From Phycisphaeraceae bacterium (lineage in GTDB: Bacteria; Planctomycetota; Phycisphaerae; Phycisphaerales; UBA1924): a stretch of 64,000 nt of DNA. The notes under the pieces were generated by a model that saw nothing but the letters and a program-made list of their open reading frames with translations, was not told where the DNA came from and searched no databases. The DNA lies in contig JAHBXE010000017.1 of the NCBI GenBank assembly GCA_019636625.1, positions 1 through 64,000 on the forward strand. Reading direction: 5' to 3'. The position numbers were made by a program, and so were the translations under genes. Positions 1 through 64,000 of the stretch are shown here, piece by piece. The stretch's first letter is position 1. Each line of letters opens with the position of its first letter.

Positions 1-52
1 GGGGGGGGGCGGCGGGGGGGGGGCGGGGGGGGGGGGGGGGGGGGGGGGGGGG
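1..52. other. Near-homopolymeric poly-G tract at the window edge
   Basis: The first 52 bases are G except for three C bases, and the last 28 are an unbroken G run. Nothing like it occurs elsewhere in the window. A tract like this at the extreme end fits a contig end or a sequencing artefact (dark-cycle poly-G) better than biology. The following 230 bases before the first gene show no feature I can support. Confidence 0.7.
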
Positions 53-282
53 CTGTCAAGGGGAATGTGCGGCGGGTTCGCGGAAAAGCCGCAAATGGCC
101 GGTTCTGGCCGGGCCTGGCTGCCGAGAGCCACACATAGGTATGCGGGCATGAATGTCTGGATGCAGGAAAAGTGGCACGCGGCCTTGCATTGTGGAAAAT
201 GTATGGTCGTGAGTTCGAGCGTCTGCTGGAGCGGGCCGAGGCAAGAACGCCGGACCCCGCGAAGGGCCCGGCGTCGACGGGG

Positions 283-465
283 TTACGAGCAGCAGCCCGG
301 CGGGCAGTTTTCACAGCAGCCGGGGCAGCAGTCCGGGCAGCACGGGCAGCAGTTGGGGCCGCAGTCGGTGCAGCAGGAAGGAGCGCCGTTGGCGGCGGGG
401 GCCGGGGCGGAACCGCCGGCGATCATGCCCGTCACGAGGCAGCACAGAACAGCAAGAGTCTTCAT
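283..465 (-). CDS. Small secreted Cys-Cys-rich protein
   Basis: This gene encodes 60 residues: a signal peptide (MKTLAVLCC start, hydrophobic core, Ala-rich end near residue 24) and a short mature part made almost wholly of Cys-Cys pairs with Pro, Asp and Asn. Fourteen of the last 31 residues are Cys, in the pattern C-C-P-x-C-C. The ATG at 465 is chosen because AAAGGA lies about 7 bases upstream; a TTG five codons earlier is less likely. The Cys pattern suggests a disulfide-packed or metal-binding peptide outside the cytoplasm, but I recognise no family. The next gene upstream is also a Cys-rich secreted protein, which supports both being real. Confidence 0.6.
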   Translation of the reverse strand: MKTLAVLCCLVTGMIAGGSAPAPAANGAPSCCTDCGPNCCPCCPDCCPGCCENCPPGCCS

Positions 466-622
466 TGGAGATCCTTTCAAGGTTGATGGCGACGCCGCGA
501 GGATCGCGGGTGCCGTGTGTTCAGAATGGAACGATGGGGCCGGTCACGAACGCCGCGCCGGCTGAGCGGGAGGTCCGCTTCCATCCGTTCGCGTGGGCGA
601 ACAGGGGAGGCGGGACGGCCTG

Positions 623-1075
623 CTACAACCGCCAGATGCAGAGGCGGGAGAGCCTTTGCATCGTGACCGGCGGCTCGTGAGGCGGTGCCGTCGACGCTTC
701 GGGCTGAAGCGCGAGCCGCCAGAGGGGCCGGGGCTCAGGCCCGGCCTTGCCCTCGGCCTTGGACTTGGGTTCGGTGGGGATGCGGTCGCGATGGGCGGGG
801 ATGCGATCGTCGCAGCGGCAGAGCAGGCAGACCCACGCGGGACAGGCGGGGCGATCTTCGCAACCGGCAAACGCCGGGGCGGTGGGCAACCCGCAAGGCT
901 CACTCTTCGAACCGCACGGCGAAGCGGCGGATGTCCCGCATGTTGGGGCCAAGACCGGCTCGGAGATGCCGCAGGGTTGTTCGCAGCACGACCGGCAGAC
1001 GCGGCCATCGACCACCGCCGCCGCGGCGGCGAAGGCGAGAATGGCAATCAGGAACATCTTGAAGCGATGTGCCAT
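623..1075 (-). CDS. Cys-rich secreted hypothetical protein
   Basis: This 150-residue product begins with a clear signal peptide (MAHRFKMFL followed by an Ala-rich core, cleavage near residue 24). About a dozen Cys residues follow in roughly the first 65 mature residues, starting with C-R-S-C-C-E-Q-P-C. The second half is Pro/Arg-rich and low in complexity. Like the gene downstream of it, it is a short Cys-dense exported protein, so the two may be related in function. No family is recognised. In DNA this G+C-rich the frame choice is uncertain, and the signal peptide is the main support. Confidence 0.45.
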   Translation of the reverse strand: MAHRFKMFLIAILAFAAAAAVVDGRVCRSCCEQPCGISEPVLAPTCGTSAASPCGSKSEPCGLPTAPAFAGCEDRPACPAWVCLLCRCDDRIPAHRDRIPTEPKSKAEGKAGPEPRPLWRLALQPEASTAPPHEPPVTMQRLSRLCIWRL

Positions 1076-1174
1076 GGCGATGCGGGAGCCTTCCCCACCC
1101 CCTCCCCTTTTTCGGGGTAGCGGGCGTGGCGCTCGGGTGAATCTGGGAAGTTTCGGGATATCGGGCCTTACCGG

Positions 1175-3211
1175 CTACGAACGCGCCGGGACCGGTTCGT
1201 CATCGGTCTCTTCGCCGACTTGCATGCGAAGGAAGGAGGCGTATCGCCCGCCGCTGGCCAGGAGTTGCTCGTGGGTGCCGAGTTCGATCAGGCGGCCCTC
1301 TTCGAGGACGGCGATGCGGTCGGCGTGGCGGATGGTGGAGAGGCGGTGGGCGATGACAAAGCACGTGCGGCCGCGCATGAGTTGGGCGAGGCTGGCCTGG
1401 ATAAGGCGTTCGCTCTCGGTGTCGAGGTTGCTGGTGGCCTCGTCGAGGATGAGGATGCGGGGGTCGGCCAGGAGGGCGCGGGCGATGGCGAGGCGCTGTT
1501 TCTGACCGCCGGAGAGCCGCACGCCGCGCTCGCCGATGAGCGTGTCGTACCCGCGTTCGAGTTTATCGATGAACTCGGCGGCGTTGGCGAGTTTCGCGGC
1601 GTTGGCGATGTCGTCCCGGGAAGCGCCGCGCCGGGCGTAGCCGATGTTCTCGGCGACGGTGCCGTCGAACAGGAAGACGTCCTGCTCGACGATGCCGAGG
1701 AGGCGGCGGTAACTGGCGACATCGATGCGGCGGAGGTCGATGCCGTCGATCTCGATGGAGCCCCGCGTCGGGTCGTAGAAGCGGGCGATGAGGTTGCAGA
1801 GCGTGGTCTTGCCGGAACCGGAGGGACCGACGAGGGCGACCGTCTCGCCGGGCTGCACATCGAGGGAGATGCCCTTGATGACGGGTTGGAGCGGCTTCTC
1901 CGGGGGCTTTTTCGACGGGTCTTCGGTCACATCGCGGTCGATGGCGCGCTTGACGGGCGGCGGGTAGGTGAACCACACATCGCGGAGGGTGATGCGCCCG
2001 GCGGTGGAGGCGGCATCGATGAACGTGTCCGGCTTCGTGCCCTCGAACTCGCGAGGTTCCTTGAAGAGATCGAGCACGCGATCGAACGCGGCGAGGTTGG
2101 TCTGCATCGCCGCGGCACTGCCGGCGAGCACTTCGAGGGGCCCGAGGAGCATCATGAGGTAGGTCGTGAACATGAGGACCGAGCCGATGGTGAAGCGGCC
2201 GTCCATCACGCCCAGGCCGCCGTAGATGAGCACGGAGGTGGTGGCGAGGGGGATCATGAAGGCCCAGGCGATGTCCACGAAGCGGGACCACCACCAGGTG
2301 AGCATCTCCTGGCGGGTCATGAGGTGATTGCCGCGGATGAAGCGTCCGGCCTCGCCGCGCGAGCGGGCGAACCCGCGGACGATGCGGATGCCGCCGAAGG
2401 CCTCGGTCGCGTGGGCGTCGACGGCGACGCGGGTGTTCTTGATGTCGCGGTAGAGGGGGCGGATGCGGGCGATCCAGACCTTGTGGCTCCACCAGACGAC
2501 GGGGATGAGCACGAGGGCGCCCGCCAGCATCCAGTGGTCGAAGGCCGCGAGGACGATGAGCGTGCCGGCGAGTTGAACGATCGCGTTCCACGGGTTGTAG
2601 AGGAGGTGGAAGATGAGTTCGCCCGCGGCGCCGGCGTCCTCGCGGAGGATGCTGGCGACGCCGCCGCTCTTGAGTTGATGGACGCGGGCGAGGGGGAGGT
2701 TGACGGCGTGGTCGAAGATCTGCTTGCGCATGCCGACCTGGATGCGCTTGGTGAGGACGGTCATCTGCCAGCGGCCGACCATCTGGAGGGCGATGCGCAG
2801 GGCGGTGACGGTCATCATCACGCCGCCGATGGTCCAGAGGAGGGTGGTGCGGTTGGCGCTGTCGCGGACCCAATCGGGCACGGGCGCCCACTTCGGGATC
2901 CCCCCGGGGCCGGGAGATTCGAGGATGGCAAAGTCGATGGCGAACTTCGTGCACGCGGGCAGGATCAGGAGCAAGGCCGCCTGCATGCCCTGGGTCGTCA
3001 GCGCCGCGTAGACGGCGAAGCGGTGCCCGGCGAGCAGGGCCCAGAACTCGCGGAAGAGCTCCGGGAACGAGCGGAGGCGCCGGGACTTCTTCTCCTCCTC
3101 ATCGAGGTTGAAGTCCGAGCCGGAAGACTTTCGCTTCTTCAGGAACTCGCGGCGGGCCTTGAGGTACTCGGCGTACCGGCGCCGGCTGGTGGCCAACGAA
3201 CGCTCGGGCAT
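1175..3211 (-). CDS. ABC exporter, fused membrane and ATPase domains
   Basis: This is a 678-residue half-transporter of the MsbA/multidrug exporter type, which would act as a homodimer in the inner membrane. A charged cytosolic extension (residues 1-55) leads into six transmembrane helices (about 60-370). The nucleotide-binding domain has Walker A GPSGSGKT at 462-469, signature LSGGQ at 566-570, Walker B ILILDE at 586-591 and switch His622. All are intact, so it should be active. A charged, Pro/Lys-rich insert at about 417-443 sits just before the NBD core. The substrate cannot be read from the sequence; lipid or hydrophobic drug export is usual for the family. It follows the dockerin-type protein gene on the same strand after 24 bases. 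Confidence 0.95.
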   Translation of the reverse strand: MPERSLATSRRRYAEYLKARREFLKKRKSSGSDFNLDEEEKKSRRLRSFPELFREFWALLAGHRFAVYAALTTQGMQAALLLILPACTKFAIDFAILESPGPGGIPKWAPVPDWVRDSANRTTLLWTIGGVMMTVTALRIALQMVGRWQMTVLTKRIQVGMRKQIFDHAVNLPLARVHQLKSGGVASILREDAGAAGELIFHLLYNPWNAIVQLAGTLIVLAAFDHWMLAGALVLIPVVWWSHKVWIARIRPLYRDIKNTRVAVDAHATEAFGGIRIVRGFARSRGEAGRFIRGNHLMTRQEMLTWWWSRFVDIAWAFMIPLATTSVLIYGGLGVMDGRFTIGSVLMFTTYLMMLLGPLEVLAGSAAAMQTNLAAFDRVLDLFKEPREFEGTKPDTFIDAASTAGRITLRDVWFTYPPPVKRAIDRDVTEDPSKKPPEKPLQPVIKGISLDVQPGETVALVGPSGSGKTTLCNLIARFYDPTRGSIEIDGIDLRRIDVASYRRLLGIVEQDVFLFDGTVAENIGYARRGASRDDIANAAKLANAAEFIDKLERGYDTLIGERGVRLSGGQKQRLAIARALLADPRILILDEATSNLDTESERLIQASLAQLMRGRTCFVIAHRLSTIRHADRIAVLEEGRLIELGTHEQLLASGGRYASFLRMQVGEETDDEPVPARS

Positions 3212-3235
3212 CGGGAGGGATCGTAGACGCGCCGA

Positions 3236-4054
3236 TCAGTTGCACCCGGAGGCGTACTTGTTCAGGAAGCACTGAAAGTCGTTCGCCGTGAGCAGGGGCG
3301 AGCCGGTGGACTGGTCGCAGTTGGCGTAGGCATCGCCCGAGGCGTACTTGTTGAGGAAGCACTGGAAGTCGTTGGCCGTCAGCACGGGCGAGCCCGTCGA
3401 GTTGTCGCAGTTGGCGTAGCAGGGCGCGGCGGTGTTCAGCGTCACGTTGTCCGCCCCGACCGTCCACATCTGGAAGATGTAGAACAGTTCCGGGTCGCCG
3501 AACGAGAACTCGAGGCGAGACACCCGCGTGATGAGTCCGTTCCAGTCCGGCGCCGGGGGGGAGCCGGGGCCGAACTGCAGAAAGCCCCAGCCGGGCGGCA
3601 GGCTGGTCGCCGCGGCGGGGATCGCAATGGCGATGCGTTTCCACCCGCTTCCCGGGGCGGGGATGGCGTCGCCCATCCTGAACACGGCCCAGTCGTCGTT
3701 GGGGTTGGCGGGCGTGCCGTTGTCCGACCGGAGGATGACGGTGAACGGGAAGGGGCCGATGTTGAAGTCGGTGGAGAACACGTTGATATCGACGACGGCG
3801 CCGGTGACGCCCATGGCCCGGAAGTCGCCGGTGAAGGGCGAGCCCGGCTGGCACCGCAACCACGGTATTGTGGTGTCCAGGCCGGCGGTGCGGAGGTAGG
3901 CGCCGGGGTTGCCGCCCGTGGGCGAGATGAACTCGCTGGGCCCGCCAAAGGCCCAGCCGCCCTGGTTGACGCCGCCCTCGAACGTGTCCACGACCTGCCC
4001 GGCGGCAAGGCCGGAAAGCGACGCCACAACCGCCGCGCACGTGCCGAGTTTCAT
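3236..4054 (-). CDS. Secreted protein with paired GC-type dockerin-like repeats
   Basis: The product has 272 residues: a signal peptide (MKLGTCAAVVASLSG), a beta-rich middle of unknown family, and two C-terminal repeats of about 34 residues. Each repeat has the form C-Y-A-N-C-D-x-S-T-G-S-P-x-L-T-A-N-D-F-Q-C-F-L-N-K, and the protein ends in GCN. The D-x-S/T...N-D spacing resembles a dockerin or EF-hand calcium loop, and the flanking Cys residues probably form disulfides. The start at 4054 is chosen because GGAAGGAG lies 8 bases upstream; the ATG at 4075 would precede that site. The middle domain shows no catalytic motif. The tail probably anchors the protein to a surface partner, as inferred from the dockerin likeness. 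Confidence 0.85.
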   Translation of the reverse strand: MKLGTCAAVVASLSGLAAGQVVDTFEGGVNQGGWAFGGPSEFISPTGGNPGAYLRTAGLDTTIPWLRCQPGSPFTGDFRAMGVTGAVVDINVFSTDFNIGPFPFTVILRSDNGTPANPNDDWAVFRMGDAIPAPGSGWKRIAIAIPAAATSLPPGWGFLQFGPGSPPAPDWNGLITRVSRLEFSFGDPELFYIFQMWTVGADNVTLNTAAPCYANCDNSTGSPVLTANDFQCFLNKYASGDAYANCDQSTGSPLLTANDFQCFLNKYASGCN

Positions 4055-4071
4055 GACAGACGCTCCTTCCA

Positions 4072-5043
4072 TCACCGGATCGTGACGACCAGCAGTCGAG
4101 TGCCGGCCTTGGCGATGACCTGCCCCGAGGCCACCCGATTCGCGGGAATGAGGAGGGTGGTTCCGACGCCGGCATGGACGGGCTCGTCGCCCGCCGATCC
4201 CGCCCGGACCGAGGCCGACCCGGAGAGCACGATCAGAACCCGCGGCCCATCGTTCGATTCCGCGAGGGGCACACGCCCTCCCGCGGGGAGGAACACTTCA
4301 TCCACGCGGAAGAACTCCGTGCCCACCAGTTGCCCGGAGACCTTGCCTTTGGGCAGCTTCGCCGCGCCGGGCGCGGGGCCGAAGTCGATGCACTCGAGCG
4401 CCTGATCGATGTGGAGTTCGCGCCCCGTGCGGCCCCAGTCAAAGACGCGGAAGGTCGTGTCGCTGGGGGTCTGGACCTCGGCGACGAGCACGCCGGCGCC
4501 GAGGGCGTGGCAGGTGCCGCTGGGGAGGTTGTGGCACTCGCCGACGACCGCGGGCACGGCGACAAGATCGTTCACCACCGTGCCGTCTTTGATGTGCTTC
4601 GCGAACAACTCGGGGGTGACGCCCGGCTTGATTCCCTTGTAGATCACGCTTCCCGGCGCGGCATCGAGGATGTACCAGCACTCGGTCTTGAGGTGGGCCT
4701 CCGGGTGCGAGGCGGCGTAGGCCGGGCTGGGGTGAACCTGCACGGAGAGATTCTCGCTCGCGTCGAGGAACTTGATGAGCAGGGGAAAGGGGCGGTCGGC
4801 GTCGAGGCTGCCCATCAAGTCCCGCTTCCACAATGTCATGGCATCGTGCAGGGTCTTGCCCGCGAGCAGGCCCGAAGCAATGACGGAGCGTGCAGCGCCG
4901 CCGCCGGCTCCGGACGCGGAGGTGGAATCGAGATCGGCCAGTTCCCAGCTCTCGCCGATCTTCGCGCCGGGCGGGAGCTTCTTGCCCAGCCGCTCCAGCC
5001 GGCGACCACCCCAGACCTTGTCGAGGAGGATCGGCTCGAACAC
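4072..5043 (-). CDS. manA: Mannose-6-phosphate isomerase, type I
   Basis: This zinc enzyme interconverts mannose-6-phosphate and fructose-6-phosphate, feeding GDP-mannose and polysaccharide synthesis. The 323-residue product has the type I cupin signature. The expected zinc ligands are Gln102 and His104 (in VQVHPS), Glu121 (KTECWYIL) and His179 (SGTCHALG). The N-terminal FEPILLDKVWGGRRL is the usual family opening. The start given is GTG. The frame continues upstream with VPSYPI, which resembles family N-termini, so translation may begin slightly upstream at a non-ATG codon. It lies 43 bases after fabZ in the same direction. Confidence 0.93.
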   Translation of the reverse strand: MFEPILLDKVWGGRRLERLGKKLPPGAKIGESWELADLDSTSASGAGGGAARSVIASGLLAGKTLHDAMTLWKRDLMGSLDADRPFPLLIKFLDASENLSVQVHPSPAYAASHPEAHLKTECWYILDAAPGSVIYKGIKPGVTPELFAKHIKDGTVVNDLVAVPAVVGECHNLPSGTCHALGAGVLVAEVQTPSDTTFRVFDWGRTGRELHIDQALECIDFGPAPGAAKLPKGKVSGQLVGTEFFRVDEVFLPAGGRVPLAESNDGPRVLIVLSGSASVRAGSAGDEPVHAGVGTTLLIPANRVASGQVIAKAGTRLLVVTIR

Positions 5044-5086
5044 GATGGGGTAAGAGGGGACCAGGGCGGGGCTCCGTCCGGGGCTG

Positions 5087-5653
5087 TCAGCCGCCCTTCC
5101 TCTGGTAGTCGGGGTCCACGTTCATCCCGCTGATGCTGGCTTCGAAGGCGAGCCGGCCGTTCACGACGCCCTGGATGTCGCTGACGAACCGGCGACGGCC
5201 GAACTTGGTCTCGGAGCAGAGGAGGTACAGGTCGTCACCGGGCTGGACCATCGATCGAAACGCGGCGTTGTCGATGCGGACGAACGCGACGATCTTGGGC
5301 TCCGGCATCCGGATGTTGTAGAGGAAGCACGCGAGCTGCGCCCCGGCCTCGACCATCAGGACGGCGGGCAACAGAGGGCGTTCGGGGAAGTGACCCTTGA
5401 CCCAGAACTCATCGCCCCGGATCCGCTTGATCGCCACGCCCCTGGTGTGGTCCGCGGACTCCCACACGATCCCATCGATCAGCAGCATTTCGCCGCGATG
5501 CGGGATGTGCTGCATCACCTGTTCGCGCGTATACATCAGCTTCGTGAGGTCGATCTGCGAGAGATCGATCACGAACTTGCCGCTGTCGGCGGACGCCTGC
5601 TCCGTCGAGGGTGGAGGCCCCGCGTGCTCGGGATGGTGCGAAGCGATGGACAT
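5087..5653 (-). CDS. fabZ: 3-hydroxyacyl-ACP dehydratase, FabZ type
   Basis: This hot-dog-fold enzyme would dehydrate (3R)-hydroxyacyl-ACP in fatty acid elongation in the cytosol. The product has 188 residues, longer than the usual 140-160 because of a roughly 40-residue polar N-terminal extension. The core opens with HIPHRGEMLLID. Catalytic His88 lies in GHFPERPLLPAVLM and Glu102 in VEAGAQ. The exact family motif GHFPGxPxxPG is varied here (ERPLLPA), so it could be a FabZ-like paralogue rather than the main housekeeping enzyme. It is separated by two bases from the H1-like gene upstream and is probably in one operon with it and manA. Confidence 0.88.
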   Translation of the reverse strand: MSIASHHPEHAGPPPSTEQASADSGKFVIDLSQIDLTKLMYTREQVMQHIPHRGEMLLIDGIVWESADHTRGVAIKRIRGDEFWVKGHFPERPLLPAVLMVEAGAQLACFLYNIRMPEPKIVAFVRIDNAAFRSMVQPGDDLYLLCSETKFGRRRFVSDIQGVVNGRLAFEASISGMNVDPDYQRKGG

Positions 5654-5655
5654 CG

Positions 5656-5841
5656 TCAGGGGTTCTTCGGCGGCTGCTCCCGAGCGGCCAAGATGGCCTC
5701 CCGTACTTCCTGGGCTGCGTTCTTGATGTCCTGCATGAGCTGGCGGGCCCGCGTGCCCGCGGCCTTGTTGCCGCCCTCGGCCTTGTGGACATCCTCTTCC
5801 GCTGACGCGATCAACGACTTGAGGCGTTCGAATGCTTCCAC
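5656..5841 (-). CDS. Histone H1-like (Hc1-type) mini-protein
   Basis: This 61-residue helical, Lys/Arg- and Glu-rich product contains EEDVHKAEGGNKAAGTRARQ. It closely follows the Chlamydia Hc1 N-terminal pattern (LAKAEKGNKAAAQRVR), known from memory of the family. Hc1-type proteins bind DNA and condense nucleoids; this one lacks a long Lys-rich tail, so a milder architectural role is inferred. The GTG at 5841 is chosen because AAGGGA lies 6 bases upstream and the homology begins there. An in-frame ATG at 5913 would add an Arg-rich stretch without support. It lies two bases before fabZ. Confidence 0.75.
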   Translation of the reverse strand: MEAFERLKSLIASAEEDVHKAEGGNKAAGTRARQLMQDIKNAAQEVREAILAAREQPPKNP

Positions 5842-6019
5842 GGGTATTCCCTTGCGTTCCCTGGGGCGATGCCCGCGGCGACTGGGTGTGGGGCCGCGGA
5901 CGGACCGTGTCACGACCCTATTCTACCAGCGTTCTCAGGGCCGCAAGCGGGTTTCTTTCAGGGGGCTGTTTGGCGTTCGGCCACCCCCTCCCCGGTCCAT
6001 CACCGGTTCCTGGCGTGCA

Positions 6020-6994
6020 TCAGCGAGATACCTGAGGCAGCAAACGATCGATCGTTTCGAGCGCGGCGTGCAGGTACTTGGGGTGCCCCTCCCGGGCGAG
6101 GTACACCGGTGCGCACGCGGCCATGAGCACTCGCCTTACGTTCGCCACCATTCCGTAGTCGCCGTCGGTTCGGAGACCGAGCTCCCGGCGGTACCGCGCC
6201 AGGTCTGACACCGGGTGCACACCAAAGAGCTGGTCCGGCCTGCCCCAGAACTGGCGCTCAAGGTACACGGCATCCTCCACCCAGCTGCCCGTATGCACCA
6301 GCGCGAGGTCAATGAGCACGCACGCTCCACCATCATCGCCGCGGCGCATGGCATTGCCCGGGTGCAGGTCGCCGTGGCACCAGGAATCGATCGGCCTTGC
6401 CGTCCAGCGGGCCGCCAGTCGCGGCAGGGCCTTCTGCACCTTCTTCTCGACTTCGTTCCAGTGCTGCGCCTCGGGAAGTTCTGACTTTCGAGCGACATCG
6501 CGCGCCCGGGCGATGAGCTTCTCCCAATCGGGAGCGGGGGGCGGGGGCGCAATCGGCGCTGCCGCCGCGGCTCGGGCCTGCATCTGTGCCGCCGCCTTGA
6601 GCAGGTCGTCCAGCGAGGCCTTGCACCACCCGTGCGTGAGCGTGTGGCCGGTCAGGCGTTCGACGATCACCCATGCCAGGTCGTAGCCCGCCAGAGACTC
6701 GCCGCAGGCGATGACGCGCGGCGTGGGGGCCGCGGGGTCGGTGCTGGAAAGCTGCGAAGTCCACCGGTGTTCAACGGGGCCGACCGGCATCTTGATCATG
6801 ACGTCCAGCGTGCGGCCGTTCTCGCCCCACTTGGCGAACCCTGTGGCGGCGCCGCCGTGCTGCCACGTGGATCGGAACCACTCGATCGCCGACAGGCGGC
6901 CGCCGCAGTGGTCGATGAGGGCCGGACCGAGCGATGCGGCGATGCCGTGCCCGTCCTGGTGTGTGCCGGGATGTGCTTCGCCACCCATGCCCAT
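6020..6994 (-). CDS. Aminoglycoside phosphotransferase-family kinase-fold protein
   Basis: The product has 324 residues with a protein-kinase-like fold of the APH/choline kinase group. The catalytic loop WCHGDLHPGN is at about 205-214, and the metal-binding segment VLIDLALVHTG is at about 226-236. The usual Asp-Trp/Phe-Glu after the loop is replaced by Asp-Leu-Ala, but the Asp is kept. The N-lobe holds FAKWGENGRTLDVMIKMP, where a Lys could bind ATP. The substrate is unknown; a small hydroxylated metabolite or sugar is more likely than an antibiotic. Its ATG directly abuts the rsmA stop codon, so the two are probably cotranslated. Confidence 0.8.
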   Translation of the reverse strand: MGMGGEAHPGTHQDGHGIAASLGPALIDHCGGRLSAIEWFRSTWQHGGAATGFAKWGENGRTLDVMIKMPVGPVEHRWTSQLSSTDPAAPTPRVIACGESLAGYDLAWVIVERLTGHTLTHGWCKASLDDLLKAAAQMQARAAAAAPIAPPPPAPDWEKLIARARDVARKSELPEAQHWNEVEKKVQKALPRLAARWTARPIDSWCHGDLHPGNAMRRGDDGGACVLIDLALVHTGSWVEDAVYLERQFWGRPDQLFGVHPVSDLARYRRELGLRTDGDYGMVANVRRVLMAACAPVYLAREGHPKYLHAALETIDRLLPQVSR

Positions 6995-7846
6995 CTACAG
7001 GCTATCCACTGCATCGGCCAACGCAACCGCCTGCTCTACGGACAGCTCCTCGATTCGGTTCTCGGGCTTTACCCCGGTCGGCCAGGCGAAGTCCCGTCCC
7101 AGCACGGACCCGAGTTGCTTTCTTCGGTTGGCGAAGAGTCTCTGGCACACCTCGGCCAGATGGGCCGCATCGTTCGTCGCGGGTCGTTGCTTCCGCCGCC
7201 AGGAGAGCATCGCGCTGGTCACATCCGGGCGCGGCCAGAAGCACTCCGGCGGGAGCGTGGCGACGCGCTTGGGTTCACCCAGCGCCTGGGCGACGATGCT
7301 GATCGGGCCGTACTCCTTGGTTGAAGGGCCGGCGAGCAGGCGGTCCGCCACTTCGCGCTGGATCGTAACGTGCATGGAGTGGCACTCCGGGTGGCGCGTC
7401 ATGAGCGCGAGCATCAGGGGAGTGGCCGCCCCGTACGGCAGGTTCGCGACAAGCCGAAACGGTTCGTTCCGCAGCGCCGATGCTACCTCCCGCGACAGTT
7501 CCCGCTTGGACTCCAGGCAATCGCCCTCGATCAGCGTGAACGAGGCCGCCGCCGGCGGGACGGGATCGAGCGTCTTCCGAGGATCGGACAGTCGCTCCCG
7601 AAGCAGGTCCGCCAGGCCGCGATCCAGTTCGCACGCGACGACGCGGCAGCCGCGGGACAGCAGTTCGTCGGTCAGGGCCCCCGTGCCGGGACCCACTTCG
7701 AGCACCAGTTCCCCCGCGCGGACCCCTGAGTCGTCCACCAAACGCCGGATCAGGTTGTGGTCGATCAGGAAGTTCTGGCCCAGGTTCTTGCGCGGCGAGA
7801 GCCCGCGGGATTCGAGCAACTGCCGGATGTACGCGAGTGTCTGCAC
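6995..7846 (-). CDS. rsmA: 16S rRNA dimethyladenosine transferase RsmA (KsgA)
   Basis: This enzyme dimethylates two adjacent adenines near the 3' end of 16S rRNA during small-subunit maturation, using S-adenosylmethionine. Visible family marks are GLSPRKNLGQNFL near the N-terminus, the SAM-binding motif VLEVGPGTGALT and the catalytic NLPYGAATPL. The GTG start at 7846 gives 283 residues, the usual length, and leaves 22 bases to the HAD gene upstream. Longer starts (for example 7921) would overlap that gene with a non-homologous N-terminus. It is cotranscribed with the kinase-fold gene downstream. Confidence 0.93.
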   Translation of the reverse strand: MQTLAYIRQLLESRGLSPRKNLGQNFLIDHNLIRRLVDDSGVRAGELVLEVGPGTGALTDELLSRGCRVVACELDRGLADLLRERLSDPRKTLDPVPPAAASFTLIEGDCLESKRELSREVASALRNEPFRLVANLPYGAATPLMLALMTRHPECHSMHVTIQREVADRLLAGPSTKEYGPISIVAQALGEPKRVATLPPECFWPRPDVTSAMLSWRRKQRPATNDAAHLAEVCQRLFANRRKQLGSVLGRDFAWPTGVKPENRIEELSVEQAVALADAVDSL

Positions 7847-7868
7847 CTGGCTCGATCCGGTTCGCGAG

Positions 7869-8759
7869 CTACCACCGCTCGCTGAGCACGTTGTGTATGG
7901 CGTGCGCGACGCCGTCTTCATCGTTGGATGCGGTGCGTCGGCCCGCCGCGGCCGCCACAGCGGGGACCGCATTGCCCATCGCGACGCCAAGCCCGGCGCT
8001 GCGGATCATGGGCAGATCGTTGATCTCATCCCCGATCGCGCAGATGCGTTCAGGCTGGATGCCGCGCCGCTGGGCGAGCCATTGAATCGCCGACCACTTG
8101 CTCGCCGACCGGTCGAAAACCTCGAGGATGTGCAGCTTCTGCCCCTCGGGCAGCCGGGCCGCGTGCTCCGGCTCGAGCACGGCGGGGAAGTGGTGCATCG
8201 TCGCGTGCTCGCCGAAGGATTGGTGGATGTCGTTGTGAATGACGTCCAGCACGCCCGAGAGCGCGCACACGCCGAGCCGGACGGAATGTTCAGGATGCTC
8301 ATCCTCGTGAAGATGGTCAACGTACCGAACCCGGACGTTCATCTTCTCGAACCACCATCGCGTAACGGGGTCGAGCGAGTGACGCTCCGGACCATGCACG
8401 ATGAGGTAGTCGTACCCCGCGGCGACGGGATCCTTGAGGATCATCACGGCGTGCCCGTGGTCGATGAGACGAGGCACGGCCCGCTCGACCAGCGACGCGT
8501 TCAGCGAGAAACGGTGCAGGGTCGACGTCGTTACGGGGCAGGACACGATCGAGCCACCCGCCACCACCACGGGGTCGCGCTGCTCGATGGCGGCGAGCGC
8601 CTCGGCGGATTCCACGAGCCCCCGACCCGTGCACACGACCACCTGCACGCCCGCATCTCGGGCCGCCTGCACGGCCCGAACGTTGGCGGGGCTGACCCGG
8701 CGGCGCGAGTCCAGCAGCGTGCCGTCCAGGTCGATCGCGATCAGGTCGTACCGGGGCAT
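7869..8759 (-). CDS. HAD-superfamily (Cof-type) phosphatase
   Basis: The 296-residue product belongs to the Cof/YidA type of haloacid-dehalogenase hydrolases, which dephosphorylate sugar phosphates and similar small molecules. Motif I is IAIDLDGTLL with nucleophile Asp10 and Asp12. Motif II is the Thr in VVVCTGRG. Motif IV is AIGDEINDLPMI near the C-terminus, followed by GVAMGNAVPAV. The large middle insertion is the substrate-specificity cap. The gene is three bases downstream of the HPr gene, so an operon with PTS-type signalling genes is likely. The precise substrate cannot be told. Confidence 0.92.
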   Translation of the reverse strand: MPRYDLIAIDLDGTLLDSRRRVSPANVRAVQAARDAGVQVVVCTGRGLVESAEALAAIEQRDPVVVAGGSIVSCPVTTSTLHRFSLNASLVERAVPRLIDHGHAVMILKDPVAAGYDYLIVHGPERHSLDPVTRWWFEKMNVRVRYVDHLHEDEHPEHSVRLGVCALSGVLDVIHNDIHQSFGEHATMHHFPAVLEPEHAARLPEGQKLHILEVFDRSASKWSAIQWLAQRRGIQPERICAIGDEINDLPMIRSAGLGVAMGNAVPAVAAAAGRRTASNDEDGVAHAIHNVLSERW

Positions 8760-8762
8760 GAT

Positions 8763-9038
8763 TCAGTCTTCATCGAACCCGTCATCGACCAGCTTCTTGA
8801 GCGCGGCGCAGGCGGCCTCCGCGTCCGGTCCGACGGCGGTCACCGTCAGCTCCGTGCCCTTGGTCGCCGCCAGCATCATCATGTGCATGATGGACTTGCC
8901 GTCCACTTCCTGATCGGAGCGGCTCACGGTGACCTCGGCCTGGAACGTGCTGGCCAGGTCGACAAACGTCATCGCCGGGCGTGCGTGCAGCCCGAGCTTG
9001 TTCACGATTGTCACTTTGACCGAACACCGATCCGACAC
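8763..9038 (-). CDS. ptsH: Phosphocarrier protein HPr
   Basis: This 91-residue protein carries phosphate in a phosphotransferase relay. The active His is His18 in GLHARPA. Ser49 in DGKSIMHMMML matches the regulatory serine that HPr kinase phosphorylates in Gram-positives and some other phyla. A longer Asp/Glu-rich tail ends the protein. The EIIA gene lies upstream on the same strand, but no sugar permease is nearby, so a regulatory (nitrogen-PTS-like) relay is more likely than sugar import. The 112 bases up to the EIIA gene show no clear element. Confidence 0.95.
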   Translation of the reverse strand: MSDRCSVKVTIVNKLGLHARPAMTFVDLASTFQAEVTVSRSDQEVDGKSIMHMMMLAATKGTELTVTAVGPDAEAACAALKKLVDDGFDED

Positions 9039-9150
9039 TGTGACGCTCCAACCGCCAAAGCCTTACCCGCCCGCGACTCTCGCCACGGGCACCGCCAACT
9101 TTCACCCCACCCCCGGGAATCCGCTCGTCCCGCCCCGTGTTGTGCCCGGC

Positions 9151-9627
9151 TCAGCCCGCGAGCAACTGGTTGTCCGCTTCTTCCAGGAGCGTCTTGACCT
9201 CTTCCACCGAGGCCGCCTGCCGGAGAAACCGGCGGAACGTGTCCTTGCTCAGGTTCTTGAAGATCACTTCCATGGCCTGGAGATGCTCTTCGGGCCGGTC
9301 CTCGGGGGAGAGCAGCAGAAAGACCGAGAAGACCGGTTGCTTGTCGAGGGAGTTGAAGTCCACCCCACGCTCCGACAGCCCGATGGCCGCGGCCATGGTT
9401 TTCACGGACTTGTGCTTCACGTGCGGCACGGCGACACCCCGCCCAAAGCCCGTGGATCCGCGGCGCTCACGCTCCAGCACTGACTTGACCAGTTCATCGC
9501 GGAGCTTCGCGGGGGCCGCGCCGGACGACACCAGCGCATCGACAAGTTCGATGATGACCTCATCCCGCTGCGAGGCCTTGAGCCGCGGGACGATCGCCGA
9601 TTCCGACACGAGTTGCAGCATTCGCAT
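9151..9627 (-). CDS. ptsN: PTS EIIA component (fructose/nitrogen type)
   Basis: This 158-residue EIIA domain is of the fructose/mannitol-Ntr family. The phosphorylated residue is His69 in GVAVPHVKHKSV, the motif that accepts phosphate from HPr. The N-terminus (LQLVSESAIVPRLKASQRDE) and the C-terminal helix pattern match PtsN-like proteins. No EIIB or EIIC domain is present here or nearby, which supports a regulatory role. It sits between hpf (18 bases) and ptsH, an order reminiscent of the rpoN-hpf-ptsN cluster of proteobacteria, although rpoN is absent. Confidence 0.92.
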   Translation of the reverse strand: MRMLQLVSESAIVPRLKASQRDEVIIELVDALVSSGAAPAKLRDELVKSVLERERRGSTGFGRGVAVPHVKHKSVKTMAAAIGLSERGVDFNSLDKQPVFSVFLLLSPEDRPEEHLQAMEVIFKNLSKDTFRRFLRQAASVEEVKTLLEEADNQLLAG

Positions 9628-9645
9628 GGGGTGGTGACCTCGGGG

Positions 9646-9954
9646 TTATCGCTTGCCGTCGCGGATCTTTTCCTTGTGTTCGCTGAGCTGCCGCGTCCCC
9701 TTCTGGATGACCGCGTCGATCGCGCCGTACAGGTCTTCCCCCTTGGCGTGGGACACGAAGTCGGAATGGTGCTGCACATCGACCACCAGCTCCACGCCGA
9801 ACTCCCCGTGGTGGTGATGGTCCTCACGGGTCAGGCGGAACGTGATCATCTGGATCCCGTTGTAAACCTTTGACAGCTTGTCCGACTTCGTTTCCGCGTA
9901 TTCCCGGATGGCCGGCGTCACTTCCAGATTTCGACCAACGATCTCGATTCGCAT
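9646..9954 (-). CDS. hpf: Short ribosome hibernation promoting factor
   Basis: This 102-residue protein of the RaiA/HPF family binds the 30S decoding region and helps inactivate ribosomes in slow growth. The start MRIEIVGRNLEVTPAIREY and the end GEDLYGAIDAVIQKGTRQL are typical. It lacks the C-terminal dimerisation domain of long HPF, so it is a short form. An unusual His-rich run (EDHHHHGEFG) occurs in the middle strand. Its placement before the EIIA and HPr genes suggests coordinated stress or nutrient signalling. Confidence 0.93.
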   Translation of the reverse strand: MRIEIVGRNLEVTPAIREYAETKSDKLSKVYNGIQMITFRLTREDHHHHGEFGVELVVDVQHHSDFVSHAKGEDLYGAIDAVIQKGTRQLSEHKEKIRDGKR

Positions 9955-10008
9955 GGAACTCCCTCAACGGCTGAATCCGCGGCCTCGGAAGGCCCTGAAA
10001 CGCACAGT

Positions 10009-10878
10009 CTACGCCGTTCGTCCCGGCTTGGGCCCCTCGCCCGCCGCCTGCGACTCCGGCAGGTCGTTTCGCTGGTGGTCGGGGATGAGCGCGCCCCCCG
10101 TGAGGAGAAACCGGATCGCCTCATCCACCGACAACGGGGCGTCGATGACATCCCGTTCCGGAACGTTGATTACGAAGCCGGTAAATGGCGTCGGCGTGGA
10201 GGGGATGAACACCGAAAGGACCTTGTTTCCGGCGTTCTGCTCCGCCACGGCCTTCAGCGAACCGCTGGTCACCAGGCCGAGCGTCCAGAGCCCCTGCCGC
10301 GGGTATTGCACCAGCACCACCCGCTTGAAGGCCATGGGCTTGTCACCCATGACAAGGTTGACCAGTTGCTTGACGTGCGGGTACACCTGTTTGAAGCCGG
10401 GAAGACGGGAGATCCACGTCTCGATCCGGTTGTAGATGCGGCGACCGATCAGCCCGCCCAGCGCCATTCCGGCCAGGTAGATCAGCATGATCGCGACGAT
10501 CAGCCCGGTCGCCGAGAGGTACCACCGAGACTGCCAGTACGCCCGAAACTTCTGCGCCCGGACTTCCTGCGTGATCGCCGAGGTGCTGGCCCGTCGGAAC
10601 TCCTTGCCTTCGGGTTGCGCCAGAAACTCGGCTCGCTCCGCGTCGGTGACCTTGTACCAGGCCGGTTGCTGATCGGGCTGGTTGGGCATGAAGTTCGGCG
10701 CGGCCTGCACCACGGCCCACCGCAGACCCCGGTTGATGGGTGCCGCGACGTTGTTGAAGACGAACGCGAAGGCGTACCAGAGGATCCAGAGTGTGAGGAT
10801 GGAAGGCAGCAGAATCGCCAGACCCCGCCCGAAAAACCGGCGAAAGTCAGCGGCGAATGTGCGATCGGAGTTTGGCAT
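10009..10878 (-). CDS. DUF502-family inner-membrane protein
   Basis: This 289-residue membrane protein matches the DUF502 pattern. A first hydrophobic segment (AILLPSILTLWILWYAFAFVF) follows an N-terminal RRFFGRGL. A second segment lies near residues 135-160, before the conserved IGRRIYNRIETWISRLPG. The C-terminal domain contains VLVQYPRQGLWTLGLVTSG and VFIPSTPTPFTGF, which are characteristic of the family. A roughly 60-residue insert between the helices is longer than usual. The ATG at 10878 (MPNSDRTF) is preferred to the upstream 10938, which would run close to the tRNA. The function is unknown; plant homologues act in membrane trafficking. Confidence 0.82.
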   Translation of the reverse strand: MPNSDRTFAADFRRFFGRGLAILLPSILTLWILWYAFAFVFNNVAAPINRGLRWAVVQAAPNFMPNQPDQQPAWYKVTDAERAEFLAQPEGKEFRRASTSAITQEVRAQKFRAYWQSRWYLSATGLIVAIMLIYLAGMALGGLIGRRIYNRIETWISRLPGFKQVYPHVKQLVNLVMGDKPMAFKRVVLVQYPRQGLWTLGLVTSGSLKAVAEQNAGNKVLSVFIPSTPTPFTGFVINVPERDVIDAPLSVDEAIRFLLTGGALIPDHQRNDLPESQAAGEGPKPGRTA

Positions 10879-10952
10879 GGCTCGCCGCGCCCTGGTGCCG
10901 GCGCCGCCCGGGTTTCCTATCTTGACACGGACGGCCACGCCCGGTCCGTCAA

Positions 10953-11026
10953 TGGGCCTGAGAGGACTCGAACCTCCGACCTCACCCTTATCAGGGGTGC
11001 GCTCTAGCCAGCTGAGCTACAAGCCC
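10953..11026 (-). tRNA. tRNA-Ile (anticodon GAT)
   Basis: The reverse strand folds as a full cloverleaf. The acceptor 5' strand GGGCTTG pairs with CAGGCCC, with discriminator A at 10953. The D arm is GCTC-AGCTGGCTA-GAGC, the anticodon loop is CTGATAA with GAT, and the T arm contains GGTTCGAGTCC. Its length of 74 bases is normal. The three bases after the discriminator are TTG, so CCA is not encoded and must be added by the nucleotidyltransferase. No rRNA gene is adjacent. Confidence 0.96.
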
Positions 11027-11037
11027 GGTGGGAGACG

Positions 11038-11066
11038 AGTGTAGGCCCGGTCCCGTCAACTGTTCA
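11038..11066 (-). promoter_or_regulatory. Possible promoter of tRNA-Ile
   Basis: Reading leftward, TGAACA (11066-11061) and TACACT (11043-11038) are 17 bases apart, each matching 4 of 6 consensus positions. The predicted start lies about 5 bases before the mature tRNA. The placement is right but the hexamers are only moderate. Confidence 0.35.
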
Positions 11067-11096
11067 TGAATTCCCGGCTGGGAGGTGATGGCCCCC

Positions 11097-11124
11097 TTGT
11101 GATCGGCGGCGCATCGGTTATAGT
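11097..11124 (+). promoter_or_regulatory. Likely sigma-70-type promoter of the subtilase gene
   Basis: TTGTGA (11097-11102) and TATAGT (11119-11124) are 16 bases apart, matching 4/6 and 5/6 of the consensus. They point at the subtilase gene, whose possible GTG starts are at 11164 and 11236. Confidence 0.5.
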
Positions 11125-11163
11125 GCACCCGCTGGTACAGGGAGAGACCTCCGGCCGGAACTC

Positions 11164-12987
11164 GTGCACTCCGGGTCGGGGCTCAAGACAAGATGCATCC
11201 GGTTCTTTCCGTCGCCGGTTGCGCAGGAGCGCGGTGTGTCATTGTCAGCAGGACTTCTGGCAGCCATGGCGGGCGCGCTCTGCTGTGTCTCAGTGCCGGC
11301 ACAGGCGGAACCAGACTTTTTCCATGCCGTACCCGGTGTTCGGGAGCTTTCCGGACAGGTGATGGTTCGCCCCGTGCAGCCCGATGAATGGCGGCGCCGG
11401 GGTCTGGATGCGGTCCGGTCGGAAGAAGTCGCGGCCTCTGCGCGTCTGGCGGTCGCCTCCGGCACCATTCGGGTGCTGCCCGGCTCGGACATTCATGTGA
11501 TCCGGCTGACGCCCGGGGTCACCGAAGCGGACTACTGCCGCCAGTTGATGGCGACGGGCCTGTATGAGTTCGCCGCGCCGGACTGGATCGTGTATCCCCT
11601 CAGCGGTCAGACCCGACCGGATGACCCCATGACGGAGCGGCAATGGCATCTGAATGCCGTTCGAGCTCCGATGGCATGGAACGCTTGGACGGGAGATGGA
11701 GGGATCACCTGCGCCTTCGTGGACACCGGCATCGATCTCGCAAATCCCGACTTTGCGCCGCTCTTGGTGCCGGGGTACAACGCGGCCAGCAACGTGGCGC
11801 AGTCCGCTGGGGGGCAGGTGTCCGATGTCAACGGGCACGGCACCAGCGTGGCGGGCGTGGCGGTCGGGATGGGGAACAACCGGGCCGGCGGTTCGGGCGT
11901 CTGCTGGACGGCGAAGATCATGCCGATCCGCGCGACAAACTACGCCTCCGGCTCGGCCTTCATGAGCAACATCCTTTACGGGGCAAGCTGGGCGGCGTTC
12001 AACGGGGCCAGGGTTGTCAGCGTCAGCTACGCCGGGGTTGAGCACCCATCGGTCGAGCCAACCGGCCAAGTCATCCGCAACTCCTACGGTGGGCTGCTGG
12101 TGTGGGCCGCGGGCAATACTTCGTCCAATCTGAGCACGTTCGACTACGAGGCCACGACCGTTGTGGGTGGAATCAATCAAGCGGGAGGGCTGTCGTACAA
12201 CACGAACTACGGCAGAGCCATCGATGTCATGGCACCGGGCGTGAGCATCTGGGTTCCGGTCCCGGGCGGCGGGTATATCTACCGCGACGGCACGAGCTTC
12301 GCTGGTCCGATCGCCGCGGGTGTGCTCGCGTTGGCCTGGTCCGCGGCGCCCACCATGACGCCGAATCAGGCGATGCAGGCCCTGTACCAGTCGTGCACGC
12401 CGCTCGAGCCCGTTCACGAGTTCAACAACACCGGGTGGGGCCTGGTCAATGCGGTCCGCGCGGTGGAAATCGCGACCGGTCGCCCGGTGCCGCGCGAGCG
12501 GGAAGTGCTTCCAGCGATGAGCATCCCTCCCGTTCTGGAGCAAGGGCTGGATGTCGCGGCGTACCGGGTGCTCGGCGCGAACCGGGTTCCGCTTATGGGT
12601 GGGCCGCCCATCTGGACAGGGGTCGGGGAGCGGATCGGAGCGCCTGACTTTGGCGCCGGCGTGCGGACGTCGAGGCTGCCGTGGCTGTCGTACACGGCTG
12701 TGAAGTTCACCGGACTCATCAACATTCCGTCGACCGGGGTCTACACCTTCACCGTCGCCTCGAGGGATGGATCAAGGCTGATCGTTGACGGTCGCATCGT
12801 CGTGCTCAACGACGGCCTCCACGATGTGGTTTCCCGCAGCGGCACGGTCCTGCTTGAACGCGGCCTGCACCGCGTCGAGTGCCAGTACTTCACCTCGACA
12901 GCCAATCCGTCGCTTGCCGTGACCATCCGCGGCAACGGACTGGGCGAGATTCCAGTCACCCCGGCCATGTTCTTCCGGAGCCCGTGA
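11164..12987 (+). CDS. Secreted subtilisin-family serine protease with PA14 domain
   Basis: This 607-residue secreted S8 protease has a signal-peptide core (SLSAGLLAAMAGALCC) and a propeptide-like stretch up to about residue 145. The catalytic domain has Asp187 (FVDTGID), His225 (NGHGTSVAG), oxyanion Asn318 (WAAGNTS) and Ser378 (DGTSFAGP). A PA14-type domain follows at about 460-600 (YTFTVASRDGSRLIVDG), usually a carbohydrate- or ligand-binding module. All catalytic residues are present. The start is uncertain: GTG 11236 has AGGAG 6 bases upstream but would give a signal peptide with no basic N-region, while GTG 11164 supplies one. It is convergent with the sorting-tail protein gene. Confidence 0.9.
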   Translation: MHSGSGLKTRCIRFFPSPVAQERGVSLSAGLLAAMAGALCCVSVPAQAEPDFFHAVPGVRELSGQVMVRPVQPDEWRRRGLDAVRSEEVAASARLAVASGTIRVLPGSDIHVIRLTPGVTEADYCRQLMATGLYEFAAPDWIVYPLSGQTRPDDPMTERQWHLNAVRAPMAWNAWTGDGGITCAFVDTGIDLANPDFAPLLVPGYNAASNVAQSAGGQVSDVNGHGTSVAGVAVGMGNNRAGGSGVCWTAKIMPIRATNYASGSAFMSNILYGASWAAFNGARVVSVSYAGVEHPSVEPTGQVIRNSYGGLLVWAAGNTSSNLSTFDYEATTVVGGINQAGGLSYNTNYGRAIDVMAPGVSIWVPVPGGGYIYRDGTSFAGPIAAGVLALAWSAAPTMTPNQAMQALYQSCTPLEPVHEFNNTGWGLVNAVRAVEIATGRPVPREREVLPAMSIPPVLEQGLDVAAYRVLGANRVPLMGGPPIWTGVGERIGAPDFGAGVRTSRLPWLSYTAVKFTGLINIPSTGVYTFTVASRDGSRLIVDGRIVVLNDGLHDVVSRSGTVLLERGLHRVECQYFTSTANPSLAVTIRGNGLGEIPVTPAMFFRSP

Positions 12988-13070
12988 CGGTCGTCGTGGC
13001 GCGGGCCCGAATCACTTGGTTGCGTGATGCTTCGGACGTCAAGCTCGTGTGACGTTGGCGTTGCTGTGCC

Positions 13071-13106
13071 AAAAAGCAACAGGCCGCGGGACGGGCCCGC
13101 GGCCTG
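13071..13106 (-). terminator. Rho-independent terminator for the first sorting-tail protein
   Basis: A perfect 11-bp G+C stem (13080-13090 with 13096-13106, loop of five) is followed on the reverse strand by GTTGC and five T at 13075-13071. It begins 21 bases after the stop codon of the gene at 13128. Confidence 0.75.
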
Positions 13107-13127
13107 GAGTGAACCGGATCGGCGGAT

Positions 13128-13832
13128 TCAGCGACGGCGACGGGCCGCAACCAAGCCCGACAGGCCCAGAAGAGCGATGCTCGACGGGGCGGGGATGATC
13201 TCGACGAAGATCGACGGGCCGCCGACGACCTTCTTGTCGATGAACGAGGCGCTGCCCTGCTGGCTGGTGGCCTGAATCGTGTTGGTGAACACGAGGCGGA
13301 GCTTGGTCCAGTCGGGGCCGATGATGCTGGTGAGATCGATCACCACGGAGCCGCTCCAGAGGCCCGCCGTGTTGGGCGTGGACACCGGGAGCGGAGACAC
13401 GAACGGGGTCGTCGTGCCCGCGGACAGACCCGCGATCGCCGGAGGACGAAGGTTCAACTGATCGACGAGGTTCAAGCTGCCGAAGGCGTTGACCGAGCCG
13501 ACGCCCGAGATGCCCCAACTGCCAAACTCCGTGACGCGGATCATCGTGATCCGGTGGCCGGGGTTCGCCGTGATATCCACTTGAAGGCGATCGGTTGTCG
13601 AGGCGGCCGAGCCGTTGACGCTGTTGGCCACAAAGCCCGAGGGCGTGAACTGGAAGGTGTCACCGATGAGCGTCGGGTTGCCGAACAGCCCGTTGTCGCT
13701 GAGGCCGCCCGTGTACGAGAAGAACGTGCCCGAACCCGAAGGCGGCACCCACGGCACCTGAGCGTGGGCAGCGCCGGCAGCCAACGCGACTCCAACGACC
13801 GAGGCCACTGCTGCAATGCGGAAACTCTTCAT
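13128..13832 (-). CDS. Secreted protein with PEP-CTERM-like (PAP) sorting tail
   Basis: The product has 234 residues. A signal peptide (MKSFRIAAVASVVGVALAAG, cleavage after AHA) precedes a beta-rich body of unknown function. The C-terminus consists of IPAPSSIALLGLSGL, a short hydrophobic helix, and AARRRR. This tripartite tail is that of exosortase substrates, with Pro-Ala-Pro in place of Pro-Glu-Pro. The body shares a motif (SGTFFS, GLFG, GDTF-FTP, FVAN) with the next gene, so the two are tandem paralogues. It would be cut and anchored or released at the cell surface; no exosortase is in this window. The start at 13832 follows an AGCGAGAG site. Confidence 0.85.
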   Translation of the reverse strand: MKSFRIAAVASVVGVALAAGAAHAQVPWVPPSGSGTFFSYTGGLSDNGLFGNPTLIGDTFQFTPSGFVANSVNGSAASTTDRLQVDITANPGHRITMIRVTEFGSWGISGVGSVNAFGSLNLVDQLNLRPPAIAGLSAGTTTPFVSPLPVSTPNTAGLWSGSVVIDLTSIIGPDWTKLRLVFTNTIQATSQQGSASFIDKKVVGGPSIFVEIIPAPSSIALLGLSGLVAARRRR

Positions 13833-13955
13833 TTCTCTCGCTCCAAACGGCGGTCGTCTCAAGTCCGCCATCTTGTTTCCTCTTCGTTCCCTGAACTGCT
13901 ATCTCGGACTTCTGCTTTACACCAACGTCTTCCGGGAGAACCGAAAGACCGCTGC

Positions 13956-14672
13956 TTACCGCCGACGGCGACCGGCCGCGACCAAGCCCGCCATGGCGAG
14001 CACGCCGGCAACACCCGGGGCGGGGACGATGGTGACGGCCATCATGCCGCCGAACACGGTCTTGCGGATCGTGGCCGCCTGGCCGGCTCCGCCGCTGATC
14101 GCGATGAGGTTGTTGGTCACCTTCAGCGTGATCTGCGTGAAGGGGGTCGCACCCTCGAGCAGCGTGAGGTTGGAAGCGCCATCGCCCTGCCACAGGCCCG
14201 AGGCAGCGCCCTGCGTCTGCACGGGAAGCGCGGGGAAGGCAAGAGGCTGCGTGTCGTTGCGGCCAAGGCCACCGATCTCATCCACGCGGAGGATGCCCGT
14301 CGCATCAACCTGGTTGGTTCCGACCGGTGCGCCGGCGCTGGTGATCGTGTAGTCGCCGTACTCGGCCACCATGATCCCGTCGAACTTGTACCCGGGGTGC
14401 ACGAACAGGTCGACCGAGAACGTGTCCGTCACGGCGACGGTCGCGCCGTTGGTCGCGTTCGCGACGAAGTTGGCGGGCGTGAAGTAGAACGTGTCGCCAA
14501 CGAGGAACGGCGTGCCGAACAGGCCCGTCGCATTCTGGCCGTTGGCCCACGAGAAGAACGTGCCGGAGCCGCTGGCCATGCCGCCGCCCCACGGGATTTG
14601 AGCCGAGGCCGCGCTGGCCATCCCAAGAACAGCGAGAAGGCCGACGATTCGAGGTGCTGCCGCCATAGTCAT
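13956..14672 (-). CDS. Secreted protein with PEP-CTERM-like (PAP) sorting tail, paralogue
   Basis: This 238-residue paralogue of the neighbouring gene has a signal peptide (MTMAAAPRIVGLLAVLGM, ending ASA) and a body with the shared SGTFFSW, GLFGTP and GDTFYFTPANFVAN motifs. It ends in VPAPGVAGVLAMAGLVAAGRRRR-type architecture: Pro-Ala-Pro, hydrophobic helix, four Arg. The ATG at 14672 follows AGAGAG. The pair probably arose by duplication and may serve as surface or matrix components. The 123 bases after its stop hold no convincing terminator, so readthrough into the paralogue is possible. Confidence 0.85.
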   Translation of the reverse strand: MTMAAAPRIVGLLAVLGMASAASAQIPWGGGMASGSGTFFSWANGQNATGLFGTPFLVGDTFYFTPANFVANATNGATVAVTDTFSVDLFVHPGYKFDGIMVAEYGDYTITSAGAPVGTNQVDATGILRVDEIGGLGRNDTQPLAFPALPVQTQGAASGLWQGDGASNLTLLEGATPFTQITLKVTNNLIAISGGAGQAATIRKTVFGGMMAVTIVPAPGVAGVLAMAGLVAAGRRRR

Positions 14673-14764
14673 CTCTCTCTTGCCGTGTGAACACGGCTCC
14701 AACCCACACTTCGACGCACGGGCGTCGCTCCCATCGCGGATGTGACCCACTCCGCAACGGGGGT

Positions 14765-14792
14765 AAGGTACCAGATGCCACGGGTGGGTCAA
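14765..14792 (-). promoter_or_regulatory. Possible promoter of the second sorting-tail gene
   Basis: Reading leftward, TTGACC (14792-14787) is 16 bases from TACCTT (14770-14765). Just upstream, an imperfect inverted repeat, gaACAATT (14793-14800) and AATTGTgc (14818-14825), flanks the -35 and could bind a dimeric regulator. Confidence 0.4.
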
Positions 14793-14839
14793 GAACAATT
14801 CTGCCCTGTCGGCTTGCAATTGTGCGAAATAGCATCTTG

Positions 14840-16819
14840 TTAGGTATCGACAGGAAGATGGAGAATAAACTCCGCGCCATCTGTCCTGGCCGGGTTGAGC
14901 AGCAGACGGCCCTTCATGTCCCGGGCGAGCTCCTGGGCCAGTGCCAAGCCCAAGCCAAGCCCTGACTTGGCTCCTTGAACCTCCCGCTCGGCACGATGGA
15001 ACGCACGGAAGATCTTGCGGCGCTCCGACTTGGGAACTCCGGGGCCATGGTCAATAACTCGGATTGATGCCGAGTGTTTTCCCTTGGATTTTTCGACGCC
15101 CGCCACGACATGGATGCGCCGATCCACGGCCTCGCTGGCGTACTTCCCGGCATTCTCGACGAGGTTCAGCAGGATGCGTTCGATCGTTTGAGGGTCTACC
15201 CGGATATTGGCGTCTGTGCCGCCGGTCACGTCGACTTCAAGCTGCATGCCCGCCTTCGCCGCGCACTGTTCCAGGGCGGGCCTGCATCGTTCGATCAGTT
15301 GTCCCAGCGAGATTGCCGTCATCGCGGGCAGGTGCCGATTCGCCTGTCCCCCGATTCCGGCGTAATCCAGGACGTTTTGAACAATCCGTGCGAGGCGCCC
15401 CGACTCGGACTTCAACGTCGAGAGATAGTGCCGGCGCGATGCATCGTCCGCCACCATGCCGTCGGCCAGCATCTCGGTGTAGAGGCAGAACGTGGTGAGC
15501 GGGGTTCGCAGTTCGTGGGTGACGGCGGAGACGAAGCGGCCGCGGCGTTCGCTGAGTTCCATGGCTTTGCGAAGGACGATGCCGATCGCGATGATGGCGC
15601 CGAGCACGGCCGCCCAGGTCAGGGCGAGCGTCACCTGCGTCGGCGTGATTCCAGCCATGGCCGGGGCGGGCATCGGGCCCGGGAGAAGGCGAACCGGGAT
15701 GGATGCCAGACGAAGTTCACCGGCTTCGTTCACGGGGCCGGACGTGGGGGCGAGTGCTGCTCCCGGCAGAAGGTCGTCGCAGGCATCGATGAGTTGACTC
15801 CGAAGGTCGGGCCAGTCGATCCACAGGCCCTGGCGCACGGTGCGCCCGTCGATCGTCACCGAGCGCACCAGCAGAAGTTCTTCCTCCCCTGTCGCGGGGT
15901 TGGCGTACCAGTTGGCCTCGAAGGGCCCCTGCTCAACGCGGTTCGTCGAATCTTGGAATCCGGCTTCCTGGTACTGCTTCAGCCACGAGGGAGGGGGCGA
16001 TTGATCGGCGGCGAAGTTCTCCTTCTTGGTCACCGCCGACTCGGTCTGTGAGCGGGCTGGAGCCGCAGCGGTGGGGGGGGGCATGGGGGGAGAGAGGGGG
16101 GGTGAGAGGGGGGGGGCCGCGACGGAGGGGGCCGGCGAGCTCTCGGCGACTTGGTCGTCGGCCCGTCCCGCGGGTCGGTTACGGCGCTGTTGCTCGTTGA
16201 GGTTCATGGTCTGCGCCGTTTGCGCGGCACGTTCGCGGGCCCTGAACTCGGAGTCCTCGACCTGCCAGACCTGTCCAGCCTGAGCCTGGGGTGTGGAGCC
16301 AGATACATCCTTGGCTATGCCTTGGTCCGGCCTCAGAATGCGTTCGACATCGCCCAGCAACTGGCCCGCGAGGACGATGTACTCGCTGTCGAGGTACTGG
16401 GCCTCGGCCAGGTCGCGCTGGTTGCCCGTTGGCGCCTGGGGGGACGACAGGCCGCCATTTTCATCCAACTGGAAGTGCAGGCGGATGAAGCGGCCCGAGC
16501 CCTCCAGCAGGGGTGAGGGCACGAGAACCTCGTTGGGCCGAACCTGCTGGAACATCTTGGTGTACGCGCGTTCCGCCGGATAGAACGGGATGTAGTGGAA
16601 GTACGGGCGGGCCGACTCGGCGGCGATGATGGGGGTGATCTCGGACTCCATCCGCCACAGGGCGAGGCGGATGGATTGCTCAAACGAGGCGGCGGCACGG
16701 GCCTCGCGTTCGCGGCGTTCGAGGCTTAGCGCCCGCCACGTCACCCACCCCAGACCCTCGAGCACGGCCAGGATGCAGACGGCGAAGATGACCCAGGTCA
16801 GACGGCGGCGGCTTCTCAC
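14840..16819 (-). CDS. Membrane sensor histidine kinase
   Basis: This 659-residue kinase pairs with the response regulator upstream (GTGA overlap of stop and start). It has an N-terminal membrane helix (residues 8-28), a large extracytoplasmic region and a second helix near 400-420. HisKA follows with phospho-His435 in AVTHELRTPL, then an ATPase domain with LLNLVENAGKYA, DHGPGVP and SGLGLGLALAQ. The sensor region contains a Pro-rich linker at about 235-250, encoded by C-runs of 9, 6, 7 and 9 bases. The signal is unknown. Downstream of the pair lie the two sorting-tail genes, which could be targets. Confidence 0.92.
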   Translation of the reverse strand: MRSRRRLTWVIFAVCILAVLEGLGWVTWRALSLERREREARAAASFEQSIRLALWRMESEITPIIAAESARPYFHYIPFYPAERAYTKMFQQVRPNEVLVPSPLLEGSGRFIRLHFQLDENGGLSSPQAPTGNQRDLAEAQYLDSEYIVLAGQLLGDVERILRPDQGIAKDVSGSTPQAQAGQVWQVEDSEFRARERAAQTAQTMNLNEQQRRNRPAGRADDQVAESSPAPSVAAPPLSPPLSPPMPPPTAAAPARSQTESAVTKKENFAADQSPPPSWLKQYQEAGFQDSTNRVEQGPFEANWYANPATGEEELLLVRSVTIDGRTVRQGLWIDWPDLRSQLIDACDDLLPGAALAPTSGPVNEAGELRLASIPVRLLPGPMPAPAMAGITPTQVTLALTWAAVLGAIIAIGIVLRKAMELSERRGRFVSAVTHELRTPLTTFCLYTEMLADGMVADDASRRHYLSTLKSESGRLARIVQNVLDYAGIGGQANRHLPAMTAISLGQLIERCRPALEQCAAKAGMQLEVDVTGGTDANIRVDPQTIERILLNLVENAGKYASEAVDRRIHVVAGVEKSKGKHSASIRVIDHGPGVPKSERRKIFRAFHRAEREVQGAKSGLGLGLALAQELARDMKGRLLLNPARTDGAEFILHLPVDT

Positions 16820-17526
16820 GGGCCGCCATCCTTGGACGGGGCGATCATGTACCCCTTGCCGCGCACCGTGAGGATGACCCGCGGATCATCCGGATGATCG
16901 CGGAGTTGAACGCGTAACCGGGCCACGGCCATATCCACCGTTCGGGTGGTCACGCCCCGCGGGTCCACGCCCCAGACGCGGGAGAGGAGTTCTTCCCGTG
17001 CCACGGCGCGGCCGCGGTTGGTTGCCAAGTAGGCCAGCACCTCCGCTTCGCGTTCGGATAGCGATTCGGTCGTGCCGTCTTCGTGCGCAATCTCGCGGCG
17101 CTCGAAGTCGATGGTCCGGCCCGCGATGCCGAGCCTGGCCACACCCGTTGGACGCTCGGGCAGGCGACGGAGGACAGCCTCGACCCGTGCCATCAGTTCG
17201 CCGAGGCTGAACGGCTTGACGATGTAGTCGTCCGCGCCGGAACGCAAGCCCTTGACCCGGTCCTCCTCCTGCCCGCGGGCGGTCAGGAAGATGACGGGAA
17301 GGGCGGGCTTGGCTCGACGGAGTTCGGCGAGGACCTGCAGGCCGTCCATCCGGGGCATCAGGATGTCCAGCAGGACCAGGTCGATCCCCTCCGCCATGGC
17401 TTGTTCGAGGCCCGCCTTGCCGTCTTCCGCCTCGCGGACCTTGTAGCCGTTGAAGGTGAGCGCATCCACGAGGCCGCGGCGGATCGCGGTGTCATCTTCG
17501 ACGACGAGCAGGGTTCCCAGTGGCAT
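16816..17526 (-). CDS. OmpR/PhoB-family response regulator
   Basis: The 236-residue product has a receiver domain with Asp9/Asp10-type acidic residues (VVEDD), phospho-acceptor Asp54 (LVLLDILMPRMDG), Thr in FLTARG and Lys in YIVKPFS. A winged-helix DNA-binding domain follows, with EREAEVLAYLATNRGRAV and TRTVDMAVARLR. The ATG at 17526 begins exactly at the receiver domain; the longer frame from 17604 adds a sequence unrelated to the family. Its stop overlaps the kinase start by four bases, so the pair is translationally coupled. Confidence 0.93.
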   Translation of the reverse strand: MPLGTLLVVEDDTAIRRGLVDALTFNGYKVREAEDGKAGLEQAMAEGIDLVLLDILMPRMDGLQVLAELRRAKPALPVIFLTARGQEEDRVKGLRSGADDYIVKPFSLGELMARVEAVLRRLPERPTGVARLGIAGRTIDFERREIAHEDGTTESLSEREAEVLAYLATNRGRAVAREELLSRVWGVDPRGVTTRTVDMAVARLRVQLRDHPDDPRVILTVRGKGYMIAPSKDGGP

Positions 17527-17637
17527 GGCGGGCTCGCAACTCTTTCTATCGGTGCGCCGGGTGTCGGGTTCGCAGTTCGGAATGGCGAACCGGGGTGTTT
17601 CCACCCCGGCCGCAACGGCATGGGATCCAACGTCGGA

Positions 17638-18828
17638 TCACTTCTTCTCGTAGGTGATGCCGCAACGGGCGGCCTGGCGGGTCAGGGAGTCCAGCACCTT
17701 TTCATCAAATGAGTCCTTGCGTTCCGGGGCCTTGGCGAGTTCGGCTTTCACGAACGCCTCGCGCTTGGCGCTGAGTTCCTTGATCTTCTGCTGACGGTCC
17801 TTGCGTTCCTCCGCCAACTTGGCGATGTGGGCCTTGCGCTCGTCGAGCGTCATCTTCTTCATGTTCTCGGGGAGTTGGTCTTCGGGAAGGGTGGTCAGGT
17901 CCACGGTCTTATCCAGGCATGCCTGCACAAGGTCGTTGGTGCCGCACAGGCTGGAGATCCCCGCTTCGCTTGCCTTGTACGCCGCGCGTTCGGCGCGCGC
18001 GGGGGCCGGTGCGGCGGCGGTGCTCAGCACGGCGGCGACGTCCATCTTGGCGGTCTGGCGGGCTCGCTCCGACGAAGAGCCGTAGGCGACGACGGTGGCC
18101 TCCAGTTCAGCGCCAAGTTTGGCGAGGTCCGCGTCGAAGGGGCTCTCGACCACGCGCATGCCGCCGGACTGCTCGATGGCGAAGAACTCGCCGTCGGTCT
18201 TGGCCGCGATCTGCTTCCAGACAGGTGTGGTTTCGGCGATGCCTCCGCACTGGATGGTGTTGATCGTGATGCCGTTCTTGATCGCGTCGCGGCAGGTGAC
18301 TTCGAACTTCACATCGTCCGTGTAGTCCATATGGGGGGGAGCATCGCCGACGAGGTAGATGAGGCGGAGCGTGTTGCGGCCGTCGCCGGTGTTGGGCGTC
18401 CAGTCGAACTTGGTGTACGCCTCGTGCAGGGCCTGGTTGACGCTCTCGGGTGTGTCGCCGCCGCCGCCGGCGGAGAACTTCATCAGGTCGGCGTACACCG
18501 CGTCGAGATCGTCGGTCATCGGCGTGAGTCTGGTTACGTATTCATCGCCGCGGTCGCGGAACCCGACCAGGCCGATCCGGATGTGGGGGCGTGGCTTGGC
18601 GGTGGCCATGGCGTTGGCGATGGACCAGATCTTCTGCTTGGCCCCTTCGATCAGGCCGGACATGGAGCCGGTCGTGTCGAGCACGAAGACGACTTCGATG
18701 CGGGCCTGGGGCGACTGGGTGTCGGGTTGCCTGGTGGCCGGGGTGCTCGCCGCGGCGGCGGTGTCCTGGGCGAACGTGGGGGCGCCGAGGCCGGCGACGA
18801 GAACGAGGGAGAGGAGAGCGCGTTTCAT
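17638..18828 (-). CDS. Secreted von Willebrand factor A domain protein
   Basis: This 396-residue exported protein has a signal peptide (MKRALLSLVLVAGLG, ending FAQ) and a VWA domain from about residue 43. The metal-site (MIDAS) segment is FVLDTTGSMSG (Asp51, Ser55), with GGGGDTPE and VGDAPPH later in the domain. The C-terminal third is helical and charged. The ATG at 18828 has AAGGAACC upstream and starts the signal peptide. A second in-frame ATG at 18873 overlaps the stop of the preceding VIT gene as ATGA and may couple the two. It probably binds protein partners through a divalent metal outside the cytoplasm. Confidence 0.85.
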   Translation of the reverse strand: MKRALLSLVLVAGLGAPTFAQDTAAAASTPATRQPDTQSPQARIEVVFVLDTTGSMSGLIEGAKQKIWSIANAMATAKPRPHIRIGLVGFRDRGDEYVTRLTPMTDDLDAVYADLMKFSAGGGGDTPESVNQALHEAYTKFDWTPNTGDGRNTLRLIYLVGDAPPHMDYTDDVKFEVTCRDAIKNGITINTIQCGGIAETTPVWKQIAAKTDGEFFAIEQSGGMRVVESPFDADLAKLGAELEATVVAYGSSSERARQTAKMDVAAVLSTAAAPAPARAERAAYKASEAGISSLCGTNDLVQACLDKTVDLTTLPEDQLPENMKKMTLDERKAHIAKLAEERKDRQQKIKELSAKREAFVKAELAKAPERKDSFDEKVLDSLTRQAARCGITYEKK

Positions 18829-18869
18829 GTGTGGTTCCTTGTGAACGGGTCGGTGTGCTGTCGTGCGGG

Positions 18870-21341
18870 TCATTCCTCGATGGCGGCCGGGGCCTTGACC
18901 AGCACGCGCTGGCCTTTCCAGTGGAGGTAGCAGTCGCCGCCGAGGGCCAGGATGCCCTGGCGGTTCTGCGCCACGAGGTCGTCGAGGATCGCGTCGTACT
19001 CGGGCGTGCCGTAGGCGATGGTCTTCTCCGGCGCTTCGTTCTCCTTGTCGAGAAGCCGGGCGTCAACCCAGCGAGTGCCGCGCTTGAAGAGCGTCTGGTC
19101 GTGGACCTGGCACACACTGGTGACCTCGACGGCCTGGAGGTCCTTGGTCCAGAACCGGTTGGACTTGTTCTCGCAGGTCTGCGTCTGCATCAGGGCGAGG
19201 TTGAGTTCCTGGTTGATCGCGGTCTTGCCGTCGCGGTCGGTCTGGGCGCGGCGCTGCAGGACGCGGCTCGCCGCTTCCTGACGGGCTCGTTCCGGAGAGC
19301 TGCTTGTGGCGGGAACCTCGACCCACAGCGCGTAGTTCATGGCGTCCGCCCTGGCCGCGGCCTCCATCGCGGGCGGGGGCGAAGATGGGGCGGTCGAACC
19401 CGGCGCGGCGGAGGGTCGCACGGGCAGGTCGGTCGGCGGGGGTACGCGGCCGCCGGCGACGATGGTCCCCGGCTCCAGCGCGAGGAACGCGGTGTACTCC
19501 GTCAGGATGCCCCACTTAGTGGAAAGGCGGATGATCTCATCGACCAGTTCCTGCTTCGCGGGGCTGGCGCCGCCCACGGTGGGGAGGTCGCCGTTGGCGC
19601 CGCTCTGGCGGATCTCCTCGATCAGCGAGGCGATCTTGCGGCTGGCCCAGAGTCGCGGCACGAAGGCGTTGCGCGTGGTGGCCTTGCCGGCATCAAACGC
19701 GAACTCGAACCGCCGCTCCTTGCCGAGGAAGTTGCCCTCGATGACGAGTTTCTCCGCGGAGCCGTCGAGGTACTGCCCGAGGATCACCATCTGGTCCCCT
19801 TCGAACTGGTCGTTGATCGCGCTGGGTTGAACTTCGCGGATGGGGCGAGTGATCACCTCGCCGCCTTTGACGACGGCTGACAACCTCGGGGCGGAGAGGA
19901 TGGGGCCGGAGAGGCGTCGGAAGACCTGGCCGACCTTGACCTCGACGTTCTCATCCGGAAGGACGAAGGTGCTCGTCGCACGGGTGGTCCGAGCCAGGCC
20001 CGCGAGCAAGGGGGCGTTGACGTCGAAGCCGACGCCGAACGTGAAGAGCCGGCGCTCGGCGGTATTCAACTCTCGTGCGGCTTCGCGGATGGCCACTTCG
20101 CTGGTCTGGCCGACGGTGGGGAGGCCGTCGGTCAGGAACAACACGACCGGGAGCGTGCCCTCCGACGGGGCGGGGCGTAGCGCCTCGGCCAAAGCATCGT
20201 GGATGTTGGTGCCGCCGTTGGGCTGGATGTTCTTGATGTAGTTTCGGGCCTTGGCGATGGTGTCGTCGTTCTTCACGACGGGCCGGTCGGCGAAACTCGA
20301 GATCGAATCGGAGAAGTCGATGATGTTGAACAACTCGCCGGGCTTGAGGCCCTCGACCACCTGCAGAACGGCCTCGCGGGCCTGCTCCATCTTCTGGCCG
20401 CGCATTGAGCCGGACCGGTCAAGCACGATTGTGACCTCGCGCTTGAGCAGCGTTTCCTCGTCCGCCTTTCGTGCCGGCAGCCCGGTCAAGAGCATGAAGT
20501 ACCCGCCCTTGCCGTCGTTGATCTCCGGGTCGGGGTAGAGCAGCACACTTGCCGAGAGCTCCCCTTCGCGGGGTTGCAGGAGGTAAGACAGGCGGAATGA
20601 GCCGGGCTGGGCCGCGGCCGAGCCGATGGTCTTGACCGTGACGTGGGATTCGCTTGCGCGCTCCACCATCAGCTCGTGGCTGGGGGAGTAGACCGTGGAG
20701 ATCGGGCGCTTGGCCCGGATGTCCACCGACACGGACCACGACACACCCGTCGGCGCGAGGCTGTCGGTCCGGGGCAGCACGTAGTCCACGCGGTCGCCGC
20801 TCTTTCCGGTTTCCGCGGTGAGGACATGTTCGAACGTGATGCGGCAGGTCTGGGTCTGGCCCGGCGCGACCGGGAACACACTGCTCTTGAGCACGCTGTA
20901 GCCGACGAACTCGAGCAGGCCGGGGTCGCGGGTCTGGCGGACGATGGCGTCGTAGATCCGGCGGGCCTCATCGCGGGGCAGGATTCTGGCGTTGGGCTCC
21001 GCACCGAGCGAGTCCAACTGGAACGAGCGGATTGTCGCGCCTTCGGGAACCGGGACCAGGATCTGGGCTTCCTGCTGCCCACCCCCGGGGTTGTGGACGG
21101 AGAGGACCATGGTCGTGGAGGCGACCTGATCCGTGATCGTGACCTGCGTGCTCACGGATGTGAGTTGCACGGGTTGCGGCGGGCGGCGACGCGGCTCGGG
21201 GTGGATCACCACGGTCCGGCCCTGGGGCACGATAATCACCGGGTCCGTCGCGGAGGTCGCCGCGAACTGGCCGAACACGGGCGATGAGAGCGGCACGGCA
21301 ATGCAGGCCGCGGCGATCAAGTACGAGTGCAACGTTCGCAT
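18870..21341 (-). CDS. Secreted VIT and VWA domain protein
   Basis: This 823-residue protein resembles the inter-alpha-trypsin inhibitor heavy chain. A signal peptide (1-24) precedes a VIT domain at about 55-180 (DEARRIYDAIVRQTRDPGLL) and a VWA domain at about 302-480. The MIDAS motif VLDRSGSM places Asp308, Ser310 and Ser312. The C-terminal part includes a long helical stretch and QTCENKSNRFW. The family mediates metal-dependent adhesion in animals; bacterial roles are poorly known. The start has GAGGAG 6 bases upstream. It is cotranscribed with the second VWA gene downstream, so the two may act as partners at the cell surface. Confidence 0.88.
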   Translation of the reverse strand: MRTLHSYLIAAACIAVPLSSPVFGQFAATSATDPVIIVPQGRTVVIHPEPRRRPPQPVQLTSVSTQVTITDQVASTTMVLSVHNPGGGQQEAQILVPVPEGATIRSFQLDSLGAEPNARILPRDEARRIYDAIVRQTRDPGLLEFVGYSVLKSSVFPVAPGQTQTCRITFEHVLTAETGKSGDRVDYVLPRTDSLAPTGVSWSVSVDIRAKRPISTVYSPSHELMVERASESHVTVKTIGSAAAQPGSFRLSYLLQPREGELSASVLLYPDPEINDGKGGYFMLLTGLPARKADEETLLKREVTIVLDRSGSMRGQKMEQAREAVLQVVEGLKPGELFNIIDFSDSISSFADRPVVKNDDTIAKARNYIKNIQPNGGTNIHDALAEALRPAPSEGTLPVVLFLTDGLPTVGQTSEVAIREAARELNTAERRLFTFGVGFDVNAPLLAGLARTTRATSTFVLPDENVEVKVGQVFRRLSGPILSAPRLSAVVKGGEVITRPIREVQPSAINDQFEGDQMVILGQYLDGSAEKLVIEGNFLGKERRFEFAFDAGKATTRNAFVPRLWASRKIASLIEEIRQSGANGDLPTVGGASPAKQELVDEIIRLSTKWGILTEYTAFLALEPGTIVAGGRVPPPTDLPVRPSAAPGSTAPSSPPPAMEAAARADAMNYALWVEVPATSSSPERARQEAASRVLQRRAQTDRDGKTAINQELNLALMQTQTCENKSNRFWTKDLQAVEVTSVCQVHDQTLFKRGTRWVDARLLDKENEAPEKTIAYGTPEYDAILDDLVAQNRQGILALGGDCYLHWKGQRVLVKAPAAIEE

Positions 21342-21442
21342 GACTGCTCCTCAAGGAAGAGGGGGGCCGACGGGGATGGCGACGCCCACGCCCGACGTCG
21401 AGGTCGGACGCTTAGGTGTACCAATCAGTTCGGCTTGCGCTC

Positions 21443-21460
21443 GTAACGGGGTTGTAACGG
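21443..21460. promoter_or_regulatory. Direct repeat with OmpR/PhoB-type spacing
   Basis: GTAACGG occurs twice (21443-21449 and 21454-21460) with a 4-base gap, giving an 11-base period. This is the geometry of PhoB/OmpR-family operators. It lies 102-119 bases upstream of the VIT-VWA gene start. Confidence 0.35.
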
Positions 21461-21463
21461 TCC

Positions 21464-21548
21464 ATGGGGGCACGCCTCTCTGTGGCGTGTCGGACCTCGT
21501 TCCCGAGTGACTGAGCACGGCGCACGCCCGGGAGAGGCGTGCCCCCAT
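21464..21548. repeat. 17-bp perfect inverted repeat
   Basis: ATGGGGGCACGCCTCTC at 21464-21480 is repeated in reverse complement at 21532-21548, with 51 bases between. It starts two bases after the GGT stop codon and lies upstream of the VIT-VWA gene. It has no T-run, so it could be a palindromic repeat element or mRNA end-protecting hairpin rather than a classic terminator. Confidence 0.7.
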
Positions 21549-21549
21549 T

Positions 21550-23406
21550 TCAATACCCGGCCGGTTTGCCGCCTTTGCGGGGGTCGCTCGCGGCTTGCCA
21601 CTCGCCGCGTTCGCGGGCGATCATCTGCACGACACCGACACCGCTGATCGGCTCGACGCGATGGCCGAAGCGTTGCAGTTCGCCGACGAGGCTCACGCCT
21701 GTCGCCCCATCCACGGCGTCGAACCCGCGCTCGAGTCGGACGACATTCGGCGACCACTGATGGTGAAGCCGAGGCGGCTGCACGGCGTCCCACGCCGCGC
21801 GGCCGAAACCGACCCGCTGAAGAATCGCCTGCATCGTGCCCGTGATGATCCGCGGCCCGCCCGAAGCGCCGGCGACCACCTCGACCTCGCCGCGCTCGCC
21901 CAGCACGATGGTGGGCGTCATGCTGGAGAGCGGCCGCTTGCCCGGCGCCGGCAGGTTGCGATCCGACTGCTTCAGCCCGAACGCGTTGGCTTGTCCTCGA
22001 CGGGTCGTGAAGTCATCCATCTGGTTGTTCAGGATGAACCCGAACGCATCCACCGCCAGGCACGATCCGAAACCGAGGTTGATCGTCTCCGTGCAGGCCA
22101 CCGCGTTGCCCGCCGCATCGACAACCGAGAGGTGGCTTGTGCCGAGATCCTCCGAGAGCGAGGTCAGCGTGCGGCTCTCCCGCGTGCCGTACTGGTCGAG
22201 CGGAAGTGTCCGCTCGGGCTGGAATCGCCGTGCCAGCAGGCCGGTGTATTCCTTCGAGACCAGCCGCGCCACGGGCACATCCACGAAATCAGGATCGCCG
22301 AGCCACTCGGCCCGGTCCGCGAAGGCGTGCTTGAGAGCCTCGGTGAGTCGGTGGCAATACCAGGGGGACATCGGTCCGTACGGCAGCGCCATCCCGCCCG
22401 GGGCCGCGATCGCTTCAAAGAAGCCCCGCGGCGGGTTGTTCTTCTCGATCTTCTCTTGTGTCTCCCGGAGCGGTTGCTCCAGGATCAATCCCAATATTCC
22501 CATGGCCTCCGCCATCGCCACACCCCCGCTCGACGGCGGCGGCATTGTCAAGAACGTCCTGCCGAAGGCCTGAAACGTCAGCGGTTCAACGCTCGCCACA
22601 CGGAACCGTAACAGATCGTCGTGCGTCATCACGCCACCGTCTCGCCGCACTGTTTCGATCATCGCCTGTGCGATCGGCCCCTGGTAGAACGCCGCCGTCC
22701 CCTGCTCCGCGATCAGCCGCAGCGCCGATGCCTGCTCCGGGTTCGTGATCACATCGCCGATCTTGATCTTCCCTTTCCGCAGCATCCTCTCCCACACGAA
22801 GCGGAACCGTTCCTTCCACGCTGGGTTCTTCTCAAAGTCCGCCGCCGTTTCCTTCGCCGCGCTGACGAAGCTCTCATCCGCGACAAAGCCCTTCTCTGCT
22901 GCGCGGATCGCCGGCGCCAGCACAGCCGCCCGATCCAGCCGGCCAAACTTCTCATGCGCCGTCAACAACCCCGCGACTGTTCCCGGAATCCCGACCGCCT
23001 TGCCCCCGTGCGTGCTGGCGAACCGATCTTCTTTCTCGTAGAAGTCCGGCCCCACCGCCCACGGCGCCATCTCGCGGTAGTTGAGCGCTACCTGCCGCGG
23101 CACGGAGCGCCCGAGCCTCCGCTGGTCTGCGACGCCCGCCTCGCTGAATCGGATGACCATGAACCCTCCGCCCCCGATACCGCACGATTCGGGACGGACC
23201 ACGGACAGCGTGAACGACACCGCGACCGCCGCATCCACAGCGTTCCCGCCCTTCTTCAACACTTCGAGCCCTGCACGCGACGCCACTTCGTGATCCGCCG
23301 CGACCGCCGCGTGTTGGTAGGAACCCGCAAATGGCGGCAGGCTCGGACCTGCACACCCGGTGAATCCCCCGAACAACGCCAACGCAAGCAAGGGCAGGGT
23401 TCTCAT
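21550..23406 (-). CDS. ggt: Gamma-glutamyltransferase lipoprotein
   Basis: This 618-residue precursor hydrolyses or transfers gamma-glutamyl groups, mainly from glutathione, outside the cytoplasm. It would self-cleave before Thr423 in LGTSHLSVVD to form two subunits. Family marks are GGNAVDAAVAVSF, CGIGGGGFMV, ILNNQMDDF and PLSSMTPTIV. The N-terminus is a lipoprotein signal with lipobox FTGC (Cys18), so the enzyme should be membrane-tethered rather than freely periplasmic. It is divergent from the three carboxypeptidase genes, with which it could share a role in peptide scavenging. Confidence 0.94.
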   Translation of the reverse strand: MRTLPLLALALFGGFTGCAGPSLPPFAGSYQHAAVAADHEVASRAGLEVLKKGGNAVDAAVAVSFTLSVVRPESCGIGGGGFMVIRFSEAGVADQRRLGRSVPRQVALNYREMAPWAVGPDFYEKEDRFASTHGGKAVGIPGTVAGLLTAHEKFGRLDRAAVLAPAIRAAEKGFVADESFVSAAKETAADFEKNPAWKERFRFVWERMLRKGKIKIGDVITNPEQASALRLIAEQGTAAFYQGPIAQAMIETVRRDGGVMTHDDLLRFRVASVEPLTFQAFGRTFLTMPPPSSGGVAMAEAMGILGLILEQPLRETQEKIEKNNPPRGFFEAIAAPGGMALPYGPMSPWYCHRLTEALKHAFADRAEWLGDPDFVDVPVARLVSKEYTGLLARRFQPERTLPLDQYGTRESRTLTSLSEDLGTSHLSVVDAAGNAVACTETINLGFGSCLAVDAFGFILNNQMDDFTTRRGQANAFGLKQSDRNLPAPGKRPLSSMTPTIVLGERGEVEVVAGASGGPRIITGTMQAILQRVGFGRAAWDAVQPPRLHHQWSPNVVRLERGFDAVDGATGVSLVGELQRFGHRVEPISGVGVVQMIARERGEWQAASDPRKGGKPAGY

Positions 23407-23682
23407 GCCCCTGTCATATCAGGCTCAACCCGCTGCGGCGACCCGATAAGCCTGAAGCACTTACTGCTGTTCCGGCCGACCCAACCACCTAAACCGGCAC
23501 GGATGCGGTTTCGCGCTGGAAGCTTTGGTCCAGCTCGCATGATCCCTGAAGTTTCCCAAACGTTGTTTCTGAGATTCGGCGGCTCGTTCCGGTTCCGTTT
23601 CCCGGATTTGGCCGTATATTGGATGCACCCCGGCCTGTCCGGATTCGTCAGGAATGTCATCAAGCCAAATTGGAGTCCGAGG

Positions 23683-25176
23683 ATGATGCAAGCCCAACGC
23701 GTGGCGAGAGCAGCGGCTGTCACCTTGGCGGCGGGGTTGGCGTGCCCCGCTATCGGTCAGGTCGACCCCGATCGAGCGGATGGTCCGATCCCCAGTTACC
23801 GAGGGCACCGGGTGCTGCGCATCCAGGCGCCCACGCCGCGGGACATGCGGACCGTGCTGGCGATCTCGGAGGACATCTGGTCGTGCGAGGTCCGGCGGGG
23901 GCATCCCATCGATGTGCGTGTGTCGCCGGAACAGTTCGCGGCGGTGGTCGCGGCGGGGTTGCGGTACGAAGTTCTGATACCGGATGTGCAGGCGGCGATC
24001 GACGCGGAGTCGGCGGAGATCCGTCGCCGCCGGCAGCTCGACGGCCCGGGCTGGTACTCGAACTACCACACCTACGCGGAGAACAAGGCGTACTGCCAGG
24101 CGTTGGCCGCTGCGTACCCCGGGCTGTGCACGTACGAGGTGATCGGGCAGTCGCTGCAGAACCGGGAGATCTTTGCCCTGCGGATCACGGGTCCCGGATC
24201 CACCGCCAATCGGCCGGCATCGCTCTGGTTCGGCGGGCAGCACGCGCGGGAATGGATCAACGTTCCCGTGCCCATCTACCACGCGGAGCAGTTGCTGGCT
24301 CGGTACGCGACCGATGCGCGCGTGCGGTACCTGGTGAACAACCACGAGTTCCTGATCGTTCCCATCATGAACCCCGACGGGTACGAGTACACCTGGACCA
24401 ACACGCGCCTGTGGCGAAAGAACCGGCGGCCCAACAGCAACAACACCGGCTCCGGCTGCTCGAGCAGCTTCGGCGTCGACCTCAACCGCAACTGGGGGTT
24501 CCAGTGGGGGGTCATCCCCGGCGGCGGCTCCAGCGGGACCTGTTCGAGCGACACCTACCGGGGTGTGGCCGCGTTTTCCGAGCCTGAAACGCAGGTGATG
24601 CGGGATTACATCATCGCCAACCCGCGGATCAAGTCGACGATGGACTGGCATTCGTACTCGCAGCTTGTCATGTCCCCGTGGGCGTACACGGCCACGCTCC
24701 CCAGCCCGCCCAGCGCCGCGGCCACGTTCGACATGCTCACCAGCGGGATGGCGGCGGCGATTTTCGCCGTGCACGGGCAGACATTTGTGTGGGGGCCGCT
24801 GCAGCCGACGCTGTACCAGGCCAACGGCTGTTCGGTGGACTGGTCGTGGGGCGAGCGGGGCATTCTCGGTCTGACGATCGAGCTGCGCGACACCGGGCAG
24901 ACCGGCTTCCTGCTTCCACCCGAACAGATCGTCCCGAGCTGCGAGGAGACCTGGCCGGCGTTCCTGTTCCTTTCGGAATATCTCACGCCCTGCTACGGGA
25001 ACTGCGACGGGAGCACGGGAGCGCCCCTGCTCACCGCCAACGACTTCCAGTGCTTCCTGAACAAGTTCGCCGCGGGCGAACCGTGGGCCAACTGCGACGG
25101 CAGCACGGGAGTACCGGCGTTGACCGCGAACGACTTCCAGTGTTACCTCAACGCCTTCGCCGCGGGGTGCTCGTAA
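23683..25176 (+). CDS. Secreted M14 zinc carboxypeptidase with dockerin-like tail (first of three)
   Basis: This 497-residue pro-enzyme has a signal peptide (1-25) and an M14-type activation peptide at about 38-110 (YEVLIPDVQAAIDAE). The catalytic domain has zinc ligands His187 and Glu190 (GGQHAREW) and His323 (DWHSYSQ), and general base Glu400 (LTIELRDTG). Two dockerin-like repeats (437-497) end in GCS. The layout mirrors animal digestive procarboxypeptidases plus a surface-docking tail. The ATG at 23683 has GGAG 7 bases upstream; the open frame to its left lies antisense to ggt and is not coding. The next gene starts directly after its stop. Confidence 0.94.
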   Translation: MMQAQRVARAAAVTLAAGLACPAIGQVDPDRADGPIPSYRGHRVLRIQAPTPRDMRTVLAISEDIWSCEVRRGHPIDVRVSPEQFAAVVAAGLRYEVLIPDVQAAIDAESAEIRRRRQLDGPGWYSNYHTYAENKAYCQALAAAYPGLCTYEVIGQSLQNREIFALRITGPGSTANRPASLWFGGQHAREWINVPVPIYHAEQLLARYATDARVRYLVNNHEFLIVPIMNPDGYEYTWTNTRLWRKNRRPNSNNTGSGCSSSFGVDLNRNWGFQWGVIPGGGSSGTCSSDTYRGVAAFSEPETQVMRDYIIANPRIKSTMDWHSYSQLVMSPWAYTATLPSPPSAAATFDMLTSGMAAAIFAVHGQTFVWGPLQPTLYQANGCSVDWSWGERGILGLTIELRDTGQTGFLLPPEQIVPSCEETWPAFLFLSEYLTPCYGNCDGSTGAPLLTANDFQCFLNKFAAGEPWANCDGSTGVPALTANDFQCYLNAFAAGCS

Positions 25177-27471
25177 GTGAGGATGCGGCGATTCATTCCG
25201 CCCCTTCTGCTCGCTTCACTGGTCGGCGCTGCGCACGGGCAGGGTGTGCGCTACGACGGTCACCGCGTGGTGCGCGCCTCCATCCGTGACTTCAAGGATC
25301 TGCGCACGGTGCTCGCCTTGACGGACGATGTCTGGTCCCATCGTGTCGGCGTGGGCGGTCCGGTCGATCTCCGCGTCACGCCCGAGCAGTTCGCCGCCCT
25401 CCACGCATCGGGCGTGCCCTACTCCATCGTTGTGCACGATGTGCAGGCGGCGGTGGAGGCGGAGCGTGCGGCGATGGCCCGGGTGCGCGGGCCCGGGTGG
25501 TTCGATACGTACCGCGACTACGGGGAGGTGCGTTCCTTTGCACGGTCGATGGCGCTGGCCAACCCCGCGTTTGCCTCGTTCGAGATCGTGGGTCAATCCA
25601 TCGAGGGGCGGGACATCTTCGCCCTCCGGCTGTCCGCTCCCGGCGGGGTCAACCGCCCGCAGGTCCTGCTCATCGGCGGTCAGCATGCGCGCGAATGGGT
25701 CAGCATTTCGACCGTGATGTATCTCGCGAACGAGCTGGTCGCGGCGTACGGCTCCGACCCGCGCACGAGCACGGCGATGGACAACCTTGAGTTCATCATC
25801 GTTCCGATCGCGAACCCCGATGGCTATGTGCACACCTGGCCCAACGGCGGCAACGAGCGGCTGTGGCGCAAGAACCGGCGCGATACAGGCGCCGGAACCG
25901 GCATCTGCATCGGCGTTGATATGAACCGGAACTGGGGGTTTCAGTGGGGCGGGCAGGGCGCATCGGCCGCCCCGTGCAGCGAGACGTACCGCGGCGATTC
26001 GCCGTTCTCCGAGCCGGAAACGCTGGCGATCCGCGACCTCTCGAATCTCAGCCCGCGGCTGGTGGCCGCGATCGACTACCACAGCTACTCGCAGCTTGTC
26101 ATGTCGCCGTGGGGATACACGGCGACGCTCCCGCCACCTCCGGATGCGGGGTTCTTCAATCAACTGACGTCCTCGATCAGGGACGGCATTCGTGGTTCCG
26201 GCGGTGCGATCTACACCTCGGGCCCGATCTATTCCACGATCTACCCTGCTTCGGGCACCGCCGTGGACTGGTGGTACGGCGGGCGGAACATTTACGGTCT
26301 GACCATCGAGCTTCGCGACACCGGTTCGACGGGCTTTCTGCTTCCGCCGAGCCAGATCATCCCGACCGCGCAAGAGAACTTTGCCGGCCTCATGAGCATG
26401 GTCGAGTACTTCCTCCCGGTTCGCATCTGGCTGCCGTCGTCGCCCCCTGCGCCTTTGACACCCCACGTGCCGACGTCGATCGATGTGGGCATCACGTCCG
26501 GACCCGGTTGGAGTCTTGAGCCCGGTTCCCCCGCTGTGCTCTGGCGCATCGGCACCAGCGGCCCGTTCACGTCTTCGCCGCTTGCCGCCATCGGGCCGGA
26601 CCTGTACAGGGCGGATCTCCCGCCGGTTCCGTGCGGCACGACGGTCGAGTACTACTTCCAGGCCGCCGCGGCGGGAGGGCCCACGCTCTCCTACCCGGCG
26701 GGCTCCGGGGCGCTGCGTTCAACGGCGTACGTACCGCAGCTCGTCTTCGATGACGACATGGAGCAGGACCGGGGGTGGACCGTCATCAACCACCCGAGTT
26801 TGACCGGGGGTGCCTGGGAGCGTGGCGATCCGGTGGGCACGTTCAACCTGAACGGCGACATGGCCAATCCTGAGGACGACGCAACCCCGGACCCCGGCGT
26901 GATGTGCTACGCAACGCAGAACGGCGCGCCCGGCGCCGCCGCTGGACTGACCGACGTGGACGGCGGTCCAACCCGACTGGTTTCGCCGCCGATCAACCTG
27001 GCCGGCGCGGCTTCGGCTCTCGTCCAATACAACCGGTGGGTGTACAGCGCCAACGGATCTCCCGATCCGCTTATCGTGGAAATCAGCCACGACGGCCAGA
27101 GCTTCATGCAGGTTGATCTGGTCACGACGACCAACGGGTGGCAGGCGGCATCGTTTGTGGTGCCTGAAGGCTTCCCGATGACGTCGGCGTTCCACCTCCG
27201 TTTCAGCATCGCGGACGAGCCCAACAACTCGCTGACGGAGGCCGCGATCGACGATGTGCGCGTGTTCGCGCTCGCGTGCCCCGCGTGCTACGCCAACTGC
27301 GACGGCTCAACGGGGACGCCGCTGCTCACATCCAATGACTTTCAGTGTTTCCTGAACAGGTTCGCGGCGGGTAACGCCTTCGCCAACTGCGACGGCTCGA
27401 CCGGGACGCCGCTGCTCACGTCCAATGACTTTCAGTGTTTCCTGAACAAGTTCGCCGCCGGATGCCCATAG
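25177..27471 (+). CDS. Secreted M14 zinc carboxypeptidase with extra beta domains (second of three)
   Basis: This 764-residue paralogue has the same plan as its neighbour: signal peptide, propeptide (YSIVVHDVQAAVEAE), zinc site GGQHAREW and DYHSYSQ, and catalytic Glu in LTIELRDTG. It then adds about 300 residues of beta-sandwich-like sequence (PVPCGTTVEYYFQA, then a jelly-roll-like region with DDDMEQDRGW) before two dockerin-like repeats ending GCP. The extra domains may bind polymer or help adhesion. GTG 25177 directly follows the previous stop; ATG 25183 is an alternative. It is expressed with the flanking paralogues. Confidence 0.93.
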   Translation: MRMRRFIPPLLLASLVGAAHGQGVRYDGHRVVRASIRDFKDLRTVLALTDDVWSHRVGVGGPVDLRVTPEQFAALHASGVPYSIVVHDVQAAVEAERAAMARVRGPGWFDTYRDYGEVRSFARSMALANPAFASFEIVGQSIEGRDIFALRLSAPGGVNRPQVLLIGGQHAREWVSISTVMYLANELVAAYGSDPRTSTAMDNLEFIIVPIANPDGYVHTWPNGGNERLWRKNRRDTGAGTGICIGVDMNRNWGFQWGGQGASAAPCSETYRGDSPFSEPETLAIRDLSNLSPRLVAAIDYHSYSQLVMSPWGYTATLPPPPDAGFFNQLTSSIRDGIRGSGGAIYTSGPIYSTIYPASGTAVDWWYGGRNIYGLTIELRDTGSTGFLLPPSQIIPTAQENFAGLMSMVEYFLPVRIWLPSSPPAPLTPHVPTSIDVGITSGPGWSLEPGSPAVLWRIGTSGPFTSSPLAAIGPDLYRADLPPVPCGTTVEYYFQAAAAGGPTLSYPAGSGALRSTAYVPQLVFDDDMEQDRGWTVINHPSLTGGAWERGDPVGTFNLNGDMANPEDDATPDPGVMCYATQNGAPGAAAGLTDVDGGPTRLVSPPINLAGAASALVQYNRWVYSANGSPDPLIVEISHDGQSFMQVDLVTTTNGWQAASFVVPEGFPMTSAFHLRFSIADEPNNSLTEAAIDDVRVFALACPACYANCDGSTGTPLLTSNDFQCFLNRFAAGNAFANCDGSTGTPLLTSNDFQCFLNKFAAGCP

Positions 27472-27491
27472 TCGTTCAAGAGGATGCCGCC

Positions 27492-28970
27492 ATGAATCGA
27501 TTGTCGTTCGCTCTTTCACTCGTGCTCGCCGCGGGGACCAGCGTTCATGCCCAGCCGGCGGAACCGGTCGAAGCGCCGATGCAATACCGAGGCCACCGGG
27601 CCGTGCGCGTCGAGGCGCGGACCGCCCGGGAATTGCAGGTCATCCGCGCCCTGGCCGATGAGGTGCTGACGTGTTCCGGAACGGGCATCGGGCGGTTTGA
27701 TATCCGCGTGACGCCGCCCAAGTACGCGGCGCTGGTCGCGGAGGGCATCCGTCACGAGGTGCTCATCCCGGACATCCAGGCGCACATGGACCAGATCTGG
27801 GCCGATGACGCCCGCGTCCGCGCCGGGGATGATCCCTCGTGGTTCGCGACGTACCGGACGCTCACGGAGTTCGAAACGCGGATGCAGTACTACGCGACGA
27901 ACTACCCGAACCTGGCGACGCTCTCGAACATCGGCACATCGATCCAGGGTCGCCAGATCAAGATGCTCCGCATCACCGGGCCGGGCTCGACCGAGACGCG
28001 GCCCGCGTTCATCGTCCAGGCCAACCAGCATGCCCGCGAGTGGGTCACGCCCCATGCCGCGATGTACATGGTGGATCGGTTCTGCGAGACCTACGGCACC
28101 GACCCGCGCATCACGAACGTGGTCAACAACATCGACTTTCACTTCATCGTGACGGTCAACCCGGATGGGTACGCGTACTCGAATCCGAGCAACCCATCGT
28201 GGCGGAAGAACCGGCGTGCGAACAGCAACAACCCCGCCACCGGGTGCAGCACGACGTTTGGCGTCGACCTCAACCGCAACTGGGGGTACCAGTGGGGATA
28301 CGACAACACGGGCTCGAGCGGGACGTGTTCCAGCGAAACCTACCGGGGCGTGGCGGCGTGGTCCGAGCCGGAACTCGCGGGCGTCAAGTCGCTGGTTGAC
28401 TCGCTCGCCGCGCAGGGGCGGTTGAAGGTGCACTGGGATATCCACGCCAACGGACAGTCGATCCTGTCGCCCTGGGGGTTCCGCACGACCCCCGCGCCGC
28501 CGGACCTGCCGCTGATGAACACGCTCGGGCAGATGATCCAGACGGGCATGGCCTCGGTGCGAGGGACGAACTACCCGTACGGGCAGGGCTCGGTGATCCT
28601 GTACCTCAACAACGGGAACACCCGGGACTACACGTACGGCGTTCACGGCGCAATGGCATGGACGATCGAGCTGGGTGGGAGCAGCTTCCAGCCGGCCGTG
28701 AGCCAGATTCTGCCGCTCTGCCAGGAGGCGCTGGAAGGTCTTCTTCCGGTGGCGGAGTACTACATCCCGCCCGCCCCGCCGCCGTGCTACGCCAACTGCG
28801 ACGGTTCCACCGGCTCGCCGCGGCTCACGTCGAACGACTTCCAGTGCTTCCTGAACCGGTTCGCCTCGGGCGATACCTACGCCAACTGCGACGGCTCCAA
28901 TGGAGTACCGATGCTCACATCAAACGACTTCCAGTGCTTCCTGAACAAGTTCGCTTCGGGATGCACGTGA
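27492..28970 (+). CDS. Secreted M14 zinc carboxypeptidase with dockerin-like tail (third of three)
   Basis: This 492-residue protein has a signal peptide (MNRLSFALSLVLAAG), a propeptide (VLIPDIQAHMD) and a catalytic domain with NQHAREW and HWDIHANGQS. The catalytic Glu is in WTIELGGSS. The substrate-pocket end therefore differs from the other two (GG-S in place of R-D-T-G), pointing to another side-chain preference. Two dockerin-like repeats end the protein in GCT. The ATG at 27492 begins the signal peptide, 20 bases after the previous stop. The gene faces the aminotransferase gene convergently. Confidence 0.93.
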   Translation: MNRLSFALSLVLAAGTSVHAQPAEPVEAPMQYRGHRAVRVEARTARELQVIRALADEVLTCSGTGIGRFDIRVTPPKYAALVAEGIRHEVLIPDIQAHMDQIWADDARVRAGDDPSWFATYRTLTEFETRMQYYATNYPNLATLSNIGTSIQGRQIKMLRITGPGSTETRPAFIVQANQHAREWVTPHAAMYMVDRFCETYGTDPRITNVVNNIDFHFIVTVNPDGYAYSNPSNPSWRKNRRANSNNPATGCSTTFGVDLNRNWGYQWGYDNTGSSGTCSSETYRGVAAWSEPELAGVKSLVDSLAAQGRLKVHWDIHANGQSILSPWGFRTTPAPPDLPLMNTLGQMIQTGMASVRGTNYPYGQGSVILYLNNGNTRDYTYGVHGAMAWTIELGGSSFQPAVSQILPLCQEALEGLLPVAEYYIPPAPPPCYANCDGSTGSPRLTSNDFQCFLNRFASGDTYANCDGSNGVPMLTSNDFQCFLNKFASGCT

Positions 28971-28997
28971 AGACGGGCGGCTCGCCGCGAGTCTCGA

Positions 28998-30200
28998 TCA
29001 CTTCCTGAACACGCCGGCGACCTTGTTCAAGGCTTCGCCGACGATGCGGAAGTGGTCGTCCGTCATGTCGTGGTGCATGGGGATCGCGAAGACCATCCGG
29101 GTCAGCGACTCGGCCACCGGGGTGTCGTTGCGGTTGAACCGCGCCAGCGCGGGCTGGTTCGGGAGCGAGCGGGGGTAGTGGATCGCTGTCGGAACACCCT
29201 CGGCCTTGAGCGCCTCGCAGAACTCGTCGCGTGTGCAGGTGAATCGTGCGGGGTCCATCTTGACAACATAGAGGTGGAACACCGCCTCGCCGCCCGGGGT
29301 TGTCTTCGGGGCGGAAAGCCCGTCGATCCTGGCGATGATCGCGTCGTACCGCGCGGCGTTCTTCTGTCGCTGGGCAGTTTGCTCCGCCAGGCGGTCGAGC
29401 TTCGAGCAGCCGATGGCGCCCGTGATGTCGTTCATCCGGTAGTTGTACCCCACGCTCTCGTGCAGGTACTTGTCCGTTTCGCCGTGTGAACGGAGGAGCT
29501 TTATCTTGCGGGCCAAAGCGTCGTCGTTGCACGAAAGCGCCCCGCCCTCGCCCGTGCCCAGGTTCTTGGTCGCGTAGAAGGAGTACGTCACGGCGTCGCC
29601 GAACGCACCGATTCCCTTGCCCTTCCAGGTGGCGAGGTGGCTCTGGGCCGCGTCGTACACCACCTTCAGACTGTGTTTGGAGGCCAGCGCCTGCACGGCG
29701 TCAATATCGACCGGGCAGCCGTAGAGGTGCGTCGCGGCGATGCCGGTGGTCTGGCGCGTGATCTTCCTTGCCGCATCGGCCATGTCGATCTGGAAGGTGT
29801 CGGCGTGGCAATCCACGAAGATCGGGTTGCAGCCGCGGGCGACGACCATCGAGACCGTGGCGATGTAGCTCCACGCGGGCACCAGGATGTCATCGCCCGG
29901 CTTGAAGAGCGGTTCGTACGCCAGTTGAAGGGCGCAGGTGCCATTGGCGCAGGTCATCATGTGCTTGGCGCCGGTCATGGCGGCGAACCGGGACTCGAGC
30001 TCTTCGCACTTCTTGGCGGCCCGCAGCATCCCGCTCTGCAGGACGGCGTTGGCGGCGGCAATGTCGGCCGGGGACAGCCCGGTGGACATGAAAGGCACGG
30101 GTTTGGAGGAGACGGCGGTTCCCCCGAACTGCGCCAGCGTTGCCTTCTTGTCCAGCGCCGCTACTTCGACCGCTCGACCCGTGCCCACAGACTGTGCCAT
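28998..30200 (-). CDS. DegT/DnrJ/EryC1-family PLP sugar aminotransferase
   Basis: This 400-residue aminotransferase makes amino-sugar nucleotides for surface polysaccharides in most family members. Lys212 in SFYATKNLGTGEGG forms the PLP Schiff base. Asp183 in VYDAAQSH contacts the ring nitrogen, and CANGTCALQLAY contacts the phosphate. C-terminal SVGYNYRMNDITGAIG is typical. About 30 extra residues precede the usual family start. The ATG at 30200 has CGGAG 7 bases upstream; the frame further upstream is not needed. No other sugar-nucleotide gene is adjacent, so the sugar is unknown. Confidence 0.92.
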   Translation of the reverse strand: MAQSVGTGRAVEVAALDKKATLAQFGGTAVSSKPVPFMSTGLSPADIAAANAVLQSGMLRAAKKCEELESRFAAMTGAKHMMTCANGTCALQLAYEPLFKPGDDILVPAWSYIATVSMVVARGCNPIFVDCHADTFQIDMADAARKITRQTTGIAATHLYGCPVDIDAVQALASKHSLKVVYDAAQSHLATWKGKGIGAFGDAVTYSFYATKNLGTGEGGALSCNDDALARKIKLLRSHGETDKYLHESVGYNYRMNDITGAIGCSKLDRLAEQTAQRQKNAARYDAIIARIDGLSAPKTTPGGEAVFHLYVVKMDPARFTCTRDEFCEALKAEGVPTAIHYPRSLPNQPALARFNRNDTPVAESLTRMVFAIPMHHDMTDDHFRIVGEALNKVAGVFRK

Positions 30201-30421
30201 TGGAAAACTCCGTACCGCCGCGCCCGAAGCGAGAAAACGCCCCTTCCTCCGCGCGGCAGAGGAGCAACAGTAGGTCCGGTGCCGGGCGTTCCCTAGTGGG
30301 ATTCGACGTCCTGACACAGTCCGAAAACCAGGAGGGAGGATGGAGCGAGGGTGGGGCGCGGTTCTCTCGGGTTGGTCTGCGTTCAGTGCCGAGGGGCGGA
30401 ACCGGTCCGTGTCCCGGCATC

Positions 30422-30427
30422 TATACT
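30422..30427 (+). promoter_or_regulatory. -10-like TATACT next to a start codon
   Basis: TATACT matches 5 of 6 consensus positions and ends six bases before the ATG of the HlyD gene. There is no Shine-Dalgarno sequence between them and no good -35 at the usual spacing. If used, transcription would begin at or next to the ATG. Confidence 0.4.
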
Positions 30428-30433
30428 CTGAAG

Positions 30434-31333
30434 ATGAAGGTCCGAATTCTTCTCTGTGCAGTGCTGGCCGCGGCGGCGGTGGCGGGGTTTGCCCCGAAGC
30501 AGCAACCCGTCCCTTCATCCTTTGGGGGTGAGAAGTTCATCACTCGCCCGAGCCGGGACTCGGTGCTTGGATTCTCGTTTCCGGCGGAGATCGTGGAGGT
30601 GCTGGTCAAGGGTGGTCAGCAGGTGAAGCGGGGGGAGCCGCTGATCCGGGCGCGAGATGAGGACGTTCGAGCGCAGCGAGACTTGGCGAAGCTGATCACG
30701 GAAGTGGATCTGGATGTGCAGAAGGCGCAGTACGGGGTGGATCTGGCGCGAGTGGAGTTTGACGCCCAGAAGGAACTCCGGGACAAGAAGGCGGGTGGGA
30801 ATGTGATCGACTACGCCCGGGCCGAGGCGACGCTGAAGGCCCGGACGGTCGACCTGGAAATCGCGAAGCATGAAAGAAAGCAGCAAGCGCTGCAACTGGC
30901 GATCCGGCAGGCCCAGCTGGACCGGCTGACCATCCTCGCGCCGTTTGATGGTGTGATTGACGATGTCATCGTGGATGTCGGGCAGGTGAAGCGCGAGACG
31001 GAGCCCGTGCTCCGGATCGTGAACACGGATCCGTTGTGGATCGATGTGCCGACGCCGACCTCGCAGACCTTGACGCGCGGGCTCAAGACGGGCGACCCCG
31101 CGTGGGTAGTGCTGGACTTGCCGGGGGACGGGGCGGGCAAGGTGTGGAAGGCCAAGGTAATCGAGGTCGGCGCGGCGGCCGACCCGGCCAGCAACACCCG
31201 TCGCGTGCGGGTTGAACTGGCGAACCCCAGCCAGTGGCCCTCGGGCATGACCGCGTGGGTCCGCTTTACGCCCCCGGAGGGCGAGTGGGCCGCACGTGTG
31301 GTTGAGCCGGACAAGCGTGCCGCGGCGAAGTAA
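30434..31333 (+). CDS. HlyD/RND-type periplasmic adaptor protein
   Basis: This 299-residue membrane-fusion protein has a signal or anchor sequence (MKVRILLCAVLAAAAVAG). The first half of a lipoyl-like domain (VEVLVKGGQQVKRGEPLI) leads into a helical hairpin at about 80-165, then the second half (LTILAPFDGVIDDVIVDVGQ) and a beta-barrel. Adaptors of this kind link an inner-membrane transporter to an outer-membrane channel, but neither partner is present nearby. It starts a same-strand group with two further HlyD-containing proteins and a SecA-like ATPase. Confidence 0.9.
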   Translation: MKVRILLCAVLAAAAVAGFAPKQQPVPSSFGGEKFITRPSRDSVLGFSFPAEIVEVLVKGGQQVKRGEPLIRARDEDVRAQRDLAKLITEVDLDVQKAQYGVDLARVEFDAQKELRDKKAGGNVIDYARAEATLKARTVDLEIAKHERKQQALQLAIRQAQLDRLTILAPFDGVIDDVIVDVGQVKRETEPVLRIVNTDPLWIDVPTPTSQTLTRGLKTGDPAWVVLDLPGDGAGKVWKAKVIEVGAAADPASNTRRVRVELANPSQWPSGMTAWVRFTPPEGEWAARVVEPDKRAAAK

Positions 31334-31352
31334 AGCAGTTCGGAGCATCGAC

Positions 31353-33347
31353 GTGATCGATCTGTCAAGCGTCAAGACCCCTGGGTGGCAGCGTGTGGTG
31401 GCGGAGTTGGCCTCGCCCGCGCCGGATGATCGCGCGTTTCTGGCGAGGCTGCTGAGCGTGCTGGGCCAGGTGTCGGGGTCGAAGCAGGCCGTGCTGTTCT
31501 CGGTGGACCGCGGGGAGGGCGAGGCGTCGCCGGAACCGCGGGCGGTGCTGACGTGGCCGCCGGGCCCTGAAGCGCAGGCGGTGGGGGCGATCGAGAGCGC
31601 GGGAGAGGTTCGGGGCGCGGCGAGGTCGGCGGCGGACTCGGGTCAGGTGCGGGTGTTCGGGCTGGAGAAGGCGGCCACGTTCTACGACGACACGGAGAAG
31701 GGGTCGATCATCGCAGTGCCGGTGCACAGTTCGCCGGAGCCGACGGGCCCGCGCGGCGTGATCACGCTGCTCATCGAGCCGCGGTCGCGGCAGGCGCTTC
31801 AGACAACAACGGCGATGGTGGAAGTCCTGGCGGGGTACACGAACCTGCACGGGGTCCGGCAGCAGTTGCAGCGCGTGAAGGCCGCATCGGCGGCGTTGGA
31901 CCTGGCGGCGAAACTGATCGCTTCGGTGAACACCGCGAAGGGATTCCGCGGGGCGGTCATTCAACTCGCGAACGACCTGTCGAGGCAGATCCGCGCGGAC
32001 CGCGTGGCGGTCGGGTGGGTCAAGGGGATCGGGACGGGCGGTTCGGGCGCGGTGCGGTGCGTTTCGATCAGCGATACGGAGCACATCGACCGGCGGATGG
32101 CGATGGTGCAGAAGATCGAGGCGGCGATGGATGAGTGCCTCGACCAGGAACAGACGGTGCTGTACCCGCCGCCGCCGGAACAGGGGCAGGCGGGGCCGGG
32201 GGCGCAGGGCGGCCCCGGGGGCGATGTGGTGCTGTCGCAGGCGATCACGCATTCGCACCGGGAACTGGCGGCGTCGGACGCACGGCTCAAGGTTGTGTCC
32301 TTTCCGCTACGCGAGGGCGACCGGATCCTCGGTGTCGTGACGGTGGAATCCACCGCGGAAGGGCCGGCGGACATCGGCTCGATCGAGCTGGTGCAGTCGG
32401 CGCTGGACCTCGTGTCGCCGACGCTGGCGGTCCGGCGGAGCGACGACCGGACGCTGGCGGCGCGGGCGTGGGTGTCAACGGTCAAGGGCGGGGCGTGGCT
32501 GGTCGGGCCGCGGCACACGGTGTGGAAGATGGTGGGGGTTCTGGTGCTGGTCGCCGGGATCGTGGTGACGTTCGTGCGTGTGCCGTACCGGGTGCAGTCA
32601 CCGATGGAGGTGCAGGCGAGGGTGAAGCACACGGTGTCGCTGCCGATCGACGGGGTGATCGAGTCGCTGGGGGAGGGTGTGGCGCCGGGACGGATCGTGC
32701 AGCAGGGCGATGTGCTCTTCCAGATGGACACCATGCAGGCCAAGGACCAGCTGCTCGGCGCGACGGCGCAGAAGATCGAGGCCGAGAAGGAGGCGGACAG
32801 CCACCGCAAGGCCGGGAAGCTCGGCGAGGCGCAGCAGGCGGAGGCCAAGGCGGCGCAGGCGGAAGCACGCATCCGCGAGATCCAGCGGATCATCTCCCAG
32901 GCGACGGTGAGGGCGCCGATCACGGGGACGATCATCGCCGGCGACTTGCAGGACAAGATCGGGGCCTCGGGCAAGCTGGGCGATGCCGTGTTCCAAGTGG
33001 CCCCCCTGAATGACATGATCGTGATTGCACGGGTGAGTGACCGGGATATCGCGCTCATCCATGAGCAGTCCGAAGGGGTGGAGCCGACGAGGGGGCATAT
33101 CGCCACCAAGGCGGCGCCGGGGGAGAAGCTGCCGGTGGTGATCGAGCGGATCGTTCCGCTGGCGCAGCCCAAGGATGGAAAGAACGTGTTCGAAGTGCGG
33201 TGCCGGCTCGAAGACGGCGCGGTGCAGCACCGGGCGCTGCGGCCGGGAATGGAAGGGTTCGTGAAGCTGGACACCGGTCGGCGGACGCTGCTCGATATCG
33301 GGACGCGGCGGATCCGTGACCAACTGCGACTCTGGCTTTGGTGGTGA
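31353..33347 (+). CDS. GAF-like sensor domains fused to a HlyD adaptor
   Basis: This 664-residue chimera carries two GAF-like cytosolic domains at about 25-165 and 175-360 (GSIIAVPVHSS; VVSFPLREGDRILGVVTVES). One transmembrane helix (391-410) follows, then a periplasmic adaptor with split lipoyl motif (LPIDGVIESLGEGVAPGRIV), a coiled-coil hairpin at about 460-520 and a barrel domain. A cytosolic sensor wired to a periplasmic adaptor by one helix is unusual. GTG 31353 is chosen because GGAG lies 7 bases upstream; it is 19 bases after the HlyD gene. It probably forms part of one envelope complex with its neighbours. Confidence 0.87.
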   Translation: MIDLSSVKTPGWQRVVAELASPAPDDRAFLARLLSVLGQVSGSKQAVLFSVDRGEGEASPEPRAVLTWPPGPEAQAVGAIESAGEVRGAARSAADSGQVRVFGLEKAATFYDDTEKGSIIAVPVHSSPEPTGPRGVITLLIEPRSRQALQTTTAMVEVLAGYTNLHGVRQQLQRVKAASAALDLAAKLIASVNTAKGFRGAVIQLANDLSRQIRADRVAVGWVKGIGTGGSGAVRCVSISDTEHIDRRMAMVQKIEAAMDECLDQEQTVLYPPPPEQGQAGPGAQGGPGGDVVLSQAITHSHRELAASDARLKVVSFPLREGDRILGVVTVESTAEGPADIGSIELVQSALDLVSPTLAVRRSDDRTLAARAWVSTVKGGAWLVGPRHTVWKMVGVLVLVAGIVVTFVRVPYRVQSPMEVQARVKHTVSLPIDGVIESLGEGVAPGRIVQQGDVLFQMDTMQAKDQLLGATAQKIEAEKEADSHRKAGKLGEAQQAEAKAAQAEARIREIQRIISQATVRAPITGTIIAGDLQDKIGASGKLGDAVFQVAPLNDMIVIARVSDRDIALIHEQSEGVEPTRGHIATKAAPGEKLPVVIERIVPLAQPKDGKNVFEVRCRLEDGAVQHRALRPGMEGFVKLDTGRRTLLDIGTRRIRDQLRLWLWW

Positions 33348-33437
33348 CGACGGAGCTTCGAACGCGCCGGGTGGCACGTTGCACGGGAGCGCGGTTGGGG
33401 GGAAGAGTGGGGGGTGGGGGGAGCACGTCGGTTTGTG

Positions 33438-33467
33438 TTGACTTGCGATTCGGCTCTTTGGTGTAGG
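33438..33467 (+). promoter_or_regulatory. Possible internal promoter before the M50 gene
   Basis: TTGACT (33438-33443) and TGTAGG (33462-33467) are 18 bases apart and lie in the 130-base gap before the PqqD-M50-HlyD gene. The -35 is good and the -10 weak. Confidence 0.3.
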
Positions 33468-33477
33468 GCGACCTGAC

Positions 33478-35658
33478 ATGGCCTCCGAACGACCAACTTT
33501 CTCGCCCCTCTGGCACCGCGTGCGGGCCTTGAAGCCGCGGCTGCGTCCGCACGTGCAGATCACGCGTCAGCACTATCGAGGGAGGCGCTGGCACGTCGCG
33601 CACGATCCGGCCTCGAACCAGTTCTACCGGCTTAGCCCGGTGGGGTACGAGTTTGTGGGCCTGCTGGATGGCAGGCGGACGGTGGAGGAAGTCTGGAGCA
33701 TCTCCCTGGGAAACCACGGCGACGGCGCGCCGACCCAGCAGGAGGTGATCGAGCTGCTGGGGCAGATGTACAGCTCGAACCTCCTGGCGATTGATTCCAC
33801 TCCGGAGACGGAGCAGTTGCTCTCGCGAGGGCGGGACCGGCTCAAGCGGCGGATGGCGCAGCAGGCGATCGGCCTGATGTACTTCCGGCTGCGTCTGTTC
33901 AACCCGGACCGGATTCTCACGTGGCTGGAGCCCATTTTCCGCCCGCTGCTGAACCGGTGGGGTTTCCTGCTGTGGCTGGCGTGGGTGGGGTACGGCCTCT
34001 ATGCGGTGGTGCCGCACCTCGATGAGCTCCAGGCGATGTTCAAGACATCGATGGCGCCCGCGAACCTGATCTGGCTTTCGGTGATCTTCATCATCATCAA
34101 GGCCATACACGAGACCGGGCACGGCGTGATCTGCAAGCGGTTCGGGGGCCAGGTGCCCGAGTTCGGGGCCATGCTCCTGGTGCTGGTTCCTGCGCCTTAT
34201 GTGGACGCCTCCAGCGCGTGGTCCTTTGCGAGCAAGTGGCAGCGGATCGCGGTTGGGGCGGGGGGGATGATCTTCGAGCTGGCGATCGCGGCGGCGGCGG
34301 TGCACATTTTCGCCTCCGCGCCCGACACGTTGACGAAGCAACTGGCGTTCAACGCGATCTTCACGGCGAGCATTTCGACGATCTTCTTCAACGCCAACCC
34401 GCTGATGCGGTTCGACGGTTACTACATCCTGTCCGACCTGCTGGAGGTTCCGAACCTGATGAACCGGAGCACGCGGATGCTCCAGCACCTGGCGCAGAAG
34501 TACATCTACCGGTGCGAGAACCTGCGCCCACCGACAACGAACCCGACGGAGCGGTGGATCCTGATCGTGTACGGGACATTGGCCGTGGCCTACCGGGTAT
34601 TTCTGTTCATCACGATCACCCTGTACGTGCTGGGGCAGTTCTTCGCGGTCGGGCTGGTGCTGGCCGTGTGGTCGGCGGCGGCGTGGTTCCTGATCCCGCT
34701 GGGCAAGTTCGTGCACTGGCTGGCGGCCGGGCCGCAACTGGCCGAGCACCGGATCCGGGCGATCGCGACAACGCTGGCGCTCGCGGCGGGGGCGTGGCTG
34801 TGCCTCGGGGTGGTCCGGGCGCCGGATCACCGCCGGGCGCCGGGTGTGGTGGAGAGCCGGGCGAGCGCGGGCGTGTACTTCGGAGCGCCGGGCCGGGTGG
34901 TCGCGGTGCACAAGCGCGTGGGGGATCGGGTGCGGGCGGGGGATGTGATCGTGACGTGCGAATCGCCCGCGGTGGAGTACGGGATTGCGATGACTCGGGC
35001 GGAACTCGCCGAGGTGCAGGTGCAGGAGCGGATGTACACCGCCGGCAATCCCGCGGCCGCCCAAGTGGCCAGGAGCATCATCGAGGCCAAGTCAGAGACG
35101 CTGCGGACGCTGCTGGACCTGCAATCAAAGTTGGAAGTCCGGGCGCCGCAGGATGGTGTGCTGGTGCCCGGCGCCGCGGGACGCGATCCGGGGGAGTTTG
35201 CCGGCGTGCACGTGCAACGCGGGCAGTTGCTGTGCGAGGTGGTGGACCCCGATCGGGTGCGGATCGCAGCGACGATGCCGACCTCGCATGCGCAGCCGTT
35301 GATTGAGCTGCCGCCGGGTGCGTACACGGTGGAGATGCGTTCGGTGTCGATGCCCTACGACGTGGTGCGGGGCGGCGGGGTTCGGATCGTTGAAGCGGGG
35401 CGTCGGACCATACCGCACGCGGCGCTGGGGTTCCAGGGCGGAGGCACGGTGGAGATCGACCCGCAGGACCAGCGAGGGCTGGCCACCAAGTCGAGCGAGT
35501 TCACGGTGTACATCGATGACCTGGTGAAAGACGGCCGGGCGTGGCGCTCCGTCCCGGGCGAGCGGGTGACGGTGCGGTTTACGCTGCCGAGCAAGCCGCT
35601 GTTGGCGCAATGGTGGCATCGGGTGGAGAAGCTGCTTCAGGCGAGGACGGATATCTGA
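33478..35658 (+). CDS. PqqD-like / M50 intramembrane protease / HlyD hybrid
   Basis: The product has 726 residues in three parts. Residues 25-110 resemble PqqD, a winged-helix fold that binds peptide leaders (FYRLSPVGYEFVGLLDGRRTVEEVW). Residues 155-445 are a multi-pass M50 site-2-protease-type domain with zinc motif HETGH (211-215) and the distal NANPLMRFDGYY (305-316, Asp313). Residues 460-726 are a HlyD-like periplasmic part (GAPGRVVAVHKRVGDRVRAG). All zinc-site residues are intact, so proteolysis is plausible. It could recognise, cut or pass a substrate between cytosol and periplasm. The neighbours are two adaptor proteins upstream and a SecA-like ATPase downstream. Confidence 0.9.
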   Translation: MASERPTFSPLWHRVRALKPRLRPHVQITRQHYRGRRWHVAHDPASNQFYRLSPVGYEFVGLLDGRRTVEEVWSISLGNHGDGAPTQQEVIELLGQMYSSNLLAIDSTPETEQLLSRGRDRLKRRMAQQAIGLMYFRLRLFNPDRILTWLEPIFRPLLNRWGFLLWLAWVGYGLYAVVPHLDELQAMFKTSMAPANLIWLSVIFIIIKAIHETGHGVICKRFGGQVPEFGAMLLVLVPAPYVDASSAWSFASKWQRIAVGAGGMIFELAIAAAAVHIFASAPDTLTKQLAFNAIFTASISTIFFNANPLMRFDGYYILSDLLEVPNLMNRSTRMLQHLAQKYIYRCENLRPPTTNPTERWILIVYGTLAVAYRVFLFITITLYVLGQFFAVGLVLAVWSAAAWFLIPLGKFVHWLAAGPQLAEHRIRAIATTLALAAGAWLCLGVVRAPDHRRAPGVVESRASAGVYFGAPGRVVAVHKRVGDRVRAGDVIVTCESPAVEYGIAMTRAELAEVQVQERMYTAGNPAAAQVARSIIEAKSETLRTLLDLQSKLEVRAPQDGVLVPGAAGRDPGEFAGVHVQRGQLLCEVVDPDRVRIAATMPTSHAQPLIELPPGAYTVEMRSVSMPYDVVRGGGVRIVEAGRRTIPHAALGFQGGGTVEIDPQDQRGLATKSSEFTVYIDDLVKDGRAWRSVPGERVTVRFTLPSKPLLAQWWHRVEKLLQARTDI

Positions 35659-35732
35659 GCGGCGGTCGTGCAAATCCGCAAATGTGCAGATAACCAAAGT
35701 GCAAAGCGGAGGCGAACACGGGAGTACCTGGC

Positions 35733-36095
35733 ATGGGGCGTTTGAATCCGGCATTCTTGGAGCGGGTGGAGAGTTTCTCAGATCGCATGGTGGGCGTTGC
35801 GGAGACGCTGGCGGGACAGCGGTCACTGAGTCGCGTCGTAGACCAGATGATTGGATGTGGCACATCTGTAGGAGCGAATGTGTTCGAGGCTGACGAGGCG
35901 CTGAGTCGGGCTGACTTCGCAAAGACTCTCGGTATAGCAATAAAGGAGGTCAGCGAGACCCGTTTCTGGCTGCGACTGGCAGCCCGACGGAAGTGGGTCA
36001 AGCCTGAACGACTTGCGTCTTTGCAGAAGGAAGCGACCGAGCTGAAGTTGATTCTCGGAGCCATGATCTCCAGAACAAGAAGGCACGCATCCTGA
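35733..36095 (+). CDS. Four-helix bundle protein (S23/IVP family)
   Basis: This 120-residue all-helical protein matches the four-helix-bundle family first found in 23S rRNA intervening sequences. Marks are SLSRVVDQMIGCGTSVGANVFEADEALSRADF near the middle (given here only as key residues SVGANVxEA) and KEVSETRFWLRL. The family is common as a stand-alone gene and its role is unknown; nucleic acid binding has been proposed. The DNA of this gene and its flanks has visibly less G+C (about 53% in sampled lines) than its neighbours, so it was probably inserted between the M50 and SecA-like genes. Confidence 0.85.
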   Translation: MGRLNPAFLERVESFSDRMVGVAETLAGQRSLSRVVDQMIGCGTSVGANVFEADEALSRADFAKTLGIAIKEVSETRFWLRLAARRKWVKPERLASLQKEATELKLILGAMISRTRRHAS

Positions 36096-36132
36096 TTTGG
36101 TCTTTGGCAATTTGCCCTTTGTCGCTTTGATC

Positions 36133-38127
36133 ATGTCACAAGCCCTCACCAGATACTCCGCCTTGTTCGATTCCGTCCGCAGCCGGCGGCGGAAGTCGGA
36201 TGTGCCCAAGGGGCTCGACGTGTTGGCGGCGCGGGCCGGCATGCTGGTGGAATCCCGCCGCGTGACTCTCGGCTGGCTGCGGGCGCAGGCGGAAGCGGTC
36301 GAGGCGCTGTCGGGCGAGATTCGGAACCATTCGGAAGCAGCGCTGGACCAGGTGATCTCGGAAACGCGGGAAGCGTTCGTGCGCGGGCGGCACGATGCGG
36401 CGGTGGTGCGGCGAGGACTGGCGATCGTGCGGGAAGTGGCACGCCGGTGCACGGGTGAGGAGGCCTACCCCGTTCAGGTGATGGCGGCGCTCGCGCTGTA
36501 CCACGGCCGGATCGTGGAGATGCTCACCGGGGAGGGCAAAACGCTCACGGGCTCCATCGCGGCGCCGCTGATCGCGTGGCGGAGGCGTCACCTGCATGTG
36601 TTCACGGTGAACGACTACTTGGCGAGGCGGGATGCGCAGTCGCGTGAACCTATCTACCGCCGGTGCCTGCTTCGGGTGGGGGCGATCCAGCAGGAGATGG
36701 GTCCGCACGAGCGGTTCGAGGTCTACGCCCGTGCGATCGTGTACGGCACGCCGAAGCAGATCACGGCGGACTGGCTCCGGGACCTGATCCGGATGGGGGC
36801 GCACTCATCGGCGTGGACGGGGCGGCAGTCGCTGATCGCGATGGGTGAGGCGGGCGGCGGCCCGATGATCCCCGGTTTGCAGGCGGCGCTGGTGGATGAA
36901 GCGGACGCGGTGCTGATCGATGAGGGCGTGGTGCCTCTCATTATCGCGAGGGCGCGGCGGACGGACGACATGGCGGAGGTGTACCGGCGGGCGGCAACGA
37001 TCGCGGCGAGCCTGGATGAAGGCCCCGACTACACGATCGATCACCTGCGGAAGAAGGCGGAGTTGAAGGAGCGGGGCCGGTACCGGTGCGAGCAGTTGTT
37101 CGCGCAGGCCGAGGAGCCGATCTGGCGTGCCAGACGCCGCGCGGAGGAACTGATCCGGCAGGCCCTCATCGCCCGCCACTGCTACCTCAAGGGGCATCAG
37201 TACCAGATCGTGGACGGGCGGATCGTCATCGTGGATGAGTACACGGGGCGGCTCCTGCCGGACCGCAACTGGGAGCACGGTCTGCACCAGGCGGTGGAGG
37301 CGAAGGAGCGAGTCGAGGTCACGGCCGACCGGGAAACCATGGCAAGGATGAGCTTCCAGCGGTTCTTCCGGAGCTATCCATTCCTGTGCGGCATGACGGG
37401 CACCGCTGCCGATGCCACGGGCGAGATGCAGACGGTGTACAACCGACCGGTCATCCGCGTGCCCACCCATCGCCCGATGATCCGCGAGCAATGGCCGACG
37501 CGAGTATTCCGGCGTGGGGAAGCGAAGTGGAACGCGGTCGCCGCCGCGGTGGAGGAGGAACATGCCAAGGGGCGGCCCGTGCTCGTGGGGACGCGGTCGA
37601 TCGAGGCATCGGAACACTTGTCGGAGAAACTCGCGGCACGTGGGCTCGCGCACCGCGTGCTCAACGCGAACTTTGACCGAGAAGAGGCGGAGCTGATCTC
37701 CGACGCGGGCCGGGGCGGGCCGAACGCTTCGATCGTCGTCGCGACGAACATGGCCGGGCGCGGCACGGATATCAAGCCGGATGAAGCGGCGATCGCCGCC
37801 GGAGGGCTTCACGTCATCCTGACCGAGATGCACGGGGCCAAGCGGATCGACCGGCAGTTCATCGGGCGGTCGGGACGTCAGGGAGATCCGGGTTCGGCGC
37901 AGATCTTCCTTTCTCTCGACGATGAACTGGTTCGTTTGCACGTCCGAGGTGTGGCGGCGGTGATGCGACGGGCCGGGACGGGCGAAGAGCTGTCCGGCGC
38001 GGCGAGGGCCGCGGCGACGAAGCTGTTCCGCTTTGCCCAGCGGGAGTCGGAAGCCAGGGCAAGGCGCGGCCGGGCGGGCGTCATGAAGCAGGATCACTGG
38101 ATCGACAAGCACCTGCCGGGGATGTGA
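36133..38127 (+). CDS. Short SecA-family ATPase
   Basis: The product has 664 residues, against about 850-950 for housekeeping SecA. Motor motifs are intact: Walker A LTGEGKT (131-137), DEAD 255-258 in VDEADAVLID, GMTGTA (420-425), ATNMAGRGTDI (537-547) and GRSGRQGDPG (578-587). The preprotein-binding region is present (IVIVDEYTGRLLPDR). The protein stops 77 residues after the last motif, so most of the scaffold and wing domains and the zinc tail are missing. This suggests an accessory motor with its own substrates, not the general translocase. The ATG at 36133 has no clear Shine-Dalgarno. It converges on the AsmA-like gene with a 7-base gap. Confidence 0.88.
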   Translation: MSQALTRYSALFDSVRSRRRKSDVPKGLDVLAARAGMLVESRRVTLGWLRAQAEAVEALSGEIRNHSEAALDQVISETREAFVRGRHDAAVVRRGLAIVREVARRCTGEEAYPVQVMAALALYHGRIVEMLTGEGKTLTGSIAAPLIAWRRRHLHVFTVNDYLARRDAQSREPIYRRCLLRVGAIQQEMGPHERFEVYARAIVYGTPKQITADWLRDLIRMGAHSSAWTGRQSLIAMGEAGGGPMIPGLQAALVDEADAVLIDEGVVPLIIARARRTDDMAEVYRRAATIAASLDEGPDYTIDHLRKKAELKERGRYRCEQLFAQAEEPIWRARRRAEELIRQALIARHCYLKGHQYQIVDGRIVIVDEYTGRLLPDRNWEHGLHQAVEAKERVEVTADRETMARMSFQRFFRSYPFLCGMTGTAADATGEMQTVYNRPVIRVPTHRPMIREQWPTRVFRRGEAKWNAVAAAVEEEHAKGRPVLVGTRSIEASEHLSEKLAARGLAHRVLNANFDREEAELISDAGRGGPNASIVVATNMAGRGTDIKPDEAAIAAGGLHVILTEMHGAKRIDRQFIGRSGRQGDPGSAQIFLSLDDELVRLHVRGVAAVMRRAGTGEELSGAARAAATKLFRFAQRESEARARRGRAGVMKQDHWIDKHLPGM

Positions 38128-38134
38128 TTCACCG

Positions 38135-41100
38135 TCACTTCCGCTGCCGAACCCGGACAACCAGGCGTGACGGCCCCGCGTCACTCGGGATCGGTTTCCC
38201 GCCCATGACGGCGATTCGGGCAGCGCCCTCGCCGGCGCGAGCAGCGATTTCGCGCCGGACACCGGCGAGGCGTGCATCGATCAACTCCACAGCGCCGGCA
38301 CGGGTGCGCCGGGTCTTGGCGGTCTCCGCGCCGGGACCCTGCATGGCGTAAAGCTGATCCATGGAATCCTCGACATCCGCCAGTTGACGGCTGAGCGCTT
38401 CCAGGCGGCGGCTCGGCTCGGCGTTGGGCGATACCCCGACGGCCCAGGCCGAGGCGGCCGCGAGCAGCTCCGACCTCGCGACCAGGAGTGAGGCGCGACG
38501 GGATCGCAGTTCGTCGGCCAACGACGCGGCCTGCTCGAGCGGCGGATTGGCGCGTCGGGCCACCAGGTCGGCGTCCTGCATTCCAAACTGGTGTTCGATG
38601 GCGACCTGTACGTTGGAGTAGACCGCCGCGCGATCGAGGACGGAACGGAGGAAGCTCAGATCGCGGTTCGACAAGGCGGTGACGCCGTTGGAGAAGGTGA
38701 GGATGATCGGCTCTTCTTCGACCCAGACAGCTTCGGGATCGTCACCGCCGAAGAGGCCGGCGAACCCGGCGACTATCTTCGCCGGAGCGCTCACGACCGC
38801 CGTTGCAACGACTTGCCCCGCGGCGAGCGCGACGGCTCGAACGAGGCTCCCGGTTGTGAGGCCGCTCTGGCTGAGCGTGACATCGACGGGAAGGGTGATC
38901 GACCCGTCGGGCGCTTCGACGGCGGCGATCGCGGCGTCGATGGGCACGGGAAGAGCCATGAAGCGTTCAGCAGGGCCCGCCGAGGGCTCGGCGTAGCGGA
39001 GGTCCGTGACAATCAGCCTGGCGCGTGCATCAACGTTCCCATCGTCGCGGGCGCGGAGTTCAAGTCGGCCGTCGAAGACACCCCCGCCGATGGAGGCGCC
39101 CGCCTCTTTGGCCAGGCCCCGCAGAGCCAGAAGCTCCACGCCGGAGATGGCCGCGACCGCGCGGCCCTGCGGCGCCGGGTAAAACGCCATGGTGCCCGAG
39201 GCGATGCACTGGGAGAAGAAGTCGCGATCCTCCGTCTCGCTGCCAGTGTCGTTCGAACCCGACGACTTCGGGAGCGAGACCTTGCCCGCCCCGACCGTTG
39301 CGTTGAACCGGACGGGCCTCTCACGCTGGAGGAGCAGAGATGAGAGACCCCGAACCTCAGCATCGAGCGCGTTGATCGGGATGGTGACCGGCGGCGAGAC
39401 GGCCCGGTCATCGAAGGAGGCGTCGATGCCGGAGACGGTGAGGCGGTCGATGCGAATCTCTGGTCCCGGGGACTTCGGGCGCGCGGGGCTGGGCGGTTCC
39501 GCAGCCGCGTGGCCCGAGGGCGCCGCAGGGGTGGTGTGGGCCGGGTCGGGCGAATCCAGCACCTTCAGCCGAAGTCCAAGAATGTGGATGCCCGATTCAT
39601 CGCGCCAGGCCCGCCCCGTCAGGTTGCGGACCTCCAGTTCGCGTGTGGTGATGTTCCCGGTGGAGGGATCAAGGCGGATGCTGTCCGCTTCGATGTGCTC
39701 AACACCGGCGAGCACGGTGTCCCCCTGTCGGAACTGCGTACCGCGGATGTCGAAAGCCAAGTCAATGCCGCGGGAAAGATCGATGGTGGAGCCGCGCCGT
39801 TGCACCTTCGCTCGCGCCGCGATGGTGGTCGAGAAGGCCCCATCGCTCAGCGGTGCTCCGTCGATGATCGGGGCGAGTGGCGGCGCCACCGAGGGCAACG
39901 GCCCGGCGTTGATGCCGGTGGCGGAGATGGAGATGTTCAGGCTCGGCTCAGCCGCGAAAAGGGCGGATGCGAACTTCACCTCGAAGCGATTGATCAGAGG
40001 ATCAACGCGGCCGGTCGTAACCAGCTCCAACGGAGCGTTGGACTCCGCCGCGGCGCCAAGCAGGCGGAACGGTCCGGAAGAGACAATACGCACATCCGCG
40101 AGGGATACCGGCGTGGCAGGCGGCGGGCCAGCGAAGGTGAGCCGGGATACCCCGACGTCAACCGAGTCGACTGCGATGAGCGGGGGAGGTCGCGAGGCCG
40201 CCGAAAGCAGCGTGGAAACCCCCGGAGCGGGCGAGGTGAGCGGTTGACGGGGTGACGGTGGAGGCGAGGGGGCAATCGTTTCTGCCGTGCCGGGCGTGTT
40301 GGATCGGACGGTCAGGCCGAGAAGAGTGAGCGTGCCATCTTCTTGTGCCGCGGCGTGGGCGGTAAGCCCGGAGGAGGCGATGCGAGCGATGTGCAGATCC
40401 CGTGAATCGAGGGCGAACGACGACACATCAATCGTGAAGTCCTTCATCGCAGCGAGCGGTTCACCTTCTCCCGCGGCACGGTAATCGAAGTTTGCAATGG
40501 TGGCGGAGACAGCCAGTGCGTCCGGTGTTCCGCGAGCGAGTGCCAGGGTTCCATCGACGCGGAACTCCCCGGTGGTGAGCGGACCGTCGATTCCGGGCGG
40601 CAGATACGCGGCGGGAATCGCGGTGGAAACACCCGTCGCACGGATGGAGGAAGAGAGTCCCGCACGCTGGCCCGAGGCGGCGAGCGTGCCCGTAACGGTG
40701 ACTGATTCCGCTAGGCCCGGTGCTACCAGTCGGACATCGAACTCACCAACGCCCGCGCTGTCAGACGAGGGGTTGAGAGCAAACCCTCGCATCGCGGCGT
40801 CGAATGTCGCGCGCAATTGGACGGGCGACTTGGCCGCAGAGTCGGACCAGGAGATCTCCGACTGCTCGATCGAGAGAGAGCCGGTCGATATGGGGCCAAG
40901 ACCGCCGATCAACGCGAGAGGATCGGGGATCGGCGCCGGCGCGGCTTCGGGCTTCGGTGCCGTTGGAACCAGTTTGATCCCGAGCAGAGAGACGCCGCCC
41001 TGATCACGCGACGCGGCGAGCGAAAGGCCGGCGATCCGTCCACCCTCCACGACGACTCCGGATTCGAGCAGTTCCGCACGGCTCAGTTCGGCGATGGAGA

Positions 41101-43426
41101 TGCTCGCGAGCGTCTGTGTTCCATTGGAGAGCGAAACATCTCGAGCCGCGGCGGCGAGCCGAACTCCGTTTGCCTGGTCGGTCGCCGACAACGACAGGTC
41201 GGCGGCGAACGCGCCATCGGTCAGTGTGGGCTCAATGCCAAGGGGTTCAAGGTACGGGGCGAGGCGGGAGAGAGCGAGGGCCTGGCCACGCACGGCGATG
41301 GACGCTTGGAGGGACGTCGTCGTGGCAGCCAGGGAGCCATTCACCTTAAGCGACTCGAGCAGGTGCGGCGCTGTGAAGCCGAGGGTGAACGTGCCGGGTG
41401 CGGCGGCCGTATCGCCGTTGTCCGAGATGCGGATCCCGCGCAGCTCGATTCCGGAATCGGTGAACTCGATCGGCGGCAGTTCGGGGGTGTTCAGATCGTC
41501 GACACGGAGTTTCAGGTTGTCCCACGTGAGTGAGTTGAGTGTCAGGCGCGGAAGCCGGAACTGCGGAGCCGATGACGGCGAGGCCGGCGTGGCGACGATG
41601 GTGCTCGGGGCGTTCGAAGCCAGCGCGGGCGGCGTGGCCGCGGATGAAGCGCTCGACGCGTGAGGATCAACGCGAAGGCCGAGCAGTTCGAAGCGCCCAT
41701 CCTTCAGGCGCCGGATGTTGAGCGATGGGCCCGAACCGTGGATCGAGTCGATGACAAGACCCGATTCCGGCGTGTGCGAGACGCCGCTGAATGTCACGGG
41801 GCCGAAATCGAAGAGCGATGATTCCCGGTCGCTCACCACGATCCGATCCAGCGTGACGGACGCCGCGGCCGGGTTCGTGGCCGTCGCGGCGGCTTCGAGC
41901 GTGAACGTGACGGCGCCTTCGCGCAGGGTGGACTCGACGCCGAGCACCTTCAAGTACGGTTCGAGCGCCTCGGGTCGGATCGCGCCGAGGGCCAGTTCGG
42001 CGCGCGCTCGTGGCTCGGCGGCAAAGGGGGTCGCGACCACGTTGGCCCGGATCGTCCCGATGATACCCGGGATGGTCATCTCGGCGGTGACCGTGGACTT
42101 CGTTTCGGCGGGCCCGCTCGATCGAAGGTCGCTCGCGGCGAGAGACTTCATCGCGAACAGGTGCGTCTTCTGCGGGATGAACGCCCGGTCGTCCAGAGAG
42201 GCGGACAGGTCGGAGGCCGTGACCCGGTCGATGCGCCATTGGAACGGTGAGCCGGAGGCAGCACGCCCGGTCGCGGCGATCGGCGGCGCGGCCGGCGGAG
42301 TGGTGCGAGGAGCCGTGGCCGTGGGAACCGGTCGAGCGTGCGAGGGAGAGAACGCGGCGAAGCGCAGGTGGCCTTCCCGGGTGCGTTCAGTGCGCAGCGA
42401 GCCGTTGGCAATCTGGAGGTCGCTGATGTGCAGGGAAGAGGGCGAGACAGACGCAATATCCAGTGAGACACGCTTCAGCGAGGCGACCACGTCCGAGTCC
42501 GCGGTGACGGCGACATCGGTCAGCGAGGCGGTGCCCTGCAAGGCGCCGGGCACGCCGGACGAGGGAGCGAGCGCAATCTTCCCGCGGCCGCGCAGGTTCA
42601 GCGATCGGCTCTCGGCGCCGACGCCGAAGGGTTCCAGGTACGGTCCGAGGCGTTCGGCACGCAGGCCCCGCAGGGAAAGGGCAATGTCGGCGTCGAGCTT
42701 CGCCGCGGCGAGATTGGCGTTTGCCTCGACGGTCGCGCTGCTGAAGAGGTCCCGCGAGGAGGCATCGAACTCGACGCGCACGGGGCGGCCCTCTCGCCCG
42801 AGGTCGGTCACGCGCAGGTCCATGCGGATCGTGTCCTCGTAGGCGGGGGTCAGCGTCTCATCCTTGATGGCGATGGCGAGTTTGTAGAGCCGGAGGGCGT
42901 GGATCTCCAGCGGCGAGGAGAACGACGGCGCCTTTGGAGTGGCGGACGTCGCGGAGGGAGTCGCGGGCTTGGGCGAGGCCGATGATGCGAGAAGGTTCAG
43001 CAGCGGGATCGAGCCGTCCGCCTTTCGATCAACCGAGACGGACACGCCCTCGGCCTCCAGGCGGAACGCGACGAGCCGGAGCTGCAGAAGTTGAAGCGTG
43101 GAGAGGTTCGCATTGGCGTACTCCGCCTTCAGGACCGGCTGTGACCCATCTTTGGATGTAACGACGACATTCCACAGAGAGGCGTTCGTGCCGAGCAGGC
43201 TCAGTTTCATCCGCTGGTACTGGCAGTCCAGCCCCATGGCCCGCGCCGTGCGCGAGATCGCGGTGGGGAGCAGGATGAGCAGCGTCAGCCGGAAGACCAG
43301 CACGGCAACCAGCGCGATGACCCCGAGGCGGATAAGCCGCCGACGCCATCGAGACTTCTTCGCGCCGGCAGGAGTTGGGGCAGGCGACGTGGCCGGGCTT
43401 GGCGAACCGGAGGCGGGAGTCATCAT
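38135..43426 (-). CDS. Giant AsmA/DUF748-like envelope protein
   Basis: This 1763-residue protein is anchored by one N-terminal helix (about 31-55) after a Pro/Ser-rich cytosolic tail. The rest repeats beta-strand modules such as LEPLGIEPTLTDGAFAADL and LEPFGVGAESRSLNLRG. Stretches such as FDDRAVSPPVTIPINALDAE are typical of DUF748, and the C-terminus is helical and charged. The plan fits AsmA/TamB-group proteins that span the periplasm and help lipid or protein transfer to the outer membrane. Its start overlaps the stop of the lipoprotein gene upstream (ATGA), so the two are coupled. Linkers are Ala/Pro/Ser-rich. Confidence 0.82.
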   Translation of the reverse strand: MMTPASGSPSPATSPAPTPAGAKKSRWRRRLIRLGVIALVAVLVFRLTLLILLPTAISRTARAMGLDCQYQRMKLSLLGTNASLWNVVVTSKDGSQPVLKAEYANANLSTLQLLQLRLVAFRLEAEGVSVSVDRKADGSIPLLNLLASSASPKPATPSATSATPKAPSFSSPLEIHALRLYKLAIAIKDETLTPAYEDTIRMDLRVTDLGREGRPVRVEFDASSRDLFSSATVEANANLAAAKLDADIALSLRGLRAERLGPYLEPFGVGAESRSLNLRGRGKIALAPSSGVPGALQGTASLTDVAVTADSDVVASLKRVSLDIASVSPSSLHISDLQIANGSLRTERTREGHLRFAAFSPSHARPVPTATAPRTTPPAAPPIAATGRAASGSPFQWRIDRVTASDLSASLDDRAFIPQKTHLFAMKSLAASDLRSSGPAETKSTVTAEMTIPGIIGTIRANVVATPFAAEPRARAELALGAIRPEALEPYLKVLGVESTLREGAVTFTLEAAATATNPAAASVTLDRIVVSDRESSLFDFGPVTFSGVSHTPESGLVIDSIHGSGPSLNIRRLKDGRFELLGLRVDPHASSASSAATPPALASNAPSTIVATPASPSSAPQFRLPRLTLNSLTWDNLKLRVDDLNTPELPPIEFTDSGIELRGIRISDNGDTAAAPGTFTLGFTAPHLLESLKVNGSLAATTTSLQASIAVRGQALALSRLAPYLEPLGIEPTLTDGAFAADLSLSATDQANGVRLAAAARDVSLSNGTQTLASISIAELSRAELLESGVVVEGGRIAGLSLAASRDQGGVSLLGIKLVPTAPKPEAAPAPIPDPLALIGGLGPISTGSLSIEQSEISWSDSAAKSPVQLRATFDAAMRGFALNPSSDSAGVGEFDVRLVAPGLAESVTVTGTLAASGQRAGLSSSIRATGVSTAIPAAYLPPGIDGPLTTGEFRVDGTLALARGTPDALAVSATIANFDYRAAGEGEPLAAMKDFTIDVSSFALDSRDLHIARIASSGLTAHAAAQEDGTLTLLGLTVRSNTPGTAETIAPSPPPSPRQPLTSPAPGVSTLLSAASRPPPLIAVDSVDVGVSRLTFAGPPPATPVSLADVRIVSSGPFRLLGAAAESNAPLELVTTGRVDPLINRFEVKFASALFAAEPSLNISISATGINAGPLPSVAPPLAPIIDGAPLSDGAFSTTIAARAKVQRRGSTIDLSRGIDLAFDIRGTQFRQGDTVLAGVEHIEADSIRLDPSTGNITTRELEVRNLTGRAWRDESGIHILGLRLKVLDSPDPAHTTPAAPSGHAAAEPPSPARPKSPGPEIRIDRLTVSGIDASFDDRAVSPPVTIPINALDAEVRGLSSLLLQRERPVRFNATVGAGKVSLPKSSGSNDTGSETEDRDFFSQCIASGTMAFYPAPQGRAVAAISGVELLALRGLAKEAGASIGGGVFDGRLELRARDDGNVDARARLIVTDLRYAEPSAGPAERFMALPVPIDAAIAAVEAPDGSITLPVDVTLSQSGLTTGSLVRAVALAAGQVVATAVVSAPAKIVAGFAGLFGGDDPEAVWVEEEPIILTFSNGVTALSNRDLSFLRSVLDRAAVYSNVQVAIEHQFGMQDADLVARRANPPLEQAASLADELRSRRASLLVARSELLAAASAWAVGVSPNAEPSRRLEALSRQLADVEDSMDQLYAMQGPGAETAKTRRTRAGAVELIDARLAGVRREIAARAGEGAARIAVMGGKPIPSDAGPSRLVVRVRQRK

Positions 43427-44691
43427 GGCCGCGTCCCTCCACGGATGGCATCCATGTGGCGATCCAGCGATTCACGCCGGTCCGGCAGCGAGCCAAGAGG
43501 GTCGAACCCGGAAGGCGCTTCACCCCGGGCGTTCAGCCAGTCGAACGCGCGAACCCGGGCCGACGGGGATGAATCATCAAGGTAGATCAGGTGCTCGGCC
43601 TTCAGCCTCGACTCGAAGTCCGAGTGGGTGCCCGACGCCGCGGCGAGCCGGGCGAGGGTGCCGACGTCGCGTCCCACTTCGCCGAACCGCGCGGAGAGCG
43701 CACCGGCCAAGGCGCGATCCAGGGAGTTCTCGCCGTGCAGCCGCCCAAGCACCGTAATCGTCGAGCGGTCGAGTGTCCATCCCGCATCGGCGATGCGATC
43801 GGCCGAGAGGGCCTCGGCGCCGGACGACGCAAGCTTGAGAATCGCCGCATCGCTCGCCAGAACGGCGGCTTCAGAGGTCACAGCCGCCGCGGCGTCAAGA
43901 GCCGCAAAGGCGAGCGCACGACGGGCTTCGTGGGCTGTCATCGCATGCCGAAGCGATGCAGAAAGGGCCGCGGCCTGGGCATTGGAGGGGGCCGCGGGCG
44001 TGAGCGAGGAGGCAATGGCGCGAGCCTCCGCTTGTTCATCATCCGATGGCGCCCGGGAGGTGAGTCGCCAGATCGAAGGGCGCGAAGACCCGTCAATCCC
44101 GGGAACTGCCAACTGAAAGGTTCCGTCTCGCTCCGGGAGAGGCCAAGGCACTTGAATAGTCTGCGCTTCTTCGCCGCTGCGCTTCAGGATGGCTTCTTCT
44201 TCCGTCGCGAGGCGGCGAGCCCGGAGCCGAAGATCCGGCACTCCCGGTCCAGCGCGGAGCAGAACTTCGACGATCGGCGCACTGCGCAGGTCGGTAGTGC
44301 CGATGGCGAGCACGGCGGTGGCGCCATCGGGCACAACGATGCGTGAGCGCCGGGCGGCTTGAACCGTGCCGTACAGGGCATGGTAGCCGGGCGACGGCAA
44401 CTCCCGATCGGCGTCGACAATCACCCACTCCGCGGGTGAAGGCGAGGCCGACTTGATCTCGTTGGCGGGGCCGACGATGAGCGTGGACCTGCTTGAGGAT
44501 GGCTCGGTCCCCGCGTGTTCGGGAATCCGATCGACACCCACGCCCTCCACCTCAACGACAAAGGCGTGCGACACCTGGGGAGAGGTAGCCGAGTCTGCCA
44601 AGTACGACACGCGCAGCCCTGCTTCAGGTCGCGAGGCGCACCCGACCACGAGGCACATCCCCAGCAGCACAATCGAGACACATCGCGCCAT
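43423..44691 (-). CDS. Predicted lipoprotein, partner of the AsmA-like protein
   Basis: The product has 422 residues with a lipoprotein signal (MARCVSIVLLGMCLVVGCAS, lipobox VVGC). The mature part has a beta-rich first half (WVIVDADRELPSPGYHALYG) and a helical Ala-rich second half (RRALAFAALDAAAA) ending with YLDDSSPSARVRAFDWLNARG, which resembles a HEAT-like repeat. No family is recognised. The ATG at 44691 starts the signal sequence; an in-frame ATG at 44766 would hide it. The four-base overlap with the giant downstream gene implies related function in the envelope. Confidence 0.8.
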   Translation of the reverse strand: MARCVSIVLLGMCLVVGCASRPEAGLRVSYLADSATSPQVSHAFVVEVEGVGVDRIPEHAGTEPSSSRSTLIVGPANEIKSASPSPAEWVIVDADRELPSPGYHALYGTVQAARRSRIVVPDGATAVLAIGTTDLRSAPIVEVLLRAGPGVPDLRLRARRLATEEEAILKRSGEEAQTIQVPWPLPERDGTFQLAVPGIDGSSRPSIWRLTSRAPSDDEQAEARAIASSLTPAAPSNAQAAALSASLRHAMTAHEARRALAFAALDAAAAVTSEAAVLASDAAILKLASSGAEALSADRIADAGWTLDRSTITVLGRLHGENSLDRALAGALSARFGEVGRDVGTLARLAAASGTHSDFESRLKAEHLIYLDDSSPSARVRAFDWLNARGEAPSGFDPLGSLPDRRESLDRHMDAIRGGTRP

Positions 44692-44762
44692 GGTGTGCGT
44701 TTCCAACGCTCCGGCGGGCCCGTCCCGCCTTGGAAGAAATCGTATGCGTCGGACACCCCGAT

Positions 44763-45227
44763 TCATCGCTCGGGCGGCACGCCGATGTCCTCGTCCCAGA
44801 GTTCAGGCCGCGCGGCGATGAAGTCCCGCATGAGCGCGACGCAGCGAGGATCGTCGAGGACGACGACCTCGATGCCGGCCTCTCGGAGCCAGTCCTCTCG
44901 CCCCTGAAAGGTCCGGTTCTCGCCGATCACAACGCGCTTGAGGCGGTGAAGCACGGCCGTGCCGCTGCACATGGCGCACGGGGAGAGCGTGGTGGCCATG
45001 GTGAGGGTGTGCCAATCGCGCCGGCGCCCGGCGCTGCGGATCGTGGCCGTCTCGCCGTGCGCGGTGGGGTCGCCGGTCTGGACGCGGAGGTTGTGGCCGC
45101 GGGCGACGATCTCGCCGGTCGGGGTCATCAGGCACCCGCCGATGGGGATGCCGCCCTCGGCGAGCGATTTCTCGGCTTGCTGGATGGCGGCTTCGAGGGC
45201 GAGGCGGTCGAGTTGAGCCTGGTTCAT
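44763..45227 (-). CDS. Cytosine deaminase, fungal Fcy1 type
   Basis: This 154-residue zinc deaminase probably converts cytosine to uracil. The zinc site is His57 and Glu59 (AHGE) with Cys84 and Cys87 (LSPCAMC). Beyond the shared deaminase core it follows yeast Fcy1 closely: GGIPIGGCL, RGHNLR, VVIGEN and the C-terminal RPELWDEDIG, where Asp147 matches the residue that reads the cytosine ring. It differs from bacterial CodA, which is an unrelated amidohydrolase, and from TadA. GGAG lies 7 bases before the ATG. The divergent neighbour is uracil phosphoribosyltransferase, which would use its product. Confidence 0.88.
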   Translation of the reverse strand: MNQAQLDRLALEAAIQQAEKSLAEGGIPIGGCLMTPTGEIVARGHNLRVQTGDPTAHGETATIRSAGRRRDWHTLTMATTLSPCAMCSGTAVLHRLKRVVIGENRTFQGREDWLREAGIEVVVLDDPRCVALMRDFIAARPELWDEDIGVPPER

Positions 45228-45261
45228 CCTGCTTCTCCGATCGTGCGGGCATGTTCCGAGG

Positions 45262-45267
45262 TATCCT
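45262..45267 (+). promoter_or_regulatory. -10-like TATCCT next to the upp start
   Basis: TATCCT ends seven bases before the upp ATG, with no Shine-Dalgarno sequence between. No good -35 is seen at 16-18 bases, so support is partial. Confidence 0.3.
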
Positions 45268-45274
45268 GAAGCAC

Positions 45275-45916
45275 ATGCCCACGACGAAGTACCCCAACGT
45301 CGTCATCTTTGACCACCCGCTCATCCAGCACAAGTTGACCTACCTACGGGATGCCTCGACGAGCCACCGGCCGTTCCGGGCGCTGCTGTACCAGATCGCG
45401 GGGCTCATGGTGTACGAAGCGACGCGGAGCGTGCCCGTGGTTGAAGTCGATGTTCAAACCCCGATGGAAAGGACCAAAGGGCGACGGCTGGCCGGGAAGG
45501 TCACGGTGGTGCCCGTGCTCCGGGCGGGGCTTGGCATGGCCGAGGGTGTTCTGGAAATGATGCCCGAGGCGCGCGTGGGGCACCTGGGCATCTTCCGCGA
45601 TGAGCAGACGCTCAAGCCCATCGCGTATCTCAAGCGATTGCCCAAGGACCTCAACGCCGGGCCGGTGCTGCTCGTGGATCCCATGCTCGCGACCGGCGGC
45701 TCCGCCGCGGCGGCGATCACGATGCTGCACGAAGCGGGGGCGACCGATCTTCGCATGATCTGCCTGGTGGCCGCGCCGGAAGGGATTGCGGCGGTCACCG
45801 CCGCCGCGCCCGGCATGACGATCTACACCGCCGCGATTGATGAACGCCTCAACGAGAAGGGGTACATCCTGCCGGGGCTGGGGGATGCGGGGGATCGGTT
45901 GTATGGGACGGGGTGA
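45275..45916 (+). CDS. upp: Uracil phosphoribosyltransferase
   Basis: This 213-residue enzyme makes UMP from uracil and PRPP in pyrimidine salvage. Visible marks are FDHPLIQHKLTYLRD at the start, the PRPP loop VLLVDPMLATGGSA, and the uracil-binding C-terminus DERLNEKGYILPGLGDAGDR. The ATG at 45275 gives the normal family length; an in-frame ATG at 45251 adds eight residues. It is transcribed away from the cytosine deaminase gene across a 47-base gap, so the two probably share control. It ends three bases from the convergent prepilin-like gene. Confidence 0.96.
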   Translation: MPTTKYPNVVIFDHPLIQHKLTYLRDASTSHRPFRALLYQIAGLMVYEATRSVPVVEVDVQTPMERTKGRRLAGKVTVVPVLRAGLGMAEGVLEMMPEARVGHLGIFRDEQTLKPIAYLKRLPKDLNAGPVLLVDPMLATGGSAAAAITMLHEAGATDLRMICLVAAPEGIAAVTAAAPGMTIYTAAIDERLNEKGYILPGLGDAGDRLYGTG

Positions 45917-45919
45917 GTA

Positions 45920-46705
45920 TCAGCGGTCGCGGCCGAGTATCCCTCGGTGCGTATCAACGACCGGGCGGCCGGGCATGGTTCTGGGGTTGGAGCCCGGGGC
46001 GACATTGACGTTATCCCAGACGTTCAGTATTCCTCGCGGCATTCGCTTCATCACCGATTCCGTGGTGCTCATGTCGGCAAAGACGACCGGCGAGGGCAAG
46101 TCAACGGCGCAACACGCAACCACTTCACCGTACTCCGGGTAATGGAACAGTCTGTTCTGGCTGAGGATCCCCTTGCTGGATGGATGGGCAATGCTGGTAA
46201 GGGCTTGCGGCCCGAACTGCGATGGGCCAGATTGGGTGTTCCAATCGAAGAAGTTGGGGTGGGCGTAGAGCGTATTCGTGAGCGTGCAATCGCTCACGCT
46301 TACTCTTTGACCATTGATCTCGCGGGTGACAACGGAGCCGGCCGGGCGACCCGCTCCGAGGGCAAACTTGGTTTCCCCGAGCAGCGCTGTGACGGCGAAA
46401 CTGTAGAGCCAGTTGTGCTCGAACCAGTTGCCGTTGCCGATTGGGCCCCAGCCGAACTCCCATGGCGACTGGCTCGCGCCCGGTTCTCGAAATGATGGGG
46501 GCAAGTCTCTCGAGATAGCCGCATACTGAACAACACCCAACCCCATTTGTCGGATGTTCGAAAGGTTTTTTGTGGCCAATGCCCTATTTCGAGATCTGCC
46601 CAGCACGGGCAAAGCCAAAGCGATCAAGATGGAAAGCGCCCCTGTGACCACAAGCACTTCGATGAGAGAAACACCACGCCGTTGAGCATTGACAAGGGGT
46701 TTCAT
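45920..46705 (-). CDS. Prepilin-like protein with N-terminal cleavage signal
   Basis: The product has 261 residues and begins like a type IV pilin or pseudopilin. It has a short basic leader (MKPLVNAQRRG), then VSLIEVLVVTGALSILIALALP, in which the Glu at mature position 5 and the hydrophobic helix are standard. Prepilin peptidase would cut after RRG. The globular part resembles planctomycete prepilin-like proteins of the DUF1559 kind, with several Trp and Cys residues. Planctomycetes carry many such proteins; their roles are largely unknown. The ATG lies only seven bases after a -10 element, so the mRNA may be leaderless. Confidence 0.85.
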   Translation of the reverse strand: MKPLVNAQRRGVSLIEVLVVTGALSILIALALPVLGRSRNRALATKNLSNIRQMGLGVVQYAAISRDLPPSFREPGASQSPWEFGWGPIGNGNWFEHNWLYSFAVTALLGETKFALGAGRPAGSVVTREINGQRVSVSDCTLTNTLYAHPNFFDWNTQSGPSQFGPQALTSIAHPSSKGILSQNRLFHYPEYGEVVACCAVDLPSPVVFADMSTTESVMKRMPRGILNVWDNVNVAPGSNPRTMPGRPVVDTHRGILGRDR

Positions 46706-46717
46706 GGTCAGTAGAAT
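46689..46717 (+). promoter_or_regulatory. Strong rightward promoter overlapping a leftward one
   Basis: TTGACA (46689-46694, 6/6) and TAGAAT (46712-46717, 5/6) are 17 bases apart. They point at the Cys-rich protein gene and predict a 5' leader of about 44 bases. The -35 lies inside the first codons of the prepilin-like gene. Confidence 0.7.
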
Positions 46718-46741
46718 ACCTCAGGATCGTGTGGCTGTCAA
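46713..46741 (-). promoter_or_regulatory. Leftward promoter sharing its -10 with the rightward one
   Basis: Reading leftward, TTGACA (46741-46736) and TATTCT (46718-46713) are 17 bases apart. The -10 ends seven bases before the prepilin-like ATG (46705), with no ribosome binding site between. It overlaps the rightward -10 on five of six bases. Confidence 0.6.
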
Positions 46742-46767
46742 AACTGATGTAGAAAGAGGTTCCCTCT

Positions 46768-47139
46768 ATGTCAAAGAGCCGCAGATTCACCTTGGCATTC
46801 GGTGCTCTCTTGGCTGGGCAAGCTCTGGCTGCTGACTGCCCAACCACCATTCCTTCTGGGTGTGTCTCCAATACCTACCCGTGCAGAGAGATATATCTTC
46901 TGTCTCAGGGCCTGTGCAACTGTGAAGAGTGTCTTGCCTTCCAGTTCACAGCGCCGGGGAGCGGGGATGAACTGATCAGTTCACTCACCGTGACGCTGGT
47001 CAATTGCACATTGCGCCAAGGACTACAAGTCAATGGTGTATGCCCCACCGCGGTCTGCGTGAGCGGCACCATTATCGGCACGGGCTCTCAGTCAGGAACC
47101 ACGGCGTATTCCTACAGTAAGTGCTCATCGGACGGGTAA
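46768..47139 (+). CDS. Small secreted Cys-rich protein
   Basis: The product has 123 residues. A signal peptide (MSKSRRFTLAFGALLAGQ, ending ALA) is followed by a Thr/Ser-rich mature part with about twelve Cys residues (DCPTTIPSGC, LCNCEEC). No family is recognised. The Cys content suggests a disulfide-stabilised exported protein. The ribosome site AGAGG (46755-46759) is half of a perfect short palindrome, AGAGG-TTC-CCTCT, directly before the ATG, which could mask it in the mRNA. It leads a three-gene group with an anchored protein and a MauE-like redox membrane protein. Confidence 0.75.
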   Translation: MSKSRRFTLAFGALLAGQALAADCPTTIPSGCVSNTYPCREIYLLSQGLCNCEECLAFQFTAPGSGDELISSLTVTLVNCTLRQGLQVNGVCPTAVCVSGTIIGTGSQSGTTAYSYSKCSSDG

Positions 47140-47173
47140 CGAACAGGCTGAACATTGAGGGGATGGTTGTGCC

Positions 47174-48244
47174 ATGGCATCCATTCGTCGTGAGCTTGCG
47201 TACGTGGTGGTCGCGTTCAACTGCTCTTTGTGCCAGGCGCAGAAAGAGGCAGTGGTTGAACTCGTCCAGAAGGTATCCAGCGCGTATCGGGTTCACGATC
47301 CCTACCGAATGCAGGTGCGGACGTTCACGCTGAAGCCCGAGGCTTCTCCTCTGGACGCTACGTCCCTGAGCGCCGACGACATCGAACGCTCAATCGGCAC
47401 CGAGATCGAAAACCGAGAGGTCCTTGTGCATCCGGGCGCCGGAGTTCTTCTGGACTTCACGCCAGCCGAGGTCCGACAGGCCAAGGGGCGCCTGTACCTC
47501 GCGATCTGGAAGGGCCGGCGTTACTACGAGTGCTCTCAAGGGGCTGGGTCGCCGGCGCTCCTCTCCGACAAGGACACAGGCGGGTTCTTCATCAGCCCCG
47601 CGAACTATGCGCCGTCGAGCATTCCGGACGAGCTTGCCTCGGCGATAGAGGCCAAGTGGTCGGTCGAGATGAAGCCGGATGCAGAAGGCTGCATGGAGAT
47701 CATCTTTGATCGAGTGACCTACCAAGTGAGCCTCAGCGACTTCAGTGTGCGGAAGATAACCGAAAAACTGAGCGGCGGGAAGAGAGCAGTCAAGACCTAT
47801 GTGGGCGTCAGCGGCGTCAAGGTGTCCGCGGCGCCTTTCCCGCGTTACATGGTCACATCCATATTCTCCGGGCAATCCGGCGAACCGGACTTCCAGTCCG
47901 TCATCAAGTACGAAGCGCCGGTGGTGGACAAGAACATGGATCGAGCGGAGCTGGATTGGTGGAAGTACAGAGAAACAGCCCTTGATCTGAATACAAAGCT
48001 CCTGTTCGGACGAGAGGATGTCAAGGTGGACGCCGTTGCGACGCCCGGTTCGCACCGGCGTGGGGCAGAAGCGGTGCTTGATCCCAAGGCGCTCGCCGCC
48101 AGCGTCAACGACCCCAGCACGATCGTGCTGCCGAAAGCCAGCCGTGGTTTTCGCACGTTCTTCCTCGGATTGGGGCTGGCGTGCCTGGCCGGCGCTGTGG
48201 CGTTGCTTCTTCGCCGGGCCTCAACAAGAGGCTCCGCGCGATGA
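47174..48244 (+). CDS. Hypothetical protein with C-terminal membrane anchor
   Basis: This 356-residue product is not recognised. It starts MASIRRELAYVVVAFNCSLCQ, holding a C-x-x-C pair near residue 17. A mostly polar alpha/beta body follows, and one transmembrane helix (about 325-345, TFFLGLGLACLAGAVALLL) is followed by Arg residues. There is no classical signal peptide. Its stop codon overlaps the start of the MauE-like gene (ATGA), so the two are coupled. The C-x-x-C near the start, together with that partner, could mean a redox function, but this is inference only. Confidence 0.75.
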   Translation: MASIRRELAYVVVAFNCSLCQAQKEAVVELVQKVSSAYRVHDPYRMQVRTFTLKPEASPLDATSLSADDIERSIGTEIENREVLVHPGAGVLLDFTPAEVRQAKGRLYLAIWKGRRYYECSQGAGSPALLSDKDTGGFFISPANYAPSSIPDELASAIEAKWSVEMKPDAEGCMEIIFDRVTYQVSLSDFSVRKITEKLSGGKRAVKTYVGVSGVKVSAAPFPRYMVTSIFSGQSGEPDFQSVIKYEAPVVDKNMDRAELDWWKYRETALDLNTKLLFGREDVKVDAVATPGSHRRGAEAVLDPKALAASVNDPSTIVLPKASRGFRTFFLGLGLACLAGAVALLLRRASTRGSAR

Positions 48245-48696
48245 CACTTCGGCGAAGTGGCGCGAGAGCCAGATTATGCCAAGCGGCGCCGGTGCTGATC
48301 GGGCTGTTGTGGTTGTGGTCTGGATTCTCAAGGCTCGTGGATGTGGACGATTTTCGTCAGACCCTTGCAGCGCACCAGGTTCTGACGAGCAAGGCCATCG
48401 CGTACGCTCCTGTCATGGTCGCGTTCGAGATCGTGCTTGGAATGGCATTGCTGCCCACGAGCGAGAATCAGTTTGCATTTCGAGCCTGCCTGCTCGTGTC
48501 TCTGGCGTTTCTTATCGCGTTCTTGCTGTATCTTGCGAGGGTTCCGTATTCCACGCTCAAGACGGTAGGATGCGGATGCATGGGGCGATGGGAGCCCGAT
48601 TCGTCGTCCGTGGCATGGTGGCCGTTCGCTCGAAACACCGTCATCGGACTACTGCACATTCCCGCCTGGGCGTTGCACAGCCGAAAGAAACCGTGA
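48241..48696 (+). CDS. MauE/DoxX-like redox-associated membrane protein
   Basis: This 151-residue protein has four predicted membrane helices. It follows the MauE pattern: LLWLWSGFSRLVDVDDFRQTLAAHQVL, with a Cys pair in the loop before the last helix (GCGCMG). MauE-type proteins help form disulfides in exported partners, as in methylamine dehydrogenase maturation. Here the likely clients are the Cys-rich exported protein two genes upstream or its anchored neighbour. The ATG at 48241 overlaps the previous stop. It is convergent with the HD-domain gene, 11 bases away. Confidence 0.75.
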   Translation: MTLRRSGARARLCQAAPVLIGLLWLWSGFSRLVDVDDFRQTLAAHQVLTSKAIAYAPVMVAFEIVLGMALLPTSENQFAFRACLLVSLAFLIAFLLYLARVPYSTLKTVGCGCMGRWEPDSSSVAWWPFARNTVIGLLHIPAWALHSRKKP

Positions 48697-48707
48697 CCCG
48701 AGGGGGC

Positions 48708-51053
48708 TCACGCCCGCTTCTCTTCCTGCGTGATGCTCGCGGTGCTGGGGTAGAAGACGCGGCCGTGGTAGATGCTGGCGACGCTCTTGCTGATCGATTC
48801 GGTGATCGTCTGCAGCTCTCGCAAGGTCAGGTCGCATTCATCGAACTGGCCGTCCATCAGGCGGCGGTTGGCCATGGCGCGGACGAGGGCGTCAATGCGG
48901 CTGGGTGTCGGCTCGACCATCGTGCGGGTGGCGCTTTCAACGGCATCGGCGAGCATGAGGATCGCGACTTCCTTGGTCCGCGGCTTTGGTCCCGGGTAGC
49001 GGTACTCGATCTCCTCCGGCATTTCCGGCTCGGCCCCGGCGCCGCCCTGGTCCTTGGCTTCCGCGGCGCCCTTCTCTGCCTGGCGGCGGGCGCGGTTGTA
49101 GAAGAACTCAACGAGCGTCGTTCCGTGGTGGGCTTCGATGAAGTGACGGATGGAGCGCGGCAGGGCGAACTCCTCGGCCATGGCCATGCCGTCCTTGACG
49201 TGCCCGACGATCACGAGCAGCGACATCGCGGGGGAGAGCTTGTCGTGCTTGTTCGGCCCGCCGGACTGGTTCTCCACAAAGTAGTCGGGCTTGTTCATCT
49301 TCCCGATGTCGTGGTACAGCGAGCCTACGTAGGTCAGGAGCGCATCGGCCTTGATGGAGTCTGCCGCGGCCTCGGCGATGCTCGCCACATTGAGCGAGTG
49401 GTTGTACGTGCCCGGCGCAAGCTGCTGAAGCTGCCGAAGCAGCGGCTGCTTGGGGTCGCGCAGCTCGATGAGCGTCATGCCCGTGGTCACGCCGAAGAGC
49501 CGCTCGATGAGCGGGATGATCGAGAGCGTCACCACGCCGACCATGAGCCCGCCGGCCCCGGCGAGGATGGCATCCACACCGGTCTGCCGGAGCAGCACGC
49601 CCGGCGCGACGATCGGCCGGTCGATCAGCGCGACGAGAATGGTCCCGACCGAGAGCGCGGTCGCCGCCGACAAGCCCATCCGGATGATCCCCCGTCGCTC
49701 GCGAATCTCGCGCAGCTGCAGCACGGCGAACGACACGCCGGTGAGCATGAGGGCGTAGATGCCGATGGGCTGGTCCATCGCGATGCACGAGAGCACTCCG
49801 TGCAGCGTGCCGATCGCCAGCGCGACGCGCTGGTCGTAGGCGATGACGAGGATGACGGCGACGAAGACGGTCGGCGCGATGGCCGAGAGGGACAACAACT
49901 GCGGTTCCGCGACCGTTCCGAGGCACGCGATCGAGAGTGCTCCCGCGAGCAGGGCCGCGATACCCGCCATGCGTCCCGGGTTGCGGCGCACGCGCGGGCA
50001 AAACAACGTGAGGTACCCCGCGACGGCGAGCGCAATGGCCGTGACAGCGCCGAAGATGGAGGCGATGCGCACCCAGACCTTCCACGCAGATTCCTTCGAC
50101 TGCTGAAACGTGCGGAGCTCGGCTTTGTAGAGCTCCAACGCCGCCGGCGTCAGTTCCTTCCCTCGAACGAAGATCGGGTGCCCCTCGACGATCCGGTTCC
50201 GCACCGGGGGCACCGCCGCCGCGCGTTCGCTCCGGGCCGTGTTGGTCGCCGCATCGTCGTACTGGTACGTTGGTTCCGGGTTGGTGATCAGGCGGCTGAC
50301 GACCACTCGCAGCGCGGGCTCGTTGAATCCGGCCGCCCCGGCCAGACGGGTCATCGCTTCCTTGAGCTGCGCCTCTTCCTTGATGTTGATGACGGCGTCG
50401 CGCTGGACGAGCGTACGGGAATCGGCCGATCGAAGCTCAACATCCCGGGCGGAACTCTCCGTGAACTCGGCCCGGTAGGTCGCATCATCGAGCAGCGGTC
50501 GGCGTGCCAGCAGCGTCACCAGTTGCTGGGAACATCGCTTCCAGTACGAGGAGACCTCGCCACCCGAGGCCTGATCCCGGATCGCCGCCAGGCCCGCCTC
50601 CGTCAGTTCAAGCTGCCGCGTCAGGTCCGCCGGCGCCGACTGCAGGTTCTCCACGCTTGCCAGGATCTTCGGCAGATTCTCCAGCGAGTTGCGCAGCGAC
50701 TCGAACACGTTGGACGCGGCGTAATACACCCGGGGCGTCAGCGCCCGCGCCTGGCGACGGTTCGCTTCCGTCTGGGCCGGATCGTCAACCTCGAAGGGCA
50801 CACGCGCCAAGTGCGTCGAGTTCATGATCCTCCCGACGCTGACAAGGGGCTGCATCCGCGTCCACGCCGCGACGCTCCCGCACACGACGATGAACAGCGA
50901 CCAGATCAGAATCGCCCACACCGTCCCCGGCGAGCGGAACGCCTGATCAATCAGCGCATCGGTCCGCGCCCGGTGCTCACGGCGGAGCAGCGCCTGCCTC
51001 GAGCGCGGCGAGCGGACGCTTCGCGTCGCGGGCTTGGTCGGCTCCTTCGCCAT
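48708..51053 (-). CDS. 7TMR-HD family phosphodiesterase (PgpH-like)
   Basis: This 781-residue membrane protein has an N-terminal helix, an extracytoplasmic helical region (about 60-320), seven membrane helices and a cytosolic HD domain. The HD motif is YVGSLYHDIGKMNKPDYF, with His581 and Asp582. In Listeria the homologue PgpH degrades cyclic di-AMP; the same substrate is inferred here. Its ATG overlaps the phoH stop by one base (TGATG), a gene order common in bacteria. The usual third partner, ybeY, is not next in line; the downstream gene is the convergent MauE-like one. Confidence 0.92.
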   Translation of the reverse strand: MAKEPTKPATRSVRSPRSRQALLRREHRARTDALIDQAFRSPGTVWAILIWSLFIVVCGSVAAWTRMQPLVSVGRIMNSTHLARVPFEVDDPAQTEANRRQARALTPRVYYAASNVFESLRNSLENLPKILASVENLQSAPADLTRQLELTEAGLAAIRDQASGGEVSSYWKRCSQQLVTLLARRPLLDDATYRAEFTESSARDVELRSADSRTLVQRDAVINIKEEAQLKEAMTRLAGAAGFNEPALRVVVSRLITNPEPTYQYDDAATNTARSERAAAVPPVRNRIVEGHPIFVRGKELTPAALELYKAELRTFQQSKESAWKVWVRIASIFGAVTAIALAVAGYLTLFCPRVRRNPGRMAGIAALLAGALSIACLGTVAEPQLLSLSAIAPTVFVAVILVIAYDQRVALAIGTLHGVLSCIAMDQPIGIYALMLTGVSFAVLQLREIRERRGIIRMGLSAATALSVGTILVALIDRPIVAPGVLLRQTGVDAILAGAGGLMVGVVTLSIIPLIERLFGVTTGMTLIELRDPKQPLLRQLQQLAPGTYNHSLNVASIAEAAADSIKADALLTYVGSLYHDIGKMNKPDYFVENQSGGPNKHDKLSPAMSLLVIVGHVKDGMAMAEEFALPRSIRHFIEAHHGTTLVEFFYNRARRQAEKGAAEAKDQGGAGAEPEMPEEIEYRYPGPKPRTKEVAILMLADAVESATRTMVEPTPSRIDALVRAMANRRLMDGQFDECDLTLRELQTITESISKSVASIYHGRVFYPSTASITQEEKRA

Positions 51054-52039
51054 CAGGCGCCCTTCTCCCCGCCGTAGGCGTCAACGATCCGCTGCACCAG
51101 CGCGTGCCGAACGATGTCCGTCCGGTCCAGGTTGACAAACGCGACCCCGGACACGCGAGACAACCGCCGTGCGGCGTCAATAAGCCCGCTCTGCGACGGG
51201 TCCGGAAGGTCGATCTGGGTGACATCCCCGGTCACGATCATCTTCGATCCCTGACCCATGCGAGTCAGGAACATTTGCATCTGCCCGCGCGTCGTGTTCT
51301 GGGCCTCGTCAAGGATGATGATCGCGTTGTTGAGCGTCCGGCCGCGCATGAACGCCAGCGGCACCACCTCCACCACATCCGTCTCCATGAATCGCCGGAT
51401 GGTGCCGTAATCCATCATGTCGTTCAACGCGTCAAACAGCGGCCGCAGATAAGGATTGACTTTCGCCTCCAGATCGCCCGGCAGGAATCCAAGCTTCTCG
51501 CCCGCCTCCACCGCCGGCCTGGCCAGAATCACCTTCCGAACTTGATCCGACCTCAAGAGGTGAATTGCCGCGGCCACAGCCAAGTACGTCTTCCCCGTCC
51601 CCGCCGGTCCGATCCCGAACACCAAGTCATGGGTGCGGATCGCTTCGAGGTAGAGTTCCTGATTCGCTGTCCGCGGCCGAACGGCCCGGCCCGCCGAGTA
51701 CACATTGATCGGCCCCGACCAGGCCCCCCCGCCTTGATCCGTGTTCCGGCCCCGGCCTGAGCCCGCCCGCTGCCGGTCGGTTTCATCCGCTATGAGGTGC
51801 AGCACCTGCTCACGGCTGACTTCCTGATCCTGTTTCGCCCTCTCCGCAAGCCGTTCGAGTACCCCCCGAGCGATGCGCACCGCCCCCTGATCGCCCTTCA
51901 GGCGGACCTCATCCTCCCTCGCCGTGATGTTCACGCCAAGGGCTTCCCGGATCATCTTCAGGTTCCGTTCGGCGGACCCGAGTACGCTAACGCGGTCAGC
52001 CCCGAGAGGAACTTGCACCGTGACTTCCAATCGGCTCAA
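51053..52039 (-). CDS. phoH: PhoH-like ATPase
   Basis: This 328-residue protein has an N-terminal KH-like part (EALGVNITAREDEVRLKGDQ) and a PhoH P-loop ATPase domain. Walker A is GPAGTGKTYLA, followed by ARPAVEAGEKLGFLPGD, and Walker B is IIILDEAQNTT. The family takes part in RNA processing and ribosome quality control. No ATG is available: the frame opens shortly upstream and the start is TTG at 52039, or a second TTG three codons later that has GGAG 10 bases before it. It is coupled to the HD-domain gene downstream. Confidence 0.93.
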   Translation of the reverse strand: MSRLEVTVQVPLGADRVSVLGSAERNLKMIREALGVNITAREDEVRLKGDQGAVRIARGVLERLAERAKQDQEVSREQVLHLIADETDRQRAGSGRGRNTDQGGGAWSGPINVYSAGRAVRPRTANQELYLEAIRTHDLVFGIGPAGTGKTYLAVAAAIHLLRSDQVRKVILARPAVEAGEKLGFLPGDLEAKVNPYLRPLFDALNDMMDYGTIRRFMETDVVEVVPLAFMRGRTLNNAIIILDEAQNTTRGQMQMFLTRMGQGSKMIVTGDVTQIDLPDPSQSGLIDAARRLSRVSGVAFVNLDRTDIVRHALVQRIVDAYGGEKGA

Positions 52040-52202
52040 TCTCCACGACCATCACCGACTAGTTCGCCGCCCGACGCAGAGCGGTGACCGCCGGTCTCAG
52101 AATCACCATGCTACCCGGACTTTCTATCGGGGAATCATGGGACCCACTCCCCTTCATCCCGCAGAGGCGCAAGTCCTGCCTGCACGATCGCCATTTGTAC
52201 GT

Positions 52203-52649
52203 ATGAGAGTCTTGGTGGTTTGCCGATCGGTTGTTCAGACCAAGGGTTTATTCGTAGGCGTTGTGGTCATCCTCCTTTCCACCGCCCTCTCCGCGTGTGG
52301 ACCGACGAAGACCATCGGTGGAACCGTCGGAGCTGTTTCCGGTTCCTCTGCGCCCATGCCGGCCCGCGGCGATTGGGATGATGTTCCCGCGGCCGTCGCC
52401 GCGGCCGTCCGCAATCAGGAAGTCGCCGTCGTGAGCCGTTCGGAGGAAGCTGGCACGTGGACGTTTCGACTGCTGACCATCCGCGATGAACCCGGCGTGT
52501 TGACGGCCACTGCACAGGATGGGGCGATCATCCTGACATGCAAGCTGGGTCACTACGGAGACGCGGATCGAGAGAAGCAGCTTCTGGAACGGACCGCCCG
52601 ACGACTCAATGAGCTGGCGGGTGTTGGGGCTTACCCGCTGCGCTGGTAA
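52203..52649 (+). CDS. Small predicted lipoprotein
   Basis: This 148-residue protein has a lipoprotein signal (GLFVGVVVILLSTALSACG, lipobox LSAC). The mature domain of about 115 residues has mixed strands and a long C-terminal helix (DREKQLLERTARRLNELAG). No family is recognised. The last 44 bases overlap the 3' end of the convergent histidine kinase gene, so the two transcripts are antisense at their ends. The ATG at 52203 starts the signal; longer in-frame starts lack support. Confidence 0.7.
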   Translation: MRVLVVCRSVVQTKGLFVGVVVILLSTALSACGPTKTIGGTVGAVSGSSAPMPARGDWDDVPAAVAAAVRNQEVAVVSRSEEAGTWTFRLLTIRDEPGVLTATAQDGAIILTCKLGHYGDADREKQLLERTARRLNELAGVGAYPLRW

Positions 52650-54129
52650 CGGCATCTGCATGGGGCTGGACCGGGGACTGGGAGGCGGCAGCAGGAGCGT
52701 CCGAGATGGGAGCGGGGAGGGGTGGGCGAAGGACGCCCGGGAGCTCGACGGTCATCGTTGTCCCTTGCTGCCAGACGGAGTGCACGCGGATTGAACCGCC
52801 CAGGCGGCGCACCGCGTGCTTGACAATGGAGAGGCCAAGCCCCGTGCCTCGCTTCTTACCACCGGTGCGAGCTTCATCAACCTGGAAGAACCGTTCGAAG
52901 ATTCGCTGTTGCTGGTTGATCGGAATTCCCACGCCCCGATCCGTCACCTCGAACACCACCGTCGTCGGGTTCCTGCCAACCCGTCCCGTAACGACAATCT
53001 CTGTTCCCTCAAAGGCGAACTTGCAGGAGTTGTCCACGAGATTGCTGAGAATGAGCAGCAGCAGCGCCCGGTTCGAGTGCAGGCGCTCAAGCTCCGGTGA
53101 CAGGTCGAACCGGATCGCAAGGTTCCGATCGCGGCATGGACCCTCAAACATCGGGGCAAGCTCCGCCGCCAGCGAGGAGGCGGGCACCGGCTCGGCTGAC
53201 GGCCGCTCCTCCATCGATTCCAGACGGGTCAGGTCGAGCAGGTCGCGGATCAGCTCCTCCAGCCGATGCGTGTGCGAAGTGATCATCGACAGAAGCCGAG
53301 CCCGCATCGCCTGTTCATCCTGGCTCAGGCCCTCGAGCGTTTCGACGGCCATCCGGATCGCGGACACCGGTGTGCGCAGCTCGTGCGACGCGTTGGCGAC
53401 GAAGTCCGTCTTGACCTGCAACGCCAAGGCTTGCTGCGTCACATCCCGCAGCGTCATCACCACCGCGTGCATCGACCCTGCCGGCGGGCCGTAGGGGATG
53501 GCCGCGGTTGCCCATATCCGTGGGCCGTCGGGCCTTGCCATCCGCACCTCTTCCCGCACCGCTTCGCCCCCCCTCGCCGCCTGAAATGCCGCGAGCAGGT
53601 CCGGTTGCGTGAACGCTTCTTCCATCGAGCGGCCGATCATCCGCTCCGCCCCACGCCCGAGCAGCTTCTTCGCCGCGGCGTTGCACACGATGGTGCGGCC
53701 CTCGACATCGCACGACAGGATCGGCTCATCCACCGCATCCAGCAGTGACACCAGCACATCCTCCCGTCGCCGCAGTCGATCAATCTCACCCTGCAGCCTC
53801 GTGGCAGCACCGCGGATCTGCCGCGCCGCCGCGGCGGCACGGGCACGCGGCGAAGCGGAGAGGTCATCGATCTTCAGGCCATCCCCCCCGGGGCCACCCC
53901 CCCCGGTCAATCGCTCGAGTTCTGCCGCGGCGGCAAGCACCTCATCCAGACCCAGCGCATGCGGGGGAGGCGGAGCCATCAGGATCATCACCAGCCCGAA
54001 GCACCCAAGCAGCGCCAGGCCGATCGAGACCCACGCGGGTGCCGCAAAGGCCATCGCCGTCGCCAGTCCCAGAAGGGATGCGAGCGTGATCAGCCGACCG
54101 GCAAGAAGGATCCGGGACATGTGCTTCAT
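52606..54129 (-). CDS. phoR: PhoR-type sensor histidine kinase
   Basis: The product has 507 residues with two N-terminal membrane helices and almost no periplasmic loop. A PAS domain lies at about 125-235 (EPILSCDVEGRTIVCNAAAKKLLG). HisKA has the phospho-His in NASHELRTPVSAI, and the ATPase domain has NLVDNSCKFA, DRGVGIP and GTGLGLSIVKHA. This layout is that of PhoR, the phosphate-starvation kinase. The PhoB-type regulator gene lies directly upstream and two phosphate-selective-type porins lie beyond it. The name is inferred from architecture and context. Confidence 0.88.
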   Translation of the reverse strand: MKHMSRILLAGRLITLASLLGLATAMAFAAPAWVSIGLALLGCFGLVMILMAPPPPHALGLDEVLAAAAELERLTGGGGPGGDGLKIDDLSASPRARAAAAARQIRGAATRLQGEIDRLRRREDVLVSLLDAVDEPILSCDVEGRTIVCNAAAKKLLGRGAERMIGRSMEEAFTQPDLLAAFQAARGGEAVREEVRMARPDGPRIWATAAIPYGPPAGSMHAVVMTLRDVTQQALALQVKTDFVANASHELRTPVSAIRMAVETLEGLSQDEQAMRARLLSMITSHTHRLEELIRDLLDLTRLESMEERPSAEPVPASSLAAELAPMFEGPCRDRNLAIRFDLSPELERLHSNRALLLLILSNLVDNSCKFAFEGTEIVVTGRVGRNPTTVVFEVTDRGVGIPINQQQRIFERFFQVDEARTGGKKRGTGLGLSIVKHAVRRLGGSIRVHSVWQQGTTMTVELPGVLRPPLPAPISDAPAAASQSPVQPHADAVTSAAGKPQHPPAH

Positions 54130-54170
54130 TGAAGGCGAGTCAGCCCCGCGGTCATGGCGGTGACCCTGAA

Positions 54171-54911
54171 TCAGGCCTCCGAAAGCTCCGGTTCAGGCGT
54201 CGCGCGGTACCCGACACCCCGCACGGTGCGGATCAGGTTCCCGTGGTCGCCCAGCTTCCGACGAATCGCCGTGACATGGACGTCAATTGTCCGCTCCGTC
54301 ACGGTCACCCCGGGCCCCATCGCCTTCGACATCAGGACGTGCCGAGAGAGCACTCGCCCTTGGGCCGCGGCGAGTGCGGCCAGGATCCGAAACTCGGTGA
54401 GGGTCAGGCGTACGGGCTCGCCATCGACCGTGACCTCGTGCGTTTCTTGGGAGATGGCGATTGGTCCCAAGCGAAGATCCGACGAGCCCGCTCCGCCGGC
54501 CGCGGCGGCCGACCGCCGCAGAACGGCTTCGATCCGAGCCAGCAGAACCTTCATGGAAAAGGGCTTGGTGATGTAGTCGTCCGCACCAACGGTGAGCCCG
54601 ACCAAGACATCCACTTCATCGCTCTTGGCCGTCAACATGATGATCGGAATGGATGCGGTTTTAGGGTTTGACCTTAATCTCGTGGCAACCTCGGTCCCGC
54701 TGACTTCAGGGATCATGAGGTCAAGAAGCACGAGATCGGGGGGACTTTTTTCGATTTTCGCGAGGGCCGAACGGCCGTCAGCAACCGACAGGACGCCATA
54801 GCCCGCCTTCTCCAGTTGAAACTGCAGCATTTCGGCAAGGTCCCGCTCGTCCTCCACCACCATGATCGAGCGCAAGATCTTGTTCTGCTGAGACTTAGGA
54901 GCTGGCGTCAT
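54171..54911 (-). CDS. phoB: PhoB-type response regulator
   Basis: This 246-residue OmpR/PhoB-family regulator has a receiver with VVEDERD, phospho-acceptor Asp64 (LVLLDLMIPEVSG), MLTAKSDEVD and Lys in YITKPFS. The winged-helix domain has RLTLTEFRILAALAAAQGRVLSR and ERTIDVHVTAIRRKLG. The recognition pattern is close to PhoB. It is transcribed with the kinase (41-base gap) and away from the first porin gene, across a 446-base intergenic region that carries tandem 7-base repeats and a promoter. Control of the porins is likely. Confidence 0.9.
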   Translation of the reverse strand: MTPAPKSQQNKILRSIMVVEDERDLAEMLQFQLEKAGYGVLSVADGRSALAKIEKSPPDLVLLDLMIPEVSGTEVATRLRSNPKTASIPIIMLTAKSDEVDVLVGLTVGADDYITKPFSMKVLLARIEAVLRRSAAAAGGAGSSDLRLGPIAISQETHEVTVDGEPVRLTLTEFRILAALAAAQGRVLSRHVLMSKAMGPGVTVTERTIDVHVTAIRRKLGDHGNLIRTVRGVGYRATPEPELSEA

Positions 54912-55017
54912 GGCGGCTCACCCTCGGGGCCTGGAAGGGACAAACGCGCAAGAACAGGCAAATGGTACCAGCCCCAATCGCTGAAAACCCGCCTCAATTC
55001 GGCCTCAGGCGGACTTT

Positions 55018-55038
55018 AGTGAAACTTGAACAGTGAAC
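55018..55038. repeat. Three tandem 7-base repeats upstream of the porin promoter
   Basis: AGTGAAA, CTTGAAC and AGTGAAC follow one another at 55018-55038, giving TGAAA/TGAAC every seven bases. The array ends 51 bases before the porin -35. It is a possible regulator site, but it does not match the known Pho box spacing of 11 bases. Confidence 0.4.
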
Positions 55039-55089
55039 CAAAAATGCTGGAGACGGGAGGGGGTTTGCCGAAATACCACAGCCGCGCGG

Positions 55090-55118
55090 TTGGCAGCCGC
55101 TAATGAGGGTGGTATTAT
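55090..55118 (+). promoter_or_regulatory. Sigma-70-type promoter of the first porin gene
   Basis: TTGGCA (55090-55095) and TATTAT (55113-55118) are separated by 17 bases, each matching 5 of 6 consensus positions. The predicted 5' leader is about 230 bases. The rest of the 54912-55357 gap holds a 7-base tandem repeat (55018-55038) and no gene that I can support. Confidence 0.7.
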
Positions 55119-55357
55119 CCGCCCCACCGCGCGGAGCCGGCGACCCGGTTGATGAGGACCATGAGGGTCCGAAGGGTCGACGAGCTTGGAGAAGTCTGTT
55201 CCGCGTTGCGTCCGTCGGCATCAATCAGAGCCGGAGGGCGCCGGTTGGTGTCCGATGGGCCGCCTTGGGGGCAGCCCAGGTCGTTCGGACGGTCGAATCA
55301 GATGGGGGCCCGCCAATGTTCAGCGGTGCGTACCCGGGATCTTGTAAGGAGTCGAAG

Positions 55358-56707
55358 ATGAGTCTGACGAAGCGTCTTGGTTTGATCGTCGGCGCGGCCG
55401 CGAGCCTCAGCAGTGCGATGGCTCAGAGCGCCATGGACCAGTCCCGTGCCTACCAGAACGAGTTGTTCTCGGACTCGGCACGCCAGGTCAACAAGCAGGG
55501 CGGCGGGGCCTTCAGCGTGAAGGTCGGCGGGTACGAGCAGGTCCGCTTCAGCCTCAACTCCCGCGATGACAACACGCTGGACAACGACATGGCGTGGGGC
55601 TTCTCGAACGCCCGCACCCGGCTGAACTTCTCCGGCAACGTCTTCAGCGAGGACTGGGGCTACTTCATCCAGGTCGGCTTTGGTGATGACACGGCCGTCG
55701 GCACGCCCCCGGCAGCTGGCGGCACCAACAGCGGTACCACGAACTTCGGTCTCGGCCTCGAAGATGCGTTCATCACGTACAACATGGGCAACGGCTGGGG
55801 CATGAAGGTCGGTCAGTTCAAGCTGCCCTTCCTCCGTGAAGAGCTCGTCGGCGACACCGAGCAGCTCGCTGTCGACCGCTCGGTCACCAACTCTGCCTTC
55901 ACCCAGGGCCGCTCGCAGGGCCTCCAGTTCAGCTACGCTCAGGAGTCGTTCCGCTTCATGGGCGCCTTCTCGGACGGCCTCCGCACGGCGAACACGGACT
56001 ACGTCTCTCCCGCCGAGGCTGACTTCGCCTTGACGGCTCGCGGCGAGTTCATGTGGTCCGGCGCCTGGTCGCAGGCCGACGGCGGCTTCACCAGCTGGCA
56101 GAACCAGAACTTCTTCGGCATGGTTGGCGCGGCGTTCCACTACCAGGCTGGCGGCAACTCGTTCAACACCGGCGAAGGCACCGTTGGCCCCGGCTTCCCC
56201 TCGTCGAACCCCTCTGACTTCGACATCTGGGGCGTGACCGCTGACGTGACTGTCAAGGGCAACGGCTGGAACGCGTTCGGTGCGTTCGTTTACACCTCGA
56301 CCGACGGCGGCAACCCGGGCGTCGGCGTGGTTCCCTACCCCGGCACCGGCACCCCCGGCGGCGCGAATGCTCCTTCGATGGACGACTTTGGTATCGTCCT
56401 CCAGGGCGGCGTGTTCGTCGACGCCCAGTGGGAACTCTTCGGCCGCGTCGACATGATCTTCCCGGACTCCAGCCGCACCCCGGCCGGCAGCCCCGTGAAG
56501 TTCGACGACGAGATGACCACCCTCACCTTCGGTGTCAACCACTACATCAGCCCGAACAGCCACGCGGCGAAGTTCACCGCGCAGCTCCAGTACTTCCTGG
56601 ACAAGCAGGCCACGGGCATCGCCCCGGCCAGCACCCTCCACGGCCTGCTCGGCAGCGCCGAGGATCCGCAGTGGACGATCACGGCCCAGCTCCAGCTGGT
56701 CTTCTGA
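55358..56707 (+). CDS. Phosphate-selective-type porin (OprO/OprP family)
   Basis: This 449-residue outer-membrane beta-barrel has a signal peptide (MSLTKRLGLIVGAAASLSSAMAQ) and alternating strands to the terminal LQLVF, whose last Phe is the outer-membrane insertion signature. Family marks are RTRLNFSGN, EDAFITYNMGNGWGMKVGQFKLPF and the AVDRSVTNSAFTQGR segment typical of phosphate-selective porin O/P. It probably lets phosphate or other anions cross the outer membrane. AAGGAG lies 8 bases before the ATG. It has its own promoter and a strong terminator, and is followed by a paralogue. Confidence 0.9.
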   Translation: MSLTKRLGLIVGAAASLSSAMAQSAMDQSRAYQNELFSDSARQVNKQGGGAFSVKVGGYEQVRFSLNSRDDNTLDNDMAWGFSNARTRLNFSGNVFSEDWGYFIQVGFGDDTAVGTPPAAGGTNSGTTNFGLGLEDAFITYNMGNGWGMKVGQFKLPFLREELVGDTEQLAVDRSVTNSAFTQGRSQGLQFSYAQESFRFMGAFSDGLRTANTDYVSPAEADFALTARGEFMWSGAWSQADGGFTSWQNQNFFGMVGAAFHYQAGGNSFNTGEGTVGPGFPSSNPSDFDIWGVTADVTVKGNGWNAFGAFVYTSTDGGNPGVGVVPYPGTGTPGGANAPSMDDFGIVLQGGVFVDAQWELFGRVDMIFPDSSRTPAGSPVKFDDEMTTLTFGVNHYISPNSHAAKFTAQLQYFLDKQATGIAPASTLHGLLGSAEDPQWTITAQLQLVF

Positions 56708-56738
56708 TCCCCGCCTCGGAATCGTCTGATTCATCTCG

Positions 56739-56770
56739 CCGACCGGCTCTCGCGAGCCGGTCGGTTTTTT
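56739..56770 (+). terminator. Rho-independent terminator after the first porin gene
   Basis: A perfect 11-bp stem (56739-56749 with 56754-56764), a 4-base TCGC loop and six T residues form a textbook terminator, 32 bases after the stop codon. Confidence 0.95.
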
Positions 56771-56783
56771 CTTTAAGGTTGGG

Positions 56784-56812
56784 TTGCGGCCTGAAATTGC
56801 AGCCCGTACACT
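56784..56812 (+). promoter_or_regulatory. Possible promoter of the second porin gene
   Basis: TTGCGG (56784-56789) and TACACT (56807-56812) are 17 bases apart. The -10 ends nine bases before the ATG, and the interval has no Shine-Dalgarno sequence, so the mRNA would have almost no leader. Confidence 0.4.
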
Positions 56813-56821
56813 CGCGGCTTC

Positions 56822-58027
56822 ATGACCACCCTGCAACGAATGGCCGCTCTCGGTTTGTTGGTCGCCGCTGGTCTCCCCGCCGCAGCACAAACGGTGGACG
56901 ACGGGCGAGCCGTGTCCAACGAGCTGTTCAGCGATGCGTCGTGGCGCACCGCCGGCCTCGGCGCTCCCGAGAAGGTCTATGCCCCGAAAGTGGGTGGTCA
57001 GGTCATCTCTCGCTACAACGTCAACTACCGCAACAACCCGCCCGGCTTCAGCGATACGACGCTCGGCGGGCAGATGGCGCAGGTGAAACTCAACTTCACC
57101 GGCAACGTGGTCGATGAGTCGATCCGGTACCGCATCCAGTTCAAGTTTGACGAGACCAACGGCAACCTGGTGCTCGAGGACTCGTTCATCGATGTGCAGC
57201 CCGAAGACGAGTTCGTGTTCCGCTTCGGCCAGTTCAAGGCGCCGCTCCTGAAGGAAGAGCTCATGAGCGACGTTCGCCAGCTCACGGCGAACCGGTCCGT
57301 GATGAACGCCGTGTTCTCCCAGGGGCGGACGCAGGGCGCGATGCTGATCTACACGGCGCCGACACAGAGGGTGTCCTTCGCCGCGACCGACGGCCTCCGC
57401 ACGCCGAACACGGACTACGTCGCCCCGAGCGAGGCGGACTTCGCGCTCACCGGACGTTACGAGTACAAGATCGACGGCGACTGGAAGCAGTACGAGGAGT
57501 TCACGAGCTTTCCGGACAGCAAGTACTTCGGCGCCCTGGGCGCCGCCCTGCATTACCAGGAAGGCGGCGATTCGTTCGCGACGGGCGTGGGCCGGACGGA
57601 CAACATCAACATCTGGCAGGCCACGGTGGACGCGATGGCCAAGGGCAACGGGTGGAACGTCTACACCGCGGCCGTCTTCCGCCAGCGCGAGACGGTGGCG
57701 GCGACGCGCGTGTCGCGCGACGACTTCGGCTTTCTCATCCAGGGGGGTTACTTCTTCCGTCCGCAGTGGGAACTCTTCGCCCGTTACGACGTGGTGATCC
57801 CCGATGGCCGCCGGACGCTGGACCGGACCTTCAACACCATCACCATCGGCGCCAACAAGTACATCTCGCCGCGAAGCCACGCCCTGAAGTTCACGGTTGA
57901 CGTGCAGTGGTTCCTGGACCGTCAGAACGCGCAGGACCTGGTGACGGAGAACACCTCGACGGGCGTGCTCCGCAGTACGGACGACAACCAGCTCGCCCTT
58001 CGTGCGCAGTTGCAACTCGTGTTCTGA
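56822..58027 (+). CDS. Phosphate-selective-type porin, paralogue
   Basis: This 401-residue outer-membrane barrel is related to the porin upstream. Shared marks are VKLNFTGN, EDSFIDVQPEDEFVFRFGQFKAP and TANRSVMNAVFSQGRTQG. It has a signal peptide (MTTLQRMAALGLLVAAG) and ends in LQLVF. It is 48 residues shorter, mainly in loops. A strong terminator separates it from its paralogue and it seems to have its own promoter, so the two may respond to different conditions. It is convergent with argS, six bases away. Confidence 0.88.
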   Translation: MTTLQRMAALGLLVAAGLPAAAQTVDDGRAVSNELFSDASWRTAGLGAPEKVYAPKVGGQVISRYNVNYRNNPPGFSDTTLGGQMAQVKLNFTGNVVDESIRYRIQFKFDETNGNLVLEDSFIDVQPEDEFVFRFGQFKAPLLKEELMSDVRQLTANRSVMNAVFSQGRTQGAMLIYTAPTQRVSFAATDGLRTPNTDYVAPSEADFALTGRYEYKIDGDWKQYEEFTSFPDSKYFGALGAALHYQEGGDSFATGVGRTDNINIWQATVDAMAKGNGWNVYTAAVFRQRETVAATRVSRDDFGFLIQGGYFFRPQWELFARYDVVIPDGRRTLDRTFNTITIGANKYISPRSHALKFTVDVQWFLDRQNAQDLVTENTSTGVLRSTDDNQLALRAQLQLVF

Positions 58028-58033
58028 AGTCGC

Positions 58034-59902
58034 TCACATCCGTTCGAGCGTCGGAATGCCCAGCACGCTCAGGCCGTCGGTGAGCACTCGCTCGGTCAGT
58101 GAGCAAAGCCGCAAGCGGGACAGCCGCGTCCCGCCCTCGGACTTGAGCACGGGGCACGCGTCGTAGAACGAGCTGAAGGCTCCGGCGAGTTCGAACAGGT
58201 ACTGGCTCAGCCGGTGAGGCTCTAGGCTCTGCCCGACGGCCCTCACCGCCCCGGGGTAGCGGAGCAACGCCAGGGCCAGTTGCTTCTCCTGCGGTTCGCG
58301 CAGATCGAGCGGCGACGAGGGCCACGGCAGGTCGGGGTCGATCTCGTTCGCGGCCTTGCGGAAGATGTTCTTGATTCTCGCGACGGCCATGAGCATGTAC
58401 GGCCCCGTGTTGCCCTCGAACGAAATCATGCGACCGAAGCTGAACACATAGTCCTTCACCCGCTCCTGGCAGAGGTCGGCGTGCTTGAGTGCGGCGACCG
58501 CGACCGTCTCGGCGATGGTCGCGTGTTCGGCCGGGCTGAGGTCCGGGCTCTTCTCGCGGACGATCGCCGCCGCGGCGGTTACGGCCTGCTCGATCAGGTC
58601 GGAGAGCTTCACCGGATCGCCTGTGCGCGTCTTGAAGGGGCGGCCGTCGTCGCCGAGGATCGCGCCGAACGCGGCGTGTTCCAGCATCGCGTCCTCACCC
58701 GTGACGGGGTGCCTGGCGTAGCCGGCGCGCCGGGCGGCGCCCCAGACCTGGCGCAGGTGCAGGTTCTGGCGTGCGTCGATGGCGTAGATGATGCGTTCGG
58801 CCCCGATCTTCTGCACGCGACGGCGGACGGCGCACACATCCGTGGTGGCGTACAGGAAGCCGCCGTCGGACTTGCGGATGAGGCAGGGCTCCTTGATGGC
58901 GCCGTACCGGGGATCATCCAGCCGGACGACCAGCGCGCCGTCGGACTCTTCCGCGATCCCACGCTTGAGCAGGTCCTCGACCATCGGGGCCAGTTCGGCG
59001 GCGTAGGTCGACTCGCCGGCGGAGTGCTCGGCGGTGACGTTGATGTGGAGGCGCTTGCAGACGGCGAGGCACTCGGCCATGGTGACGTCGGCGATGCGCT
59101 GCCAGACGGCCAGGGCCCTTGGTTCATGGCCCTGAAGCTGCACGAGAACCTGCCTCGCGCGGGTGAAGGCTTCCGTCGCGCCATCGACCTGGGCCTGGCA
59201 CTCGGCCTCGGCCTTGGGACCCAGGCCGTACGTGCGGCAGGCCTGCAGGCCGGCGAGGTCGCGCTGGCATGATGCCTGCGCGAGTCGATAAGCGGTGTCG
59301 AGGTCGTCGAGGGTCAACGAATCGAGGGAGCGGGTGCCGGCGGCGACTTCATCCATGATCCGCATGACGGTCATGGCGATGTTGAGGCCCCAGTCGCCGA
59401 CGTGGTTCTGGCGGATGACGGTGTGGCCGAGGCGCTCGAGCGTGCGGGCGATGGCGTCGCCGATGAAGGGGGAGCGGATGTGGCCGACGTGCATCTGCTT
59501 GGCAAGGTTGACGCCCATGAGATCGACGACGATGGTCTGCGGGCGTGCGGGCTTGTCGATGCCGAGGTCGGGCGTGTCGAAGGCGGCCACGAGCTCGGCA
59601 AGGGTGTCCGCGCGGAGGCGGATGTTGATGAAGCCGGGGCCGGCGATCGAGGCTTCGCTGAGTGGCTCGGCAAGGTCCGCGAGGTCGAGGTGCTTGAGGA
59701 TGGCGGCGGCGGCGTCGCGGGGCTTGACGCCCAGCTTCTTGGCCAGGGGCATGGCGGCGTTGGATTGGAAGTCACCCAGGTTGGTCTGACGCGAGGCGGT
59801 GATGAGGGGGTCGGAGTCACCGGCTTCGGGGTAGGCGCGGGCGATGGCGCTGCGGAAGCGGTCGGCGAGGACCTGGATGGGATCGAAAGTGGGGGAAGAC
59901 AT
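58034..59902 (-). CDS. argS: Arginyl-tRNA synthetase
   Basis: This 622-residue class I synthetase charges tRNA-Arg. It has the N-terminal Add-1 domain (LGDFQSNAAMPLAKKLG), the HIGH-equivalent HVGHIRSPFIGDA, and a degenerate KMSKS region, FKTRTGDPVKLSDL, as is normal for ArgRS. The C-terminal DALR anticodon-binding domain has LFELAGAFSSFYDACPVL. The ATG at 59902 gives the usual length; the frame from 60022 adds a sequence without homology. It appears as a single-gene unit. Confidence 0.96.
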   Translation of the reverse strand: MSSPTFDPIQVLADRFRSAIARAYPEAGDSDPLITASRQTNLGDFQSNAAMPLAKKLGVKPRDAAAAILKHLDLADLAEPLSEASIAGPGFINIRLRADTLAELVAAFDTPDLGIDKPARPQTIVVDLMGVNLAKQMHVGHIRSPFIGDAIARTLERLGHTVIRQNHVGDWGLNIAMTVMRIMDEVAAGTRSLDSLTLDDLDTAYRLAQASCQRDLAGLQACRTYGLGPKAEAECQAQVDGATEAFTRARQVLVQLQGHEPRALAVWQRIADVTMAECLAVCKRLHINVTAEHSAGESTYAAELAPMVEDLLKRGIAEESDGALVVRLDDPRYGAIKEPCLIRKSDGGFLYATTDVCAVRRRVQKIGAERIIYAIDARQNLHLRQVWGAARRAGYARHPVTGEDAMLEHAAFGAILGDDGRPFKTRTGDPVKLSDLIEQAVTAAAAIVREKSPDLSPAEHATIAETVAVAALKHADLCQERVKDYVFSFGRMISFEGNTGPYMLMAVARIKNIFRKAANEIDPDLPWPSSPLDLREPQEKQLALALLRYPGAVRAVGQSLEPHRLSQYLFELAGAFSSFYDACPVLKSEGGTRLSRLRLCSLTERVLTDGLSVLGIPTLERM

Positions 59903-60071
59903 GGGCGGGATGGTAGGGGCGAGCAAAGGCGGGTACGCGAAGGTGCGGAGATCTCGCGAAGGGCGCGGAGAGGACAGGGCGTTTGGAACACGGAGTGGCT
60001 CGCGGCCTCGGGCTCGGAACATGTGTTCGCGTCCGCGCTTTCCGCGAGATGTTCACGCCTCCGCGTACCTC

Positions 60072-61046
60072 CTAGTTTGAGCCCCAGCGTTCGAGGATGG
60101 CCGCGAGTTCATCCGCGAGTCCGATCATGGCCGTGCTGGGGGTGTGGGCCAAGGGATTGTCGATGAGGGCGAGGCGATTGTGGCGATTGGCAGGGATGTC
60201 CAGCGTGGCGATGCGGCCAATTCGGCGGCGGAGGTCGTCGATGGAGGGCGCGGGTGATGGGGCGGAAGTGGGGGAGCGGGGGAGGATGAGGAGGATGGCC
60301 TCGGGCTGCATCGAGAGGATGTCCTCGGCGTCGAGCGTGATGTAAGGAGAGCCGGAGGTGATGGCCGGCTTGCCGCCGAGGCGCTCGAGGATCTGGTGGT
60401 GCCACGAGCCGGGGCCGAGCGCAGAGGGCGGGTCGAGCGCCGCGAGGAGGAGGATGGACCCTTTGAAGGAGTTTGGCCGCGGGGACCAGGCGCGGGTCAT
60501 TTCAAGGAGGAGGGGCTTGTCCGCGCCAGGGGAGAAGAGGGAAGCGAGGCGGCTGGTGGCGGTGCGGATGTCGTCGAGCGTGAGGATGGGGAGGTCGTGA
60601 ATGTGCCAGTGGTGGGTGGCGGCGAGTTCAGCAAGACGCGGCGGGGGCTTCTGCGATTGAAGTTGGAGGAGGATGTGGGTGGGGTTGACGGCCAGAAGTT
60701 GCTCGTAGTCGGCGTTCTGGAAGTCGAAGCAAACGGGGATGGAAGGATCGAGGATGAGGTCGTGGGAATGGCGGCCGACGATGAGGTGGTCGAGGTTGAG
60801 GTCGTGGAGGATGACCGCGATCGCGGGGCTGAGGGCGGCGATGCGGGGGGAGGATGGGCTGTCTGGAAGTGCGGGAGTCGCGGGGCGTGGGGAGTTGGAT
60901 TGGGAGAGAGCGAGGATGCCGGCGAGGAAGGTGAGGAGAAAGAGGATGAGGAGGATGAGCTTGGAGGCCGGGCGGGGGGCGCGAGAAAGAGAAGAAGATG
61001 GGTGCGTGGTTGGCACGGGAGAGTGTACGGGTGGTGGATCCGTCAC
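60072..61046 (-). CDS. BtuF-like periplasmic binding protein
   Basis: The product has 324 residues: a Pro/Ser-rich cytosolic tail, one membrane anchor (about 30-46, LILLILFLLTFLAGILAL), then a class III periplasmic-binding fold. Marks are RIAALSPAIAVILHDLNLDHLIVGRHSHD, NPTHILLQLQSQ and SPYITLDAEDILSMQPEAILLI. This family binds vitamin B12, haem or iron chelates. Unlike most, it seems anchored by its N-terminal helix. No permease or ATPase gene is adjacent. The GTG start overlaps the stop of the upstream gene by four bases, linking it to the BshC-like protein. Confidence 0.8.
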   Translation of the reverse strand: MTDPPPVHSPVPTTHPSSSLSRAPRPASKLILLILFLLTFLAGILALSQSNSPRPATPALPDSPSSPRIAALSPAIAVILHDLNLDHLIVGRHSHDLILDPSIPVCFDFQNADYEQLLAVNPTHILLQLQSQKPPPRLAELAATHHWHIHDLPILTLDDIRTATSRLASLFSPGADKPLLLEMTRAWSPRPNSFKGSILLLAALDPPSALGPGSWHHQILERLGGKPAITSGSPYITLDAEDILSMQPEAILLILPRSPTSAPSPAPSIDDLRRRIGRIATLDIPANRHNRLALIDNPLAHTPSTAMIGLADELAAILERWGSN

Positions 61047-62494
61047 TGTCCGAATGAGCGGCGGACATCATCACGGAGAGAGGAGAGGACTGGGTCTGGA
61101 TAGAGCGGGAAGGGCCAAGTGCGGTTGAAGAGGATGTCGCGCTGCGCGAGTTGGGCAGCGGTTTCGGCGGCAGAGGTGGACAGACTGCTGAGTTCGGGGG
61201 AGTGCTGTTGGCGGTAGTCGGCGAGGGCCGCGTGGAGGCGGCGGAAGAGGTCGGCGCGGGCGCGAGTGTGGCGGGGGAGGAGTTCGATCTGGTCCACGAT
61301 GTGTTGTTTGGCCAGAGCGGCGTCGGGGTCGCGGAGGAGGAGGGGGGAGTGGCGGGCGTGGTGGGCGAGCCAGCGGGCGCGGGCGAGGTCGGCGGGGGTG
61401 GGGATGGGGCCGTCGGCGAGGGGGAGGTATCGGGTGGCCGTGACGAGCGTCATGGGGGCCAGGGGCTGACCGAGCCAGTCGCGGAACCACTCTTCGGTGA
61501 TGAGGTCGTAGCCATCGTGAGCGTCGGGTGGCGGCGAAACGTCGGTGGAGCCCGCGCCCCCGGTGCCGTGTATGAAGAGATCGCATGCGGCGAGGCGGAG
61601 GAGACCGGTCATGAAGAGCGCCTTGGGGGCGAGTTCGTGGGGCGGAATGGCGGGGAGGTCCTCGGCATAGACGTGGGTGCGCGGGCGGTGTGGGGGCAGG
61701 TGCCAGAGGGGGAGTTCCCAGCGGTCCTGGATGTCGGAGGCGGTGAGGGGGCGGATGTTGGCGCTGGGGTGGCGTGCCGCGGCGGCGTTGTAGGTGCGAA
61801 TGCAACGTTCGGGGTCGCGGGCCATCTGCGCGACCAGTTCCCGGAAGAGCGTGGTGCGGGAGAGCTGAGTGGCGAAAATGGTGGGGTGGGGGAGGGCGAG
61901 GTAGGGTCGGGCAAGGTCGGCGAGGGTGGCGGCGATCTGGTGGGAGAGGGTGGGGGCGGAGTGATGGCGGGCGAGGGTGGAGAGAAGGGTGGCGAGCTGG
62001 GCCGCTACGAGTGGCGCGGGGTCGCGTGGGGATGTTGGTGGGGTCCGCTCCCTTATGGTCAAGGTTCCGACGGACAGAGCGGGACGCTCCGTGGTGATTG
62101 CATTTCCGACAGCAGGGAAGTGAAGGGGAACGGAGTCAGGACGGTCCTGGTCGACAAAGAGCCAGACCGGGCAGGCGTTGAGGGCAGCGGACGCGGCGTC
62201 GGCGGCAAGGTATTTAGCGAGAATGCCGGGGTGCCAGAACTCCGGCTGGTGGCCGGTCATGATGATGGGCCGGTCGGTGGGAAGGTCAAGTTCGCGGCGG
62301 AGTTGTGTGGCTTGGGGGGAGGTGTTGTGGTGGAGGAGGTGGCGCCAGGCGATGGGTGGGGGGTGGATGGTGAGGGATTCGGGGGACACGCGTGGGGAGG
62401 GTAGGGTGGACCGGCACATGGGCGGCTCGGCGTTGATGTCGATTGGCGAGTCGCCGCGGCGTGGGAGTAGCGGCGAGTGGTTGACTCGATGCAA
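61043..62494 (-). CDS. Hypothetical protein with weak BshC-like N-terminus
   Basis: The product has 483 residues and is cytosolic with no signal. The segment IIMTGHQPEFWHPGILAK and the following PVWLFVDQD resemble the N-terminal nucleotide-fold motif of bacillithiol synthase BshC, though the rest does not obviously match. Later motifs are HGTGGAGSTD and a helical C-terminus. The start given is TTG at 62494; ATG 62419 is a likely alternative. The coupled downstream BtuF-like gene suggests a shared pathway, but I cannot name it. Confidence 0.7.
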   Translation of the reverse strand: MHRVNHSPLLPRRGDSPIDINAEPPMCRSTLPSPRVSPESLTIHPPPIAWRHLLHHNTSPQATQLRRELDLPTDRPIIMTGHQPEFWHPGILAKYLAADAASAALNACPVWLFVDQDRPDSVPLHFPAVGNAITTERPALSVGTLTIRERTPPTSPRDPAPLVAAQLATLLSTLARHHSAPTLSHQIAATLADLARPYLALPHPTIFATQLSRTTLFRELVAQMARDPERCIRTYNAAAARHPSANIRPLTASDIQDRWELPLWHLPPHRPRTHVYAEDLPAIPPHELAPKALFMTGLLRLAACDLFIHGTGGAGSTDVSPPPDAHDGYDLITEEWFRDWLGQPLAPMTLVTATRYLPLADGPIPTPADLARARWLAHHARHSPLLLRDPDAALAKQHIVDQIELLPRHTRARADLFRRLHAALADYRQQHSPELSSLSTSAAETAAQLAQRDILFNRTWPFPLYPDPVLSSLRDDVRRSFGQ

Positions 62495-62546
62495 TTGGGA
62501 GGTTGGAGGTTTCCGCTCGTTTACACTCGCGGTTCTGCAGAACTCT

Positions 62547-63335
62547 CTAGTCGCACGCGACTTTGCGGTCGCAGTCTTCGCGGATGGCGCGCTTGGGCAA
62601 GCGGTCCGCCATGCGGCGGAGTTCGCGGTGGAGGACGCAGCGGTAGTGGTTGAGACGGACGGAGGGGTCGTCGAGGGGGCCGCCGAACGAGCGCTTCAGA
62701 TCGTTGTAGATGAGCTTGACGGGGATCTCGCGGACGCGGAGATTGGCGGCCGCGGCCTGGATCCAGAACTGCATGGGGAAGGCGTAGCCATCGACGTCGA
62801 GCTTGAGTTTCTTGAGGGCTTCGACGCGGTAGGCCTTGAAGCCGCAGAAGGCATCGGTGAGGTTGTAGTTGAGACGGCAGTTGAGTTCGGCGGTGATTTC
62901 GGCGTTGATGGCGCGGCGGTCCTGCGGGGGGTTGTCGCCGTTGGCGGAGAGGTCGAGGTAGCGGGAGCCGCTGATGACGTCGGCATCGTTGGCGGTGGCG
63001 GCTTCGACGAAGCGTGGAATGGCCGCGGGCTCGTGCTGCTCATCGCAGTCCATGGTGATGACCCAGTCGAAGTCGTCGACGGCGGCCCACCGGAAGGCAT
63101 CCTGCATGGAGCGGCCGTAGCCCCGGTTGGTGGAGTGGCGGACGACCTCGACGGGGAAGTGGGCGAGGAGCGTGGGCGTGGCGTCTGTAGAGCCATCGTC
63201 GATGACGAGCACCTGGCGCGGGGGCGGCGCGTGTTCGAGGACGCGTTCGAGGACCTGCTGGACGTGCTTCTGCTCGTTGTAGACGGGGATAGCGATGAGC
63301 GTTCGTGTTGAACGCTGGGTGTGGGCCAGGCTCAT
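62547..63335 (-). CDS. Family 2 glycosyltransferase (dolichol-phosphate mannose synthase-like)
   Basis: This 262-residue cytosolic GT-A enzyme is related to polyprenyl-phosphate sugar transferases. It has TLIAIPVYNEQ, VIDDGSTD (nucleotide binding), TMDCDEQH (metal-binding D-x-D) and the acceptor-side LTDAFCGFKAYRV. There is no C-terminal membrane domain, so it would work at the membrane surface. The ATG at 63335 is chosen because GGAGG lies 7 bases upstream; the ATG six bases earlier is too close to that site. It probably charges a lipid carrier for surface glycan or protein glycosylation. Confidence 0.9.
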   Translation of the reverse strand: MSLAHTQRSTRTLIAIPVYNEQKHVQQVLERVLEHAPPPRQVLVIDDGSTDATPTLLAHFPVEVVRHSTNRGYGRSMQDAFRWAAVDDFDWVITMDCDEQHEPAAIPRFVEAATANDADVISGSRYLDLSANGDNPPQDRRAINAEITAELNCRLNYNLTDAFCGFKAYRVEALKKLKLDVDGYAFPMQFWIQAAAANLRVREIPVKLIYNDLKRSFGGPLDDPSVRLNHYRCVLHRELRRMADRLPKRAIREDCDRKVACD

Positions 63336-63406
63336 GAACATGCCTCCGACATCGCCCTTTTTGGGGGCGGCCACCGGGGGGAGTGTAGGGCGAGGCGGGG
63401 CCGGGC

Positions 63407-63922
63407 TCACTCCATCGGGTGCGCGGGCGGGGGTTCGGGGGGAAGCGTGCCGCGGGTCAGGGACGTGAAGGCGGCGAAACCGAAGGGGGCGGTGTCCTCG
63501 GCTTGTTCGCGCCGGGCGGCGCGGCGGCGGGCGGTTTCCTCCAGACGCGCCATGACCTCCGGGGAGAGGGCGTGGAAGGCGCGGATCTCCTGGATCGGGA
63601 GGGTGAAGACGTGGCCGTCGGGCGTACGGACCTGAAAAATGGTGCACTCGATGGCCGCCGCGAGGGGGTCCTGCGATCCGCAGGCGTGGAGGGGGATGAT
63701 GGAGGCGATGGCGATTCGGTCGCCGCCCTTGGTGACGATGCCGAGTCGGCCATCGAAGAGGGAAGGGTCGGGGAGTGTTGCGGGGTCAGGGGGTGGGGCG
63801 GATTCGGCTTGGGCGTCTGTGGCGGATGGCGCCTGCGACTCGGCCGCGGCGAGCTGCTGGGACATGATGGAAAGGGAGGTGAGCATCTCCCGCAGAACGT
63901 TCTGCCAGAAGAGGTCCCGCAT
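63407..63922 (-). CDS. Hypothetical protein, probably continuing past the window edge
   Basis: This 171-residue frame has a helical Gln/Ala-rich N-terminal region, a Pro-rich linker, a small beta domain (RLGIVTKGGDRIAIASIIPLH, then VRTPDGHVFTLPIQEIRAF) and a charged C-terminal helix. No family is recognised. The ATG at 63922 is not certain: the frame stays open to base 64000 and reads sensibly (LNPEQLVTMRDLFWQN), so the true start may lie outside the window. Confidence 0.6.
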   Translation of the reverse strand: MRDLFWQNVLREMLTSLSIMSQQLAAAESQAPSATDAQAESAPPPDPATLPDPSLFDGRLGIVTKGGDRIAIASIIPLHACGSQDPLAAAIECTIFQVRTPDGHVFTLPIQEIRAFHALSPEVMARLEETARRRAARREQAEDTAPFGFAAFTSLTRGTLPPEPPPAHPME

Positions 63923-64000
63923 GGTGACGAGTTGTTCGGGATTCAGAGTGGCGGCGCGCTGGGGGGAACGGGCCAGCTTGGTTCGGGTCGGGATGGCCGG

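Follow-up and report, generated by a model that had tools for sequence, protein, structure and literature searches.

A candidate export system for large LEPR-XLL proteins: a planctomycete gene cluster pairing a short SecA-like ATPase with a PqqD–M50–HlyD fusion

The closest described counterpart of the locus considered here was reported by Kamneva, Poudel and Ward in 2015, who gave its role as ‘completely unknown’ (PMC4452313). Their locus and the present one both encode a SecA_DEAD protein without SecA_SW, in genomes that also carry a canonical SecA, and in both the neighbours are M50–HlyD, GAF–HlyD and HlyD proteins, sometimes accompanied by an OEP/TolC gene; the phyla concerned overlap (PMC4452313). 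The same authors had already proposed that the SecA-like protein is an ATPase which replaces an ABC transporter; their paper names neither a cargo nor a leader, nor does it mention a PqqD domain (PMC4452313). Among its operons is META1p2402-2399 of Methylorubrum extorquens AM1, a laboratory strain carrying the module (PMC4452313). An earlier note on this DNA had put the system forward as undescribed, a claim which the 2015 report overturns (PMC4452313). Beyond that report, the present analysis adds the proposal that LEPR-XLL proteins are the cargo, a sister branch which does without the SecA-like gene, and a variant of the leader that matches this branch. A literature search covering few subscription papers or preprints found no paper that joins PqqD, HlyD, SecA and M50. 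Mentions of LEPR-XLL found within the same limited scope did not concern export machinery, and no paper was found linking the corresponding model, NF012209, to an exporter or stating how the LEPR-XLL giants leave the cell.

The preferred reading is that the cluster is probably the planctomycete branch of a type I-like system which lacks a local ABC transporter and exports large LEPR surface proteins.

The cluster and its conservation

The window, the whole stretch of 64,000 nucleotides that was analysed from a Phycisphaeraceae bacterium, holds five genes on the + strand between positions 30434 and 38127; open reading frames and profile matches bear out their places as first described. The first (30434–31333, +) encodes an HlyD/RND-type periplasmic adaptor (RND_mfp, 1.4e-28; HlyD_D23, 2.9e-15) with a Sec-type signal peptide, MKVRILLCAVLAAAAVAG, and its orthologues adjoin the module in relatives (L005, L006, L095, L104, L105 and L133). 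The second (31296–33347, +) encodes a GAF–HlyD adaptor with N-terminal GAF-like domains and a C-terminal HlyD part (HlyD_3, E 1.6e-12). Its GAF matches, at residues 52–183 and 224–374, are weak, with E-values of 0.003–0.006 that fall under the Pfam cut-off. Matches at E ≤ 0.001 occur in 50 of the 61 genomes of the order, the strong ones adjoining the M50 gene.

The third gene (33478–35658, +; M50, 3.5e-7; HlyD_3, 5.4e-6) encodes a PqqD–M50–HlyD fusion, predicted to combine a leader receptor, an intramembrane metalloprotease and an adaptor. The PqqD-like domain (residues 39–103; 33592–33786, +) matches Pfam PF05402 at 7.5e-5, exactly at the cut-off. It is followed by the zinc-binding HETGH motif of the M50 site (residues 211–215; 34108–34122, +), the second M50 motif NANPLMRFDG (residues 305–314; 34390–34419, +), both read directly from the sequence, and an HlyD/lipoyl part (residues 462–610; 34861–35307, +; Pfam HlyD_D23 and HlyD_3). 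The fusion therefore carries both M50 signatures, HExxH and NPxxxxDG, with its membrane helices placed by sequence only. Residues H211, E212 and H215, together with N305, N307 and D313, are invariant in an alignment of 35 members, and almost all of some 80 homologues retain the two signatures. A structure model of the fusion, built from 3 sequences, reached a pLDDT of 43 and was too poor for use.

Residues 20–402 of the fusion match NCBIfam NF041824, the model of the daptide intramembrane protease, over nearly the whole model length (2.5e-54). All 35 sampled relatives match this RiPP-leader protease model; only 21 of the 35 match PqqD at E ≤ 0.01, which weighs against the preferred reading. 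The fusion scores 184.9 bits, below the curated NF041824 cut-off of 300 bits, and is therefore a relative rather than a member of the daptide protease family. Since a PqqD domain fused to a protease comes closest to the daptide model, the cluster might be read as a maturation pathway that modifies and cleaves a protein N-terminus as in daptide biosynthesis, export being incidental. This is extremely unlikely: the loci have no conserved modifying enzyme, and the proteins associated with them are not peptides but large repeat proteins.

The fourth gene (35733–36095, +) encodes a four-helix bundle of the 23S rRNA intervening-sequence type (23S_rRNA_IVP, PF05635, 6e-16). It was rejected as a part of the module and is regarded as a local insert, because a search of 54 related loci gave it no match at 1e-4. 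The fifth (36097–38127, +; SecA_DEAD, 1.1e-78) encodes the short SecA-like ATPase, composed of NBD1, PPXD and NBD2 without the C-domain. Its relatives align from about residue 13, so the real start is probably at 36133.

The absence of an ABC transporter, noted previously, holds within the cluster; for the window as a whole it does not, and the statement is valid only locally, because a single ABC transporter gene was found at 1178–3211 (−), 27 kb away and unlinked. Similarly, no TolC-family gene was seen among the 28 window open reading frames scanned, as had been stated, but related loci do carry one (L078, L089, L142 and others, including those of Methylosinus, Thalassospira, Azospirillum and Burkholderia).

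The M50 fusion is present in 48 of the 61 genomes of the order and absent from 13. By coordinates, the SecA-like gene adjoins it in 45 of these 48, which upholds the expected adjacency of the families in relatives; in G020 and G044 it lies on another contig, away from contig ends, and in G060 a contig end cuts the locus. Some genomes of the order have two copies of the module, about 55% and 33% identical to that of the window. The same module genes also stand together on plasmids of Alphaproteobacteria. Conservation across the order and in Alphaproteobacteria argues that the module is not a chance arrangement. Judged from sequence, the cluster is a widespread bacterial machine, and a role in export is very likely.

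LEPR-XLL proteins as candidate cargo

A co-occurring precursor family, which the earlier note had suggested looking for, was found in the LEPR-XLL proteins; these carry a short N-terminal motif, represented in NCBIfam NF012209 by a model of 24 residues. Within the order, the motif (E ≤ 0.05) occurs in 39 of the 48 genomes with the module, against none of the 13 without it (Fisher 8e-8). This threshold was used because the curated NF012209 cut-off gave 40 LEPR-positive genomes, one of them a borderline genome that could not be assigned. Mapped onto a housekeeping SecA tree, the distribution of the module within the order takes about 5 changes to explain, with 3–5 independent gains or losses; across 3 well-supported independent pairs, LEPR follows the module in 2.1 on average and never goes the opposite way. 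As independent changes are too few, the order-wide link falls short of significance once kinship is allowed for.

Stronger evidence comes from an independent set of 119 genomes drawn evenly across the phylum, in which 8 genomes from 6 families have a LEPR match at E ≤ 0.01. An M50 match of 1e-79 or better is present in all 8 of these, compared with 6 of the 111 LEPR-negative genomes (Fisher 4e-9), and two of those six, G000 and G040, have weaker or variant LEPR motifs. The planctomycete extracellular motif PF07595 was tried as a leader variant in the same set; it occurs in 6 of the 119 genomes at E ≤ 0.01, and was rejected as not specific because three of the six have no M50 gene.

Planctomycete proteins with the LEPR motif are mostly scattered relative to the module, although a LEPR gene lies no more than 5 kb away in 5 of 60 module loci, where 0.86 would be expected (P 0.002). 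The genome from which the window comes encodes proteins of 2058, 2151, 3066 and 731 aa with LEGR, LESR, LEAR and LEPR openings, respectively, on four other contigs and none near the cluster. Both the distance from the cluster and the divergence of these motifs (best E 9e-4), which mostly fall under the NF012209 cut-off, weigh against the preferred reading. The 731-aa protein is a cyclophilin-type isomerase; the three longer ones have no match to a Pfam family.

Genome records contain many giant bacterial proteins, several thousand residues in length. In all eight LEPR-type alphaproteobacterial plasmid loci that were read (Pseudosulfitobacter, Alisedimentitalea, Mesorhizobium, Methylosinus, Pontibrevibacter, Pseudohalocynthiibacter, Rhizobium and Thalassospira), such a giant, bearing the motif, is encoded immediately upstream of the module; the choice of these plasmid loci rested on the M50 gene and took no account of the giant. 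These adjacent genes span 12–39 kb, encode about 4,000–12,900 aa and open with LEPRxLL(S/A/N)AD, as in FEALEPRLLLSADF and MEALEPRFLLSADP. For the giants of L082 and L088 the annotated starts are internal, and the open frame upstream restores the motif. Besides the giant, the loci contain GAF–HlyD-like and M50 genes, usually DUF3467, SecA-like and HlyD genes, and sometimes TolC. The motif is absent from the module-adjacent proteins of Magnetospirillum and Phyllobacterium, and no motif-bearing adjacent protein was found in Indioceanicola.

M50 proteases often act in signalling. Together with the GAF-like domains of the GAF–HlyD adaptor, this would allow the M50 protein to be a site-2-type regulatory protease and the adaptor a sensor, so that the cluster would monitor the state of the envelope and regulate surface proteins leaving by some other route. 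Such a role is very unlikely, however, given that cargo genes adjoin the module in every LEPR-type plasmid locus read, that TolC and HlyD genes stand in the same loci, and that no anti-sigma factor or regulator family is conserved there.

The LEPR proteins begin with a basic N-terminal extension, followed by FExLEPRxLLSAD. In 15 examples, 11–51 mostly basic, non-hydrophobic residues precede the motif, and the maximum hydropathy over 12 residues in this region is at most 1.3, compared with 3.0 for the signal of the window’s HlyD adaptor. With a basic start and no hydrophobic signal, LEPR proteins are unlike ordinary Sec substrates. RTX calcium repeats are a hallmark of type I substrates, and two of the adjacent giants have 23 RTX matches each.

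The sister branch and the SecA-like ATPase

More distant M50 proteins, with 25–29% identity, define a sister branch in Azospirillum, Burkholderia, Variovorax, Niveispirillum, Tistrella and an E. coli plasmid. Here the gene order is giant repeat-protein gene, TolC, adaptor, HlyD and M50, as annotation shows for five of the six (that of Tistrella has no annotation), and the stretches read contain no SecA-like gene. Leaving out the E. coli protein, five large proteins of this branch have a basic start and then the opening ALE(P/A)RxMFDAA or ALEPRVVYDAS. Leader variant and exporter branch thus go together, openings of the LEPRxMFDAA type standing in the SecA-less one, and the sister branch appears to serve giants with this opening by way of TolC and without a SecA-like gene. 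The Thalassospira locus is intermediate: LEPRILLSAD, DUF3467 and TolC are present and the SecA-like gene is absent from the locus.

The description of the window’s protein as a short SecA-family ATPase with intact motor motifs is accurate. TGEGKT, DEAD, ATNMAGRGTD and QFIGRSGRQGD are all present, and profile searches find the P-loop and PP_bind but not SecA_SW. The protein stops where the long scaffold helix begins, leaving it without wing, two-helix finger or C-tail. The check for a separate full-length SecA, proposed beforehand, located one on another contig of the same genome, in an open frame of 1369 codons; the idea that the short protein is the genome’s sole SecA was accordingly rejected. 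A unique neighbourhood, a sole SecA and scattered members had all been named as signs against an export system, and none of them came true.

NCBIfam SecA2 models match the protein at 1e-99 to 1e-135, although its scores of 332–452 bits lie below the curated SecA2 cut-offs of 725–1100. An accessory Sec route, in which the SecA-like protein would work on SecYEG as SecA2 does and bring LEPR proteins into the periplasm, where the M50, HlyD and TolC proteins would take over as a second step, has in its favour these matches, the protein’s genuine kinship with SecA, its intact motor motifs and preprotein-binding domain, and a cluster that encodes no other inner-membrane channel. It is rather unlikely all the same: canonical SecA acts on SecYEG through a two-helix finger, wing and scaffold, all of which this protein lacks, the LEPR proteins are without a hydrophobic Sec signal, and the annotated loci contain no SecY2 or accessory Sec gene.

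The SecA-like gene is missing from the sister branch, unlinked in G020 and G044, and degenerate in G089 (locus L136), where the copy beside M50 has lost its Walker A and DEAD motifs. The SecA-less loci and this ATPase-dead copy argue against an obligate SecA-like motor, and the protein is a candidate motor only. They also make a chaperone role, or ordinary Sec power, a serious rival. Here the SecA-like protein would be a leader-handling chaperone or targeting factor, with energy supplied by the housekeeping SecA, the proton-motive force or calcium-dependent folding outside the cell. In keeping with this, neither a SecA-like protein nor any other recognised ATPase is encoded in the loci of Thalassospira, Azospirillum, Burkholderia, Niveispirillum and Tistrella, G089 retains its gene with dead ATPase motifs, and RTX repeats could pull by folding outside. 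Against it, almost every other copy retains the Walker A, DEAD and motif V/VI residues, which argues that hydrolysis matters; moreover, several genomes of the phylum with an unlinked M50 gene carry a short SecA-like gene elsewhere, so a partner acting in trans is possible. On balance the chaperone role is judged unlikely.

Proposed mechanism and comparison with known systems

In the type I-like system preferred here, the LEPR proteins are, on comparative evidence, very likely the cargo of the module. PqqD domains bind leader peptides in RiPP pathways, and for this reason the PqqD domain is proposed as the LEPR receptor; that it would bind the LEPR leader is slightly favoured. There is an even chance that the M50 site, at the inner membrane, then cuts this leader or acts as its gate. 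The three adaptors would be likely to dock onto a TolC-family pore through their HlyD parts. The SecA-like protein might equally well bind the unfolded chain through its PPXD, pushing or feeding it, or play no such part; it could represent the natural counterpart of the isolated SecA DEAD motor minus its C-domain. A bolder version is held only tentatively. It would make this a pathway of its own kind for proteins among the largest that bacteria make, in which PqqD reads the LEPR leader much as in RiPP pathways, M50 gates or cleaves it, and a SecA motor lacking its SecYEG-binding half takes the place of the ABC transporter and drives the chain straight through an HlyD/TolC conduit, alongside a sister branch with LEPRxMFDAA and no SecA-like protein.

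The orphan exporter-like locus of 2015 gains here a leader motif, a sister branch and a family of proteins that are its likely cargo, and cargo, candidate leader and candidate receptor are now open to tests in Alphaproteobacteria that can be grown in culture. Should the SecA-like protein turn out to be the motor, ATPases of the SecA family would be able to drive transport independently of SecYEG. Otherwise the SecA-less branch poses the question of what drives the export of proteins larger than 1 MDa.

Several known systems share parts with the module. Among the proteases of daptide and YydH-type RiPP pathways (NF041824 and NF058609), the daptide model matches the first 400 residues of the fusion, including HExxH; unlike these proteases, the fusion falls under the equivalog cut-off, has an added HlyD half and has large proteins rather than small peptides as its proposed cargo. 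SecA2 of accessory Sec systems is likewise a second SecA-family ATPase beside the housekeeping SecA, with an intact motor core of NBD1, PPXD and NBD2. In contrast to SecA2, the SecA-like protein has no C-domain (scaffold, wing and two-helix finger) and travels with HlyD and M50 genes, in loci that contain no SecY2 and whose proposed cargo has no Sec signal. The module therefore seems to have a SecA-family motor protein, yet one without the C-domain that marks accessory Sec. With the type I system HlyB–HlyD–TolC it shares HlyD-type adaptors, TolC in related loci and RTX repeats in some of the giants. The differences are that the ABC transporter is missing from the cluster and from the annotated cargo loci, that the motif is N-terminal, and that there are three different HlyD-type proteins, one of them fused to a protease. 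The module would be type I-like in its working, yet it lacks the ABC transporter by which type I systems are defined.

The SecA-like gene in related loci

In genome G089, a SecA-like gene (locus L136, 11157-13106) occupies the module position and matches SecA_DEAD at 9e-23, while Walker A, DEAD and motif VI are all absent from it. Its product is probably a pseudo-ATPase that has been retained within the operon. The linkage between the SecA-like gene and the M50 gene, which encodes the PqqD-M50-HlyD fusion, can be broken, since the two sit on separate contigs (G020:C17 and G020:C26; locus L004) in genome G020, whose SecA-like protein shares 75% identity with that of the window.

Candidate cargo and a DUF3467 partner

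Several proteins with the N-terminal LEPR motif, which are proposed as cargo of the module, have an apparent cyclophilin-like domain directly after the motif (L064, L066, L070, L073 and L157); Pfam confirms this domain in L157 only. These cyclophilin-like proteins are perhaps a conserved core cargo. The giant gene of a Variovorax paradoxus plasmid (CP063167.1, 19413-68132; loci L166 and L170) spans 48.7 kb; its product, of about 16,200 aa, carries the motif ALEARYMFDAAA, and the gene adjoins TolC, adaptors and M50.

A small DUF3467 protein of about 100-135 aa recurs in loci L075-L080, L087-L089, L101, L136 and L142, its gene often lying between the adaptors and the giant gene. Its plasmid relatives are nearly all found in loci of this module and giant-gene type.

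Genes around the module in the window

A four-helix gene of the 23S-rRNA intervening-sequence type (35733-36095) lies between the M50 and SecA-like genes, and none was seen in related loci. Immediately downstream of the SecA-like gene, and convergent with it, is a minus-strand gene for a DUF748 (AsmA-like) protein of 1763 aa (38135-43426). The window also holds three tandem plus-strand genes for zinc-carboxypeptidase-like proteins (22621-28970), all of which carry C-terminal DGSTG..LTSNDFQCFLN.FA.G repeats that, judged by eye, appear to resemble a dockerin-type C-terminal anchor.
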